Positions 1 through 64,000 of a stretch of DNA of 64,000 nt are shown piece by piece. The notes below the pieces were generated by a model. The model saw only the letters and a program-made list of their open reading frames with translations. It did not search any database and was not told the origin of the DNA. How positions within the stretch are numbered: the first letter of the stretch is position 1; the number at the start of each line of letters is the position of its first letter. The stretch comes from Asterias amurensis (Eukaryota > Echinodermata > Asteroidea > Forcipulatida > Asteriidae), in assembly GCF_032118995.1 (NCBI RefSeq), contig NC_092665.1, forward strand, positions 6,133,501-6,197,500, read 5' to 3'. The position numbers were made by a program, and so were the translations under genes.

Positions 1-39
1 TTTAAAATTACCCTTTAAGGGCAAAGGCAGGACATATAA

Positions 40-355
40 GGACACTTTCAAGCACTAGTGAGTCTTTCCATTTGGTGTATCTCAACATATTCTTAAATTA
101 ACAAACCCGTGAACATTAATTTGAGCTCAATTGGCCGTCGAAGTTGCGAGAGAATAATGGGAAGGCACCCCTTGTCGCACAAGTTGTGTGCTTTCAGATG
201 CCTTGAATTTGAGACCTCAACAGTTCGAGAAAGTACTTCTTCTCAAAAACTAGTTTTCTTCAGAGAGAGCCGTTACTCACAATGTTTTATACTATTAACA
301 TCTCTCCATTGCTCATTACCAAGTAAGGTTTTTATGCTTACAATTATTTGTTGAA
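40..355 (+). mobile_element. TTAA-type MITE copy (degenerate)
   Basis: This is a diverged member of the most common dispersed repeat of the window. Recognisable blocks are the 'GGTGTATCTCAACATAT' segment, 'TGAGCTCAATTGG', 'CGAAGTTGCGAGA', 'GTTGTGTGCTTTCAGATGC' and the 'TCACAATGTTTTATACTAT' block near the right end. Better copies at 14550 and 31674 show ends close to TTAA-AGGCAGTGGACACTATTGG. The 81-codon open frame inside it is not a gene. Confidence 0.75.
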
Positions 356-1990
356 TTTTGAAAGGTATTAGAAAATGTTTCAAAGCAACAGAATTTAGCC
401 ATCAACTTATGGTTTGGTGTAACGTACCCCAGAAAAGGTGTCTTCAAATTAAAATCCTCAGTTTGAAAAAAAGTTGTTAAAGCTTGACTTGAGTAGTATA
501 GTAAAACGTTCGTGTAAAAAGCAATACACAACTGGCCTTATGTTGCTTTATGTGCTTGCAAATTAGTCTGTTCCGACAAAATACATTAATATTGACAGTG
601 TATTTTCTTTTTATTTGACCTCGTTTGAGGTAACAATTTAATTTAAAATTTAATAAATGTCTGTACAATGATAAAAAGCGAAACTGCCGTTGGAGTTTCG
701 AGCCAAGGGGGCAATGATGTGTCATAGAAACAATTAGGTGATTTTTTTTTTGCTCGAATAAGATGAACATTTTATGTTTATTTAAACAAAACTAACTTCG
801 GTGTGCTAGTGTATTCAACACATTCACTTTGCTTACCAATCGGGCACTTCGAGCCGGATGGTGGCGCATTACTTCTTCCTTTTAATTTGTTTAAGTTTAC
901 AGATTTTAGTGATTGGTAAATGTAAATTTAATCATTCGATAACTACGTTGTGGGGATTGATAAAAAGTGATCAGACAGAAACAAAATCACACTACAATTG
1001 CACGCACGTTAATCTCCCCAGCTGATGGCTCTGTGGTGCCCGGAAGCTCAGTGGTGACCTTATCATCGTGAGACTTACACGGTCTATTGGAGGGAAATGG
1101 TTGATCACCCTGGGGAGCCCCATGTGACCTTGACGTCACATTTGAAATAATATTTACAAACTGGGGGGGGGGGGGCGAACGCACACACTAAGCCCACAAT
1201 AACATCCGAGTATTATAAATAACGCCCTCTGTTGGTCTAACAATTGTGCAGCCTTAGTTTTAACCATGGCTTTAATCTCCTCTAATATTCGGAAAGGCGA
1301 GTGTCAAAGGTTTCCGATGATACCATAATGAACGTAGGGGGTACCGAACGACAAAACTGCAAGGAATACAAATCAGCGATACTTCGCGCTATGTAGAAAT
1401 AAAAAGGGACACAAATGAAACCAAAGTACGTTTACTTAACAAAATCATGATTTTTTTTTTTTTAGCTTTATGACTTCAATTAAGTTATCTGAATATTGAC
1501 AATGAAAATATTGATCCTAAACTAGTAGAACAAAAACATTGTTACAAAATAAAAACCTCTCCACAACGACCCCTTCCACATAATGTAACCGTCCATTGCA
1601 CGCTAATGCATTGCGCGAAATTGTACTCATTTTCACAGAGCGGGTCACTGGTCTCTGGCTACCACGGCAAACAAGTATATGGACAAGGCGAGGAAACACC
1701 AGGGCTACGTTAATATAAAGATCACATGTTCAAATGTCAAAGTAATTTGATTTTTGGGATTTGTTTTCATCAAACATTAAACAAAAATGTATCCAGCCAG
1801 TTTCTCATTTAGGCCTGGCGTTCTTTTCTTTTTTTGTATGTTTGATTCAAAAGTGATATTACTGGAAAAAGTCGCTTTGATTTAAGCAGCTGTGAAAACG
1901 GTTAACATATGTCATGTTTGTGGTTGTTTGTTTTACTGTTTGCAAACACGATTAAACTATAATATTGGCTGTCTTTGCTATAAACTGGAC
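356..1990. other. No gene recognised
   Basis: This AT-rich stretch lies downstream of the alkaline phosphatase stop. It holds a G-run near 1165 and a T-run near 1450. I see no exon-like sequence, clear repeat or RNA gene. Part of it may be 3' untranslated sequence of the minus-strand gene. Confidence 0.5.
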
Positions 1991-2020
1991 AAAATACATT
2001 CATTGAATTTATTTTTCAAT

Positions 2021-2277
2021 CTATAAACTTCCGTACGAAAGCTTCCGTACGAAAGAAAACAACAGTAAAGCCAAAATGGAATTTGGTCCTGTAGAGGGCG
2101 CCCCATTGTGGCAGTTTAACCCGGAAGCATATCTGACCACGTGGGCAATGTAGTGCTGTTCATGGACCCCGTGAAAAAGATGCGACGTTGGTCCATTGGC
2201 GTAAATAGTGACGTCTTTTCCACCATGAGTCTCTGAATCAATTGGGACAAGCGCTGGATGGTGAAAATCGGCAGCTT
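2021..2277 (-). CDS. ALP: ALP terminal exon with C-terminal hydrophobic tail
   Basis: The last exon begins after TTTGTGCAG with EAADFHHPALVPIDSETHGG. The His of ETHGGKD is a conserved zinc ligand. HGVHEQHYIAHVVRYASGL follows, then a small-residue stretch (NGAPSTGPN) and a hydrophobic run, as in a GPI-attachment signal. The stop is TAG at 2021-2023. An AATAAA lies on the minus strand at 2008-2013, only a few bases after the stop, so the real poly(A) site may be farther on. Confidence 0.93.
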
Positions 2278-5200
2278 CTGCACAAACAAATAATAAAACA
2301 ATGTTTATCACAATACAAGTAAAATAATTGTTTACACAAGTTAATGATTAACTCTATGAAATGGCAAAGGGGCACTTTCCCTTGGCAAAATCGTGTTTGC
2401 AAAAACTTCCCTGTAACTTTGCCAAGTTATGTGTTTAATATTTAAAATATTTCAAAAAGTCTGCATATACTCGGATTTAATTTTACTGAGTGCTGTACTT
2501 GAGTGGTATAAACCAAAACTCAAAGTAATCAATTGAAGCTTTACCTGTGTTGGTATCCGTCAGATTCCGTCTCGAACCAATACTTTTTAAGCTGTTTAAC
2601 TCCTCAATTCCTCCAGGGCCGTTTGCATATGAGAGTGTTGTAAACGGCAAACCATCATTCATCAGACCTTGACGTTTATGCAAAACCATTTTGTTGTAAT
2701 TAGAATTTAGATATGAATGGTTTGACGATGAATCACCATTCACTTATAGAAAACTGAGAAGCTTGCACAACTTGTTAACATTACTTACTGGTCAGAATTC
2801 AGTCTGCATTCGGGTAACTTAACGGAGTTTACTTTTTGTTTCAAAACATAATAAAGCTGCAGTCTATACAAACAGTTGGATTTATCGAGAGATACCGCCC
2901 TTTGAAAAAGGGGAAGTAAATAAATAATAATAGTTAGAAACAGTCTCTCTTTAAATTCATTGTATATTATTTTGCATACAAATGATATTTTGACAGATAT
3001 AGCTTTTAATTGTTCAAAGACACTGGCACTATTGGTAATTGTCAAAGACAAAAAAATATCAAACGTCGAAGTTGCGAGATAATAATGAGAGAAAAACACC
3101 CTTGTCACAAGAAGTTGTGTGCTTTTAGATGCATAGTTTATATACATCAAACTCTAAGTCTGAGGTCTAGAAATCAAATTCGTGAAAAATTACTTATCGA
3201 AAACTACGTTACTTCAGAGGGAGCCGTTTCTCACAATGTTTTACACTATCAACAGCTCTCCATTACTCATTACCAAGTCAGGTTTTATGCTAATAATTAT
3301 TTTGAGTAATTACCAATAACAATAACATAACATAACATAACAATTAATATTTATAAGGCGCTATTCCATCAAGATCATAGCGCACTAGAAAGAAATTAAC
3401 TTGGAAAAAGGTGAGTCTTAAGGACTTTACGAAAAGCAGACAGAGTATTAGATTCCCTAATGGCAGTTGGGAGATTGTTCCAAATCATGGGCCCAGCTAC
3501 AATGAAAGCATTCTGACCTAAAACTTTGTTTGCTCGGGGAACATTCAAGCGAGTGATGTCAAGCGTGGACCGAAGAAATCGTGGAGGAGTGTAATGTGAC
3601 AGTTAAGTGATAATAATGAGGTGTAGTTTTGTTATAGCATAAAAACGAGAAGAGCAATCTTAAAATGGATTCGTTCTCTAATTGGTAGCCAATGAAGTTC
3701 CCTAAGTGATGGGGTAATAATATGTTCTCTCAAGGGTGTGGAACATACTAAACGACCTGCACTAGTTTGTAGTCTTTGAACTCTGTCCAATTCATATGAC
3801 GTTGCACCAAATAAAAGGAGATTGCCATAGTCAATACGAGAGAGGACTAAAGCTCTGACAACATGATGGAGAGTATCCTTATCCAGGTACCGTTTGATTC
3901 TCCTTAAGTTACGTAATTGAAAATTTATTGATTGGCAGAGGCTAGAAACTTACTTGCTCATTGTAATATTATTATGAGAATCAAATTTTATTTATAAGTT
4001 GCTGACAGAATCAGTAGGGTATGGTGGCCCTGAAGGGACATCGCACATCGCAAATATCTTTGCAAATATTTGCGATGTCGCAAATATCTTTGCAAATATC
4101 TTTGCAAATATTTGCGATGTCGCAAATATCTTTGCAAATGTCTTTGCAAATATTTGCGATGTCGCAAATATCATTGCAAATATCTTTGCAAATATTTGCG
4201 ATGTCGCACATTTTATCGCATACCTTGTCGCATACTTTGTCGCATAGTTTGGATATTTGTGGCGAGAAATTTGTCAAGAGCCTAAAGGGCTTCATGACGT
4301 CAGATTTGTGATGATAAAACTTTTTCTTGCGGCAGCCATTAAAATCCTTGGTTACCGTTCTATAAAATTGACAAATCTGTCTCTTTTGAGGGCGTTTTAC
4401 TATCAATAACAACAGTCTTCACCTGATATACCACCCATGAGAACGCGAACAATTTGCATCAATGATATTAAGGTAAGCTTTGATATAAAATGTAATTTTT
4501 TATGGTAATTTACTTCGCGTTAAAAATGACGGATACAAGTACGTGTGGCCGGTAACTTAGTGCTGCATCTAATTCGTGAAAATTGTCTTTTGGTTTTATT
4601 CTCAACATTTACTGATGAAGCCAAGCTACATTCGGGAATTTTTTGACAGGATAATATTTGTGAAAGTAGGGCTTGTCTTCTTAACTTGTTTATGGTTTTA
4701 TTTTTCGTTGGCAGACATCAAATTCCTTGTCTGCTGATTAAAAACGAAAGTTGTTTATAAATATTTAAATATAATCCCCAGGCCGAGAGCTGGATAGTGA
4801 TACATGTATTAGTTATAAATATTGCGGTTTCGTTTAAGCTGAACCGATTTTTTTTAAATAAACATTACATTGAACCCTGTTGTTACTTATGAATAATATT
4901 TCACTTTGTTCCCTTTTTTCAAGAAATGTTTTGTTGTAATGTAGGTCTACTTTATAAATAATAATATTTCATATTGTTTACTTCTGACTGATGTACGAGG
5001 TATTTAGTAATTAATTTGAGTTTTCTGAAGGGAAACACATTTCTTGGCAACTTAAAAAAGGTTACATGATTACATAAATTTGCATATTAGCCATGAACGA
5101 ATGAATGATGATACATGCACACCTGCACCAACTTATCAAGCAGGGGCTATATGGGTTGGGTGTTGGGGTGGGGGGGGGGGGACTTCGCTAGATAGAAGAA

Positions 5201-8200
5201 CACCCGTTGCTTGTGGAATAAGGATTCTAACATTTTTCTGTAGAAGAGGACTGGCATTCATCAACATTCTTACTTGTATCAACTTTTATTGTTTTATTTT
5301 ATCATGTAGGCCTACAAGTACAATGTAGAGTTGGAAGAGTGACTTTGGTGTGAGGAAAACCACCAGGCCGAGGTTCAAGTCTAATACTAATAGGGGCAAA
5401 AGGATACTTGAACACCGCCCATATCTGTCAGGTACGTACGGTATGAATCACATAATTGGTTTTTACCCATATTATACACCGATGTGTGTTATATAAGCAC
5501 TGTAAACTCAGTACTTACCCGAGTTCTGTGAAAACAAAAATCACAGGCAAATTACTCGGGTGGGATTCAAATCCACAACCTTTGCAATTCTAGAGCAATT
5601 TCATGCTAAACTAGACCACCGAGTTTGCCCAGTAGCTGAGGCAGTATGAATCCTAAATTTTAGCAGCTGCAAATGATGTTAAAATTGCACTGGGTTACGA
5701 ATATTCAGTTTGGTTTTTACTCTGGTAAGTGTTGAGTATATAGTGCTAACACCACATCGGTGTATATGGGTAAAAACCAAAATGAATACTATAAATATCA
5801 AGGCTGTGGCATTATTTACTCCGAAAAAGACGACGGTCTAAACCCACCCGTATACACTGTGCGTAGTGTGTAATCACACCGCACGACCCACCCGTATACA
5901 CCGTCACATTGCTGAACACTCGTCGTACGACTACTGTGCACAAGTCATCCGCACTCGTACCACTATTACCGCATGCAGAGGCCGTGTACTATGGCGTGTC
6001 AAACGTTGCATTATTCGATAATGTACAATATATGTGCGATGTTTCTCATATATATGCGATAATTGTCACATATGTGCGATATTCATTTGATGTATGCAAT
6101 AAATGTAATATATAAACAATAAATGTAATATATATGCAATAAATGTAATATATATGCAATAAATGTAATATATATATGCAATAAATTGTAATATATGTGC
6201 GATAAATTGTAATATATGTGCGATAAATTGTAATATATGTGCGATAAATTGTAATATATGTGCGATAAATTGTAATATATGTGCGATAAATTGTAATATA
6301 TGTGCGATGAATTGTAATATATGTGCGATAAATTGTAATATATGTGCAATAATTTGCAATATATGTGCGATAATTTGCAATATATATGCGATAATTTTTA
6401 ATATATGTTTGATAATTTTGTAGTATATTATATGCGATCATTTGTATGCGATGTTTTGTGACGGTATACATATGCGATAATTTAATATACATGTGCGATG
6501 TTCGTTCTTATATATGTGCGAAAATGGAATTGTGGGATATAGTATGGCTTCCTGTCCACTTGATCCCCGTATCCGTAATGTTTTAGATCGGGCCAGACTA
6601 TACTCTGGACGGTATAGTATGGTTCCTATGGTTCAATGAGATTGGCGTAGGGTTTATAGTGATGGTCAGGGTACGAGACTCGAGCAGCGTATTTCCGAAA
6701 TAGCCAGCCAGCCGCGTATTCGGATAATAGAACACATGCAGTACAGGGAGGTGACAAAATGTTGCATTTTGCTCAAATATGAAGGTGAAGATCTGTTTTA
6801 CTCCAACGAATTCTGCAATATTAGCATAATTTAGATATGTTAATTGATAATATGTCAATTTCATAGCTTCACATGATTAAAAAAATAATTTATAAAAAGT
6901 GAAAAACATTAACAAAACGTCAAAAAATGACCCGCAAACAAAAAGGCAAAAATTTTTATTTTTGTATTTTTTGCATTTTTTAAGGAAGATAGACTGGACG
7001 TATCAAATTTTGAGCTGGCTAAATTGGTCAACTATTATTGATTCTGCAATAAAAAGAAAATGTTTTAAGAAAATGTTTGTCTTATCGAAGGGTGTCACCA
7101 CCTTTTGCTCGCGGCTGACATAACTATAAATGTGGTGACTAAGATTCCAAAAATTTGAAAAATGATTTTGCAAACAAGACACAGTTGAATTTTTATAGCA
7201 CAAGAACTTTTAAGTTTTATTGACAACAATTAAAAATAATCAATCATGAGTGTTTCAGATATAGCTCGGTAATTTACTAACTTTAACTGTTCTACAATTT
7301 AAAGTCACCTGGAAATAGAAGTGTTTTTCTTTCAAACATAAGAGTATATGCTTACGAACAATAAAACAATTTATTTAGTAATTGATAAGACAAACATTTT
7401 CTTTTTATTGCAGAATCAATAATAGTTGACCAATTTAGCCAGCTCAAAATTTGATACGTCCAGTCTATCTTCCTTCAAGATTCTGGAACAAGAAAGCAAC
7501 TTTTTGTCTTAACGAAGGGTTCAAATTCTTTTCAAATTGTGTTTAAGTCCACCGTCTATGTAATTGGGCGGAATGTACATTGACAATGGCGTCAGAATAA
7601 CTGTGGTTAATCAACCACTAGATAGTGAACCAAATTTACCCAGCTCCAAAATTTGATACGCCCACTATATTAGTCTTGAAAGTTCTGGATTACAAATTAA
7701 ATGTTTTGTTTTAACGAAGGGTATAAATTCTTTTCAAGTTATGGTTTTGTATTTCACAGTGATGATTTTTTGACATATTAAAAAATGCAAAAAAATACAA
7801 AATAAATTTTTTTGCCTTTTTGTTTGCGGGTCATTTTTTGACGTTTTGTTAATGTTTTTCACTTTTTATAAATTATTTTTTTAATCATGTGAAGCTATGA
7901 AATTGACATATTATCAATTAACATATCTAAATTATGCTAATATTGCAGAATTCGTTCGAGTAAAACAGATCTTCACCTTCAGATTTGAGCAAAATGCAAC
8001 ATTTTGTCACCTCCCTGTACTGTATGTGTTCTATTATCCGAATACGCGGCTGGCCGGCTATTTCGGAAATACGCTGCTCGAGTCTCGTACCCTGACCATC
8101 ACTATAAACCCTACGCCAATCTCATTGAACCATAGGAACCATAATATACCGTCCAGAGTATAGTCTGGCCCGATCTAAAACATTACGGATACGGGGATCA

Positions 8201-11200
8201 AGTGGACAGGAAGCCATACTATATCCCACAATTCCGTTTTCGCACATATATAAGAACGAACATCGCACATGTATATTAAATTATCGCATATGTATACCGT
8301 CACAAAACATCGCATACAAATGATCGCATATAATATACTACAAAATTATCAAACATATATTAAAAATTAACGCATATATATTGCAAATTATCGCACATAT
8401 ATTGCAAATTATTGCACATATATTACAATTTATCGCACATATATTACAATTTATCGCACATATATTACAATTTATCGCACATATATTACAATTTATCGCA
8501 CATATATTACAATTTATCGCACATATATTACAATTTATTGCATATATATTACATTTATTGCATATATATTACATTTATTGCATATATATTACATTTATTG
8601 CATATATATTACATTTATTGCATACATCAAATGAATATCGCACATATGTGACAATTATCGCATATATATGAGAAACATCGCACATATATTGTACATTATC
8701 GAATAATGCAACGTTTGACACGCCATAGTGTACGGGGGCGTCATGTCGTGCGATGTGGTTAAGTTTACGCAGTGTACAATGTATACGGGTGGGTTTTTAC
8801 AGTGGCGTTTTTTCGGAGTGACAATTTGACTGCCGTAGCAAGGCTTAGCAAGGCTAACCCAACATCCTTTTGAGATGTTCCCGCTAATCAGTGGTGATCT
8901 GGAGTTCGAGAGACTTCCAAGTCAATCCCCCCTTGAATGTTAACCTTTGTTTTTTTATACACAGGGGGGGGGGGGGGGGGGGGGGTAAGAAAGAAAACTC
9001 TCTAAACCAACATTAAATCCCAAGAGCTAAAAAACAATTTTGTTTAAATACATTGTACAATGATCACCCGAATGGTTTGATTAATGCTATAATTTTGCAA
9101 TTTAAAATGTTGAGGGCTGCATTGATTATTTGATCATACATGTACTCAAGCATTGATTCATTGATCATACTCGAGCATTGATTCATTGATCATACTCAAG
9201 CATTGATTATTTGATCATACTCAAGCATTGATTATTTGATCATACTCAAGCATTGATTATTTGCTCATACTCAAGCATTGATTATTTGATCATACTCAAG
9301 CATTGATTATTTGATCATACTCAAGTATTTATTATTTGATCATACTCGAGCATTGATTATTTGATCCTACTCAAGCATTGACTATTTGATCATACTCATA
9401 CGGTTGTATCTTCTTCTAAATTCAGTTACAAGGATCTGCAGAAAAGCGTCAATGTGAGAAGCGTAACATGTGCTAACCAGTTCCGCATCAAAGCGAAAGA
9501 CCTGTTAGTTCATTTCAGAACAATATAAGATGTCATCAGTAGGCCTGCTGGGCAACAAGTGAAGTTTACTACTCATCAAACTTTGTAGTCACGACTTTGA
9601 AACTCGTTGCGACTATTTTAAACTCCTAAGATACATTGCGGCAAGTTGTTTGCCGCAGGCCCAATCAAGTAAAATTAATGTGCTAAAAGGATTGAAGTTG
9701 TTGGGAATAGTCAAGAGCGACACAATTGGAGACTTCCCAACGCTAGGTGGCAGCAGACTTACCGGGCAAACTTCTATTGTTTATGTAGTTATGAGCTTGC
9801 GCATAATTCTGAGAACAATGGCTTTGCCCGATAAGTCTACTGCCACCTATCGTCCTAGAAAGTCTCCTGTTGGTTCACCAAGCAGTAGTCGTGACTGTTT
9901 TTGTAGTAGTCATGGTAGCACGTCGACTATCTGAGTAGTTGAAAAATGGTATTTGTAACTCGACAAGGCAATCAATAGTCTCCACTTCGACACTTGTCAC
10001 ACTAGTCGCTTAGACTTAGTCATCGGTAGAGGAAATATCACCTGTGATTCAGCAGAAGAAACTTCACCAGTGTCGACAAAGATATAAAGCTCAATTCTAA
10101 ATGTAAAGTAACATAAAGCAAACTGACCTGTCCTTATTTGCTAATTTTTGCTAGCAACTATTCTACAGCTGAAAAATACAGTAAGAAAAAGCTTGACAAT
10201 TCCGAAATACTAACCTAACAGTTGACGAAATAATCATGTTGCTTTACTTTAAAGTGGAGATCATCATAGTTGCAATGAACTTCAAAATTGTTAAGTAACC
10301 TAACATTTTCCCAGCCTAATGGGAGAACACAAACAATTATTTATTAGCACCGTCTTTGTAATCTTAAAAAAAAGTTATTTAAAAAATCAATTGCTGTAAA
10401 TTGATACTTCTTTTGTTTAAAGGTAACTCAATTTATGATAAAATAAAGTTGTCATTGTAGTGCAGTATAGCTTGTATGCAGTTTTTACTTGATAGTCAGA
10501 GTATGTTGTTTTTATTCTAAAAGAATGTTCTAGTTTTTAACAACTTACCTTTCGAAATTTCCCTGCTTTCAGTTTCAATGCAATTTCAATTCCAGTTTCA
10601 TAAAGCGACGTTTTCAGAACGTTTTGTTGTTGATGAAAACAACCATCATTTGTTGGCTTTCACTAAAATAAGTCATTTTTCAATCAAGTGAAGCTAAGAA
10701 GTGGGCTGCTTTAATTATTACAAGTTATTGAGGTACTGTTACAATAATTAAACCATCAGAAAGCGAATATGCGTTTGTTACAATACAAAAGGTATGATTA
10801 TGTGTTTTGTGGTGGTGTTATTTTTTTAATTTTTATTTTACAATCAATAAATAAATGCCTCACACACAAAAAGCAGACGACGCACGTTTGTCCTCGTGCA
10901 TTATTATTTCCCCCATGATCCACCACGCCTGAAAATCCCAAGCCTGAAGCGTCAAGCCTGAGCCTTCGATTCGTAAACGCTCTATGTACACAGCAAGTTG
11001 TACTATGGTAAAGGCGCTTCGCCGCTCGCGGTTATGTTCTTTTTTTCGAGTGTTAAATTTTTGGGGCTGTGCGTGCTATCCGGTGTGCCGCGTGCGCCTT
11101 GACTAAAGGCTAGTGCAAGTTGTAATGGCATAAAAAAAAAACATGCGCGGACTGTATCCGACTATCCACCCGTGTGTACATGTTAATGGAATGAAGGCTG

Positions 11201-14200
11201 GAACCCAAACAACCCTTTAGGCTCTTGAAAAATTTCTCGCCACAAATATGCAAACTATGCGACAAAGTATGCGACAAGGTATGCGATAAAATGTGCGACA
11301 TCGCAAATATCTGCAAAGATATTTGCAATGATATTTGCGACATCGCAAATATCTGCAAAGATATTTGCAATGATATTTGCGACATCGCAAATATTTGCAA
11401 AGATATTTGCAATGACATTTGCGACATCGCAAATATTCGCAAAGATATTTGCAAAGATATTTGCGACATCGCAATTATCTGCAAAGATATTTGCAAAGAT
11501 ATTTGCGACATCGCAAATATTTGCAAAGATATTTGCGACATCGCAAATATTTGCAAAGATATTTGCAAAGATATTTCCGACATCGCAGATATTTGCAAAG
11601 ATATTTGCGATGTGCGATGTCCCTTCAGGGCCACCATAGTAGGGTCAATCGATGTATCAGTTTTATTTTCATTGAGCTTAAGCTTGTTAGAAGTCATAGT
11701 GTCCACTGCCTTTAAAGTTATATTTGTGGAAGAAACTTACCTCCTCTGCCGAGTATTGGACTACCACGATCAGCTGCTCCTCCTATAGATAGTACATGGC
11801 TATGGTCGGCAGTTACAATAAATAAAGTCTCCATTTCATTGGTCATTGACATCGCCTTGGCTACAGCCTTATCCGTTGCAATGGTATCATGCAGGGCGTG
11901 GTAGGCTAACCCGTCATGATGCGCATGGTCAATTCGGCCACCTTGGTGTATCAATTCAAGATAGTATGATTTATTTGTGTTTAAATTATTGACATTTTAT
12001 GATAAATCTGGTAGTGTGTCTTGTTCGTGAAGAATGTTCACGCTGTCACCATCTTGGTCATGTTCCCTGTTTCCATAATAGTAATGAATGCTAACATTCA
12101 TTGCGCAAACATGGCACCAGCCTCAGTTTGGTTACAATGGAGTATAAAGTCAAGATGGCCACACCGTGATAAAGGTTTATAATCACGCTGTCACCATCTC
12201 GGTCATGTTCCCTGTTTCCATAACAGTAATGAATGCTAACATTCATTGCGCAAACATGGCACCAGACTATTATTTTGTCCAGCCTCAGTTTTGTTACAAT
12301 GAGTTTGAATGGAGTAAAATCAAGATGGCCACACCGTGATAAAGCAACATCATAGACGGAGTTTTTGTCAACCAAGATTCGAAAACTAGGAATGGCCCTA
12401 GTTTTTAAAAATGTTTGTTTACAACCAAATTACAAGTTTGCAGAAAAGTCTACTTTGGTGACAAAATCTAGTAGGTTGGTTGCATGTTTGCTATATTATT
12501 TGGCCGTCCATGCCAACCTGCGTGGTCTTGTTATCAACAATGAAAATACATACAATCTGTGACTGGACAATGGCATCAAAGATGCCGGACAATGTAAATA
12601 CTCCATATAACGAGGTTTCAGATTGTCAATGATTTTCTAAGCCTCAAAAATAAGAGGTAGGGCCAATAACGATAACCTCTTGTGAAACAGCAGCAATGAC
12701 ACAAAGGGCTCATGTAGTCTTGTCCAAGGTCTTTTACGCAAGCACCGGCTCGCTACTATGAATTCAAGAACTGCATACTGCACGGTATATAACATTACTT
12801 AATACCGTGGGGTCGAAGCATGGTTTTTCGAGGTTGTTGTACCTCATACAACGAGGCTGCAACTAGACTCGGTATCAAGTACTGTTATGTATACCGTGCG
12901 GTATAGTATCTATGCAGTTCGTGAATTCAGAGCGGGTCTGTGCTAGCGTATAGAGCCTTGGACAAGGCTAGGGCTCATGAAACCAATTAACCAACACTCT
13001 ACAAAAACCAGAAACCTGTATGTTGTAATAATAACTTACCCTCAACCATAAGGAAGAACCCGTCTTTGTCCTTCTGAAGTATCTCAATAGCCTTTTCTAC
13101 CATCTCAGACAATGAGGGCTCACCCCTACGTCATTCATTCGGCTACCTTCAAATTGCATGTGACTGGGATCAAACAAACCTGAAAGGTAAGCAAAGTTAA
13201 TACCACTGTCAAATAAAAGTTTCTTTATTAAATCGTCCTGGTTAGTTATAAAGTTCAAACTTAAGACGGACACGTAATATTATTGTGATATAATAATAAT
13301 AAAAACTGAGTGCAAACAAAGTAATGTAATGCTGTACAACCAATAATTTTGGTCTGCTTGAATATAAAACGTGTTAAAGACACTGGGGACCTTTGGTAAC
13401 TGTCAAAGACCAGTCTTCACTTGGTACATCTCAACATATGCATAAAATATTACAAACCTGGAGCGCGTTTTGGCGACCCTAACCAGAAACATGTTTGAGC
13501 TTTGGCTATTGGTCGAGCGTGTTCGGTTGAACCGCTGTTCCGACCAAACCGTAACCGACTTGTTGGCTCGATTAGGCTTGGTTTTAAGATGGCGGACTCT
13601 AAAAACTAACGGAAAACGTACTGAAATTCTTTTAAAAATGAAATACTTTGAAGCATAACAATTAAATAATGTTGATAAAATTACAAAGACTAAGTTCCAT
13701 TCCTCGATAATAAAATGACGGCAATATATTTTGAGAACATAAATTTCCAAGAGATGTACCTACGTCATGAACTTTTTCTGGTTACCGACCCGTTTTCGCG
13801 TAGCTCTCTGAATTTTTTTCGGTCAGTGAATTTGACGTCAGCAACTTGTTTCTGGTCATGGTCGCCAAAACACGCCCCTGTTAAAATTTGAGCTCAATTG
13901 GTCGTCGAACTTGCGAGATAATAATGAAAGAAAAAATACCCTTGTCACACGAAGTTGTGTGCTTTCAGATGCTTGAATTCTGGATCAACGGCACCTAGCC
14001 TAAAGCCCAAGACAAATAAGTGACACAACCTTCGATACCAAAATGAAACCCTCTACCAAACCAACATCCTAGACCTATTTACATGAACATTTAGCCCAAG
14101 ACTTATGCGGCGCATAAAGGTTGTAGGCACAATCATCTTCCGAACGACAGACGATTGTTCGTACTTGTTCAAATTGGTACATAAAACAACAACTCACCTA

Positions 14201-16946
14201 AAAGGTTGTCAGTTTCAAGTGGATTGACGTCTTTAAATTGTTCCAAATTCCACACGTACTTGCTGTTTGTCTTGTCTTTACCTGCTTGCCATTCGTCTTA
14301 AACAAAACATAATATTGTAAAACAACTAGTGAAACAAATCCTTGCTTGATTGTTTCAATTCGTAGTATATAGCAAGAGCTTCATGTGACCGAAAGAAAAT
14401 TAAAAGCTGTGGAACTATAAAAACATCTTTAAAGTCAAGGTTTGATCAAGTAAAACTATTTTGATGAGAGATACTTCTACAAGAACACAACATTTTAAAA
14501 GAACATAAACAGACAAGAATAATTATAAGATGAATAGATTCATTACCATTAAAGACACTGGACTATATTGGTAATTGTCAAAGACCAGTCTTCTCACTTG
14601 GTGTATATCAACATTATGCATAAAATAACAAACCTATGCAAATTTGAGCTCAATTGGTCGGCGAAGTTGCGAGATAATAATGACAGAAAAAAACTCCCTT
14701 GTCACACGAAATTGTGCGCTTTCAGATGCTCATCAAAATCTAATTATGAGGTCTCGAAATCAAATTCGTGGAAAACTACTTCTTTCTCGAAAACTACGTT
14801 GCTTCAGAGGGAGCCGTGTCTCACAATGTTGTATACTATCAACCTCTCCCCATTACTCGTTACCAAGTAAGGTATGCTAATAATTATTTTGAGTAATAAC
14901 CAATAGTGTCCACTGCATATAAATAAGTTCGTCTGGATTGTTGATGATCATGAAAAAAAAGATTCGTTTTTACAAATCCAAAAATATGTACGATGTTACT
15001 AAACATATAATTGACAAAGCTCCTAGCTTAGGAGTAAAACGTAACTACTAGTACTAAATTATATGTAAAGTATACATCATACATAATTTTGGATTTGTAA
15101 AAACGAATCTTTTATTTCAGATTCATTACCACTTTATATTCAAGTACATTCCTCCTATCTTCTATAACTACGCACCATGCTGTCTCTATGGTAATGTCAG
15201 CGCCTTGCGGCTCATGGACAGTTATCGATTCACCATTATCGACTTACCAATATTGATTTACCATTGTGGTTTCAATATTATCTTTTCCCATTATCGATTC
15301 TCCATTACTGATTCACAGTTATCTTTTTACGACTATCGGTTCACCAATTATTGATCCACAAATATTATCGAATCACCATTATCGATTCACCAACATCGAA
15401 TAGTGGTTATTGATTTACAAATATCGACTCACCAATATCGACTAATAATTATCGATCAACCAATTTTGATTCACCATTATCAATTCAGCATTATTGATTT
15501 CAGTAGCTCGGTTTCTATGGAATCTGGATGGGATCAGAAGCTGTTAAAGCAAAATGGTGCAATAGTCATCAATAATTGGGTTTAAGTTTGGTCAGGTTTA
15601 CATACCGATGAGATTTCGTCCATCATTTCTAGATCCAGCTTTAGAAGAGTCTTCAGGATACTCTGGGTCGGCAGCTTCTCTCGGTAACATTTTCATCCTT
15701 CCCCCACCCATTATAACCTGGCATAGATTAATGAAGAATTAGTATAAAAATTACCGTACCATGAAGTTGGTGGTCGGCATGCAGCAATGACTAGCAGGTA
15801 GGGTATTCTAGGAAGCTGCTTCGGAAGTGCTGCTAGGAAGTTTGAAATAATGACATTTGCCAGCCTTTCATTATGTGAGCACGCTTTAAAAAAATGCTAA
15901 AAAATGATTAATTGTTTAAATTGATTAACTGTTTAAATTGATTAACTATCGAATGCTTCCAGCTACCTGTTTCATTGCCGGTCAGTTTGTGAGATACTCT
16001 GATTCAAAAACCAAAATAACCCATGATATTGGTGAGGGTATCGAATAATCAAACGGTACATTCAGAATAGTGAACGCAAACACTGGTTTGTGTCAATGTT
16101 GCAGATTGTACCTGTGTATCCTGTCCGAGTGTTATGAGTTGCTGAGCGATGTCAATGCAACCGATGTCAGTTTCCTTCTGCGGTATATCAGAGTCACACT
16201 CCCAGTCTCGATGGGGCGAATGTGCGTAAAGTGCGGCAGGGGTAGCGTGTGTCACACGGGCAGTGCTGACGAATCCCGTTGCCTTGCCTTTAGAAAGCAC
16301 ACAAAGCAACGAAAACCTAATTTATTAGCTATATTATATTCGATCGATACAATTTCAAGAACACAAGATTAAAATTAATACAAAACACTTGACAACAAAT
16401 CAATGAAAGTAAATCATACTTATTATACACACATTGACTGGCAATGAGGTAATTGTACGTCTACCCCCGAGGGACTTTGAGTGACCAGAAGAGGGACCTA
16501 TTTCCCGAGGCTGAAGGCCAAGGGAAATAGGCACCTCTTCTGGTCACTAAAAGGCCCGAGGGGGGAATAGACGTACACTAGTTACCGAATCAAGAGAGGG
16601 CGCTGTAACCGGGCACTATTTTCAAAGAGCTAGTTCCCGCAAAACACATGCGCCCGATCACTAGACTAAGCTTATCCCACGAGACCGTGTTTCAGCCAAC
16701 CAGAATACAGAAAAGGCAAGAGGTGTGTTATAAAACATTATATGAATATGTTGACGTTCTTTTAAACTTACCAGACTTTTGAGCAGATATCATAACAGAC
16801 TCCACATTAGCATTGAGACTAGATTTACAATCTCCTTTAATAGCAGAATCGTCTAGCCCTATCACTGCTGTCTTGGTTTTAACACCACTTAAATAAGCAG
16901 TAGCCGTACCAGCCGAGTCCGGTACTTGCCTATCGGTATTGTAGGT
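2021..16946 (-). CDS. ALP: Alkaline phosphatase (5' exons missing, eight exons)
   Basis: The gene encodes a metal-dependent phosphomonoesterase, in animals usually a GPI-anchored outer-membrane enzyme with two zinc and one magnesium ion. Read on the minus strand, eight exons join in consistent phase with GT-AG borders: 16772-16946, 16112-16287, 15606-15717, 14198-14296, 13040-13179, 11741-11941, 2545-2667 and 2021-2277. Visible family landmarks in order are the active-site serine motif VPDSAGTATA, VTHATP, VIMGGG, KYVWN, MVEGGRIDHAHHDG, TADHSH, YANGPGG and SETHGGKDV; these carry the known metal and phosphate ligands. The C-terminus ends in a hydrophobic stretch (ILALLLFSFV), consistent with a GPI signal. 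The N-terminal exons (signal peptide, GDGMG-type motif) were not found up to 24 kb and may lie further upstream or be missing. Exon 13040-13179 is one base short of frame. Family assignment is near certain; the paralogue is not. Confidence 0.95.
2545..2667 (-). CDS. ALP: ALP exon (YANGPGG region)
   Basis: This 123-nt exon encodes LMNDGLPFTTLSYANGPGG and about 20 further residues. The acceptor (CGTCAAG) has a weak pyrimidine tract but is in phase. The donor is CACAG|GTAAAG. It follows a 9.07-kb intron full of mobile elements. Confidence 0.88.
3000..3310 (+). mobile_element. TTAA-type MITE copy with internal deletion
   Basis: The left end reads AAAGACACTGGCACTATTGG and continues into TAATTGTCAAAGAC, then jumps to the CGTCGAAGTTGCGAGA block. 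The right end has the TTATGCTAATAATTATTTTGAG block. It is the same family as at 14550. It lies in the large alkaline phosphatase intron. Confidence 0.85.
3338..3925 (-). mobile_element. CR1-type LINE fragment (C-terminal RT region and 3' end)
   Basis: Minus-strand translation gives LSRIDYGNLLLFGATSYELD, then REHIITPSLRELHWLPI, then GPMIWNNLPTAIRE. These are hallmark segments of the C-terminal reverse-transcriptase region of CR1/L2-type LINEs. Several stops and frame changes interrupt it, so it is a 5'-truncated dead copy. Its 3' end, 'TTATAAGGCGCTATTCCATC', is followed by a short CATAA microsatellite, a usual LINE tail feature. Confidence 0.85.
4018..4412 (+). repeat. Minisatellite element, 30/42-bp palindromic units (plus orientation)
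   Basis: The unit is built on TTTGCGATGTCGCAAA with 12-bp TTTGCAAATATC sub-repeats, giving 30- or 42-bp periods. It is bordered on the left by TGGTGGCCCTGAAGGGACAT and on the right by repeats of TCGCATA(A/C)(T/C)TTG and a shared unique flank (GGCGAGAAATTTG). An inverted copy lies at 11150-11637. Because the period is a multiple of three, long open frames appear in many frames on both strands; none is a gene. Confidence 0.9.
4420..5457. other. No gene recognised
   Basis: AT-rich intronic sequence with a G-run near 5168-5181. I see no coding match and no clear repeat borders. Confidence 0.5.
5458..5778 (-). mobile_element. MITE with an internal tRNA-like promoter segment
   Basis: The ends are inverted repeats: GGTTTTTACCCATAT...TACACCGATGTG on the left and CACATCGGTGTATATGGG, TAAAAACC on the right. 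Inside, the minus strand reads a pol III A-box-like GTGGTCTAGTTTAGCATG and a B-box GGATTTGAATCC (plus 5563-5574), followed by CCCACCCGAGTAA. A second copy in the opposite orientation lies at 53996-54211. The combination of terminal inverted repeats and a tRNA-like core is unusual. Confidence 0.75.
6107..6420 (+). repeat. 20-21-bp minisatellite in left arm
   Basis: Tandem units of the form GCGATAAATTGTAATATATGT, with AATAAATGTAATATATATGC variants at the left edge. Minus-strand open frames of 88-148 codons here (YRTYITI-type repeats) are repeat artefacts. Confidence 0.93.
7297..7386 (+). repeat. Dispersed repeat segment shared with 53305-53395
   Basis: AGTCACCTGGAAATAGAAG followed by TTTCTTTCAAACATAAGAG and TATGCTTACGAACAATAAAA is found in reverse orientation near 53305-53395. 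It is the end region of a separate MITE family lodged between the foldback arms. Confidence 0.7.
7479..7782 (+). repeat. Extra segment with a diverged direct repeat between the arms
   Basis: The segment has no partner in the left arm. It repeats in diverged form the motif block 'CAGCTC(C)AAAATTTGATACG ... TCTGGA ... TTAACGAAGGGT' seen at about 7440-7520. It explains why the right half of the foldback element is longer. Confidence 0.6.
8380..8640 (-). repeat. 20-21-bp minisatellite in right arm
   Basis: Mirror image of the 6107-6420 array with a different number of units, so copy number has changed independently since the arms arose. The plus-strand open frames of 79-96 codons are artefacts. 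Confidence 0.92.
8823..9120. other. Low-complexity spacer with a long G-run
   Basis: A run of more than 20 G at about 8963-8986 is the only notable feature. No gene is seen. Confidence 0.6.
9123..9405 (+). repeat. 25-bp minisatellite
   Basis: About 11 tandem units of CATTGATTATTTGATCATAC followed by TCAAG. Each unit carries a TGATCA palindrome. Single-base variants (TCGAG, CTCATA) show it is an old array. Confidence 0.93.
9560..10030 (+). mobile_element. MITE/foldback family A, copy 1
   Basis: The left end has TTTACTACTCATCAAAC and TCACGACTTTGAAAC. The right end has GAGTAGTTGAAAAATG and AACTCGACAAGGCAATCAA. An internal hairpin joins GGAGACTTCCCAACGCTAGG (9729-9750 region) with its partner at 9840-9870 (CTACTGCCACC...TCTCC). 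A second copy with the same outer blocks lies at 34375-35125. Confidence 0.7.
10035..11105. other. No gene recognised
   Basis: AT-rich intronic sequence with no exon, clear repeat or RNA gene. A short GC-richer patch at 10930-11100 shows no reading frame of interest. Confidence 0.5.
11150..11637 (-). repeat. Minisatellite element, 30/42-bp palindromic units (minus orientation)
   Basis: Inverted copy of the element at 4018, with the same borders (CGCCACAAATATGCAAACTA at one end and TGTCCCTTCAGGGCCACCAT at the other) but more units. Open frames of 85-198 codons on both strands are repeat artefacts. The two inverted copies lie 7 kb apart in one intron. Confidence 0.9.
11741..11941 (-). CDS. ALP: ALP exon with metal ligands (RIDHAHHDG, TADHSH)
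   Basis: This 201-nt exon runs from GGRIDHAHHDGLAYHAL through TLFIVTADHSHVLSIGG to GSPILGRG. It carries the Asp/His pair of RIDHAHH and the Asp-His of TADHSH, which bind zinc in characterised enzymes. The borders are CCAAG|gt and GGAG|GTAAGT. Confidence 0.96.
12020..12345 (+). repeat. Two direct copies of a 150-bp segment
   Basis: The block CACGCTGTCACCATC, GGTCATGTTCCCTGTTTCCA, ATGAATGCTAACATTCATTG, CGCAAACATGGCACCAG occurs at about 12038-12170 and again at about 12185-12335, with small differences. It lies in the intron between the 11741 and 13040 exons of the alkaline phosphatase gene. Confidence 0.85.
12715..12970. mobile_element. hAT-like foldback MITE with 9-bp target duplication
   Basis: The ends are TAGTCTTGTCCAAGG and CCTTGGACAAGGCTA, and the arms pair for most of about 95 bp each (ATGAATTCAAGAACTGCATA against TATGCAGTTCGTGAATTC). 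It is flanked by GGGCTCATG at 12706-12714 and 12971-12979. An 8-9-bp duplication with TAG/CTA ends is typical of hAT elements. Confidence 0.85.
13040..13179 (-). CDS. ALP: ALP exon with a one-base frame error
   Basis: The exon starts LFDPSHMQFEGSRMND and ends EPSLSEMVEKAIEIL...GFFLMVEG, an excellent family match at both ends. It is 140 nt long, whereas phase with its neighbours needs 141 (or 138). The frame changes in the short stretch between MND and EPS, around position 13122-13130, next to a run of G/C. Since all other exons are open, a sequencing or assembly indel is as likely as a real pseudogene mutation. Confidence 0.9.
13375..13980 (+). mobile_element. TTAA-type MITE copy split by another element
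   Basis: The left part (TTAAAGACACTGGGGACC to ACAAACCTG at 13460) and the right part (from 13877, TTAAAATTTGAGCTCAATTG) are adjacent in other copies of the family. The intervening 13461-13876 segment is a separate insertion. Confidence 0.88.
13461..13876. mobile_element. 416-bp inverted-repeat element nested in a MITE
   Basis: The termini are inverted repeats, GCGCGTTTTGGCGACC and GGTCGCCAAAACACGC, extended by ACCAGAAACA on the left and TGTTTCTGGT on the right. CCTG at 13457-13460 and 13877-13880 looks like a 4-bp target duplication. The open frames inside it (62 and 115 codons) match nothing I recognise. Confidence 0.85.
14198..14296 (-). CDS. ALP: ALP exon (KYVWN region)
   Basis: This 99-nt exon encodes DEWQAGK...SKYVWNLEQF...ETDNLLG. 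Its borders are TTTAAG|ac and TTTTAG|GTGAG. It is in phase with its neighbours and corresponds to the family segment just before GLFEP. Confidence 0.92.
   Translation of the reverse strand, partial: TNGKQVKTRQTASTCGIWNNLKTSIHLKLTTF
14550..14930 (+). mobile_element. TTAA-type MITE, near full length
   Basis: It runs from TTAAAGACACTGGACTATAT through all family blocks to GTAATAACCAATAGTGTCCA near 14920. It lies in the intron between the 14198 and 15606 exons. It serves here as the reference copy for the family. Confidence 0.9.
15221..15500 (+). repeat. Degenerate 13-16-bp minisatellite
   Basis: Tandem degenerate units around TTATCGATTCACCA, many with an ATCGAT palindrome. It lies in the alkaline phosphatase intron just downstream of the 15606 exon's splice donor. 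Confidence 0.85.
15606..15717 (-). CDS. ALP: ALP exon (VIMGGG region)
   Basis: This 112-nt exon begins VIMGGGRMKMLPREA and ends GRNLI plus one base at ATCG|GTATG. The VIMGGG turn is a hallmark of animal alkaline phosphatases. It is in phase with both neighbours. Confidence 0.95.
16112..16287 (-). CDS. ALP: ALP exon (VTHATP region)
   Basis: This 176-nt exon encodes KATGFVSTARVTHATP followed by the YAHSPHRDWECD and GCIDIAQQL segments. It ends at ACACAG|GTACAA. The His of THATP is a conserved metal-site neighbour in the family. Both borders keep frame with the neighbouring exons. Confidence 0.95.
16453..16577. mobile_element. Foldback element (short palindrome)
   Basis: Left arm GTACGTCTACCCCCGAGGG and CCAGAAGAGG pair with CCTCTTCTGGTCACT and CCCGAGGGGGGAATAGACGT on the right. 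The two arms are about 50 bp each with a short loop. It lies in the intron between ALP exons 16112 and 16772. Confidence 0.85.
16772..16946 (-). CDS. ALP: ALP exon with active-site serine
   Basis: This 175-nt exon is bounded by CTAG|acc and CTG|GTAAG. It starts in phase 0 with TYNTDRQVPDSAGTATAYLS. The Ser of D-S-A is the residue phosphorylated during catalysis in this family. It ends one base into a Gly codon completed by the next exon. Confidence 0.95.
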
Positions 16947-17025
16947 CTAGAGGATGAAAGAGGACAGGAAATATTCTCAGACTAAATGCTCCGTATGTTT
17001 GACCACGTGGGGCGCACTCAATATA

Positions 17026-17286
17026 TTGGGTGCGTTCGTTTAGCTTCCCTGGGTCGACCCCGATCTGCCCCGGTACGTTCGAATAGCTTTGACGGGGCTC
17101 ACCCGGGTCAGCCCCCCCCCCCCCCCCAGTGCCCTGCTTGTGGAGTGGGTCACTTGGGGTGACCTGAGGTGCATGCCATCACCACGAGAGGGCGAGTGTG
17201 TTCGTTCGATTAGCTCTTGTCAGGGGTTCACCCGAGTGAGCACCACGGGGTCGACCCAGGGAAGCTTATCGGGCACACCCACTATT
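17026..17286. mobile_element. Inverted-repeat MITE, GC-rich
   Basis: Left TAGCTTCCCTGGGTCGACCC and right GGGGTCGACCCAGGGAAGCT are inverted. GTTCGAATAGCTTTGACGGG and TTCGATTAGCTCTTGTCAGG form a diverged internal direct repeat. A C-run of about 17 is at 17109-17126. Confidence 0.8.
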
Positions 17287-17459
17287 TGTATCATATCTGG
17301 ACACTGATTTCATTGGATAAACGTGCAGTGACGTAAGCATTCTGTTTCCGTGTTTTGATTGGTCCGAGGTGATTTTTGGCATTTGTACTAGCGGTCACCT
17401 GCATATGAATCTAGGTGAAAGGTGAAGATGGACAAGGATTGACCTACGCTAGAGGCCAC

Positions 17460-17578
17460 TCTCTGGCGTTATCATTCACGAGCCTCGAAGTGTGACGTCA
17501 GATGTTCAGGCTATAGGGATATACTAGCCTGAACATCTGACGTCACACTTCGAGGCTCGTGAATAACGTCAAAGAGTA
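17460..17578. repeat. Near-perfect palindrome with CRE cores
   Basis: Positions 17474-17513 are the exact reverse complement of 17525-17564, with an 11-bp loop and imperfect extensions outward. Each arm contains TGACGTCA in the sequence TGTGACGTCAGATG. It abuts the TTAA element that starts at 17594. Confidence 0.92.
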
Positions 17579-17942
17579 ACCTCTCGCCTTTAAAGATGGA
17601 CTATAACAGATTATTGATATAGCCAATATTACTATTTTTGTACAAGAAATGTAAAATAAGGACTGATATTTTAGTAGTATTAAATAAAACCTTTACCTTC
17701 ATGCAAAAAAAAAACACAAATTCGCGCGGCGTACTCCGACCCAGAAAACTCAGTTTCGGCAAAAGCCGGTGACCCACGAACCATTCATACACAGTGTGTG
17801 ACGTCACACCACGTACCGAAGCTCTGTACACAGTGTGTCAGGTCGATCGTGTGCGTGCATTTTACATGTACACTGAATGTGGAATAACATCGGACACTAT
17901 AGGCTGCATTTTTTGACACAAAAAAACAGCGAAACTGTCCGA

Positions 17943-18166
17943 TGGCAGCGGGTCTTGGGAAAACCACAGTATAGATGAGGAAAAGGCATTTCAGGGAGGC
18001 ACTTCAGAGGAAAGTGAGGGCTCTAGCGATAAGGGGAGCTCACCGGACGAGAGAGAAGCCGAAGACGTGTTATGAGTACATGTAGTTAACCAGCCCGGGG
18101 ACGATGATCGTCAGGCCGAAGACGATGAGCCAAACTCTGATGATCGACGGCTAAAGACAGACTGGT
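17943..18166 (+). pseudogene. Acidic exon-like remnant ending RRLKTDW, possible P2X7-like protein
   Basis: Reading from 17943 gives a serine/aspartate/glutamate-rich segment (EESEGSSDKGSSPDE, then DDDRQAEDDEPNSDDRRL) with at least one stop. It ends RRLKTDW at a good donor (TGG|GTAAGG, 18167). In the multi-copy P2X7-like cysteine-rich proteins of invertebrates, as I remember them, an acidic N-terminus leads into a similar N-T-D-W-C motif. A possible continuation with acceptor TTTTACAG is at 18718. The match is short, so this is a weak call. Confidence 0.3.
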
Positions 18167-18717
18167 AAGGCCACAAAACGTTTCATGAATTATACTGAAT
18201 GATGCTTCGTTTGATCAGTTTATTTCTGCTCCCAAAAATAGTTGAAGGCTATCCTTGACTAAATTAAAACATGAACGAACATGATGGACAAGGTTTATTG
18301 TTTACCTCCATTCACGTTATAATACATGTATGTGAACAACACATGCACTGACTTAGCGGGCAGTAGAAATGTGAGAGGAGGGGTAATTTTTGTCTTGCGT
18401 TTTATACTTTGTTGGCAAAATTCATACATTATCAATTTAAACTGATATTGTAGATAACCTATGTTGTTGTTTTTCTCCACCAAGTAACTGCGTGGTGGTT
18501 GACACATGTGCATCTACACAAATATCTCATGTACATGTATGTAACTGCTACTTTGGATTATGATTGCCTTCTGGCATGGGTATAGTTTTAAAGCAATTCA
18601 GGTACACACATGCAATATTAACACTTCACCATGCAAACCACAAATCTGTTGTTAATAATTTTGTATGAATTCTTTTGTTAATAATTTTGTATGAATTCTT
18701 TTGTTTTGTTTTACAGA

Positions 18718-18940
18718 AAACACTGCAATGATGATTATCAGCAAGTGGTGAGCTTAGGACTATCTTGTCCGTTCAACCGCTGCCACCGACATCATGTTTG
18801 ATGGCAGCAACACGAAGGACGTTTCCAAACCCTTGTGTACAGTACAGTGGAAGGATTTTCGTATCCACCAACGGATTAGGCAGCTTTGCTTTGGTTTAGT
18901 CGTAACAATTTTCCAAGTTATAATGATCCGGAGGGAGTGA
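18718..18940 (+). pseudogene. Exon-like remnant after TTTTACAG acceptor
   Basis: The sequence after the acceptor reads KHCNDDYQQVVSLGLSC in one frame and, after frame changes, SRNNFPSYNDPEGV. The latter faintly resembles the 'IRxxFPSxxGxYxGF' end of P2X7-like proteins. It has several frame breaks and may be decayed or non-coding. Confidence 0.25.
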
Positions 18941-18954
18941 GAAATAATTTGATA

Positions 18955-19098
18955 AGCCATAATAATTTACGTATAAATGTACATGTATATTATTTAATTT
19001 TGTTTCTTTCAGATGGGTGGGTGGTTCAAATTGATTAATTTAATTTGAACCACCCACCCCTCTGAAAGACACAAAATGTAAATTACTATGGCTTATAA
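18955..19098. repeat. Foldback palindrome
   Basis: TAAGCCATAATAATTTACG ... TTTCTTTCAGATGGGTGGGT and its complement GGGTGGGTGGTTCAAATT ... AAATTACTATGGCTTA form arms of about 55-70 bp around a short TTAATTTAATT centre. It lies inside the 4.8-kb element. Confidence 0.85.
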
Positions 19099-19537
19099 AA
19101 TTAGGTGTGTGGTTCAAATTGATTAATTTAGCACTTATGTGCAATATACTTGTCCCCTGTTGTCAACAATACACTATGATTAACATGGTAACAACATTCA
19201 ACTTGGTTAGCAGAAATATAAAAACAAAACAAAAAACAGAAGCCATGTACACCTCCATAATAACGACAACACTAAAACTGTATGTATTTGCAAACGACAA
19301 TAGTTTATTTTTGAGTTTAAAATATCAAAATTGAAAAAAAGGTTGCCTAGTGATAGCGAAATCATCTGAACATTCCGTCATCAAAAAAAGTTAACTATAC
19401 AACCCTGTCAACGCCCCTCCCCCCCAAAAAAGAAAAAAAAAAAGAAAACCTAAGCCATGTTATGTACCTAGTTAGCTGTGGTTCTCTTTGTAAATTGTAA
19501 ACTAAGTTGTACATTAAAAGAATATAATAAAATCATT

Positions 19538-20350
19538 GTGTACAGACCATGTCATTCTGTTTTTAAACAAAGTTGATTGTACTACCCTGGTTACCCCCCC
19601 CCCCAAAAAAAAAAAATATATATATATAAAAAATAAAATAAAAACCCACATCAATGTGTACAAGCTAGGGCCCAATTTCATGGATCTGCTTACTGTAAAC
19701 AAAGAATCGACTCTTGCGGAAGCAGGAAATTCTGTGCTTACGTCAAGCGTGTTTCACAGGTTACCAGCAAATTTTGGCTTTTGCGGGTCATGGGTGCATA
19801 CTTGGTTTATACCAGGCATTCTACGCTTACAAAGTATTAAGCGCAGAAATTTAGCCTTTGGACGTAAGCAGAGAACCGTGACCATAGCGCACATTTTGGT
19901 GGTGAACAGATCCATGAAATTGGGCACAGGTCATTCTTTCTTTAAACAAGAACTACCATGGACCCCCCCCCCCACCAAAAAAAAGCACCAAAAAATAAAT
20001 GTGTACAGGCTAGCTAGGGCCCAGTTTCATGGATCTGCATACTGTAAAAAAAGAATCGGCACTTGCGAAAGCAGGGAATTCTGTGCTTACATCAAGCCCG
20101 TTTCACAGGTTACCAGCGAATTTTTGCTTTTGCCCGTCATGGGTGCATAGTTGGTTTATACCAGGCATTCTACGCTTACAAAGTAAGCTCAGAAATTTAG
20201 CGTTTGGACGTAAGCAGAGAACGGTGATCATAAGCGCAGAATTTGGTGATGAACAGATCCATGAAACTGGACACAGGTCATTCTTTCTTCAAACAAAGTT
20301 GAACCCACTACCTTTGAACCCCCACCCCCCCCCCCCCCAAAAAAAAAAAA
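19538..20350 (+). repeat. 350-bp tandem repeat containing a foldback MITE
   Basis: Two units and part of a third share the order GTACAG...TCATTCT...AAACAA, a C-run followed by an A-run, TGTGTACA(A/G)GCTAGGGCC and an inverted-repeat MITE. The MITE (GGGCCCAATTTCATGGATCT to AGATCCATGAAATTGGGC) lies at 19668-19927 and 20017-20276. A partial copy of the MITE alone is at 55490-55640. Open frames here (119 and 204 codons) are repeat artefacts. Confidence 0.85.
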
Positions 20351-20649
20351 AAAAGCTGTTGCATCCTTTTCCGGCTGGTGAAGGTTGATATCAATGACAC
20401 GGGGGTTACACATCAGCTGCGGATGGAGTTGTTTTCATGTCTTGTCACCCTGCTGACAATGAACAAGTGCATTGTGCATGCATTCTATGCGTATCTGTTT
20501 AATGAAAAATAAAAAACAAAACCAAATAATTGTTATGTGGGATTTCTTGAAAATTTACAAGGCAGAAATACAATCTGGGAAGGTTTGACGTAACACCATG
20601 TACTGACAATCTCTCTTTGAGTTGGCGTAATTTTGAAAAGAACCTTACA

Positions 20650-20880
20650 GGAGTTAACGCAAAACCAGTACAAAAGGAGTCCACATGCAACAAGGGGGCA
20701 GGTTTTCTTTATGTCTGATAGAAAACATGACCTCCAACCACCCCCCTCCCCCAGATCTACACCTAGTACAAAACTGTTCAGGTACAGATCGGGGTGGGGG
20801 GGGTTCTTGCGATTCAACACCCCATCCCCTCCCCCCCCCTCCACTGGAACAGTTTTCAAAGGGGCAGCTGAAAAACTAAA
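20650..20880 (+). other. Low-complexity C- and G-runs
   Basis: The segment has several C-runs (20741-20752, 20827-20841) and a G-run at 20793-20803. Open frames of 64-127 codons on both strands here are proline- or glycine-biased by these runs and have no family match. Confidence 0.6.
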
Positions 20881-20936
20881 AATGAAGAAATCATCTGATC
20901 CTCTGAAAATTTGCATGCATAGGCCTACTACTTACC

Positions 20937-21050
20937 TAAAGTGCTATTGAGAATCTTAGGTGTCCATTTCTAGTTCTGGCTAGCATGTCTCCGTACTGCA
21001 TTGTCTTCGTCCTGCATTCTCATTGTAGTGTAGAGCTGCGAGTTATTTCT
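20937..21050 (-). other. Possible minus-strand exon
   Basis: The segment is bounded by TTTGTACAG| on the minus strand and by a TTTAG|GTAAG donor. One frame reads NNSQLYTTMRMQDEDNAVRR before a stop. I do not recognise it. Together with 21773-21889 it may belong to a gene or transcript of the 4.8-kb element. Confidence 0.25.
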
Positions 21051-21772
21051 GTACAAAAAAATATAAAAACAAAAAATAAATAAATAAATAAAAAAACTAG
21101 TGCTGAAAAAGAACTGGCCTTATTTTACAAATGCAAATATAGTAAACACTCCATAATTAACCGTGCCAAGCCAATAAACACAGCTATAGAAAAACTTCAG
21201 ACTAAACTTCTCTGGAATTGGTAATTCCTGAATTAGGAGAGAAAAATTCTGAATGACTATGGATGGGCAATTATATGGATGGGAGTTTGAACATATTTTT
21301 GAGCTGTGCCTTAAAAAAAAAAGCGAACACTTCTTAGGCAGCTTTGGCAAAAACAATGTCCAGCAATCCAGTATAGACCAATATAAATACATGTCAGCGA
21401 GGCCAATAAACTGTTAACTGTAACAATCAACTTTTTAAATGGATTAATATAGTGTTCACACATGGTTGAGCATGAACATGCCAGAAAGTGTAAACCAGGG
21501 CATAAACATGCCTAAAGCACTTGGGTGGCTACATGAATTCATCACTCAACAGAGTCAATACACTATGTAGCTATTTAATGGTAGTCGGGTCAGATTCAGA
21601 GCATGCACATCGTGTCATTTGACAACAAGATGATTGTTCCTTGCATGAAAAGGGTAGAGATTGTTTACTATTTTTCTTATTACAATTACATGTACATGTA
21701 TTGGGCCTGAATTAATAATGGAGATAGTTTCTCAGTAGTAGATTTTTAAAAATTATTAACAAGTACTTACCA

Positions 21773-21889
21773 GGCTTTTCTCCCTCTCTTTTCTGTAATG
21801 CCACTTGATTCTTTTGCTGTTCCACGGCCACTTGCGACCAGGGCCACGGCAGAGGGACCCCGCCGACGTCGTAGCATGCACAAGCAGCA
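21773..21889 (-). CDS. Possible first coding exon, basic N-terminus
   Basis: Starting at an ATG near 21880 the minus strand reads MLRRRRGPSAVALVASGRGT and then a Glu/Ser/Lys-rich stretch to GRKAW. It ends at a strong donor, CCTG|GTAAGTAC. No family is recognised. The position near the right end of the TTAA element suggests it is element-encoded. Confidence 0.35.
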
Positions 21890-22549
21890 CTGGCTGGGGC
21901 CTGGTGGTAGAAGATCCCCCTGAATTCTCTCGATGCTTAGAGGTTTAAATTTCGGAATCGATCCAGGCTTCTTACACAAACTTTGAAACTTCTAGTGCAT
22001 CCACAAACAACCAATTAATAGTCGGCAGTATTTATAGCTGATACATTAGAAACAAAAAGCTTCGTAGCACACACGCACGCCTATAGTGTGGATGAAAACG
22101 CATACACAACACACGGAGTAACATGGCGTAATCTTTGTTTACTCTCGTTGCTTCATGGGTATGACATCACCATTTTTTGACCGCGTTCATGACGTCCGCT
22201 GGTTTACAAATCCGCTTGGATTTCAGTGTTGGTTTAATAGCCGGGAACCAGTACAGGGCGGGAAATTTCAAATCCGAAGAATCGAGGTCAAATTTTTTCG
22301 GTCAAATTGTAGCAAAATTATTTGGAGAAAAACATGACCACAACAATGAATTGATAGCTGAACACAACATAAACAAGTTATGATAGTGATTTTAATGTAG
22401 GAGTACCGTTATAGTCCATCTTTAAACGCCTTGAACGAAGACTATTCTTCATGAAGCTTTTTCGCGCTCTATTGATAATATTTTAAAAAAGAAGTAAAAA
22501 AAAAAAAACGTGGAGCAAAAATAATGATTTTTTGAAATAATTATTTGAA

Positions 22550-24170
22550 TTTTTATTACTCAAGAATGGATGACGTCATCATGACCTAACTAACACATTA
22601 TTCCACTCCTAATGCATATCTAACTATGTGCGAAGTTTCAAGTTCATACGAGTTTGGGAAGTGTGCTTTTGTTCGAGGACAAGGGACGAAGAGAAGAAGA
22701 AGATGAAAATCTGGATTGTTTTATTGATTTGTTTGTACTAAAGTTTTGTTTAATCCAGCAGTTTTTTTTAGCAAGACCACTCCTAATTGCTTGGGCCTTA
22801 TGCTTTAACCATTCTGTTTTCTTTGAATGTTTTGTATTGTAACATCCATGTCTGTGCATGGAGGTAGAAATAGATTAGTTTACGTAACGTCCTTTCCTAC
22901 TAGAGAAAGTTTGAAAGGGCTTATGTTATTCCAGAGATTCTTTTTCTTCAAAATATTTAACTCAAAATAACTTGGATAGTTGTTTTAACAAATAATCAAA
23001 ACAATTGATGATTATGCTAAGTTCAAGAAGTAATAGATATCGTAATACTGACGTGAATTCCGTGGGCCCAAAACGCTCTTCACCCGGGTGGAGTGGTCGA
23101 TCGATGTAACGTCTCTATTCTTCTCGGTGTTTAACCAAAACATGACCAATGTTCGTCATTTTGTACTGTTGTTTTCTCACATAATTAAAAGTCCCATGAA
23201 TCACTGAAGTAGGTGGCCATCTCAGCGAAACTTCGTCTTCAATTCCACATTGACCACTAACATTTGAACAATTTGACGCCGAAGATTGAGAGGAAATCGT
23301 TTTCGCAGCGTTCTGCATAAATAGAGCTATACAGCTCTAAATAATGGAGCTATATAGCTCTATGCATATCACGCTATGGCACAGAGTACAATAAACTTGG
23401 CAGTATGCCACCAAATAAATGATGCCTAATAGTAATACACTACACGTGTACGACACACGTGTTACGCACAACCAATGGGGAAATTTCGTAGTTCTTTATA
23501 CATGAAATTATGAATTTTCAAACTCGATTTTGAACCAGAAGACGAGATCAAAATGGGATCATGTCTGCGAGGCATTTACGGAGTTTTTAACGAACTTTCC
23601 GATGATGTGTCGATTGTAACAACCCATCATGTAGATCAAAAGTTATGATTTTTTTAAATAATAAACTTTGAAAATTCATAACTCAAGAATTGATGACGTC
23701 ATCGTGACGTAACTCAAACGGATTCTTCTCCTGATAAATATATAACTATGTGTGAATTTAGAAGTTCATACAGGTTTGGGAAGTGTGCTTTTGTTAGAGG
23801 GCAAGGGACGGAGATGTATTTTTGAAGAAAAATATACAATTGCAAACTTTGATCTTCCGGTACGAACGGAAGGAGGGGTCATACGATTTTGACGTTAACT
23901 TTTCAAATGTAGTCCCAGTCTTGATCTATCAGATGCGTAATTATGAATATCATAACTGTAAAATTCGAAGACATATAGCGAGAAGCAAATGGTCACTTTT
24001 TGAACCTAAAAACCTTGTAATTCGACACCTGATGACGTCATCATGACGAAACTAAAACGGTTTCATCTACTAATAAATATCTAACTATGTGTGAAGTTTC
24101 AAGTTTATGTGAGTTTAGCAAGTATGTCTTTGTTAGCGGACAAAAACCACGGAGAAGAAGACGAAGTAAA
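22550..24170 (+). repeat. Diverged relatives of the downstream 1-kb repeat
   Basis: At 22560-22690, 23680-23815 and 24025-24150 the same order recurs: a TGACGTCATC block, CTAACTATGTG(C/T)GAA, TTTCAAGTTCATA, and GGACAAGGGACG or a variant. These look like older copies of the family amplified at 24174-30458. A 67-codon minus-strand frame at 23115-23318 between them is unassigned. Confidence 0.75.
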
Positions 24171-24173
24171 AAA

Positions 24174-26230
24174 CTAGAAATTGAGAGTTTGTGTACAAAC
24201 TCAGGGTGTTCGGGTGAATGGTCAAATGAGGTCACGTTGTGTACAACATTTGTAGAACATTACAAGAGGTTTCATGTAGTGAAAGAATCTTGTACGTAGC
24301 GTTTGTGGTTCTCAAGATATGAATTTTTCAATTATTTACCGTTTATTTAACTTAATGACGTCATCGATGATGTCATCATTCCAAAAAAAGTTTTGGTTTC
24401 GTCTGCACACTAAGGTTTATGTTCATGGTAAGTTTCAAGTTCATACAAGCGTTAGTTTTGTTCAACAAGTTCATAGTAGTTTAACATTTTGTTCAAAATC
24501 GCACGAAGAAAGATGAGGCGAATCCCAGCGTAGTGGAATTTGAATTACGCGCGCCTTCAACGGAGTCTGCATGTGTATACACAACCCGTAATGCCCACAG
24601 CCACGCAGTGCTGTTTTGTCGTAGAGCATGGATACAATGTAGGCCTACATGAACTACACGCACACACACCCACACACCCACAATACAATAGTAGCATTCA
24701 CATACATGAATGGCGATACTATCTGGTTTCTACGCGTAATGAATGGAGGTCAACACAAACGCGCGCTTTTACGACCAGAAGGCAAAATTCAACTGGCATT
24801 ATGTTTGTGCAAAAGTTTGAGCAGGATAACTGATCTTCAAACTGATATTCAAATTTTGCGAATATGATATATAGTTCTTGAGATATGAACTTTTGAAATT
24901 TTGAACTTCCTGTTTCAACCGGAAGTAAAAGTCACATGAGGTCACGTTGTGCACGACTTTTGTAGCTAATTACAAGACCTTTTATATGCACCAAATATCT
25001 TGTGTGTGGCATTTGTAGTTCTCAAGATATGAACTCTCCAATTTTTAGCGTTTTTTTGAACGTAATGACGTCATCAATGACGTCATCATTCCAAAAATGT
25101 TGCTGTTTCGTCTACTCATTAAGATCAATATATATGGTAAGTTTCAGGTTCATACAAGCTTTAGTTTTTGCGAAAATCGCGCGAGAACGTTCGAGGAGAA
25201 GAACACGCAGAAAAAAAAAAAAAACTAGAAATTGAGAGTTTGTGTACAAACTCAGGGTGTTCGGGTGAATGGTCAAATGAGGTCACGTTGTGTACAACAT
25301 TTGTAGAACATTACAAGAGGTTTCATGTAGTGAAAGAATCTTGTACGTAGCGTTTGTGGTTCTCAAGATATGAATTTTTCAATTATTTACCGTTTATTTA
25401 ACGTAATGACGTCATCAATGACGTCATCATTCCAAAAAAGTTGCGGGTTCATCTACTCATGAAAGTTCATGTTTATGATAAGTTTCAAGTTCATAGTAGT
25501 TTAACATTTTGTTCAAAATCGCACGAAGAAAGATGAGGCGAATCCCAGCGTAGTGGAATTTGAATTACGCGCGCCTTCAACGGAGTCTGCATGTGTATAC
25601 ACAACCCGTAATGCCCACAGCCACGCAGTGCTGTTTTGTCGTAGAGCATGGATACAATGTAGGCCTACATGAACTACACGCACACACACCCACACACCCA
25701 CAATACAATAGTAGCATTCACATACATGAATAGCGATACTATCTGGTTTCTACGCGTAATGAATGGAGGTCAACACAAACGCGCGCTTTTACGACCAGAA
25801 GGCAAAATTCAACTGGCATTATGTTTGTGCAAAAGTTTGAGCAGGATAACTGATCTTCAAACTGATATTCAAATTTTGCGAATATGATATATAGTTCTTG
25901 AGATATAAACTTTTGAAATTTTGAACTTCCGGTTTCAACCGGAAGTAAAAGTCACATGAGGTCACGTTGTGCACGACTTTTGTAGCTAATTACAAGACCT
26001 TTTATATGCACTAAATATCTTGTGTGTGGCATTTGTAGTTCTCAAGATATGAACTCTCCAATTTTTAGCGTTTTTTTGAACGTAATGACGTCATCAATGA
26101 CGTCATCATTCCAAAAATGTTGCTGTTTCGTCTACTCATTAAGATCAATATATATAGTAAGTTTCAGGTTCATACAAGCTTTAGTTTTTGCGAAAATCGC
26201 GCGAGAACGTTCGAGGAGAAGAACACGCAG

Positions 26231-26267
<37 letters not shown>

Positions 26268-29200
26268 AGAACAATAACAATAGTTGTTCGGCTGGTGGCC
26301 GAACACCTAACTAGAAATTGAGAGTTTGTGTACAAACTCAGGGTGTTCGGGTGAATGGTCAAATGAGGTCACGTTGTGTACAACATTTGTAGAACATTAC
26401 AAGAGGTTTCATGACGTGAAAGAATCTTGTACGTAGCGTTTGTGGTTCTCAAGATATGAATTTTTCAATTATTTACCGTTTATTTAACGTAATGACGTCA
26501 TCAATGACGTCATCATTCCAAAAAAGTTGCGGGTTCATCTACTCATGAAGGTTCATGTTTATGATAAGTTTCAAGTTCATAGTAGTTTAACATTTTGTTC
26601 AAAATCGCATGAAGAAAGATGAGGCGAATCCCAGCGTAGTGGAATTTGAATTACGCGCGCCTTCAACGGAGTCTGCATGTGTATACACAACCCGTAATGC
26701 CCACAGCCACGCAGTGCTGTTTTGTCGTAGAGCATGGATACAATGTAGGCCTACATGAACTACACGCACACACACCCACACACCCACAATACAATAGTAG
26801 CATTCACATACATGAATGGCGATACTATCTGATTTCTACGCGTAATGAATGGAGGTCAACACAAACGCGCGCTTTTACGACCAGAAGGCAAAATTCAACT
26901 GGCATTATGTTTGTGCAAAAGTTTGAGCAGGATAACTGATCTTCAAACTGATATTCAAATTTTGCGAATATGATATATAGTTCTTGAGATATGAACTTTT
27001 GAAATTTTGAACTTCCTGTTTCAACCGGAAGTAAAAGTCACATGAGGTCACGTTGTGCACGACTTTTGTAGCTAATTACAAGACCTTTTATATGCACCAA
27101 ATATCTTGTGTGTGGCATTTGTAGTTCTCAAGATATGAACTCTCCAATTTTTAGCGTTTTTTTGAACGTAATGACGTCATCAATGACGTCATCATTCCAA
27201 AAATGTTGCTGTTTCGTCTACTCATTAAGATCAATATATATGGTAAGTTTCAGGTTCATACAAGCTTTAGTTTTTGCGAAAATCGCGCGAGAACGTTCGA
27301 GGAGAAGAACACGCAGAAACTAGAAATTGAGAGTTTGTGTACAAACTCAGGGTGTTCGGGTAAATGGTCAAATGAGGTCACGTTGTGTACAACATTTGTA
27401 GAACATTACAAGAGGTTTCATGTAGTGAAAGAATCTTGTACGTAGCGTTTGTGGTTCTCAAGATATGAATTTTTCAATTATTTACCGTTTATTTAACGTA
27501 ATGACGTCATCAATGATGTCATCATTCCAAAAAAGTTGCGGGTTCATCTACTCATGAAGGTTGATGTTTATGATAAGTTTCAAGTTCATAGTAGTTTAAC
27601 ATTTTGTTCAAAATCGCACGAAGAAAGATGAGGCGAATCCCAGCGTAGTGGAATTTGAATTACGCGCGCCTTCAACGGAGTCTGCATGTGTATACACAAC
27701 CCGTAATGCCCACAGCCACGCAGTGCTGTATTGTCGTAGAGCATGGATACAATGTAGGCCTACATGAACTACACGCACACACACCCACACACCCACAATA
27801 CAATAGTAGCATTCACATACATGAATGGCGATACTATCTGGTTTCTACGCGTAATGAATGGAGGTCAACACAAACGCGCGCTTTTACGACCAGAAGGCAA
27901 AATTCAACTGGCATTATGTTTGTGCAAAAGTTTGAGCAGGATAACTGATCTTCAAACTGATATTCAAATTTTGCGAATATGATATATAGTTCTTGAGATA
28001 TGAACTTTTGAAATTTTGTACTTCCGGTTTCAACCGGAAGTAAAAGTCACATGAGGTCACGTTGTGCACGACTTTTGTAGCTAATTACAAGACCTTTTAT
28101 ATGCACCAAATATCTTGTGTGTGGCATTTGTAGTTCTCAAGATATGAACTCTCCAATTTTTAGCGGTTTTTTGAACGTAATGACGTCATCAATGACGTCA
28201 TCATTCCAAAAATGTTGCTGTTTCGTCTACTCATTAAGATCAATATATATGGTAAGTTTCAGGTTCATACAAGCTTTAGTTTTTGCGAAAATCGCGCGAG
28301 AACGTTCGAGGAGAAGAACACGAAGAAACTAGAAATTGAGAGTTTGTGTACAAACTCAGGGTGTTCGGGTGAATGGTCAAATGAGGTCACGTTGTGTACA
28401 ACATTTGTAGAACATTACAAGAGGTTTCATGTAGTGAAAGAATCTTGTACGTAGCGTTTGAGGTTCTCAAGATATGAATTTTTCAATTATTTACCGTTTA
28501 TTTAACTTAATGACGTCATCGATGATGTCATCATTCCAAAAAAAGTTTTGGTTTCGTCTGCACACTAAGGTTTATGTTCATGGTAAGTTTCAAGTTCATA
28601 CAAGCGTTAGTTTTGTTCAACAAGTTCATAGTAGTTTAACATTTTGTTCAAAATCGCACGAAGAAAGATGAGGCGAATCCCAGCGTAGTGGAATTTGAAT
28701 TACGCGCGCCTTCAACGGAGTCTGCATGTGTATACACAACCCGTAATGCCCACAGCCACGCAGTGCTGTTTTGTCGTAGAGCATGGATACAATGTAGGCC
28801 TACATGAACTACACGCACACACACCCACACACCCACACACAATAGTAGCATTCACATACATGAATGGCGATACTATCTGGTTTCTACGCGTAATGAATGG
28901 AGGTCAACACAAACGCGCGCTTTTACGACCAGAAGGCAAAATTCAACTGGCATTATGTTTGTGCAAAAGTTTGAGCAGGATAACTGATCTTCAAACTGAT
29001 ATTCAAATTTTGCGAATATTATACATGGTTCTTGAGATATGAACTTTTGAAATTTTGAACTTCCTGTTTCAACCGGAAGTAAAAATCACATGAGGTCACG
29101 TTGTGCACGACTTTTGTAGCTAATTACAAGACCTTTTATATGCACCAAATATCTTGTGTGTGGCATTTGTAGTTCTCAAGATATGAACTCTCCAATTTTT

Positions 29201-29364
29201 AGCGTTTTTTTGAACGTAATGACGTCATCAATGACGTCATCATTCCAAAAATGTTGCTGTTTCGTCTACTCATTAAGATCAATATATATGGTAAGTTTCA
29301 GGTTCATACAAGCTTTAGTTTTTGCGAAAATCGCGCGAGAACGTTCGAGGAGAAGAACACGCAG

Positions 29365-29398
<34 letters not shown>

Positions 29399-30458
29399 AG
29401 AACAATAACAATAGTTGTTCGGCTGGTGGCCGAACACCTAAAAAAAAAAAAACTAGAAATTGAGAGTTTGTGTACAAACTCAGGGTGTTCGGGTGAATGG
29501 TCAAATGAGGTCACGTTGTGTACAACATTTGTAGAACATTACAAGAGGTTTCATGTAGTGAAAGAATCTTGTACGTAGCGTTTGTGGTTCTCAAGATATG
29601 AATTTTTCAATTATTTACTGTTTATTTAACGTAATGACGTCATCGATGACGTCATCATTCCAAAATAGTTGCGGGTTCATCTACTCATGAAGGTTCATGT
29701 TTATGATAAGTTTCAAGTTCATAGTAGTTTAACATTTTGTTCAAAATCGCACGAAGAAAGATGAGGCGAATCCCAGCGTAGTGGAATTTGAATTACGCGC
29801 GCCTTCAACGGAGTCTGCATGTGTATACACAACCCGTAATGCCCACAGCCACGCAGTGCTGTTTTGTCGTAGAGCATGGATACAATGTAGGCCTACATGA
29901 ACTACACGCACACACACCCACACACCCACAATACAATAGTAGCATTCACATACATGAATGGCGATACTATCTGGTTTCTACGCGTAATGAATGGAGGTCA
30001 ACACAAACGCGCGCTTTTACGACCAGAAGGCAAAATTCAACTGGCATTATGTTTGTGCAAAAGTTTGAGCAGGATAATTGATCTTCAAACTGATATTCAA
30101 ATTTTGCGAATATGATATATAGTTCTTGAGATATGAACTTTTGAAATTTTGTACTTCCGGTTTCAACCGGAAGTAAAAGTCACATGAGGTCACGTTGTGC
30201 ACGACTTTTGTAGCTAATTACAAGACCTTTTATATGCACCAAATATCTTGTGTGTGGCATTTGTAGTTCTCAAGATATGAACTCTCCAATTTTTAGCGTT
30301 TTTTTGAACGTAATGACGTCATCAATGACGTCATCATTCCAAAAATGTTGCTGTTTCGTCTACTCATTAAGATCAATATATATGGTAAGTTTCAGGTTCA
30401 TACAAGCTTTAGTTTTTGCGAAAATCGCGCGAGAACGTTCGAGGAGAAGAACACGCAG
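24174..30458 (+). repeat. Six tandem units of about 1.0-1.1 kb
   Basis: Units start at CTAGAAATTGAGAGTTTGTG at 24174, 25225, 26311, 27320, 28329 and 29453. Most end in GAACACGCAG and a variable A-run. Each unit has two related halves, both with GTTCTCAAGATATGAA followed by paired TGACGTCA palindromes, plus a (CA)n tract. Unit identity is high, so amplification is recent. Some units carry a hairpin GTTCGGCTGGTGGCCGAAC at the A-run. All open frames in it recur identically and look non-coding. Helitron-like tandem amplification is one possible origin (CTAG next to a hairpin), not shown. Confidence 0.92.
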
Positions 30459-30589
30459 AAAAAAAAAAAAACAAAAAAAAAAAAAAAACAGAACAATAAC
30501 AATAGTTGTTCGGCTGGTGGCCGAACACCTAAAAAAAAAAAAAAAAAAACAGAACAATAACAATAGTTGTTCGGCTGGTGGCCGAACAC

Positions 30590-30627
<38 letters not shown>

Positions 30628-30998
30628 AAAACAATAACAATAGTTGTCCGGCTGGTGGCCGAACACCTAAAAAAAAAAAAAAAAAAAAAAAACAGAACAA
30701 TAACAATAGTTGTTCGGCTGGTGGCCGAACACCTAAAAAAAAAAAAGAAAAAAAAAAAAAAAAAAAAAAACGAACAAAAACAAGAGGTCTTCGGACTCGA
30801 GTCCGAACACCTAAAAAAAAATACGAACAAAAACAAGAGGTCTTCGGACTCGAGTCCGAACACCTAAGAAGAAGAAGTATGAAGAAAAAGGAAAAAAAAA
30901 CGAACAAAAATAAGAGGTGTTCCGGGCTGTTGGCCCGAACACCTAAAAAACCGAGCAAAAATAAGAGGTGTTCGGGTTCAATACCCGAACACCTAAAA
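30459..30998 (+). repeat. Array of poly(A)-separated perfect hairpins
   Basis: Eight or more units each consist of an A-run, AACAATAACAATAG or AACAAAAACAAGAG, a hairpin and CCT. The stems differ: GTTCGGC/GCCGAAC, TTCGGACT/AGTCCGAA, TTCCGGGC/GCCCGAA and TGTTCGGGT/ACCCGAACA. The last is AGGTGTTCGGGT-TCAAT-ACCCGAACACCT-like with a 12-bp stem. The array is bordered by the 1-kb repeat on the left and a SINE on the right. Lysine- and phenylalanine-rich frames across it are artefacts. Confidence 0.92.
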
Positions 30999-30999
30999 G

Positions 31000-31180
31000 A
31001 AACCATCTCTGCCCTCACAGGTCCCCATTTGCCCCTTGGTGGAGAGAAGCAATAATAGTTCAGTGTCTTGCTCAGGGACACCAGTGTCACGACTGGGAAT
31101 CGAACACACACTCTGCTGAACACAAAATCAGCAGAGCTTGAATTCGGTGCTCTTAACCGCTCGGCCACGACACCCCCACA
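31000..31180 (-). mobile_element. tRNA-derived SINE
   Basis: On the minus strand the sequence starts GTGGGGGTGTCGTGGCCGAG. The A-box (TGGCCGAGCGGTTAAGA) is at about 31151-31167 and the B-box (GTTCGATTCCC) at 31095-31105. This resembles a class II (Leu/Ser) tRNA with a disrupted anticodon arm. It is followed by the SINE-type body CCCTGAGCAAGACACTGAAC and CTTCTCTCCACCAAGGGGC. It is not a functional tRNA gene. Confidence 0.88.
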
Positions 31181-31494
31181 AACCAGCAAACAAACACTAG
31201 TGAAATGACATGCTGGGCGACAAAGTGCACATTATCAATGTAGCTCAGGCTCAAATGTGATAACAGTTTATTTAATAATTGTAACATTATTTTCAAGGTG
31301 AATTTGTTTTATGTAACTTTGATTGTGATGTCAGATTGTAGGTTTGGATTTTAGCAGTAGTAGGCCTATATGGGTCAAATAACTGTAATTGCTTTGTTCA
31401 TTACATGAAATACATTGACGGGTTCCATCAGTTTGGCATCATGGTGTTTTTTGTATGGTTTAATTAACATGTACTGATTAACCCTAGCTATCAC

Positions 31495-32345
31495 TTGGTC
31501 CCAGCAGCCAGGCTATCCAGGAACATGGTCAGATTCTTGCCAACGAAGTACGTCATGCGTGCAGTGTATTTCTATGTTGCAGTGTGAGTGTGATGCATGG
31601 TGGGACTAAGCATTTTCGGGATAGACCAATGAGCGTGCTTGATACGTTTGGCCACCCCAGCCCCTTTGGTTAAAGACAGTGGACACTATTGGTAATCACT
31701 CAAAATAATTATTAGCATAAAACATACTTGGTAACGAGTAATGCGGAGCTGTTGGTAGTATAAAACATTGAGAGAAACGGCTCCCTCTCTGAAGTAACGT
31801 AGTTTTCGAGAAAGAAGTATTTTTCCACGAGACCTCAGACTTAGAATTTGAGGTATCGAAATCAAGCATCCGAAAGCACACAGCTAATTCGTGCGACAAG
31901 GGTTTATTTTTCTTTCATTATTGTCTCGCAACCGCTACGACCAATTTAGCTCAAATTTCCAAAGGTTTGTTATTTTATGCATAATATGTTGAGATACACC
32001 AAAAATGCGAAGACTGGTCTTTTACAATTACCACCAGTGACTTCAGGGTCTTTAAAGGCAAGCGCTGGGGACGAGTGAATGCCCTATTATGTTGATAACG
32101 ATCAGGACCAATGGACTCTGCCTGGTTCGCTCGTCCCCAGCGCCTTGCTTTAACCAAAGGCGCTGTGGGATGGGCAAACGTATCATCACTGTCATTGGTT
32201 TAATAATGCGCAGTCCCATCATGCATCACACTCACGCTGCACCATATTTCTATGCACTGTACGCATGACGTACTTTCTGAACAAGAATCTGTGCAAGCGA
32301 TTAGCCCATCCCAGCAGTCCTGGATAGACTGGCCGCTGGGGCCGA
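31495..32345. mobile_element. Foldback element interrupted by a MITE
   Basis: The left arm (31495-31669, e.g. GTACGTCATGCGTGCAGTG, GTGAGTGTGATGCATG) pairs with about 32150-32340 read in reverse. The inner part CAAGCGCTGGGGACGAG (32058-32078) pairs with CTCGTCCCCAGCGCCTTG (32130-32150). The 31674-32051 MITE splits the left arm at TTAA. Confidence 0.88.
31674..32051 (-). mobile_element. TTAA-type MITE, complete with target duplication
   Basis: TTAA at 31670-31673 and 32052-32055 flanks a full family copy in minus orientation, starting AGACAGTGGACACTATTGG. The 67-codon frame inside is an artefact. Confidence 0.92.
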
Positions 32346-32889
32346 GTGAATCTACCTGGTAGGGCAAACTTCGTCAGCCCTATTACAAAACAATGTTTTG
32401 CCCGGAGGTAACAACCCGCATACAACCGACCACGAGATCAATGTAAACGTACATATCATTTGCCACTGGGAACGATGTTGTATTTAAGCTGACGTGTTCG
32501 AGGTCACGGATTGCTGATGTGCACAACATGATAGGGATTTTCCATTACATGTACTGTTGAACGCAAAAACGGTGAAGGCGCTCATTTTCGTTACATTGCT
32601 CGGTGTGTTAATTTTGATAGAACAATCTACGTAATTGCTCGCGTAATGTGCAAATTGCAGCCTGGGGTTGCGCTTGCTGTCGGAATAGATCACGAAGGGC
32701 TAACACAAAATTGGGTATGTAAGTTCAATGGTTCAAAGTGGATGTTTGTACCTCCATGTATGAAATAGGGTTCGGCTGGATCTTAACAAAACAAAACTAT
32801 TTCTGACGTGATATTGCTAAAAACCTGTAGATGAAAGTTTTTTAGTCATGAATCATCCCTGATAAATTGAAGACTGGGTTGTCAATAAC

Positions 32890-33105
32890 AACTCACTTGG
32901 CAGGTGTTATACTTATATGTATCTTTTTTATACTTATGCGCAAAATAATAAACCTGTGAACACTTGAACTCAATTGGTCGTCGAAGTTGTGAGATAAAAA
33001 TGGAAAAAACACTTGTCACACTGAGTTGTGTGCTTTCAGATGCTTGATTTCGGGACCTCAAAATCTAATTATGAGGTCTAGATATCAAATTCGAATGTTT
33101 GTGGA
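32890..33105 (+). mobile_element. TTAA-type MITE fragment
   Basis: Family blocks ATGCGCAAAATAATAAACCT, TGAACTCAATTGGTCGTCG and GTTGTGTGCTTTCAGATGC are present. Both ends are lost. Confidence 0.8.
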
Positions 33106-33109
33106 AATG

Positions 33110-33600
33110 TGCTTAGTCAGTCACTGCGCACCGTGCGGAAAAGTCCTTTATTTCATTTGCGGCATATGCAAGACAGTCGCAGTTTTGCATATATAATGAG
33201 CTTGGAGGGCACATTTTCAAAAAATCATATCGTGAAAACCCAGCCATGTAAAAATACAACAACGTAACAGTATGAATGAGGAATGCTTAATTGTAATGAC
33301 AAAAACCATAGGTGAATTTTTAATTGTTCAGAAATAAGGAATTTTGGACTATAAAAATGATCATCGTTGTACAAAAATAACGGTCTCCGAAAAAGTCCCT
33401 TTTGTAGCATTTAACGAAATCGTGCAGACAAACCTTAATCATGTGTGTTCAGGTACATTATTCATCTACTCAACCGCTACTGTCGTTGTTTCTGACTCCA
33501 CTCGAAACAGTCGGGGGCACCCTAAGTATCCGTCGCCGTCAGAGCGAACTTTCTCGGTAAAAAAATCCGCCATTACTCAATGGTATAATGTGAGCCCGAA
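33110..33600 (+). repeat. Segment sharing a block with 35980-36060
   Basis: CTCGAAACAGTCGGGGGCAC followed by CCTAAGT occurs at about 33501-33527 and again at about 36028-36054 in the same orientation. The 138-codon open frame across 33344-33760 has no recognised domain and is not called a gene. Confidence 0.5.
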
Positions 33601-33764
33601 CGTGATTGGTCAGAATGTGCATCAAGCGTGCCAACTGACTAATCAGCTTCTACGTAACAAAACGCAAGGCACCTTTGGTTTGGCATTATTCCTTGCTCAT
33701 GTCATGCAATCACGGGGGCTTGTTTTGACAACAAAGGGGTGCCCGACTATTATTCGTTAGTATG

Positions 33765-34370
33765 GCGTTTGGCCGGGTTTAGCTTCAGTTATTATCTGAT
33801 CTGTATCTTTACGTCTACGAAACCAAAACTGGCATAAACGCAACGGATAATTGCTATTCAGTGCCAAAATATGATGGCCTTCCAACCCAATGCTATGAAT
33901 CCAAGTATATTTGAGTTTTTAAAAGAAGTCCTTCTTTGTATTATATTGATTAAAATAAAATTAAAAAGGGTTCAAAACTCATTTGTTGTTTTCTTTTAAC
34001 CAATAAAATATGTTCAATTCCTGACCCTGGCCTTCTCCCTATTTATTAACTGTGAAATCTCAACTAAAAGCTGGAAAGTTTGGTCAGCTTCAAATTAAAT
34101 ATATTCAATATACAACACACAGTAATAAACCAGATGACAAATCTTTTAACTTTGTTAATTTTACAAAACATTTATTTTAAAGTCCCTTTCAGCTGCTTAC
34201 ATAAAATAACAACGACATTTTGATGCGTTTCTGCACACACGACAAGTTGAAAAAAACTTTAGTGACCACAGCAAAATACAAATTAAAAATTACTTGGGAA
34301 AGTACCTTGGTATATAAACATAAATTAAATAGAAATATCAGTTTTGTTCAGTTTACAAAAATATCTTGTG
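33765..34370. other. No gene recognised
   Basis: AT-rich sequence without a visible repeat border, coding match or RNA gene. Confidence 0.5.
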
Positions 34371-34374
34371 AGGG

Positions 34375-35125
34375 AGTCTCCTAGTGAAATTTATTACTCG
34401 ACTACTCGGGCCTCGGAGTCGCAACTTTTAAACTAGTTTTCGATGCCCAAGATGCCTTACGGCATATTGTTTGGCACAGGCGCAATGTATTAAAGTTAAC
34501 GCTGAAAGGATTGAAAGATTATGTAACTGGTGAAAAACAATCAGAGTAAATTAAGACCCTTTTCAAAACCGCGGCTGCGGCATTGGATTCGGCTTCAGGC
34601 TCTGTCATGTCTGACACCCCACGGGGCATAAGCAAAGCATGCGCAATTGTTAAAATTACCACGGGGCCAAGCTAGCCTGAGCCGAATCTAAAGTCAAAGC
34701 CGTGGTCTCGCAAAGGGCCTTTCGCTGTTGTGAATGGTCGCAAGCGATACAATAGCACTCTGCACTTATGACATCACTTTTGCTTGAAAGACCCCGGTGT
34801 CAGACAAACATTCCACTAATTTAGCAATCACGCCAAACGTGCCATATGGCACGTGTATGTAGTAGTAGTAACGCGAGTAAACATAGTGGACAAGTGTGTG
34901 TGCATATGTTGTTAGTAAAATTTTGTACGCTTGTCTGAGATCCATGTACTAAACTTGGTTTTAGCATTTAGTGCGGAGTGCTATTGGTTCACAAGCAGGT
35001 ACATTGTAGTTACGACTAAGCAGTGGCACGATAACCGAGTAGTTGAAAAATGTTTGCAACTCGACTAAGCAATCAACAGTCCCGACTTCAACAGTAGTCG
35101 CCCTAGTAGTCGTCCAGGCTCGGGT
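34375..35125 (+). mobile_element. MITE/foldback family A, copy 2
   Basis: It shares with 9560-10030 the left blocks (ATTACTCGACTACTCGG, GCATATTGTTTGGC...GCAATG, GCTGAAAGGATTGAA) and the right blocks (GAGTAGTTGAAAAATG, AACTCGACTAAGCAATCAAC, AGTAGTCG). An internal inverted pair, ACCGCGGCTGCGGCATTGGA against GTCAAAGCCGTGGTCTCG, lies at 34568-34715. It is longer than copy 1 in the middle. Confidence 0.7.
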
Positions 35126-35129
35126 CTCC

Positions 35130-35800
35130 CCGTCACTTTAAACCGTGGAAAATTTTCAGAGAGCTGGGACTGTAAAAGGAACACAAAGAAAGCAAATAGA
35201 GTTAAAAACATGCCCAAGAAGACCAAAATGTTTCAGAAACACTTTACACTGAGCAGAAAACTGACATGGACTACAGTTAGTACCAATAAATTGCAATCCC
35301 CCAGTGAAATATTTTTGCTGTGTGAAATTAAAGTTAGACATGTTTGACCGTTCCCTTTTTGATTAAGAGTTAACCAACACTCGAATCAATAGGATTTAAC
35401 CCAGTATGAACTAGCAAAAGGTATTGACCACCTGATCAAATTGAAACTCAATCAATAAGTATTGTATTATTTATTTTCTCAACAACGTGTCCACAAATAT
35501 TGAATATACTTTCAGGTAATTAAACAAATATTATTTTTTGAATAATAATATACATGTAAAATAGAACTTAGATTCGAATCATAGAAATAGAAGACCTACT
35601 CTAAGTCTTACTCTACACATTTAATACAGAGTCTCAACCACCACGAAGAAAACCCATAACAATTCCATATTTCAATCCTGCATCAAACTGCCATGTTTTG
35701 TTATTATTGATGGAAATAATTTTTGATATTATTCTTTTTTTTCTCATGAGAAATATATTTCTTCATGATTTTGTTTTCACAACGATCGTCATCAAACAAT
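35130..35800. other. No gene recognised
   Basis: AT-rich sequence. A 61-codon minus-strand frame at 35156-35341 has no family match. Confidence 0.5.
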
Positions 35801-36171
35801 CATGATAAAAAAAGAACGCTGTACGAACAGTACACAAACCAAAGCCTTTTCTTACATGATGACGTCACGTAAGCTAAAACGAAGCGGCACAAACAATGAT
35901 TTTTGCACATTTTTGGCACTGAAAAAAAATATCAACGGCAAAACCTGCAGAAGTGTATGTGGTACCAAACGAAAGAACTATCCTTCGTCTATCAGAATAT
36001 GGACTCCGTTTGTCTCAATCGTGCTCGAAACAGTCGGGGGCACCCTAAGTGTAAAGCCTATCAACAAAAAGTGTAAAACTTCAACCACATTTCAGACGAA
36101 GATTCACATGTGTTTGGTCTCGAAAATCCGGTAAAAATGGATTTGTTTTACGAGGAAAATGTTCAAGAAAC

Positions 36172-36300
36172 TTACCACTCCATGCTTGACCCCACACTGC
36201 CCTCTTGCTGGGACCTGTAGCCAATTTTGCACATCGTCTCCGAGTTCTCGCGCTGTCACGCGAAATCTCGAAGGGTCCGAGTGCGCCGCGCGACTGCAAA
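36172..36300 (-). promoter_or_regulatory. GC-rich candidate promoter and first exon
   Basis: A local GC-rich patch (GCGCGGCGCACTCGG on the minus strand) precedes an ATG that reads MCKIGYRSQQEGSVGSSME. It stops at a strong donor, GGAGTG|GTAAGTTTC, near 36174. The opposite strand has a short ATG frame MDLFYEENVQETYHSML at 36138. Neither is recognised, and no downstream exon was matched. Confidence 0.3.
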
Positions 36301-36545
36301 TGAAACCTGGAAAATATGCTAATTATCTCGCACTCTGCGCAGTGACTGTAGTTTCTCGAAAACTACTGTAGAGATGGCAAAACTGATACACCTTCCAAGT
36401 GTAGAGAGGTGTGTGGATTATCAGTGTTAATTGCCCCCCCCCTTTTCATTTTGTAATAGAACTTTGACCCTACCTTTAGAATTAATGGATCAGTCCAAGA
36501 TTGCCACATCAGCAGAGATACTCTAGACAGGATGGTGGTCTGGGC

Positions 36546-37720
36546 ATTCTGATACCAGTGATGACCAGTAACATACATTAAAGGAGTTTCTTCAAGATAT
36601 ATATCGTGACAGTGGTTTTTCATTATTTTTTACAGGTATGTTGATTTTATTTTCTTTATTAATTCCATTGTGCTTTTTAATAGAACTATCTAGATTATTG
36701 AACTTCATTATTTGATTTGTGTTATGAACTTGAGACAATGTCACTTGAAGACAGTTGGGAGTTTTCACTCCAAGGTTACAAGATCAAGAAAGGATTTGTT
36801 TCAGACTTGGAAGACAGTTGAAATGTATTTTAGAGTTTCCGTTGTTAAGTCATAATGGACAGTGATAATGATTTGATTTAGATGAAGTGAAATTGCTTTC
36901 TTTAAATACTGCTTGGACTTTATTTAGTAGTTAAAGGTTACTTTTATTTGCTAAGGTATCACTTTTCTAAGTTTGCTTTCAAGTGTTAAAGTGTACTTTA
37001 TTTGTAATATAGACATTCATTACTAGTTTCTGTTTGAAGTATTTGTTGGAAAGAACTGTAATGTTCTTTCAGATATATTTTAGTTTGGAAGTATTGTTAA
37101 CCAGTACTTTGACCGAACTCCATGTTGTAGAATATTGGTAGCCAAAGACCATTGTTTATTGGAGGTTCAAGATCTTCCTATACTAGACCACACAGTGTGA
37201 GCCCAGTGGCTCTGAAGTTGTTTATTGGGTGGTGTTGCAGTAGGGCAGGAAGTGAGATCAGTAGGCAAGAACACCTACTTTTCTTGTGCATACTTAAGTA
37301 GCTGTAGGCAAGAACACCTTTTTTTCTTGTGCATACTTAAGTAGCTGTAGGCAAGAACACCTATTTTTCTTGTGAATATTTAATTAGCTATGCCTTGATC
37401 ATTTACTGCAGGGACAAGATTGTAATGATTATAGGTTGAACACCTGTTGAAAGGAGTTATTGTGTATGCAATTAAAGGTGTTTGTTTTATGAAGTTTATT
37501 CTTTGAACCATTTTGAACCAGATTTAGAGTAAGTTTGAGTTTATTGCATTACATCTTCAGTAAAGTAAGTAAGTACATAGTTTAAAGATTGACAAGTACT
37601 TAATGTTTTGATAATGGTTTATGTAACGTGATTCTGATACCAGTGATGACCAGTAACAGACATTAAAGGAGTTTCTTCAAGATATATATCGTGACAGTGG
37701 TTTTTCATTGTTCTTTACAG
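36546..37720 (+). repeat. 1-kb segment between two 90-bp direct repeats
   Basis: ATTCTGATACCAGTGATGAC...TTTACAG at 36546-36635 recurs at 37631-37720 with only a few differences. The interval contains three tandem units of GTAGGCAAGAACACCTA(C/T)TTTT at about 37262-37385 and no recognised coding sequence. Confidence 0.85.
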
Positions 37721-37784
37721 TGGTCATCAACCCGATTTTAATGTGCTCCGTTTAGATTGCCAGTTTGGGTAATTTGGCGGGTGC

Positions 37785-37935
37785 AACACTACGTCACTTC
37801 AGAGGAAGCCATTTCTCACAATGTTTTATACTATCAACAGCTCTCCATTGCTAGCTTGTTACCAATACCAAGTACATTTGTATGCTTACAATTATTTTGA
37901 GTAATTACCAATGGTGCCCAATGCCTTAACCCGTG
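37785..37935 (+). mobile_element. TTAA-type MITE fragment (right half)
   Basis: Blocks CACTTCAGAGGAAGCCATTT, CTCACAATGTTTTATACTAT and TTGAGTAATTACCAATGGTG match the right half of the family; the left half is absent. Confidence 0.85.
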
Positions 37936-38204
37936 CTTTGAGTGGTCTGTATACCCTGCAAGATATGTTAACAAAAATTTTACCACACAGGCGAAGTAGG
38001 ATTCTACTCTACTGATTGACCTCTGTGCTTTCTGCTCTACTCCATATAGTACTGTACAAAAACCATGGTTGTACAAAACCAATGATTGCTAAAACCAACG
38101 ATTGCTAAAACCAACGGAGGGCTAGATAGGGCGCCCTCTGCCTTGTTAATCATGGATCATTGCAGAATAGCATGAGTTTTTATGACGAAAGTGTCAGAGA
38201 ATGC

Positions 38205-39345
38205 TACTCAATGCTAAAGCATAGGGACAGAATCCTACACAATGTTAAAGCAATAGGGCCAGAATCTACACAGTGCTAAAGTATAGGGGAAGAATCCTAG
38301 TTCCTACACAATGCTGAAACATAGGGGAAGAATCCTACACAGTGCTGAAGCATAGGGCCAGAATCCTACTCAATGCTAAAGCATAGGGCCAGAGTCCTAC
38401 TCAATAAGCATAGGAACAGAATCCTACACAGTGCTAAAGCATAGGGCCAGAATCCTACACAGAGCTAAATCATAGGGCCAGAATCCCACTCAATTTGCTA
38501 AAGCATAGGGCCATAATCCTACTCAATGCTAATGCATAGCGCCAGAATCCTACTCAATGCTAAAGCATTGGGCCAGAATCCTACTCAATGCTTAAAGGAA
38601 CACGTTGCCTTGAATCGGTCGAGTTGGTCTTTGAAAAGCGTTTGTAACCGTTTTTTATAAAATGTATATGGGTAGAAAGATGTTGTAAAAGTAGAATACA
38701 ATGATCCACACAAACATGCCTCGAAATAGCGTGGTTTTCCTTTTACCTCGTCGACTAACACGTCGGCCATTTATGGGGGTCAAAATTTTGACTCCCATAA
38801 ATGGCCGACAGTGTTAGTTCTCACAGTAGAAGGAAAACCACGCAATTTCAAGGCAAACTTGTGTGGATCATTGTATTCTACTTTTAAAACATCTTTTCAA
38901 CTATATGCATTATATACAAAACGGTTACAAACGCTTTTGTTTTGACCAACTCGTCCGATCCAAGGCAACGTGTTCCTTTAAGCATAGGGACAGAATCCTA
39001 CACAGTGCTAAAGCATAGGGACAGAATCCTACACAGTGCTAAAGCATAGGGACGGAATCCTACACAGTGCGAAAACATAGGGCCAGAATCCTACTCAATG
39101 CTTAAGCATAGGGCCAGAATCCTACTCAATGCTAAAGCATAGGGCCAGAATCCTACACAGTGCTTAAGCATAGGGCCAGAATCCTACACAATGCTTAAGC
39201 ATAGGGCCAGAATCCTACTCAATGCTAAAGCATAGGGCCAGAATCCTACTCAATGCTAAAGCATAGGGCCAGAATCCTACACAGTGCTAAAGCATAGGGA
39301 CAGAATCCTACACAGTGCTGAAGCATAGGGCCAGAATAAAGCATT
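38205..39345 (+). repeat. 31-bp minisatellite, interrupted by a MITE
   Basis: Units of AATGCTAAAGCATAGGGCCA-GAATCCTACTC repeat with AC/TC, CACAG/CTCAA and GCTAAAGC/GCTTAAGC variants. The 38596-38977 MITE splits it. Its right part, from 39148, is the start of the tandem duplication and recurs from 45943. Confidence 0.95.
38596..38977. mobile_element. 382-bp TTAA foldback MITE (family B)
   Basis: TTAA at 38592-38595 and 38978-38981 flanks AGGAACACGTTGCC...GGCAACGTGTTCCT. The arms pair over nearly the whole length around GACTCCCATAAATGGCCGA. Other copies are at 61187-61570 and, as right-hand fragments, at 43905-44119 and 50700-50914. Confidence 0.93.
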
Positions 39346-39519
39346 AAAGAGGAAGAACCTTAATCAATGCAATGCAAATTAAAGTCGACAAAATTAATTC
39401 AATTTAATATAAAACAGGTTTATTGAAAAAATCCATCGCAATTACAAAACTGAGTTCCACATATTAATGTCAAATAATCACATAAAAAACAAATTTAAAG
39501 GTTGCGTTTAACCATAGAG

Positions 39520-39610
39520 CTATACATATTGAATAATAATATTAATAATAATAATAATCTAAATTTATATAGCGCTAACTTGCTCTGTGTTTTGAAGCCA
39601 CCCTGGGCAC
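39520..39610 (+). repeat. LINE-tail-like segment with (TAA)n
   Basis: (TAA)n followed by CTAAATTTATATAGCGCTAA resembles the 3' end of the LINE at 3338. The duplicated copy is at 46315-46405. Confidence 0.5.
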
Positions 39611-40964
39611 AGACATGTTTGATGTGTTGCATGACTATGACACGATTTTAATTCACATTGACGCTTTTTTTTTATTTGGCGTGTGCGCTTTCGTACGCAA
39701 CTGCCCATTAGCGTCTGTCTGCGCTACGAAAACTTAAAATAGTATACATGCCTTTTAAACATGACGCAAATGACGCTCGCAGTTTGGACGCTCATCAGCA
39801 GATTGTGCGTTTACTTTTGCTGCATCTTATGGTTCGATGACACATAGAAAATAACAAATGCACTATCATGCAAATAGCCGTACAATTGCCGTACAAAATA
39901 TCAAGCTTTTTTGTATTCGTTTGTACATGATATAATGTATAATGGGGTGTTAGCGCTCTAGTCACATCAATATATATAGCTCTATGCATTTAACAGAAAT
40001 CTGTCATAATAATAGAAAGTGCTTCCAACTTTGAAATTGTTTTGAACTTGAACCTTTTTCTTGTGAGAAAATTGTCTGACCAAGGTCCTATTATGGGTGA
40101 GCATTCATTGCTCACTCAAAGTTATGTATCCCAAAAACCGTTTTTGTGTGAAAATGTATTGAACATTTTAAACAACAGTTTGTGAGAAGTAATTTGTTTG
40201 CCAAGCAAGTGTGTTTACCAACATTTTGTTGCAATTCCATGGTAGCTAAAGATTGACAGCCACTGTTGAACAATGGCAAAAGACCATCACTTGCTACAAA
40301 CTTAAATCTCCTGCCATGTTTAATTTACATGTTCACCGCAGGGTTACAGGGCACATCTCTTGAATGTCACATAATGCAGGTTTCTGTCACTAATTACTTT
40401 CTACTAGAGAGGCATAACAAGATTTTGAGATGTTAATAACACAATGATACTATGAAAAGCATTGTATGGAAAAGAGATTTAAAAAGCATTCATAAATACC
40501 TCAGACAGTTTCTCTACTCCTATTGGTGGAGAGCGCGTCACATGGGGGTGTTTAAATGGTTGATAATGACCAGTGTTTATAACTGGCTGGCCTCTGCACA
40601 AGATTATCACGCAAAATGCAATTCATAGCTATTAGAAACAGCGCGTAATCTACTTCTAAGTGCGCGCACGTAATCTATTTCTAAGCTTGCGCGCGTAAAC
40701 ACAACCCACGCACAACAGACTCTCCACAAAGGTTTTGAAAAAAATATTTCAAAACTCAAATTTTAAACGGTCAAAGTGTCTGTAATTGTATTTTTGTAAT
40801 GTTTTCTAACAAAAGGGCATTTATGATTCGGAATAAAAAAGTAGTGACTCTTTCTTAAATGTCCGTTTAAACCTTGCAGGGTCATTGCCATGCGCTCAAG
40901 ACCCTCGCCCGAGCCGATCACACGTAACAACCTGTCGCTACCCTTTTATTCCCTTATTAAAGGC

Positions 40965-41222
40965 ACTGAACACTATTGGTAATTAACTTGGTAACAGGTA
41001 ACGCTGAGCTGTTGATAGTATAAAACATTGTGAGAAATGGCTCCCTCTGAAATAACGTACTTTGTGAGACGAACAAAAATTTCTCACTCAAATATTTATT
41101 GAATTCAAGCAACTTCAACAACCGATTGAGTTCAAATTTTCACAGGTTTGTTTTTGTGTGCATTATGTTGACATACACCAAGTGAGAAGACTGGTTACCA
41201 AAGGTGTCCAGTGCCTTTAAAA
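40965..41222 (-). mobile_element. TTAA-type MITE copy in duplication copy 1
   Basis: It runs from TTAAAGGCACTGAACACTAT to GGTGTCCAGTGCCTTTAA in minus orientation with an internal deletion. The twin is at 47760-48017. Confidence 0.9.
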
Positions 41223-41379
41223 GTTACATTGAATGTTTTTGTATGCTTTATTATTATTATTTTCAACCATGACATTTGATCATTGATATCAACATCCAAA
41301 TAATATAAAAATGGTCTAGTAAGTAGCTAGGAAACTGTTTCATGTAACATACATTATAGTATAATGGACTATCATTATT

Positions 41380-41615
41380 TAAAGGCAGTGGAGACTATTG
41401 GTAATTGTCAAAGACTAGCCTTCACAGTTGGTGTATCTCAACATATGCATAAAATAACAAACCTTTTTTTCTCAAAAACTAAGGCACATCAGAGGAAGCC
41501 ATTTCTCACAATGTTTTATACTATCAACCTCTCCCCATTACTCGCCACCAAGAAAGGTTTTATGCTAATAATTGTTTTGAGTAATTATCCAATAGTTTCC
41601 ACTGCCTTTAAATAA
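41380..41615 (+). mobile_element. TTAA-type MITE copy in duplication copy 1 (short)
   Basis: The ends TTTAAAGGCAGTGGAGACTA and TAGTTTCCACTGCCTTTAAA are intact, and the middle is deleted. (TAA)n and a LINE-tail-like segment (GCGCACATATCCACCCTGC) follow at 41618-41690. Twins are at 48175-48410 and 48413-48485. Confidence 0.9.
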
Positions 41616-42244
41616 TAATAATAATAGTAATAATAAGACTTAAAATGCGCACATATCCACCCTGCTGGGTGTTCAAGGCGCATAAAATGATTGAGTTTTT
41701 TAAACGCGTTTTACATAAGTACAAAATAAACATTTTTTAACATTAACTGCAATTTGAACATACTGTATTTTGTAGTATTCATGTCAAAAGTAACATTTTG
41801 ACATGGGTATGTGATTTTTGTTTATACTTTTGCTGTTTTCCCCAAATATGAAATGAGGTTTCTGTCCCACAATATTTAAAAGCTGTAGAGACTATGCAGT
41901 ATGCATGAGAACTTTTACTGACAACTGGTCTGATACTCTTGTGTACCACCAGGGGGACTGTAGCCTTCATTGCTTCATAGATCCGCATTCAAAATGACTG
42001 GATTTTTTACCAGCCTGCAAATATCCCCTTCCAGGCGCTTCGAATCACGGCTATACCAAACTAGTGTCTAAGCCACGAAGGCCTTGACAAAAGGCTAGTG
42101 GGGCGGAGGAGTAGTTGCATTATTTCATGGTAGTCCAGCACTGCTTGAAGGTTGGTTTCTACATTTATACCTGCAGTTGGATATAATAAAGGAAAAATAT
42201 GGGTGAATGAATGAATGAGTGGATAGATAGACGGATGAGTGCAT

Positions 42245-42730
42245 GTAACTCAGAAATAAAATATCAATAATTTTGTTATTTATTAATTTAACTATTTATT
42301 TGCTTATCTAATTTCTGGTTTATTGATTATTTGTTTATCAATTGATTGGTTGTTTTGATTGCTTTATTCATATTTAATCATCCTTTTATTGATGTAAAGG
42401 TATTTATGTTAGAAAAGGAGTTAGTTTGATTAACTTTTCGTTGCTTGCGTTGTTATTTTATCAATTTGTTGACCTATTTTTTGTTTATCCATCCATATTT
42501 TGATTTATTTGTTGCTATATTTCTTGTTACATGTACCTTTCCAACTATTTATTCATTTACTTATTGTTACTTTTTGTTTACATTTTTTAATTAACAATTT
42601 GGTTATTTATTTATTTATTTGCTTGTCTAATTTCTGGTGTTTGTTTTTGGTTTTGTTGTTTCAAGTTGTGCTTTTGTGTATACAGATTATTTATATTTAC
42701 TTTTAATTGTTTTTATTTTTCCAAAGAGAG
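42245..42730 (+). other. AT-rich low-complexity stretch
   Basis: Degenerate TTATTTATT-type sequence. The leucine/isoleucine-rich frames of 65-68 codons come from base bias. The twin is at 49040-49525. Confidence 0.7.
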
Positions 42731-42839
42731 TATATAATATAGTGAGTTTGCCTCCCTATGTGAGTGGATTAACAGGAGTTCGAGCTACAGAGTGTTTAAT
42801 TATACTTTTGTTGATCCTGCCCCCAATTTCCTGAAGCGT

Positions 42840-43880
42840 TTATAAACCATGATTTCTGAGTACACACTTTTAAGGTTTGTAAACCATGATTTCTGAGTGC
42901 ACATTTTTTATGATTTGTAAACCAAGATTTGTGAGTACACGTTTTTATGGTTTATAAACCATGATTTGTGAGTGCCAAATTTATGGTTTTTAACCATGAT
43001 TTGTGAGTGCGCATTTTTTAAGGTTTATAAACCATGGTTTGTGAGTGCACACTTTCATGGTTTGTAAACCATGATTTCTGAGTGCACATTTTTTATGGTT
43101 TGTAAACCATGATTTGTGAGTGCACGTTTTTATGGTTTATAAACCATGATTTGTGAGTGCACACTTTTATGGTTTGTAAACCATGATTTGTGAGTGCAAA
43201 TTTTTTATGGTTTGTAAACCATGATTTGTAAGTGCACATTTTTTTTATGGTTTACAAACAACGTTTTTGAGATGTTTTTTAAGAAATCTCGACTTTCATG
43301 GTTTATAAACCATGTTTTTTAAGAAGTCTCGATTTTAATGGTTTACAAACCATGATCACAAACCATGATTTTATGGTTCATTTGTTATGGTTTATAAGCC
43401 ATGATTTGTAAACCAAGATTTTTATTCTTCAATTTTCATGGTTTATAAACCATATTTTTTAGATGTCTCAATTTTCATGGTTTATAAACCATGATCACAA
43501 ACCATGATTTTATGGTTCATTTGTTATGGTTTATAAACCATGATTTGTAAACCAAGATTTTTATTCTTCAATTTTCATGGTTTATAAACCATATTTTTTA
43601 GATGTCTCAATTTTCATGGTTTATAAACCATGATTTGTAAACCATGAATTTGATGCTTCATTTTTTATGGTTTATAAACCATGTTTTTAAGATGCGTAAA
43701 TTTTCTTGGTTTATGAACCACGATTTGTAAATGTTTTTTGTATGTTCATGGTTTGTAAATCACAAACTTATACACAACAAACACTTTACTGGTATGTAAA
43801 CCATAACAGGATTTGGCAACAGTTTCTATGGTTTACATCTAATTGCTGTAAACCATGGTAAAAACATGCCTTAAAAGTGT
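42840..43880 (+). repeat. Palindromic minisatellite, copy 1
   Basis: Roughly 25-30 units of about 35-40 bp are centred on ATGGTTTATAAACCAT or ATGGTTTGTAAACCAT, with spacers such as GATTTGTGAGTGCACATTTT. Nearly every unit can fold on itself. It ends against the right half of a family-B MITE. Confidence 0.93.
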
Positions 43881-43904
43881 CAAACAATTAATGGACAAAC
43901 GGCG

Positions 43905-44119
43905 CCCCATAACTAACACGGTCGGCCATTTTTGGGAGTCAAATTTTTAGTGTTAGTTCGCACAGTAAAAGGAAAATCACGCAAATTCGAAGCAAACTTG
44001 TGTGGATCATTGTATTCTACTTTTAAAACATCTTTCCAACCATATGCATTTTATAAAAAACGGTTACAAACGCTTTTAATAGACCAACTCGTCCGATCCA
44101 AGGCAACGTGTTCCTTTAA
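43905..44119 (+). mobile_element. Family-B MITE fragment (copy 1)
   Basis: From CTAACACGGTCGGCCATTTT to GGCAACGTGTTCCTTTAA it matches the right arm of 38596-38977. The 63-codon frame in it is an artefact. The twin is at 50700-50914. Confidence 0.88.
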
Positions 44120-44319
44120 GTAAGTTAAGTATCTGATATAAAATAATTGACGTTGATCATTTAACAATTTGAGAGTGACCAGTTAAGACCACCGTGCACA
44201 AAATCAACTTCTTACCGAGAAAAGATGTCCATCAATGTTTCGGATCGGCATCATAAATCACCAGATCCGCGTCAAAACTAGCTGTAGACGACGCTTGCTT
44301 GCGACGACGGCGGACGAGA

Positions 44320-44356
44320 GCATGCAGTGTACATCATGTTCATGTACACTGCATGC
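44320..44356. promoter_or_regulatory. Perfect 15-bp stem palindrome upstream of the RING gene
   Basis: GCATGCAGTGTACAT, a 7-base loop, then ATGTACACTGCATGC, about 330 bp upstream of the ATG. It could be a cruciform or a dimer-binding site; no factor is assigned. Nearby are GAGTA repeats at 44441-44466. The identical twin is at 51115-51151. Confidence 0.6.
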
Positions 44357-44686
44357 GTGTATGTGTATGGTAAGGTGTATGTTGGTACTCAGTTATTTTT
44401 GCATTGGCTTAACACAGCGACGTGAAGAGTACCAGTTGTATAGTGAGTAGAGTAGAGTAGAGTAGAATCCTACTCGTACATGTACCATAGGAAATCTGTT
44501 CACATATCTTGCACCAATTGGTGGTCTGTGGCAATACACTGCGCAAATTAAATTCGATAGCGCAAACTTGAACTTGTAAGAAATCAACATTGCGCGCCAA
44601 TTTTATAAGCGCGTTTTTAACAAAATTCAAACACTGTAATACTATCTTACAATATTCGTGCAACAGCAAGTTGTACAACATCGGAC

Positions 44687-45604
44687 ATGTCGTCCGTAGA
44701 ATTTGCTCTTTCTTCCCACTTTGCCAGTCAACTGGAATGTGTAATTTGTATGGGAAAGTTGGTTGTGCCTAAACCTCTCACATGTGGGCATACATTTTGT
44801 CTGGGATGTCTGGACGAAATCCTGGACGACAACGAACCTAGAATCGTCTGTCCCTTGTGTCGTGATGTGACCATTGTTCCATCAGAAGGAGTAGATGGGC
44901 TGACTACGAATTTTGCTCTGCAGAGCCTTCTGGAGTCACTCAACCTGAATGCCGATGAAGTGGATGAACCAGAAGACGAGGAGAATGAGAGCACTCCGAA
45001 ATCGGGCGAAGTAGAGGATGGTGAGTTGACAATGTGTGATTTGCACAAGGAAAAAATGAAGTTTTACTGCTCCACTTGTGAGCTTCTGATATGCCGTGAC
45101 TGCACTGTGGTCGACCAACCAAGACCAGACCACAAGTGTACCAATCTTGATGAGGCATACACTTGGAGGCAGCAGATCAATCAGAAGGAGTTACAGCTCG
45201 CCAAGGGGCTGATCAAGCTCACCAAGAAGTCGAGAGGGGTCCTTCTTGCCACAGTGGAGAATCTATATCAACGCTGCGACCAGGTGATTAACGAGATAGA
45301 GGTGCGTCGCCAGGAGGGAATGAAGATGCTCAACAACAAAGATGCCCTTATCAAGGAGTATCAGTGCAGTCTTGAAGAGCACACTCAAGACCTACTTGAC
45401 CTGACCCAACATGCTAAAGGTACCACCAAGATCGACGTTCTGGATCAATCCAAAAGTCTCGTGGAAACATTGTCATCTTATAGAGACAAACGACATGTGA
45501 TGCTCGACACCCCGAGCAAGGTGCAGTACCCTATGTTTGTCGGGGCTGAGGAGGAAGTTCAAGGCTGGCCAAGACCGAGTGGTCCCAGAAAAGGTAATGC
45601 TTAG
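44687..45604 (+). CDS. RING/B-box/coiled-coil protein (TRIM-type E3 ligase), copy 1
   Basis: The open frame gives 305 residues and no intron is needed. A C3HC4 RING lies at 18-58 (C18, C21, C33, H35, C38, C41, C55, C58), the E2-binding module of ubiquitin ligases. A B-box 2 lies at 117-149 (C117, H120, C128, C131, C136, C139, H149). In relatives I remember, the CRDCTVVD motif is followed by His; here it is Q144, so one zinc ligand may be missing. Residues 155-265 look coiled-coil. There is no NHL, SPRY or filamin domain. The stop is TAG at 45602-45604, but the same frame stays open beyond it into an Arg/Gly-rich tail. In this copy the tail is cut by the duplication junction at 45942. The start is the first ATG of the frame, before the RING. 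Confidence 0.92.
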   Translation: MSSVEFALSSHFASQLECVICMGKLVVPKPLTCGHTFCLGCLDEILDDNEPRIVCPLCRDVTIVPSEGVDGLTTNFALQSLLESLNLNADEVDEPEDEENESTPKSGEVEDGELTMCDLHKEKMKFYCSTCELLICRDCTVVDQPRPDHKCTNLDEAYTWRQQINQKELQLAKGLIKLTKKSRGVLLATVENLYQRCDQVINEIEVRRQEGMKMLNNKDALIKEYQCSLEEHTQDLLDLTQHAKGTTKIDVLDQSKSLVETLSSYRDKRHVMLDTPSKVQYPMFVGAEEEVQGWPRPSGPRKGNA

Positions 45605-45689
45605 CCAAAAAATAAGAAAAAATGTAGTCAAGAAAAAACAAGTGAAGCAGAAACTGACAGTACAAAAGGCCCAAATCTCGCTTCGGGAG
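45594..45689 (+). other. Possible 96-nt frame-preserving intron with the TAG stop
   Basis: AAAAG|GTAATG at 45593/45594 and CGCTTCGGGAG| at 45689 bound 96 nt, exactly 32 codons. Removing it deletes the TAG and joins RK to GGMKGGN in frame. The acceptor tract is modest. The identical segment in copy 2 is 52389-52484. Confidence 0.4.
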
Positions 45690-46030
45690 GTGGTATGAAA
45701 GGCGGGAACGTACCCCAAGCCACATACCCCCCTCTACCGCTGATGTATATGCAACAAACATCGGTGCCTGGTGGAGTATCTGGTGAGCCACATAGAGGAG
45801 GAGGAGGAGGAGGAGGAAGAGGAGGAAAGAGTCACAGAGGAGGTCAAGGTCACAGAGGTGGGAATCAAGGTCAGGGAGGTCAAGGACAAAAGAGAGGAGG
45901 AGGTGGTCGTGGGGGTCAAGGTGGTGAAAATCAAAGAGGGCGGAATCCTACACAGTGCTTAAGCATAGGGCCAGAATCCTACACAATGCTTAAGCATAGG
46001 GCCAGAATCCTACTCAATGCTAAAGCATAG
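45605..46030 (+). CDS. Truncated RGG tail of copy 1 fused to minisatellite
   Basis: In the frame of the RING gene, sequence after the TAG encodes a lysine-rich stretch, YPPLPLMYMQQ, then Gly/Arg/Gln-rich repeats to GGENQRGR. At 45942/45943 it runs into the 31-bp minisatellite and ends 29 codons later at 46030. This chimeric end is a product of the duplication. Without the natural 3' end this copy probably has altered mRNA processing. Confidence 0.7.
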   Translation, partial: PKNKKKCSQEKTSEAETDSTKGPNLASGGGMKGGNVPQATYPPLPLMYMQQTSVPGGVSGEPHRGGGGGGGRGGKSHRGGQGHRGGNQGQGGQGQKRGGGGRGGQGGENQRGRNPTQCLSIGPESYTMLKHRARILLNAKA

Positions 46031-46314
46031 GGCCAGAATCCTACTCAATGCTAAAGCATAGGGCCAGAATCCTACACAGTGCTAAAGCATAGGGACAGAA
46101 TCCTACACAGTGCTGAAGCATAGGGCCAGAATAAAGCATTAAAGAGGAAGAACCTTAATCAATGCAATGCAAATTAAAGTCGACAAAATTAATTCAATTT
46201 AATATAAAACAGGTTTATTGAAAAAATCCATCGCAATTACAAAACTGAGTTCCACATATTAATGTCAAATAATCACATAAAAAACAAATTTAAAGGTTGC
46301 GTTTAACCATAGAG

Positions 46315-48490
46315 CTATACATATTGAATAATAATATTAATAATAATAATAATCTAAATTTATATAGCGCTAACTTGCTCTGTGTTTTGAAGCCACCCTG
46401 GGCACAGACATGTTTGATGTGTTGCATGACTATGACACGATTTTAATTCACATTGACGCTTTTTTTTTATTTGGCGTGTGCGCTTTCGTACGCAACTGCC
46501 CATTAGCGTCTGTCTGCGCTACGAAAACTTAAAATAGTATACATGCCTTTTAAACATGACGCAAATGACGCTCGCAGTTTGGACGCTCATCAGCAGATTG
46601 TGCGTTTACTTTTGCTGCATCTTATGGTTCGATGACACATAGAAAATAACAAATGCACTATCATGCAAATAGCCGTACAATTGCCGTACAAAATATCAAG
46701 CTTTTTTGTATTCGTTTGTACATGATATAATGTATAATGGGGTGTTAGCGCTCTAGTCACATCAATATATATAGCTCTATGCATTTAACAGAAATCTGTC
46801 ATAATAATAGAAAGTGCTTCCAACTTTGAAATTGTTTTGAACTTGAACCTTTTTCTTGTGAGAAAATTGTCTGACCAAGGTCCTATTATGGGTGAGCATT
46901 CATTGCTCACTCAAAGTTATGTATCCCAAAAACCGTTTTTGTGTGAAAATGTATTGAACATTTTAAACAACAGTTTGTGAGAAGTAATTTGTTTGCCAAG
47001 CAAGTGTGTTTACCAACATTTTGTTGCAATTCCATGGTAGCTAAAGATTGACAGCCACTGTTGAACAATGGCAAAAGACCATCACTTGCTACAAACTTAA
47101 ATCTCCTGCCATGTTTAATTTACATGTTCACCGCAGGGTTACAGGGCACATCTCTTGAATGTCACATAATGCAGGTTTCTGTCACTAATTACTTTCTACT
47201 AGAGAGGCATAACAAGATTTTGAGATGTTAATAACACAATGATACTATGAAAAGCATTGTATGGAAAAGAGATTTAAAAAGCATTCATAAATACCTCAGA
47301 CAGTTTCTCTACTCCTATTGGTGGAGAGCGCGTCACATGGGGGTGTTTAAATGGTTGATAATGACCAGTGTTTATAACTGGCTGGCCTCTGCACAAGATT
47401 ATCACGCAAAATGCAATTCATAGCTATTAGAAACAGCGCGTAATCTACTTCTAAGTGCGCGCACGTAATCTATTTCTAAGCTTGCGCGCGTAAACACAAC
47501 CCACGCACAACAGACTCTCCACAAAGGTTTTGAAAAAAATATTTCAAAACTCAAATTTTAAACGGTCAAAGTGTCTGTAATTGTATTTTTGTAATGTTTT
47601 CTAACAAAAGGGCATTTATGATTCGGAATAAAAAAGTAGTGACTCTTTCTTAAATGTCCGTTTAAACCTTGCAGGGTCATTGCCATGCGCTCAAGACCCT
47701 CGCCCGAGCCGATCACACGTAACAACCTGTCGCTACCCTTTTATTCCCTTATTAAAGGCACTGAACACTATTGGTAATTAACTTGGTAACAGGTAACGCT
47801 GAGCTGTTGATAGTATAAAACATTGTGAGAAATGGCTCCCTCTGAAATAACGTACTTTGTGAGACGAACAAAAATTTCTCACTCAAATATTTATTGAATT
47901 CAAGCAACTTCAACAACCGATTGAGTTCAAATTTTCACAGGTTTGTTTTTGTGTGCATTATGTTGACATACACCAAGTGAGAAGACTGGTTACCAAAGGT
48001 GTCCAGTGCCTTTAAAAGTTACATTGAATGTTTTTGTATGCTTTATTATTATTATTTTCAACCATGACATTTGATCATTGATATCAACATCCAAATAATA
48101 TAAAAATGGTCTAGTAAGTAGCTAGGAAACTGTTTCATGTAACATACATTATAGTATAATGGACTATCATTATTTAAAGGCAGTGGAGACTATTGGTAAT
48201 TGTCAAAGACTAGCCTTCACAGTTGGTGTATCTCAACATATGCATAAAATAACAAACCTTTTTTTCTCAAAAACTAAGGCACATCAGAGGAAGCCATTTC
48301 TCACAATGTTTTATACTATCAACCTCTCCCCATTACTCGCCACCAAGAAAGGTTTTATGCTAATAATTGTTTTGAGTAATTATCCAATAGTTTCCACTGC
48401 CTTTAAATAATAATAATAATAGTAATAATAAGACTTAAAATGCGCACATATCCACCCTGCTGGGTGTTCAAGGCGCATAAAATGATTGAG
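46315..48490 (+). repeat. Twin repeats in duplication copy 2
   Basis: LINE-tail-like segment 46315-46405, TTAA-type MITEs 47760-48017 (minus) and 48175-48410 (plus), and a LINE-tail-like segment 48413-48485. All match copy 1 at an offset of 6,795 bp. Between 46410 and 47755 no gene is recognised, as in copy 1 (39615-40960). Confidence 0.9.
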
Positions 48491-49634
48491 TTTTTTAAAC
48501 GCGTTTTACATAAGTACAAAATAAACATTTTTTAACATTAACTGCAATTTGAACATACTGTATTTTGTAGTATTCATGTCAAAAGTAACATTTTGACATG
48601 GGTATGTGATTTTTGTTTATACTTTTGCTGTTTTCCCCAAATATGAAATGAGGTTTCTGTCCCACAATATTTAAAAGCTGTAGAGACTATGCAGTATGCA
48701 TGAGAACTTTTACTGACAACTGGTCTGATACTCTTGTGTACCACCAGGGGGACTGTAGCCTTCATTGCTTCATAGATCCGCATTCAAAATGACTGGATTT
48801 TTTACCAGCCTGCAAATATCCCCTTCCAGGCGCTTCGAATCACGGCTATACCAAACTAGTGTCTAAGCCACGAAGGCCTTGACAAAAGGCTAGTGGGGCG
48901 GAGGAGTAGTTGCATTATTTCATGGTAGTCCAGCACTGCTTGAAGGTTGGTTTCTACATTTATACCTGCAGTTGGATATAATAAAGGAAAAATATGGGTG
49001 AATGAATGAATGAGTGGATAGATAGACGGATGAGTGCATGTAACTCAGAAATAAAATATCAATAATTTTGTTATTTATTAATTTAACTATTTATTTGCTT
49101 ATCTAATTTCTGGTTTATTGATTATTTGTTTATCAATTGATTGGTTGTTTTGATTGCTTTATTCATATTTAATCATCCTTTTATTGATGTAAAGGTATTT
49201 ATGTTAGAAAAGGAGTTAGTTTGATTAACTTTTCGTTGCTTGCGTTGTTATTTTATCAATTTGTTGACCTATTTTTTGTTTATCCATCCATATTTTGATT
49301 TATTTGTTGCTATATTTCTTGTTACATGTACCTTTCCAACTATTTATTCATTTACTTATTGTTACTTTTTGTTTACATTTTTTAATTAACAATTTGGTTA
49401 TTTATTTATTTATTTGCTTGTCTAATTTCTGGTGTTTGTTTTTGGTTTTGTTGTTTCAAGTTGTGCTTTTGTGTATACAGATTATTTATATTTACTTTTA
49501 ATTGTTTTTATTTTTCCAAAGAGAGTATATAATATAGTGAGTTTGCCTCCCTATGTGAGTGGATTAACAGGAGTTCGAGCTACAGAGTGTTTAATTATAC
49601 TTTTGTTGATCCTGCCCCCAATTTCCTGAAGCGT

Positions 49635-50675
49635 TTATAAACCATGATTTCTGAGTACACACTTTTAAGGTTTGTAAACCATGATTTCTGAGTGCACATT
49701 TTTTATGATTTGTAAACCAAGATTTGTGAGTACACGTTTTTATGGTTTATAAACCATGATTTGTGAGTGCCAAATTTATGGTTTTTAACCATGATTTGTG
49801 AGTGCGCATTTTTTAAGGTTTATAAACCATGGTTTGTGAGTGCACACTTTCATGGTTTGTAAACCATGATTTCTGAGTGCACATTTTTTATGGTTTGTAA
49901 ACCATGATTTGTGAGTGCACGTTTTTATGGTTTATAAACCATGATTTGTGAGTGCACACTTTTATGGTTTGTAAACCATGATTTGTGAGTGCAAATTTTT
50001 TATGGTTTGTAAACCATGATTTGTAAGTGCACATTTTTTTTATGGTTTACAAACAACGTTTTTGAGATGTTTTTTAAGAAATCTCGACTTTCATGGTTTA
50101 TAAACCATGTTTTTTAAGAAGTCTCGATTTTAATGGTTTACAAACCATGATCACAAACCATGATTTTATGGTTCATTTGTTATGGTTTATAAGCCATGAT
50201 TTGTAAACCAAGATTTTTATTCTTCAATTTTCATGGTTTATAAACCATATTTTTTAGATGTCTCAATTTTCATGGTTTATAAACCATGATCACAAACCAT
50301 GATTTTATGGTTCATTTGTTATGGTTTATAAACCATGATTTGTAAACCAAGATTTTTATTCTTCAATTTTCATGGTTTATAAACCATATTTTTTAGATGT
50401 CTCAATTTTCATGGTTTATAAACCATGATTTGTAAACCATGAATTTGATGCTTCATTTTTTATGGTTTATAAACCATGTTTTTAAGATGCGTAAATTTTC
50501 TTGGTTTATGAACCACGATTTGTAAATGTTTTTTGTATGTTCATGGTTTGTAAATCACAAACTTATACACAACAAACACTTTACTGGTATGTAAACCATA
50601 ACAGGATTTGGCAACAGTTTCTATGGTTTACATCTAATTGCTGTAAACCATGGTAAAAACATGCCTTAAAAGTGT
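49635..50675 (+). repeat. Palindromic minisatellite, copy 2
   Basis: Twin of 42840-43880 with the same unit order. A fast-mutating array with no copy-number change argues that the duplication is very recent or an assembly artefact. Confidence 0.93.
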
Positions 50676-50699
50676 CAAACAATTAATGGACAAACGGCG

Positions 50700-50914
50700 C
50701 CCCATAACTAACACGGTCGGCCATTTTTGGGAGTCAAATTTTTAGTGTTAGTTCGCACAGTAAAAGGAAAATCACGCAAATTCGAAGCAAACTTGTGTGG
50801 ATCATTGTATTCTACTTTTAAAACATCTTTCCAACCATATGCATTTTATAAAAAACGGTTACAAACGCTTTTAATAGACCAACTCGTCCGATCCAAGGCA
50901 ACGTGTTCCTTTAA
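50700..50914 (+). mobile_element. Family-B MITE fragment (copy 2)
   Basis: Twin of 43905-44119, ending GGCAACGTGTTCCTTTAA. Confidence 0.88.
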
Positions 50915-51481
50915 GTAAGTTAAGTATCTGATATAAAATAATTGACGTTGATCATTTAACAATTTGAGAGTGACCAGTTAAGACCACCGTGCACAAAATC
51001 AACTTCTTACCGAGAAAAGATGTCCATCAATGTTTCGGATCGGCATCATAAATCACCAGATCCGCGTCAAAACTAGCTGTAGACGACGCTTGCTTGCGAC
51101 GACGGCGGACGAGAGCATGCAGTGTACATCATGTTCATGTACACTGCATGCGTGTATGTGTATGGTAAGGTGTATGTTGGTACTCAGTTATTTTTGCATT
51201 GGCTTAACACAGCGACGTGAAGAGTACCAGTTGTATAGTGAGTAGAGTAGAGTAGAGTAGAATCCTACTCGTACATGTACCATAGGAAATCTGTTCACAT
51301 ATCTTGCACCAATTGGTGGTCTGTGGCAATACACTGCGCAAATTAAATTCGATAGCGCAAACTTGAACTTGTAAGAAATCAACATTGCGCGCCAATTTTA
51401 TAAGCGCGTTTTTAACAAAATTCAAACACTGTAATACTATCTTACAATATTCGTGCAACAGCAAGTTGTACAACATCGGAC

Positions 51482-52399
51482 ATGTCGTCCGTAGAATTTG
51501 CTCTTTCTTCCCACTTTGCCAGTCAACTGGAATGTGTAATTTGTATGGGAAAGTTGGTTGTGCCTAAACCTCTCACATGTGGGCATACATTTTGTCTGGG
51601 ATGTCTGGACGAAATCCTGGACGACAACGAACCTAGAATCGTCTGTCCCTTGTGTCGTGATGTGACCATTGTTCCATCAGAAGGAGTAGATGGGCTGACT
51701 ACGAATTTTGCTCTGCAGAGCCTTCTGGAGTCACTCAACCTGAATGCCGATGAAGTGGATGAACCAGAAGACGAGGAGAATGAGAGCACTCCGAAATCGG
51801 GCGAAGTAGAGGATGGTGAGTTGACAATGTGTGATTTGCACAAGGAAAAAATGAAGTTTTACTGCTCCACTTGTGAGCTTCTGATATGCCGTGACTGCAC
51901 TGTGGTCGACCAACCAAGACCAGACCACAAGTGTACCAATCTTGATGAGGCATACACTTGGAGGCAGCAGATCAATCAGAAGGAGTTACAGCTCGCCAAG
52001 GGGCTGATCAAGCTCACCAAGAAGTCGAGAGGGGTCCTTCTTGCCACAGTGGAGAATCTATATCAACGCTGCGACCAGGTGATTAACGAGATAGAGGTGC
52101 GTCGCCAGGAGGGAATGAAGATGCTCAACAACAAAGATGCCCTTATCAAGGAGTATCAGTGCAGTCTTGAAGAGCACACTCAAGACCTACTTGACCTGAC
52201 CCAACATGCTAAAGGTACCACCAAGATCGACGTTCTGGATCAATCCAAAAGTCTCGTGGAAACATTGTCATCTTATAGAGACAAACGACATGTGATGCTC
52301 GACACCCCGAGCAAGGTGCAGTACCCTATGTTTGTCGGGGCTGAGGAGGAAGTTCAAGGCTGGCCAAGACCGAGTGGTCCCAGAAAAGGTAATGCTTAG
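51482..52399 (+). CDS. RING/B-box/coiled-coil protein (TRIM-type E3 ligase), copy 2
   Basis: Its translation is the same 305 residues as copy 1, with the C3HC4 RING, the B-box 2 with Q at position 144, and the coiled coil. Its upstream 2.3 kb, including the palindrome at 51115, is also duplicated, so both copies have the same proximal promoter. The stop is TAG at 52397-52399 and the frame continues open to 52798. This copy keeps the natural C-terminal frame and 3' flank, so it is the better candidate for the functional gene. A role as a ubiquitin ligase is inferred from the RING; no substrate can be named. Confidence 0.92.
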   Translation: MSSVEFALSSHFASQLECVICMGKLVVPKPLTCGHTFCLGCLDEILDDNEPRIVCPLCRDVTIVPSEGVDGLTTNFALQSLLESLNLNADEVDEPEDEENESTPKSGEVEDGELTMCDLHKEKMKFYCSTCELLICRDCTVVDQPRPDHKCTNLDEAYTWRQQINQKELQLAKGLIKLTKKSRGVLLATVENLYQRCDQVINEIEVRRQEGMKMLNNKDALIKEYQCSLEEHTQDLLDLTQHAKGTTKIDVLDQSKSLVETLSSYRDKRHVMLDTPSKVQYPMFVGAEEEVQGWPRPSGPRKGNA

Positions 52400-52798
52400 C
52401 CAAAAAATAAGAAAAAATGTAGTCAAGAAAAAACAAGTGAAGCAGAAACTGACAGTACAAAAGGCCCAAATCTCGCTTCGGGAGGTGGTATGAAAGGCGG
52501 GAACGTACCCCAAGCCACATACCCCCCTCTACCGCTGATGTATATGCAACAAACATCGGTGCCTGGTGGAGTATCTGGTGAGCCACATAGAGGAGGAGGA
52601 GGAGGAGGAGGAAGAGGAGGAAAGAGTCACAGAGGAGGTCAAGGTCACAGAGGTGGGAATCAAGGTCAGGGAGGTCAAGGACAAAAGAGAGGAGGAGGTG
52701 GTCGTGGGGGTCAAGGTGGTGAAAATCAAAGAGGGCGGGGAGGTCAAGCTGGGAATAAAGGTCGTGGCATTGGACACCAAAAGAATAAAATATTTTGA
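52400..52798 (+). CDS. Complete Arg/Gly-rich C-terminal frame of copy 2
   Basis: After the TAG, 132 further codons stay open in the frame of the RING gene. They encode PKNKKKCSQEK, an acidic/serine stretch, YPPLPLMYMQQ, then RGG/GGQ-type repeats (GEPHRGG, GGQGHRGG, GGGGRGGQGG) and a basic end GHQKNKIF with TGA. RGG-rich tails bind RNA in other proteins. Translation would need splicing of 52389-52484, stop readthrough, or separate initiation at the ATG at 52490. Confidence 0.6.
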   Translation, partial: PKNKKKCSQEKTSEAETDSTKGPNLASGGGMKGGNVPQATYPPLPLMYMQQTSVPGGVSGEPHRGGGGGGGRGGKSHRGGQGHRGGNQGQGGQGQKRGGGGRGGQGGENQRGRGGQAGNKGRGIGHQKNKIF

Positions 52799-52847
52799 AA
52801 GTGAAAATGCCAAATGTACATAATGCATCGCAGATAGTTTATTGATT

Positions 52848-53398
52848 AAAGTCACCTGGAAGTGGTATTTTTTCAAAATAAAGCTTTTGTCACTAATATG
52901 TGTTTTGATGAGTGGAATGTGAATAAACAGTTAACTAAGGTTTAAAAAAAATCAGTTCTTATGTTATTTACAAATATAAGAGTAGACCCCGACCCGAGAG
53001 GGTGCTGTTCGTGACGTCAATCGAGGCAGACTTTGCCTGTAATGCGTAGAGTAAACACAATTGCAAAGTACATGTACGGACCAAGTCGTGAGTTTGTACG
53101 TTTCAATGCCGACCAGGTGTATTGCTGCTTAATGCAGAAAAACACTTTTTTAAATGTACCAACTCGCGACTTGGACGTACATGTATTTTGCACGTGTGTT
53201 TACTATACGCATTGCAGGCAAAGTCTGCCTCGATTGAGGTCACAAAAGGGGTAGGCGGAGTCAGCCCCCCGAAATACTTTATATATTTTTTAAACATATA
53301 AATTGTGAGAAACAATTACTAAAAAAATTGTTTTATTGTTCGTAAGCATATACTCTTGTGTTTGAAAGGAAAAAAAAAAATAAAAATTCCAGGTGAGT
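52848..53398. mobile_element. MITE with AGTCACCTGGAA ends, containing a palindrome
   Basis: The left end AAAGTCACCTGGAAGTGG and right end AAAATTCCAGGTGAG are inverted. The core 53010-53260 is a foldback: CAATCGAGGCAGACTTTGCC with GGCAAAGTCTGCCTCGATTG, and GTACATGTACGGACCAAGTC with ACTTGGACGTACATGT. The right flank block matches 7297-7386 in reverse. Confidence 0.8.
52877..52882 (+). terminator. Poly(A) signal AATAAA downstream of RING gene copy 2
   Basis: AATAAA lies 79 bp after the stop of the RGG frame and is followed by a GT-rich TGTGTTTTGATGAGTGG. It is inside the left end of the 52848 MITE and outside the duplicated unit, so copy 1 lacks it. Confidence 0.55.
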
Positions 53399-53399
53399 T

Positions 53400-53990
53400 A
53401 AAAAAAAAATTTCATGTCGAGAATTAACGTTTAAGAAATTAGTTTTGTTGCGCATTTAATTTAAATTGCCAATTCCAATTAGTTTCGGAATTAAGGTGCT
53501 CAAAAGTGGCGTGGAACCCCCCTTCAAGTGCGAGTGATTCGCGCCGTTGAATATTTTTATGTTTTGATAAAAGTTTTAATTTACAGCATGTACATTGTGT
53601 TTGCGAAGAATGCACATGTCATGAACGTATCTTTTAAATATCTTCTTAGAAATAATTAACATTATTCATTATTGGGCGTTTCATGCCAAGCTGTCAATCA
53701 CCCTAGACTCAAGCTTCAGATTGTCTGGGGTATTTATAAATTGATATTTGTTTCTTTGGTTAATATTATTAAACAAGCAAAGTTGTCTTTGATTTTAAAA
53801 ACATTTTTGGCACATATTTGCTGAAATTGTTTGATGCAGCTTCATTTTTTTCAGTATAAATAAGAATTTTAAGTTTGATATATAGTATAACTCTTTCCTT
53901 GCTATCTCTGTCCAACATGTAAAATAAGTTTAAGTTTGAAAAATAGTATAATAGATATTAAATTTGCATCGGGGATAAAGAATATTAATT
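53400..53990. other. No gene recognised
   Basis: AT-rich sequence with no coding match or clear repeat. Confidence 0.5.
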
Positions 53991-53995
53991 TTGTG

Positions 53996-54211
53996 TTTTT
54001 ACCCATATACACTGATGTGGGTTACCCGAGTTCTGTGAAAAAATCACAGGCATATGATAAAAGCAGTGTCATGGCAACTAGTTGGTATGACACTGATTTA
54101 GAATTGCAATGGTCGTTGGTTCGAATCCCACCTGAGTAATATTTTTTTCACAGAACTCGGGTAAATACTGGGTATGCAGTGCTAAAACACACATCGGGGT
54201 ATATGGGTTCC
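53996..54211 (+). mobile_element. MITE with tRNA-like core, copy 2
   Basis: The ends are TTTTTACCCATATACACTGA and ACATCGGGGTATATGGG. The core has the B-box GGTTCGAATCC at 54118-54128 and the inverted pair ACCCGAGTTCTGTGAAAA / TTTTCACAGAACTCGGGTAA. It is the plus-orientation relative of 5458-5778. Confidence 0.75.
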
Positions 54212-54214
54212 CCA

Positions 54215-54370
54215 CCCCCCCCAAAAAAAAAAAAAAATAAATAAATAAATACCCCCCCCCCCAAAAAAAAAAAAAGTATATATATATATATATATAAAAA
54301 CAATATATATGTACAAATAATATTAATAGTAATAATAATAATAATAATATTAATAATAATAATACTCCCC
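54215..54370 (+). repeat. Poly-C/poly-A, (AT)n and (TAA)n microsatellites
   Basis: A compound simple repeat: C-runs followed by A-runs, TATATATATATA at 54277-54294, and TAATAATAA at 54320-54364. Minus-strand frames across it are artefacts. Confidence 0.9.
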
Positions 54371-54984
54371 AGGGAGCTGAGAAACATTAAAAAGGGACTG
54401 TTATTGGTCCTATGACCAGGGCACTCAGTAAGCGCATTGATACGGTTATTGTGAAATACGCTAAATAAGAATTTGTTATTATTATTATTATTAAAAAAGA
54501 GTAAAAATAAAATAAAATAAAATAACAAGATAAACTATTATATTCGTCCCATAAGTTTGAGTTACGAGTGTTACTGTATATACCAGCCAAATCAGTAAAA
54601 TATTGCGTTAGTTAATGCATGTATTAAAGAAGCCTTCAAAAAAGTGTTATTGTATTAAAGAAGCCTTCAAAAAAAGTGTTATTAAATGAGTGTTGTAAGA
54701 AGAGTTCTTTTTAAAGCAAAATATATCGTCGCTCTTTACGAACCAACAAAACAGCCACTTCAGATGAAATATGGGTTACGAGAAAATCGGGTTTTACGAA
54801 ATGGGAGTATTGAAACGCTAAATTTTAGAGGTTTATACTCACAATTTCTTGCAAAAATTTCCAGGATGGTTGCAAAGGGTTTACTTTTAACAGAACACGT
54901 GAATATTTTATCGGTACTTTAGTTTGAATTGAGATAATCAAAAGTAATTAACTCTTTCGGTTCGTAAAAGCATTTTTTACTGTG

Positions 54985-55255
54985 CACGCAATCTATTAGA
55001 TTGAATTGTCAATCTTTCACAGATTGCCGTTGGGGTACAATCTGTCCGGATTGAAAATCAATCTTTATTTAGAGTGAAAATTTTCAATCTAAAACGATTG
55101 GAATTTCAAACTATTAGATTGAATATTTCAATAAATTTTCAATCGAATTTGGATTGAAAAAAATTCAATCTTGACTGAGATTGAACTATTTCAATCTAAT
55201 AGTTTGAAATGTTCAATCATTAAAAGATTGAAAATTCTCAGTCCAAATCAGTATT
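54985..55255. repeat. Cluster of TTTCAATC/GATTGAAA motifs, left
   Basis: About 20 copies of CAATCT, TTCAATC or their complements lie in 270 bp, often as inverted pairs (AGATTGAAATAG-like around 55195). A matching cluster is at 59055-59230. Such subterminal motif clusters are typical of DNA transposon ends. Confidence 0.65.
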
Positions 55256-55489
55256 GGAAGTCAACATACACAAGTTGTACAATTTAACAAAAATTCCATG
55301 TCCACAGAACAGTATTCTTAATTCAATGCATTGTTGCTTTAATTCAATTCAATTCGATTCAGTACATTAAACTCAATAAATACATTCAATTCAAGTAACA
55401 CAGTAAATTACAATTAAGTTTAGGCAGTCCCCAGCTATTAATTGCTTGAAATGGGTTAATGATCTTGATTAATTACTTAGGCCCAATTT

Positions 55490-55640
55490 CATAAAGCTGC
55501 TTAGACAACGAATTGCTTAACAGTTTTCTGCGTAGCAAAATTGTACAGGGTACCAGTAAAAAATGGTACATGTGCGATGGTTTCTTTGCTGGAAACCACG
55601 ATTTTGCTGTGCTAAGCTACTTTTCACTGACTTCACTTAA
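55490..55640 (+). mobile_element. Foldback MITE fragment related to 19668-19927
   Basis: GGCCCAATTTCATAAAGCTG, CAGGGTACCAGTAAAAAATG and the later GGAAACCACGATTTTGCTG follow the order of the GGGCCCAATTTCAT family. The right terminus is lost. Confidence 0.6.
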
Positions 55641-56162
55641 TTCAATTTCAGTAAAAAAAACTCCCCTCAGTTTTGAACTGTTCTAAGTCCAATACTTTTA
55701 TATTACCAAATAAATATTTCTCATGTTAAGCTCCAAAAAGATCATTTCGACAAACTCTTTTTGAGGAATAGTTTAAACAGGGAGTAGGGGATGAACAAAA
55801 CAATTAAAAGCTCCCATGTTGATGCTCGCTCTGTACACAAATTGTAGTGAGCATTTTGTTGCAATAATTTAAACAAATAATAGATTAAAACAAAATGTTC
55901 ATCGTTTACCTTTTTGAACCAACCTATGCCCCAAACCATTTTACTTTTATTCTCAATCCCATTGGCCACAACACAATAGTAAAATAATATTATTAAAAAG
56001 TTCAAAATTCTAAAAATTGAAGATTATTTTTCCAAAAAAATCATGTTTTAATTATACACTCTCAGCAGTTCCAACAAACGTTAATGAGTCAATAATGCAG
56101 GGTTTTAACTTGTTTTATTGAGGTCTTGAGTACTTTAAGGAGGCTTATCACTACACCAAACA

Positions 56163-58112
56163 TCATGGTAACACAGATGGAGATAACCTGGCCATATCTA
56201 TGTCAATAGTTTTTTTCCTAACTGAATTAAAGACTGTCTGACAAAGTTCATATGCAGACAAACTGTAAGTACCTACTGGTTTGTTAAGAATGAGGTGCCA
56301 CAAGGCACTCGATCTGCTGCTACTGCTGCACGATCCATATTTGGACTGGTTTTTGTTTACTGATCTATGCAGCAAGTATACCAGGGAACCGAGTCCACAC
56401 AGATAGATCCTCTGGGAAATAAAAGAAACAAAGTGTACACACTATTAAAGGTTGCACAGAATGGTGACAAAAAATTAGCAGGTTTTGTGTGAAATCAATC
56501 TTTTTTGTTACTCAAAAAAGCGTTCTTATAAGCTGTAGGCAAATTGTACAGCTTAGTTATCACACAAGCCGGAGCGGAATACGGAAAATATAGCGCTTCT
56601 GCGTGAGTTGATATGGGACGCAGAAGCGCTAAATTTTCCGTATTTTCACGAGCGCGCGTGTGATAATGTGTTTATCTTCAAGCAAACTTGGCGCATGACA
56701 TCGAACACACAATACGCAGGTAGTGATGGTAGCCGTGCAATATAGGTTTTTATCACCACTCCATTCTGCAAATCTGATTGGAGGATTAGCGCATACTTGA
56801 AGATAAAAGAACTTAATGTACATTCAAAAGTGGTGCTTTTGCATCAAATGCTGATCATCGTATGCATTGCTTGAAGTTTGCTTGAAAATAAATTTGATAT
56901 CACAAGCGCGCTCATGGAATACAGAAAAAATATAGCGCTTCTGCGTCCTATCCAACTCGGCCTTCAGCCTCGTTGGATAAGGGACGCAGAAGCGCTATAT
57001 TTTTTCATTTTCCACGAGTGCACGAGTGATAACTTAAAATGCATCAACTATACCTAAATCTAAATTTGATTAAGCCCCATTTCATACTTCCTGCGAATTC
57101 GACACAAATGTTGACGTCACAAATGCACAACAAATAATTTGCACCAGTTGAAATGTGTTCAACTCTTGCAAAACATTTCCAGCGAAAACAGGGATGTGCC
57201 GTCAAAATTCACTCCACATTCCCAATCGCAGGTTACGTCTTGTGTTGAAGTCGTAACTATTTGAGGCGCGACTAGTCAAATAGTAAAATTCACTAGTTGC
57301 CCGCAGGCTAATTACGCCGATACGTTACTTACTGTTTCCATCCTCGAAAGATGCTCTTGCACTAGTTGATATTCATTCTTCCCAATTTCAATTAGTGCAT
57401 CTCAAACACCACTCCACTTAATAGTAATGAAATTGTCTTGCTCTTCTTTAACAGGAGTCCAGGTTCTAAGTTGATCTGTAGGACAAAATGTAACGCACTT
57501 GCAACTTTAAATTAAGATGAAAAGAGAGTATAAAGATTATGTTATTTATACTTCCAGAATAGTGTAATTAAGAAACGGATGCAACCTACCTACAACTAAC
57601 ACAGAAATGCATTGCATTTTAAAATAAATATGAAGGTACAAATAAGATTAACAGAAAATTCACTACAGAAACTTGATCAAAACCGAAACAACACTTTAAA
57701 TGAAACCTTATTTGGTGATTTAAATAACTGCTGGATGTGGTAATAACATCCGGTGAGGGGCTTGGTCTTTCAACATCCTAGCCTGAGCCATTACTGATGA
57801 CCACCCCCTCCCCATTCTATCATCTTGAAAACTATGTCAACACAAATGATTATCTTACCAACTCAGCTCTGGATAGTCTTGGAAACCTGTAATCTCTGAA
57901 AAATAAATTCAAATAATAACTTTTTAATAAGTAATAATTATGCTCAGCCTGAGTACTGTTTGAGAGATTCACCATGGATGAATCACATTAACTCTTTAGT
58001 CTTATATTATTATATATAGAGGTAAGGAGACAACAAGGTGGAAGGAAGTTTTTGAACAACATGTTGAGAGTTGACAAAGTATGCCCTACATGGTAACCAT
58101 GGGCGCCGCCAT
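56163..58112 (-). CDS. Small multi-exon candidate gene, product unknown
   Basis: Minus-strand exons join in phase: 58090-58112 (Kozak-like AAGATGG; MAAPMVT, then AT|GTAGGG), 57859-57895 (DYRFPRLSRAEL, donor TTG|GTAAGA), then either 57392-57475 or 56163-56411. The 57475 exon (acceptor CCTACAG) adds INLEPGLLLKKSKTISLLLS and ends at TAA, for 47 residues. The 56411 exon (acceptor TTTCCCAG) starts RIYLCGLGSLVYLLHRS, which looks like a membrane segment, and runs 82 residues to a stop, for 102 residues. I recognise neither product. The first donor (GTAGGG) is non-consensus. An untranslated or non-coding transcript is possible. Confidence 0.4.
56575..56660. mobile_element. Foldback family C, copy 1
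   Basis: GGAATACGGAAAATATAGCG, CTTCTGCGT against ACGCAGAAGCGCTAAATTTT, CCGTATTTTC. The arms are about 35 bp. Confidence 0.8.
56905..57030. mobile_element. Foldback family C, copy 2
   Basis: AAAAAATATAGCGCTTCTGC against GCAGAAGCGCTATATTTTTT, with an inner pair CCAACTCGGCC/GGCTCGTTGG-like near 56962-56985. Same family as 56575-56660, 330 bp away and in the same order of arms. Confidence 0.85.
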
Positions 58113-58317
58113 CTTGAACTATTGTTTACTTTTTTCCGCTTTCGGCATCTGATCTGTCATGTTTGTACATTTTTGTTGTTTTAAAATAAATTCATATTAT
58201 TATTTTGTGACTGACCTTGAACAAAATAAAACCATGCTAAATAAAACCAAGTAAGAAAAGGACAGCACATATTAAATAATGCCTACGATTTTTGAAAGGA
58301 AAACTAGGATAGGAGAA

Positions 58318-58400
58318 GCTCAACTTGACTAGCCCCATAAATCGGTCCAATCCACTCCGTATCCTTGATAGTGGATTGGACCGATTTATGGGGCTAAACT
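58318..58400. repeat. Palindrome
   Basis: AGCCCCATAAATCGGTCCAA, TCCACT against AGTGGATTGGACCGATTTAT, GGGGCT with an 18-bp loop. The 70-codon minus frame across it is an artefact. Confidence 0.88.
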
Positions 58401-58879
58401 TGACATGACTTGACTTACGTGTGTACACTGCATCAACAACAAGGAACACACTGCTGTCGTAACGTACCTACTCAACACTCAACATTTTATAATAATACCA
58501 CAGATAAAGTCGTGTATTGTCGACAGCGGTGTTTATTACTGAGCTACTCTGTAGTGGTTTTTCTGCCAATAGTGTTATTTCTACCTCCATGGTTAAACTT
58601 AGAACACAAAGTAACAATCGTAGGCCTGTACATGGTGGCAATATTTACAAAATCAAAATGTATAGGTTTACCTACAGCTACACAAACAGTACTCACATTC
58701 CAAAACACGGTTTCGCCTCGTCGTCGAATCATGGTCGAACTCTAAACGTGACTGTATCTTGCTCACGGCGTACATCAACGGGTCTTTTACTTCAGTTAGT
58801 TACGCGGTAACGAAGCAGAAGCACTGCCATCTTTCTCCGTCCCCGGCCCTAGAATTCCGCGGAGATCAAGCCATTTTTA

Positions 58880-59080
58880 CTGGTATTTGCTGCACATTAA
58901 TGTGCGAATTCACTCACACACACACACACAAACAAAAATGGCGGCAGTTAAAAAAGAAATTGAGACCGAAATTCTTCGTCACGTGATTAGTGGTTTTGTT
59001 TTTTATTGGTCCGATTTCTCAATTTATTTGTTAATGCAGCCTTTTGATTGGTTCAAGTTTTCAATCGCATTGTAGATTGA
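58880..59080 (+). other. Possible short first exon starting MAAVKKEIETEIL
   Basis: A Kozak-like AAAAATGGCGG at about 58936 opens a 45-codon frame (MAAVKKEIETEILRHVISG...). It may be a divergent first exon facing the 58112 start. No donor or second exon was identified. A (CA)n tract at 58914-58930 precedes it. Confidence 0.2.
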
Positions 59081-59230
59081 GACAAAATTGAGACGGCTTT
59101 CAATCTTTTTCACGATTGGGACTTGGATTTTGCGCAAGACGGGAATTTCAATCGTTTTCAATTGTTTTCAGTCTAAATTCAATCTATAAGACTCAATCGC
59201 TTCAAAGATTGGAATTTTCAATCGTTAGAA
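59055..59230. repeat. Cluster of TTTCAATC/GATTGAAA motifs, right
   Basis: TTTCAATC, TTCAATCG, CTAAATTCAATCT and complements recur here as at 54985-55255. It may be the partner end of a 4.2-kb element that would contain the 56163-58112 candidate gene. Confidence 0.55.
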
Positions 59231-59254
59231 TTAAGTACGGAAGCTTAAAGTGAC

Positions 59255-60025
59255 CATCCATGTTTCCGAGTTTCTGAGATATTTATCTCGGAAAGACATG
59301 TTTCCCTTATAATAAGACGTCTTTCCGTGATAATTTATCTTGGAAAGACGTCTTTCCTTGATATCTTATCTTGGAAAGACCTCTTTCCCCGATATCTTAT
59401 CTTGGAAAGACGTCTTTCCCTGATATGTTATCTTGGAAAGACGTCTTTCCCTGATACCTTATCTTGGAAAGACGTCTTTCCCTGATATATTTTCTCGGAA
59501 AGACGTACTTCCCTGATACATTATCTTGAAAAGACGTCTTTCCATGATATCATATCTTGGAAAGACGTCTTTCCCTGATGTCTTATCTTGAAAAGACGTA
59601 TTTCCCTGATACCTTATCTTGGAAAGACCTCTTTCCCCGATATCTTATCTTGGAAAGACGTCTTTCCCTGATACCTTATCTTGGAAAGACGTCTTTCCCT
59701 GATATGTTATCTTGGAAAGACGTCTTTCCCTGATACCTTATCTTGGAAAGACGTCTTTCCCTGATACCTTATCTTGGAAAGACGTCTTTCCCTGATACCT
59801 TATCTTGGAAAGACGTCTTTCCCTGATACCTTATCTTGGAAAGACGTCTTTCCCTGATACCTTATCTTGGAAAGACGTCTTTCCCTGATACCTTATCTTG
59901 GAAAGACGTCTTTCCCTGATACCTTATCTTGGAAAGACGTCTTTCCCTGATACCTTATCTTGGAAAGACGTTATTCCCTGATACCTTATCTTGGAAAGAC
60001 GTCTTTCCCTGGTATTTCTTGGAAA
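59255..60025 (+). repeat. 31-bp minisatellite with a perfect 16-bp palindrome
   Basis: More than 20 units of CTTGGAAAGACGTCTTTCCC-TGATACCTTAT, each with the palindrome GGAAAGACGTCTTTCC. Units in the right half are almost identical and those in the left half more varied. No open frame of interest. Confidence 0.96.
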
Positions 60026-60169
60026 GATGAAAGGCACGCCATGTGATCGAAACTCACACGGATAAAGGCTATATTATGATCGAATCATGCACTTTGTTGT
60101 AAAAGCATGAATTTTGGTACACATGTAATTCATACCATAACATGAAATTTTAGATATAGTGCCATTTCT

Positions 60170-60715
60170 GAATTGGCCCGTGGTGGGCTTGGTGGCCATT
60201 TTTCAAAATGGCCGCCAATTCTAATATAAAACTACATAACTCGGAAAGTAAGAGGCCTAAAATCTTCATTCCTGTGACTTTGCACATGTGTGCCAGGTCC
60301 AACAGTTCAATAAAAGCATAATTGAGTGTGACAGACTATAAGGTCAGCCATTTTTTAAAATGGCGTCCTTATTTTTGAAAATGGCCGCCAATTCTAATAT
60401 AAAACTACATAACTTGGAAGGTAGAGGCCTAGAATCTTCATTCCAGTGACTTTGTAAATGTTTGCTAGGTCCAAAAGTTCCATAAAAGCATTTTTGAGTG
60501 TGTCGGACAATTATGTCCGCCATTTTTAAAATGGCGTCCTTATTTTTCAAAATGGCCGCCAATTATGATGTATAACTCTATAACTCGAAAAGTAAGAGGC
60601 CCAGAATCTTCATTCCAGTGACTATGTATGTTTGCCGAGTCCAACAACTCAATAAAGGCATTGATTGAGTGATTTAGAGTATTATATCAGCTATTTTCAA
60701 AGGCGTCCTCATTGT
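60170..60715 (+). repeat. Three tandem units of about 180 bp
   Basis: The order AAAATGGCCGCCAATT, ATATAAAACTACATAACTCG, AAGTAAGAGGCC, ATCTTCATTCC(T/A)GTGACT, AACA(G/A)TTCAATAAA and AAAATGGCGTCCTTATTTTT repeats at about 60185, 60375 and 60555. The minus 72-codon frame is an artefact. Confidence 0.9.
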
Positions 60716-60739
60716 TTCGCCATTGCAAAGAACATCCGG

Positions 60740-61186
60740 GGGGAGTGGCCGACGCCCTCCTGCAGAGAGTCGAAGTTTGTAATCATGGTTGATGGACACC
60801 ACATTCAACTAGATGCTTTGAAGACGCTAGGAATTGTTCTTCAAAGCAGTGGTGGACATCAGCTCTTGTTGCTGCATGGTTGCAACATCTGGCACGGCCG
60901 ACTCCTTCCTGAAAGCAGCCCATCACCCGCACAAGACGTGCCTGTCAGGTGACAGCTTGTGTCCTGTACCATGCCCTGGAAGACGCAAACCAAGAGTATC
61001 TTAAGTCTTCAGAGCCATACAATGATACCAGAAGCCTGTAAGATATGTGCAAATTACAGCCGGAAAGTCAGCCAATGTTCAAGTTCTGGTTCACTTTAGC
61101 TACAGCTTACCCTACTCGTATCTGTGCGCTCCATCCTGACAGGCGACTTTCAGCTGTAAGCCTAAGTGCATTCACTGACAAAGCTT
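60740..61186 (+). pseudogene. Decayed N-part of a large multi-copy invertebrate protein gene
   Basis: Segments MVDGHHIQLDALKTLG, VATSGTADSFLKAAH, ACQVTACVLYHALEDANQEY and QPMFKFWFTL follow the order of a large uncharacterised protein family found in many copies in invertebrate genomes (from memory; I know no name for it). The frame is broken in several places, so it is dead. The family continues at 61571-61863 and 63257-64000 after two insertions. Confidence 0.6.
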
Positions 61187-61570
61187 AAAAGGAACACGTT
61201 GCATTGGATCGGTCGAGTTGGTCTTTGAAAAGCGTTTATAACCGTTTGTTATAAAATGCATATGGTAAGAAAGATGCTTTAACAGTAGAATACAATGATC
61301 CACACATATTTGCCTCGAAATTGCGTGGTTTTCCTTTTACTTTGCGAACTAACACGGTCGGCCATTTATGGGAGTCAAATATTTGACTCTCATAAATGGC
61401 CGACCGTGTTTGTCGACGAGGTGAAGGAAAACCACGCAATTTCGAGTGATACTTGTGTGGATCATTATATTCTACATTTAAAATATCTTTCTAATCTAAG
61501 CATTTTATAACAAACGGTTACAAACGATTTTCAAAGACCAACTCGACCGATCCAAGGCAACGTGCTCCTT
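61187..61570. mobile_element. TTAA foldback MITE (family B), inserted in the pseudogene
   Basis: It starts after CTTAA with AAGGAACACGTTGCATTGG and ends GGCAACGTGCTCCTTTT. The arms pair around TTTGACTCTCATAAATGGCC. The right target copy reads TTAG instead of TTAA. Family blocks of the host pseudogene resume right after it. Confidence 0.88.
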
Positions 61571-61863
61571 TTAGCACTGTTATTTGCACTTGACCACTTT
61601 CACTATGCAAGGTGTCACATCTGTGACATGATGGGGACATTATCTCAATGGCATCCCTTATCTATACAGAGACACTTCACACTCACAGTCAAGAATACCA
61701 ACCCCTCTTTTCTCAAGACTGGCTGTTGACCAAGCCCACGAGCAAAACAATGCAGTAGTAAAAGATGACGGCGGAGCTTTTGGCCTGACAGAGTCCCCAG
61801 CTGCTCTACAGAGTTGGATGGTCTGTGGACCAGAGATGGCACGCCTCCTCAATGACTTTGAAA
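61571..61863 (+). pseudogene. Middle part of the multi-copy protein pseudogene (DQAHEQNN motif)
   Basis: It reads LFALDHFHYARCHICDMM, then AVDQAHEQNNAVVKDDGGAF, GLTESPAALQSWM and GPEMARLLNDFET. The D-Q-A-H-E-Q-N-N and GLTE-P-A segments are the strongest family landmarks. It breaks off where the LINE begins. Confidence 0.7.
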
Positions 61864-63256
61864 CTTGCGCCCGGAGCAATGGCCGGGTGTACTGAAGTCC
61901 TTCAGTATGGTCCTCAGGAAGGGTTTCTTCCGATGGAGGAATTGTGTCATCATCTCCATATACAAAGGAAATGGTCAGAAAAACCGATGCAGCAGCTACA
62001 GGCTTATGACTCTACTTTCAGTCCCTGAAAAGGTTTTCTGTCATTTACTCCTGACTCGCCTAGAACATGTACTCACCCGTCACCGCCGACCCCAGCTGTC
62101 TGGTTTCACAAGGGGTCGCCAAAAATGGATGCAGTGCTTGCCTTGGACTCGTGTCAGAACTGCACCGCGAGTTTGAAATACATATCCACGTTGCTTATGT
62201 CGACATTAAGGCAGCCTTTGAATCTGTAGATCTATGGAAAGCCCTGTAAGCAACCCGTGTTCCACCGTTTCTTCTTCGCCTGATTCAGGACTTACATGAC
62301 GGCAGCACCTCCACCGTGCGTCTTGTCCAATCCTCAGCAACTCCAGTATTCGCCAAGGCTGCGTCCTGACCCCAGTCCTATTTTGCTGTGCCATTGACTG
62401 GGTCCTAAACTGCTGTCAGACTGATCTCGGAATATTGGCTGGAGAAACGTCCTTCACCAACCGAACCTACGCGGACGGTTCCGCCCTGTTCGTAAGAGAG
62501 CACAATGAGTTTCCTACCACGTTCAAGAAGTTCGAGGAAGGAGCTGGGACATTAGGTCTACATATATCTTGGGCTAAAACCAAGATCCAGAAGTGCAACG
62601 GCCTCGGACCACCTTCTGTCCCAGCGTCTTTTGTGGGCCAGCCTGTCGAGACCACAGAAAACTTCAGATACCTCGGCGGCGACATCTGTTCTGAAGGTCA
62701 CTCTTCTCCTGAAATACATCAACGACTAGGGTTTGCCTCTTCAACCTGTGGCCATTTGGCTGGGGCCAGGACGCAGCCTTGGCGAATACTGGAGTTGCTG
62801 TGGCTGAACAAGCGCCTCAAACTCAAAACTAGGTTGACGGTGTAAACAACATGCGTTTTCCCCATCCTACTCTACAGGTCAGAACCTGGACACTATTGGT
62901 AGAAGATGGACGTAGGCTTCAAGCATTTAATACCAGATGCCAACAGCGGATACTTGGTGCCGGCTGGTCAGACTTCGTCACCATCGAATCAATCTTTAAA
63001 AAACCCGGTCTCAAGGACATCCGTTTGACCATCTCACGGCGACACCCCTCCTTCTTGTCGACCCTCGAGGGTTACTCCGTCCTGGCCCAGCCTGGAAGAG
63101 ACCAGGCGCGTCCACACAACACCTAGTTGCGCCAGCTAGAAGTGGATCATGACTCGCCGGCACAGCAGCTGTGGCAGTCTGTGACAAATCGTTTGGTCTG
63201 GGAGGCTCTACGTCCACCTTGATGAACCACAGAAAATAATGATGACGATGATGATG
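61864..63256 (+). mobile_element. LINE (non-LTR) fragment, reverse transcriptase to 3' end
   Basis: Conserved RT segments in order are IISIYKGNGQ, SSYRLMTLLSVPEKVFCHLL, HVAYVDIKAAFESVDLWKAL, YADGSALFVRE, GLHISWAKTK, ENFRYLGGDICSEGHSS, TWTLLVEDGRRLQAFNTRCQ and RILGAGWSDFVTIESI. The catalytic YADD box reads YADG. Several frame changes and stops separate the segments, so it is dead. It is 5' truncated (no endonuclease domain) and ends in VTNRLVWEALRPP and a GATGATGATG-type tail at 63238-63256. Confidence 0.88.
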
Positions 63257-64000
63257 TAATCCCCTTCTCAAGCAGTACCGTGTGACAGATGATGCCTTAT
63301 CGACAGGGCAAAGCCATTACATGATACCTTAAAGAAGTTGCAATCACACTAACAGACAAGCAAATCATCAGCACTCTGATTGAGGATGTTGTTTGCAGGC
63401 AGCCAAGGTGTACAGAATGACAAGCCCCTTGTTAACACAGGAAGCAGACAGCCGGTTCACATTGCTGATGCAGTCAAATGCTAGCCTGCAACAAATTCCC
63501 ATTCGCACAGTGGACAGCGATGTTATTGTGCTAGCTATGTATGTCTTTGCACAGCTCGTTGCATCACTCTGAGTTGTGGGTAGCCTTTGGCACAGGTAAA
63601 CATTTTCGAATGATCGCTGCACACAGGATCTATGTTGTCATTGGTCGAAATAAGTGGCTATACGCTTCTGATGTTTCATGCCTTCACTGAATGTGACACT
63701 GTGTCTTGTTTTGAAGAGGGGGGGGGGGGCAGCCTGTAACACTTGGAGTGTATATATCACGAAATCACAGGAAAGTTTGATGGGCTGATGTGACAACCAC
63801 AACTGTCAGACGTAGAGTGCATCTATGGACACACTGGAGAGATGTGGCACTCTCCTTTATGACAAAACAAGCACCAGAAGCACCGTTATTGAAGTAAGGG
63901 TAGACCTGTTTTCTAGGAAAGGATACGATGTAAACAACATTCCACCAGCTCTTCTCCGGCATCTGAGGTAAGCTGCTTCAGCTGAACATTATTGGAGCCA
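63257..64000 (+). pseudogene. C-part of the multi-copy protein pseudogene, runs off the window
   Basis: Segments KQYRVTDDALSTGQSHY, TLTDKQIISTLIEDVV, IPIRTVDSDVIVLAMYVFAQ, ELWVAFGTGKHFRMIAAHRI, ECDTVSCFEE and DLFSRKGYDVNNIPPALLRH follow the C-terminal half of the same family. The EAD...TVDxDV acidic pattern recalls PIN/FEN-type nuclease folds; that is inference only. It is broken in several places and continues past 64000. A G-run at 63718-63729 lies within it. Confidence 0.6.

Follow-up and report, generated by a model that had tools for sequence, protein, structure and literature searches.

Background

TRIM (RBCC) proteins that lack a specific C-terminal domain (class V) are described in PMC3137616 as a mixed group, some members of which were born by domain loss. 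The gene analysed here lies in a 64,000-nt stretch of Asterias amurensis DNA (the window), and like the class V genes it combines a RING and a B-box with no NHL or B30.2 domain seen downstream. It differs from them in carrying a Gly/Arg-rich tail beyond its stop codon. An RBCC protein with an RGG tail did not appear in the titles and abstract openings of the few papers retrieved on TRIM, C-terminal RGG and RNA-binding E3s. Searches joining TRIM, sea star and RGG, or naming Asterias rubens TRIM56, found nothing, and by title none of the literature retrieved for expansion of the tripartite motif family in echinoderms was on topic.

Exitrons, as they are defined in PMC4484396, are introns with a length of 3n that lie within coding exons, have weak splice sites and are by definition free of stop codons. 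A would-be 3n intron within a coding exon, again with weak splice sites, can be drawn at the present locus, but this 96-nt segment holds a TAG in the gene frame. Because of that TAG the name exitron as given in that source does not fit, and the segment would instead count as a conventional intron that is alternatively retained. Readthrough genes of metazoans and this locus share an open, coding-like extension past the stop; what the locus lacks is a CARYYA or UGA-CUA context and a stable structure. The readthrough types distinguished in PMC4132726 comprise UAG-CARYYA, UGA-G with a pseudoknot and UGA-CGG or -CUA, the CARYYA motif being tied in that source to UAG readthrough in plant viruses, and leakage is reported in PMC5100048 to be affected by the base 3' of the stop.

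Results

A TRIM-type reading frame

The first gene copy is an ORF of 305 codons on the plus strand (44687-45604) that ends at TAG 45602-45604, and a second copy (51482-52399, plus strand) is 100% identical to it and ends at the same TAG (52397-52399). Both defining domains exceed their Pfam cut-offs, the RING (PF00097) with 33.9 bits against 21 and the B-box (PF00643) with 31.3 bits against 24.1. What we take to be the zinc-ligand pattern of a C3HC4 RING is intact at residues 18-58, as is the presumed B-box ligand pattern at residues 117-151. The closest solved relatives in a phmmer search are TRIM3 (E 2.4e-22, covering ORF residues 16-226), TRIM2 (9e-18) and TRIM56 (2.4e-13), and with its RING and B-box the ORF encodes a TRIM-type protein. 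Behind the B-box a coiled coil is likely, as helices are predicted at residues 154-175, 180-245 and 249-271 by a single-sequence fold of low confidence (mean pLDDT 44.7); a PDB search with residues 167-305 alone (E up to 1) matched no TRIM. The frame of RING, B-box and coiled coil that the earlier note had drawn up to the TAG at 45602-45604 is thus borne out for the ORF and for both zinc-binding domains, and its coiled coil is predicted at low confidence.

Relatives of the gene were also sought more widely. A tblastn search of the window (E up to 1) with the RBCC protein or the tail found nothing beyond the two copies, and a search of viral contigs for RBCC relatives with six peptide patterns matched 10 stretches, none of which was confirmed. 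No Pfam family (E up to 0.01) was matched in the three plus-strand frames of 45944-51483 and 52800-62302, which is the basis for the statement that no NHL or B30.2 domain is seen downstream.

An exact tandem repeat carries both copies

Both gene copies lie within a direct tandem repeat, the first unit of which (39148-45943, plus strand) contains copy 1 and the second (45943-52738) copy 2. The units are 6,796 nt long at an offset of 6,795 and differ by 0 mismatches, which places their divergence below about 4.4e-4 (95%, from zero differences). The identity extends through several tandem-repeat arrays with periods of up to 139 nt, and arrays of such kind change fast. The start of the repeat falls within a 31-nt minisatellite (38980-39337) and its end within the Gly/Arg-rich tail, the junction being a single shared base; past this breakpoint the minisatellite (45943-46132, plus strand) replaces the end of copy 1's tail. 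The repeat either arose by duplication very recently or was produced by the assembly, and the near absence of junction homology would argue against a simple overlap misjoin. Since the repeat is exact, arrays included, the TAG was copied along with it, and since both genes lie in the same exact unit the TAG counts once. The second copy, which the earlier note also cited, is not an independent case, and the presence of the TAG in both copies lends no independent support to a function of this codon.

The remainder of the window contains matches as expected of an animal genome. These include alkaline phosphatase exons (PF00245) on the minus strand at 2024-2347 (E 6.8e-13) and 11721-11996 (E 9.8e-21), and a reverse transcriptase fragment (PF00078, E 1.1e-08) on the plus strand at 62300-62842 that is presumably part of a retroelement. 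These three matches came from a sample of 10 ORFs compared with Pfam, through which the minus strand and the other parts of the window were covered by sampling only; in the three plus-strand frames of 30900-39142, Pfam matching with E up to 0.01 gave no family. Several other repeats are present. Six tandem copies of a roughly 1-kb unit occupy 24171-30428; compared across a 300-nt part, five of them are 99-100% alike and the sixth 77%. An inverted repeat (6205-6983 and 7778-8556) has arms of 779 nt that are 98% complementary. A dispersed element of about 120 nt occurs at 38591-38710, 38862-38982, 44001-44120, 50796-50915, 61184-61304 and 61456-61571, as inverted pairs at 38.6-39.0 kb and 61.2-61.6 kb and as a single copy upstream of each gene copy; its literal sequence string had no match in the literature. 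A minus-strand Rfam tRNA match at 5552-5625 (34.2 bits, cut-off 29) is absent from the ARAGORN output and is perhaps a tRNA-derived repeat.

A Gly/Arg-rich tail in the same frame

Past the TAG the frame of the RBCC ORF stays open in both copies, as had been claimed. In copy 2 the tail (52400-52798, plus strand) runs for 132 codons to its own TGA at 52796-52798, and an AATAAA polyadenylation-type signal follows on the same strand at 52877-52882, 79 nt past the TGA; further AATAAA or ATTAAA motifs near the tail end lie at 52754, 52784, 52845 and 52922. In copy 1 the frame is open for 141 codons, of which 113 are native tail (45605-45943, plus strand), cut at the duplication breakpoint, and the rest are minisatellite, so that copy 2 presumably retains the longer, native tail end. 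The strong Gly/Arg bias that had been noted is also confirmed, with 42 Gly, 9 RG and 7 RGG clustered in frame as an RGG box among the 132 residues of copy 2, although neither Pfam nor the PDB held a match to the tail.

An open frame of 132 codons was reached by 0.225% of 20,000 order-1 Markov sequences, and the +1 frame likewise has just 2 stops across this stretch; by itself the openness of the tail is moderately informative. A stronger indication comes from codon pairs that differ by one base in the RGG part of copy 2 (52589-52795), where the synonymous fraction is 0.559 in the gene frame versus 0.235 and 0.068 in the other two. Of 2000 Markov sequences per order, none at order 1, 2 at order 2 and 3 at order 3 attained this value in their best frame. 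These comparisons support a present or recent coding function of the RGG part in the frame of the RBCC ORF, and this part looks to have been shaped by selection on the protein. The linker of 62 codons between the TAG and the RGG part is open in 3.2% of Markov sequences, which is modestly informative, and its synonymous fractions (0.241, 0.256 and 0.137 by frame) carry no frame-specific signal. As the RBCC ORF itself gives 0.220, 0.174 and 0.205, a slight signal at most, the test is informative for low-complexity sequence and hardly so for the linker.

This in-frame coding signal weighs against the weakest of the accounts of the TAG, namely that it is an old, true terminator followed by a 3' untranslated or separately initiated downstream ORF: an in-frame ATG (MKGGN...) does stand as the 31st codon past the TAG, but the RGG protein-level signal sits exactly in the frame of the upstream ORF, and we regard this account as extremely improbable.

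A candidate 96-nt intron around the stop codon

The earlier note had proposed that the TAG lies in an alternative intron, so that spliced transcripts would encode an RBCC-RGG protein and retained ones the RBCC part alone. The GT-AG segment in question (45594-45689, plus strand; 52389-52484 in copy 2, identical and used for scoring) is indeed 96 nt long and contains the TAG, and its removal, tested on copy 2, keeps the frame open to the TGA. A search with donors from 52200-52398 and acceptors to about 52650 yielded 347 GT-AG pairs of 60-350 nt that span the TAG, of which 109 excise it without shifting or closing the frame. Among these 109 the candidate scores best, mainly by virtue of its 5' site (AAG|GTAATG, in the top 1.3% of plus-strand GTs). 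What we take to be a branch-point-like motif, CTGAC, begins 35 nt upstream of the acceptor.

The rank of the candidate lost its weight as support for an intron when the same scoring was applied elsewhere, because in-frame pairs of equal or better score turned up at about 45% of the window's control positions (591 of 1324) and at 28 of 62 inside the ORF. The controls overlap, being spaced at 40 nt in the window and 10 nt in the ORF, and those in the window exclude the first copy of the repeat as well as the gene regions; scoring used generic, approximate matrices. On this measure the splice sites are no better than chance pairs. The 3' site (GAG) is equalled by 0.307 of the plus-strand AGs in the window, the 20 nt before the acceptor contain 55% pyrimidines with no pyrimidine run longer than 4 in the last 40 nt, and two other AGs (ending at 52455 and 52463) intervene between CTGAC and the acceptor. 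The open frame between the TAG and the acceptor was dropped as evidence, since these 28 codons are open in 30% of Markov sequences and the +1 frame is stop-free there as well.

Composition also tells against an intron. The segment contains 45 A and 15 T in 96 nt, and its T fraction of 0.156 is close to the 0.153 of the tail beyond it; as few T occur in 5 of 900 other 96-nt windows (plus strand, outside repeats, exons not filtered out), and in none of the 900 together with as many A. With a single stop in the gene frame, the segment resembles coding sequence of the tail more closely than it does an intron. We therefore consider a stop-removing alternative intron quite unlikely: of the interpretation first offered, the coding-like RGG part in the RBCC frame survives, and the splice switch does not rise above chance.

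Origin of the stop codon

The account that we favour, with somewhat better than even confidence, is that an RBCC-RGG gene was truncated by a recent nonsense change and then duplicated. The ancestral coding region would have been one open stretch encoding the RING, the B-box, probably a coiled coil and the RGG tail as far as the TGA at 52796-52798. Truncation would then have come from a change that placed TAG immediately behind codon 305, as a fixed or common allele, and any mRNA made today would either be degraded or encode an RBCC protein that lacks the tail. As the change would be recent, the frame of the tail would still be open and coding-like. A 6.8-kb tandem duplication would later have copied the truncated gene, its breakpoint also cutting the tail of copy 1.

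This account is favoured by the tail that stays open to a TGA with a polyadenylation-type signal behind it, by the synonymous signal of the RGG part in the gene frame and the tail-like T fraction of the 96-nt segment, and by the exact repeat that carried the TAG along and the intact RING and B-box ligands. Inferred beyond these observations are the derived state of the TAG, its age, the sequence of events and the absence of any recoding or splicing that brings the tail back. Some considerations weigh on the other side. The TAG may be old, a stop-free tail also fits ongoing translation of the tail, and the frame between TAG and acceptor is uninformative; the linker, modestly informative in its openness, carries no frame-specific synonymous signal.

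A different possibility is that the TAG is an assembly base error or a rare allele, the usual gene encoding the full RBCC-RGG protein. Only one codon parts the two forms, one wrong base may have been written twice into identical repeat copies, and a run of six A starts two bases past the TAG. Assembly errors at A runs are, however, more often length errors, and the TAG is explained by a substitution, unlike the errors to be expected at such a run. We hold an error or rare allele to be decidedly improbable.

Programmed or leaky readthrough of the TAG, which would append the RGG tail to some of the protein made, likewise accords with a tail that is open to its own stop and coding-like in its RGG part. 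The C that follows the stop, a weaker leakage feature, is the one point of the stop's context in favour. The UAG is nevertheless followed by CCAAAA instead of CARYYA, and none of the types UAG-CARYYA, UGA-G with pseudoknot and UGA-CGG or -CUA fits this stop. Downstream structure was equally unremarkable, as the 119 nt from the TAG fold with a z of 0.33, matched or bettered by 121 of 200 shuffles, so that neither a known leaky context nor a stable 3' structure is found here. Readthrough is accordingly given a low standing, as a highly improbable account.

Discussion

If the truncation that we favour is a simple one, the locus offers a snapshot of a TRIM gene in the course of losing its C-terminal part, copied in that state by an exact tandem duplication. 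Such a loss would be ordinary in the TRIM family, which PMC3137616 describes as known for losses. A TRIM-type E3 with an RGG tail that is toggled at one stop, whether by an in-frame alternative intron or by readthrough, is unlikely overall. Were a splice or recoding switch of this kind true, it would represent an unusual coupling of an E3 module to an RGG tail, through which one gene would provide both an E3 targeted to RNA or condensates and one that is not. The RBCC-RGG architecture at full length has some interest of its own.
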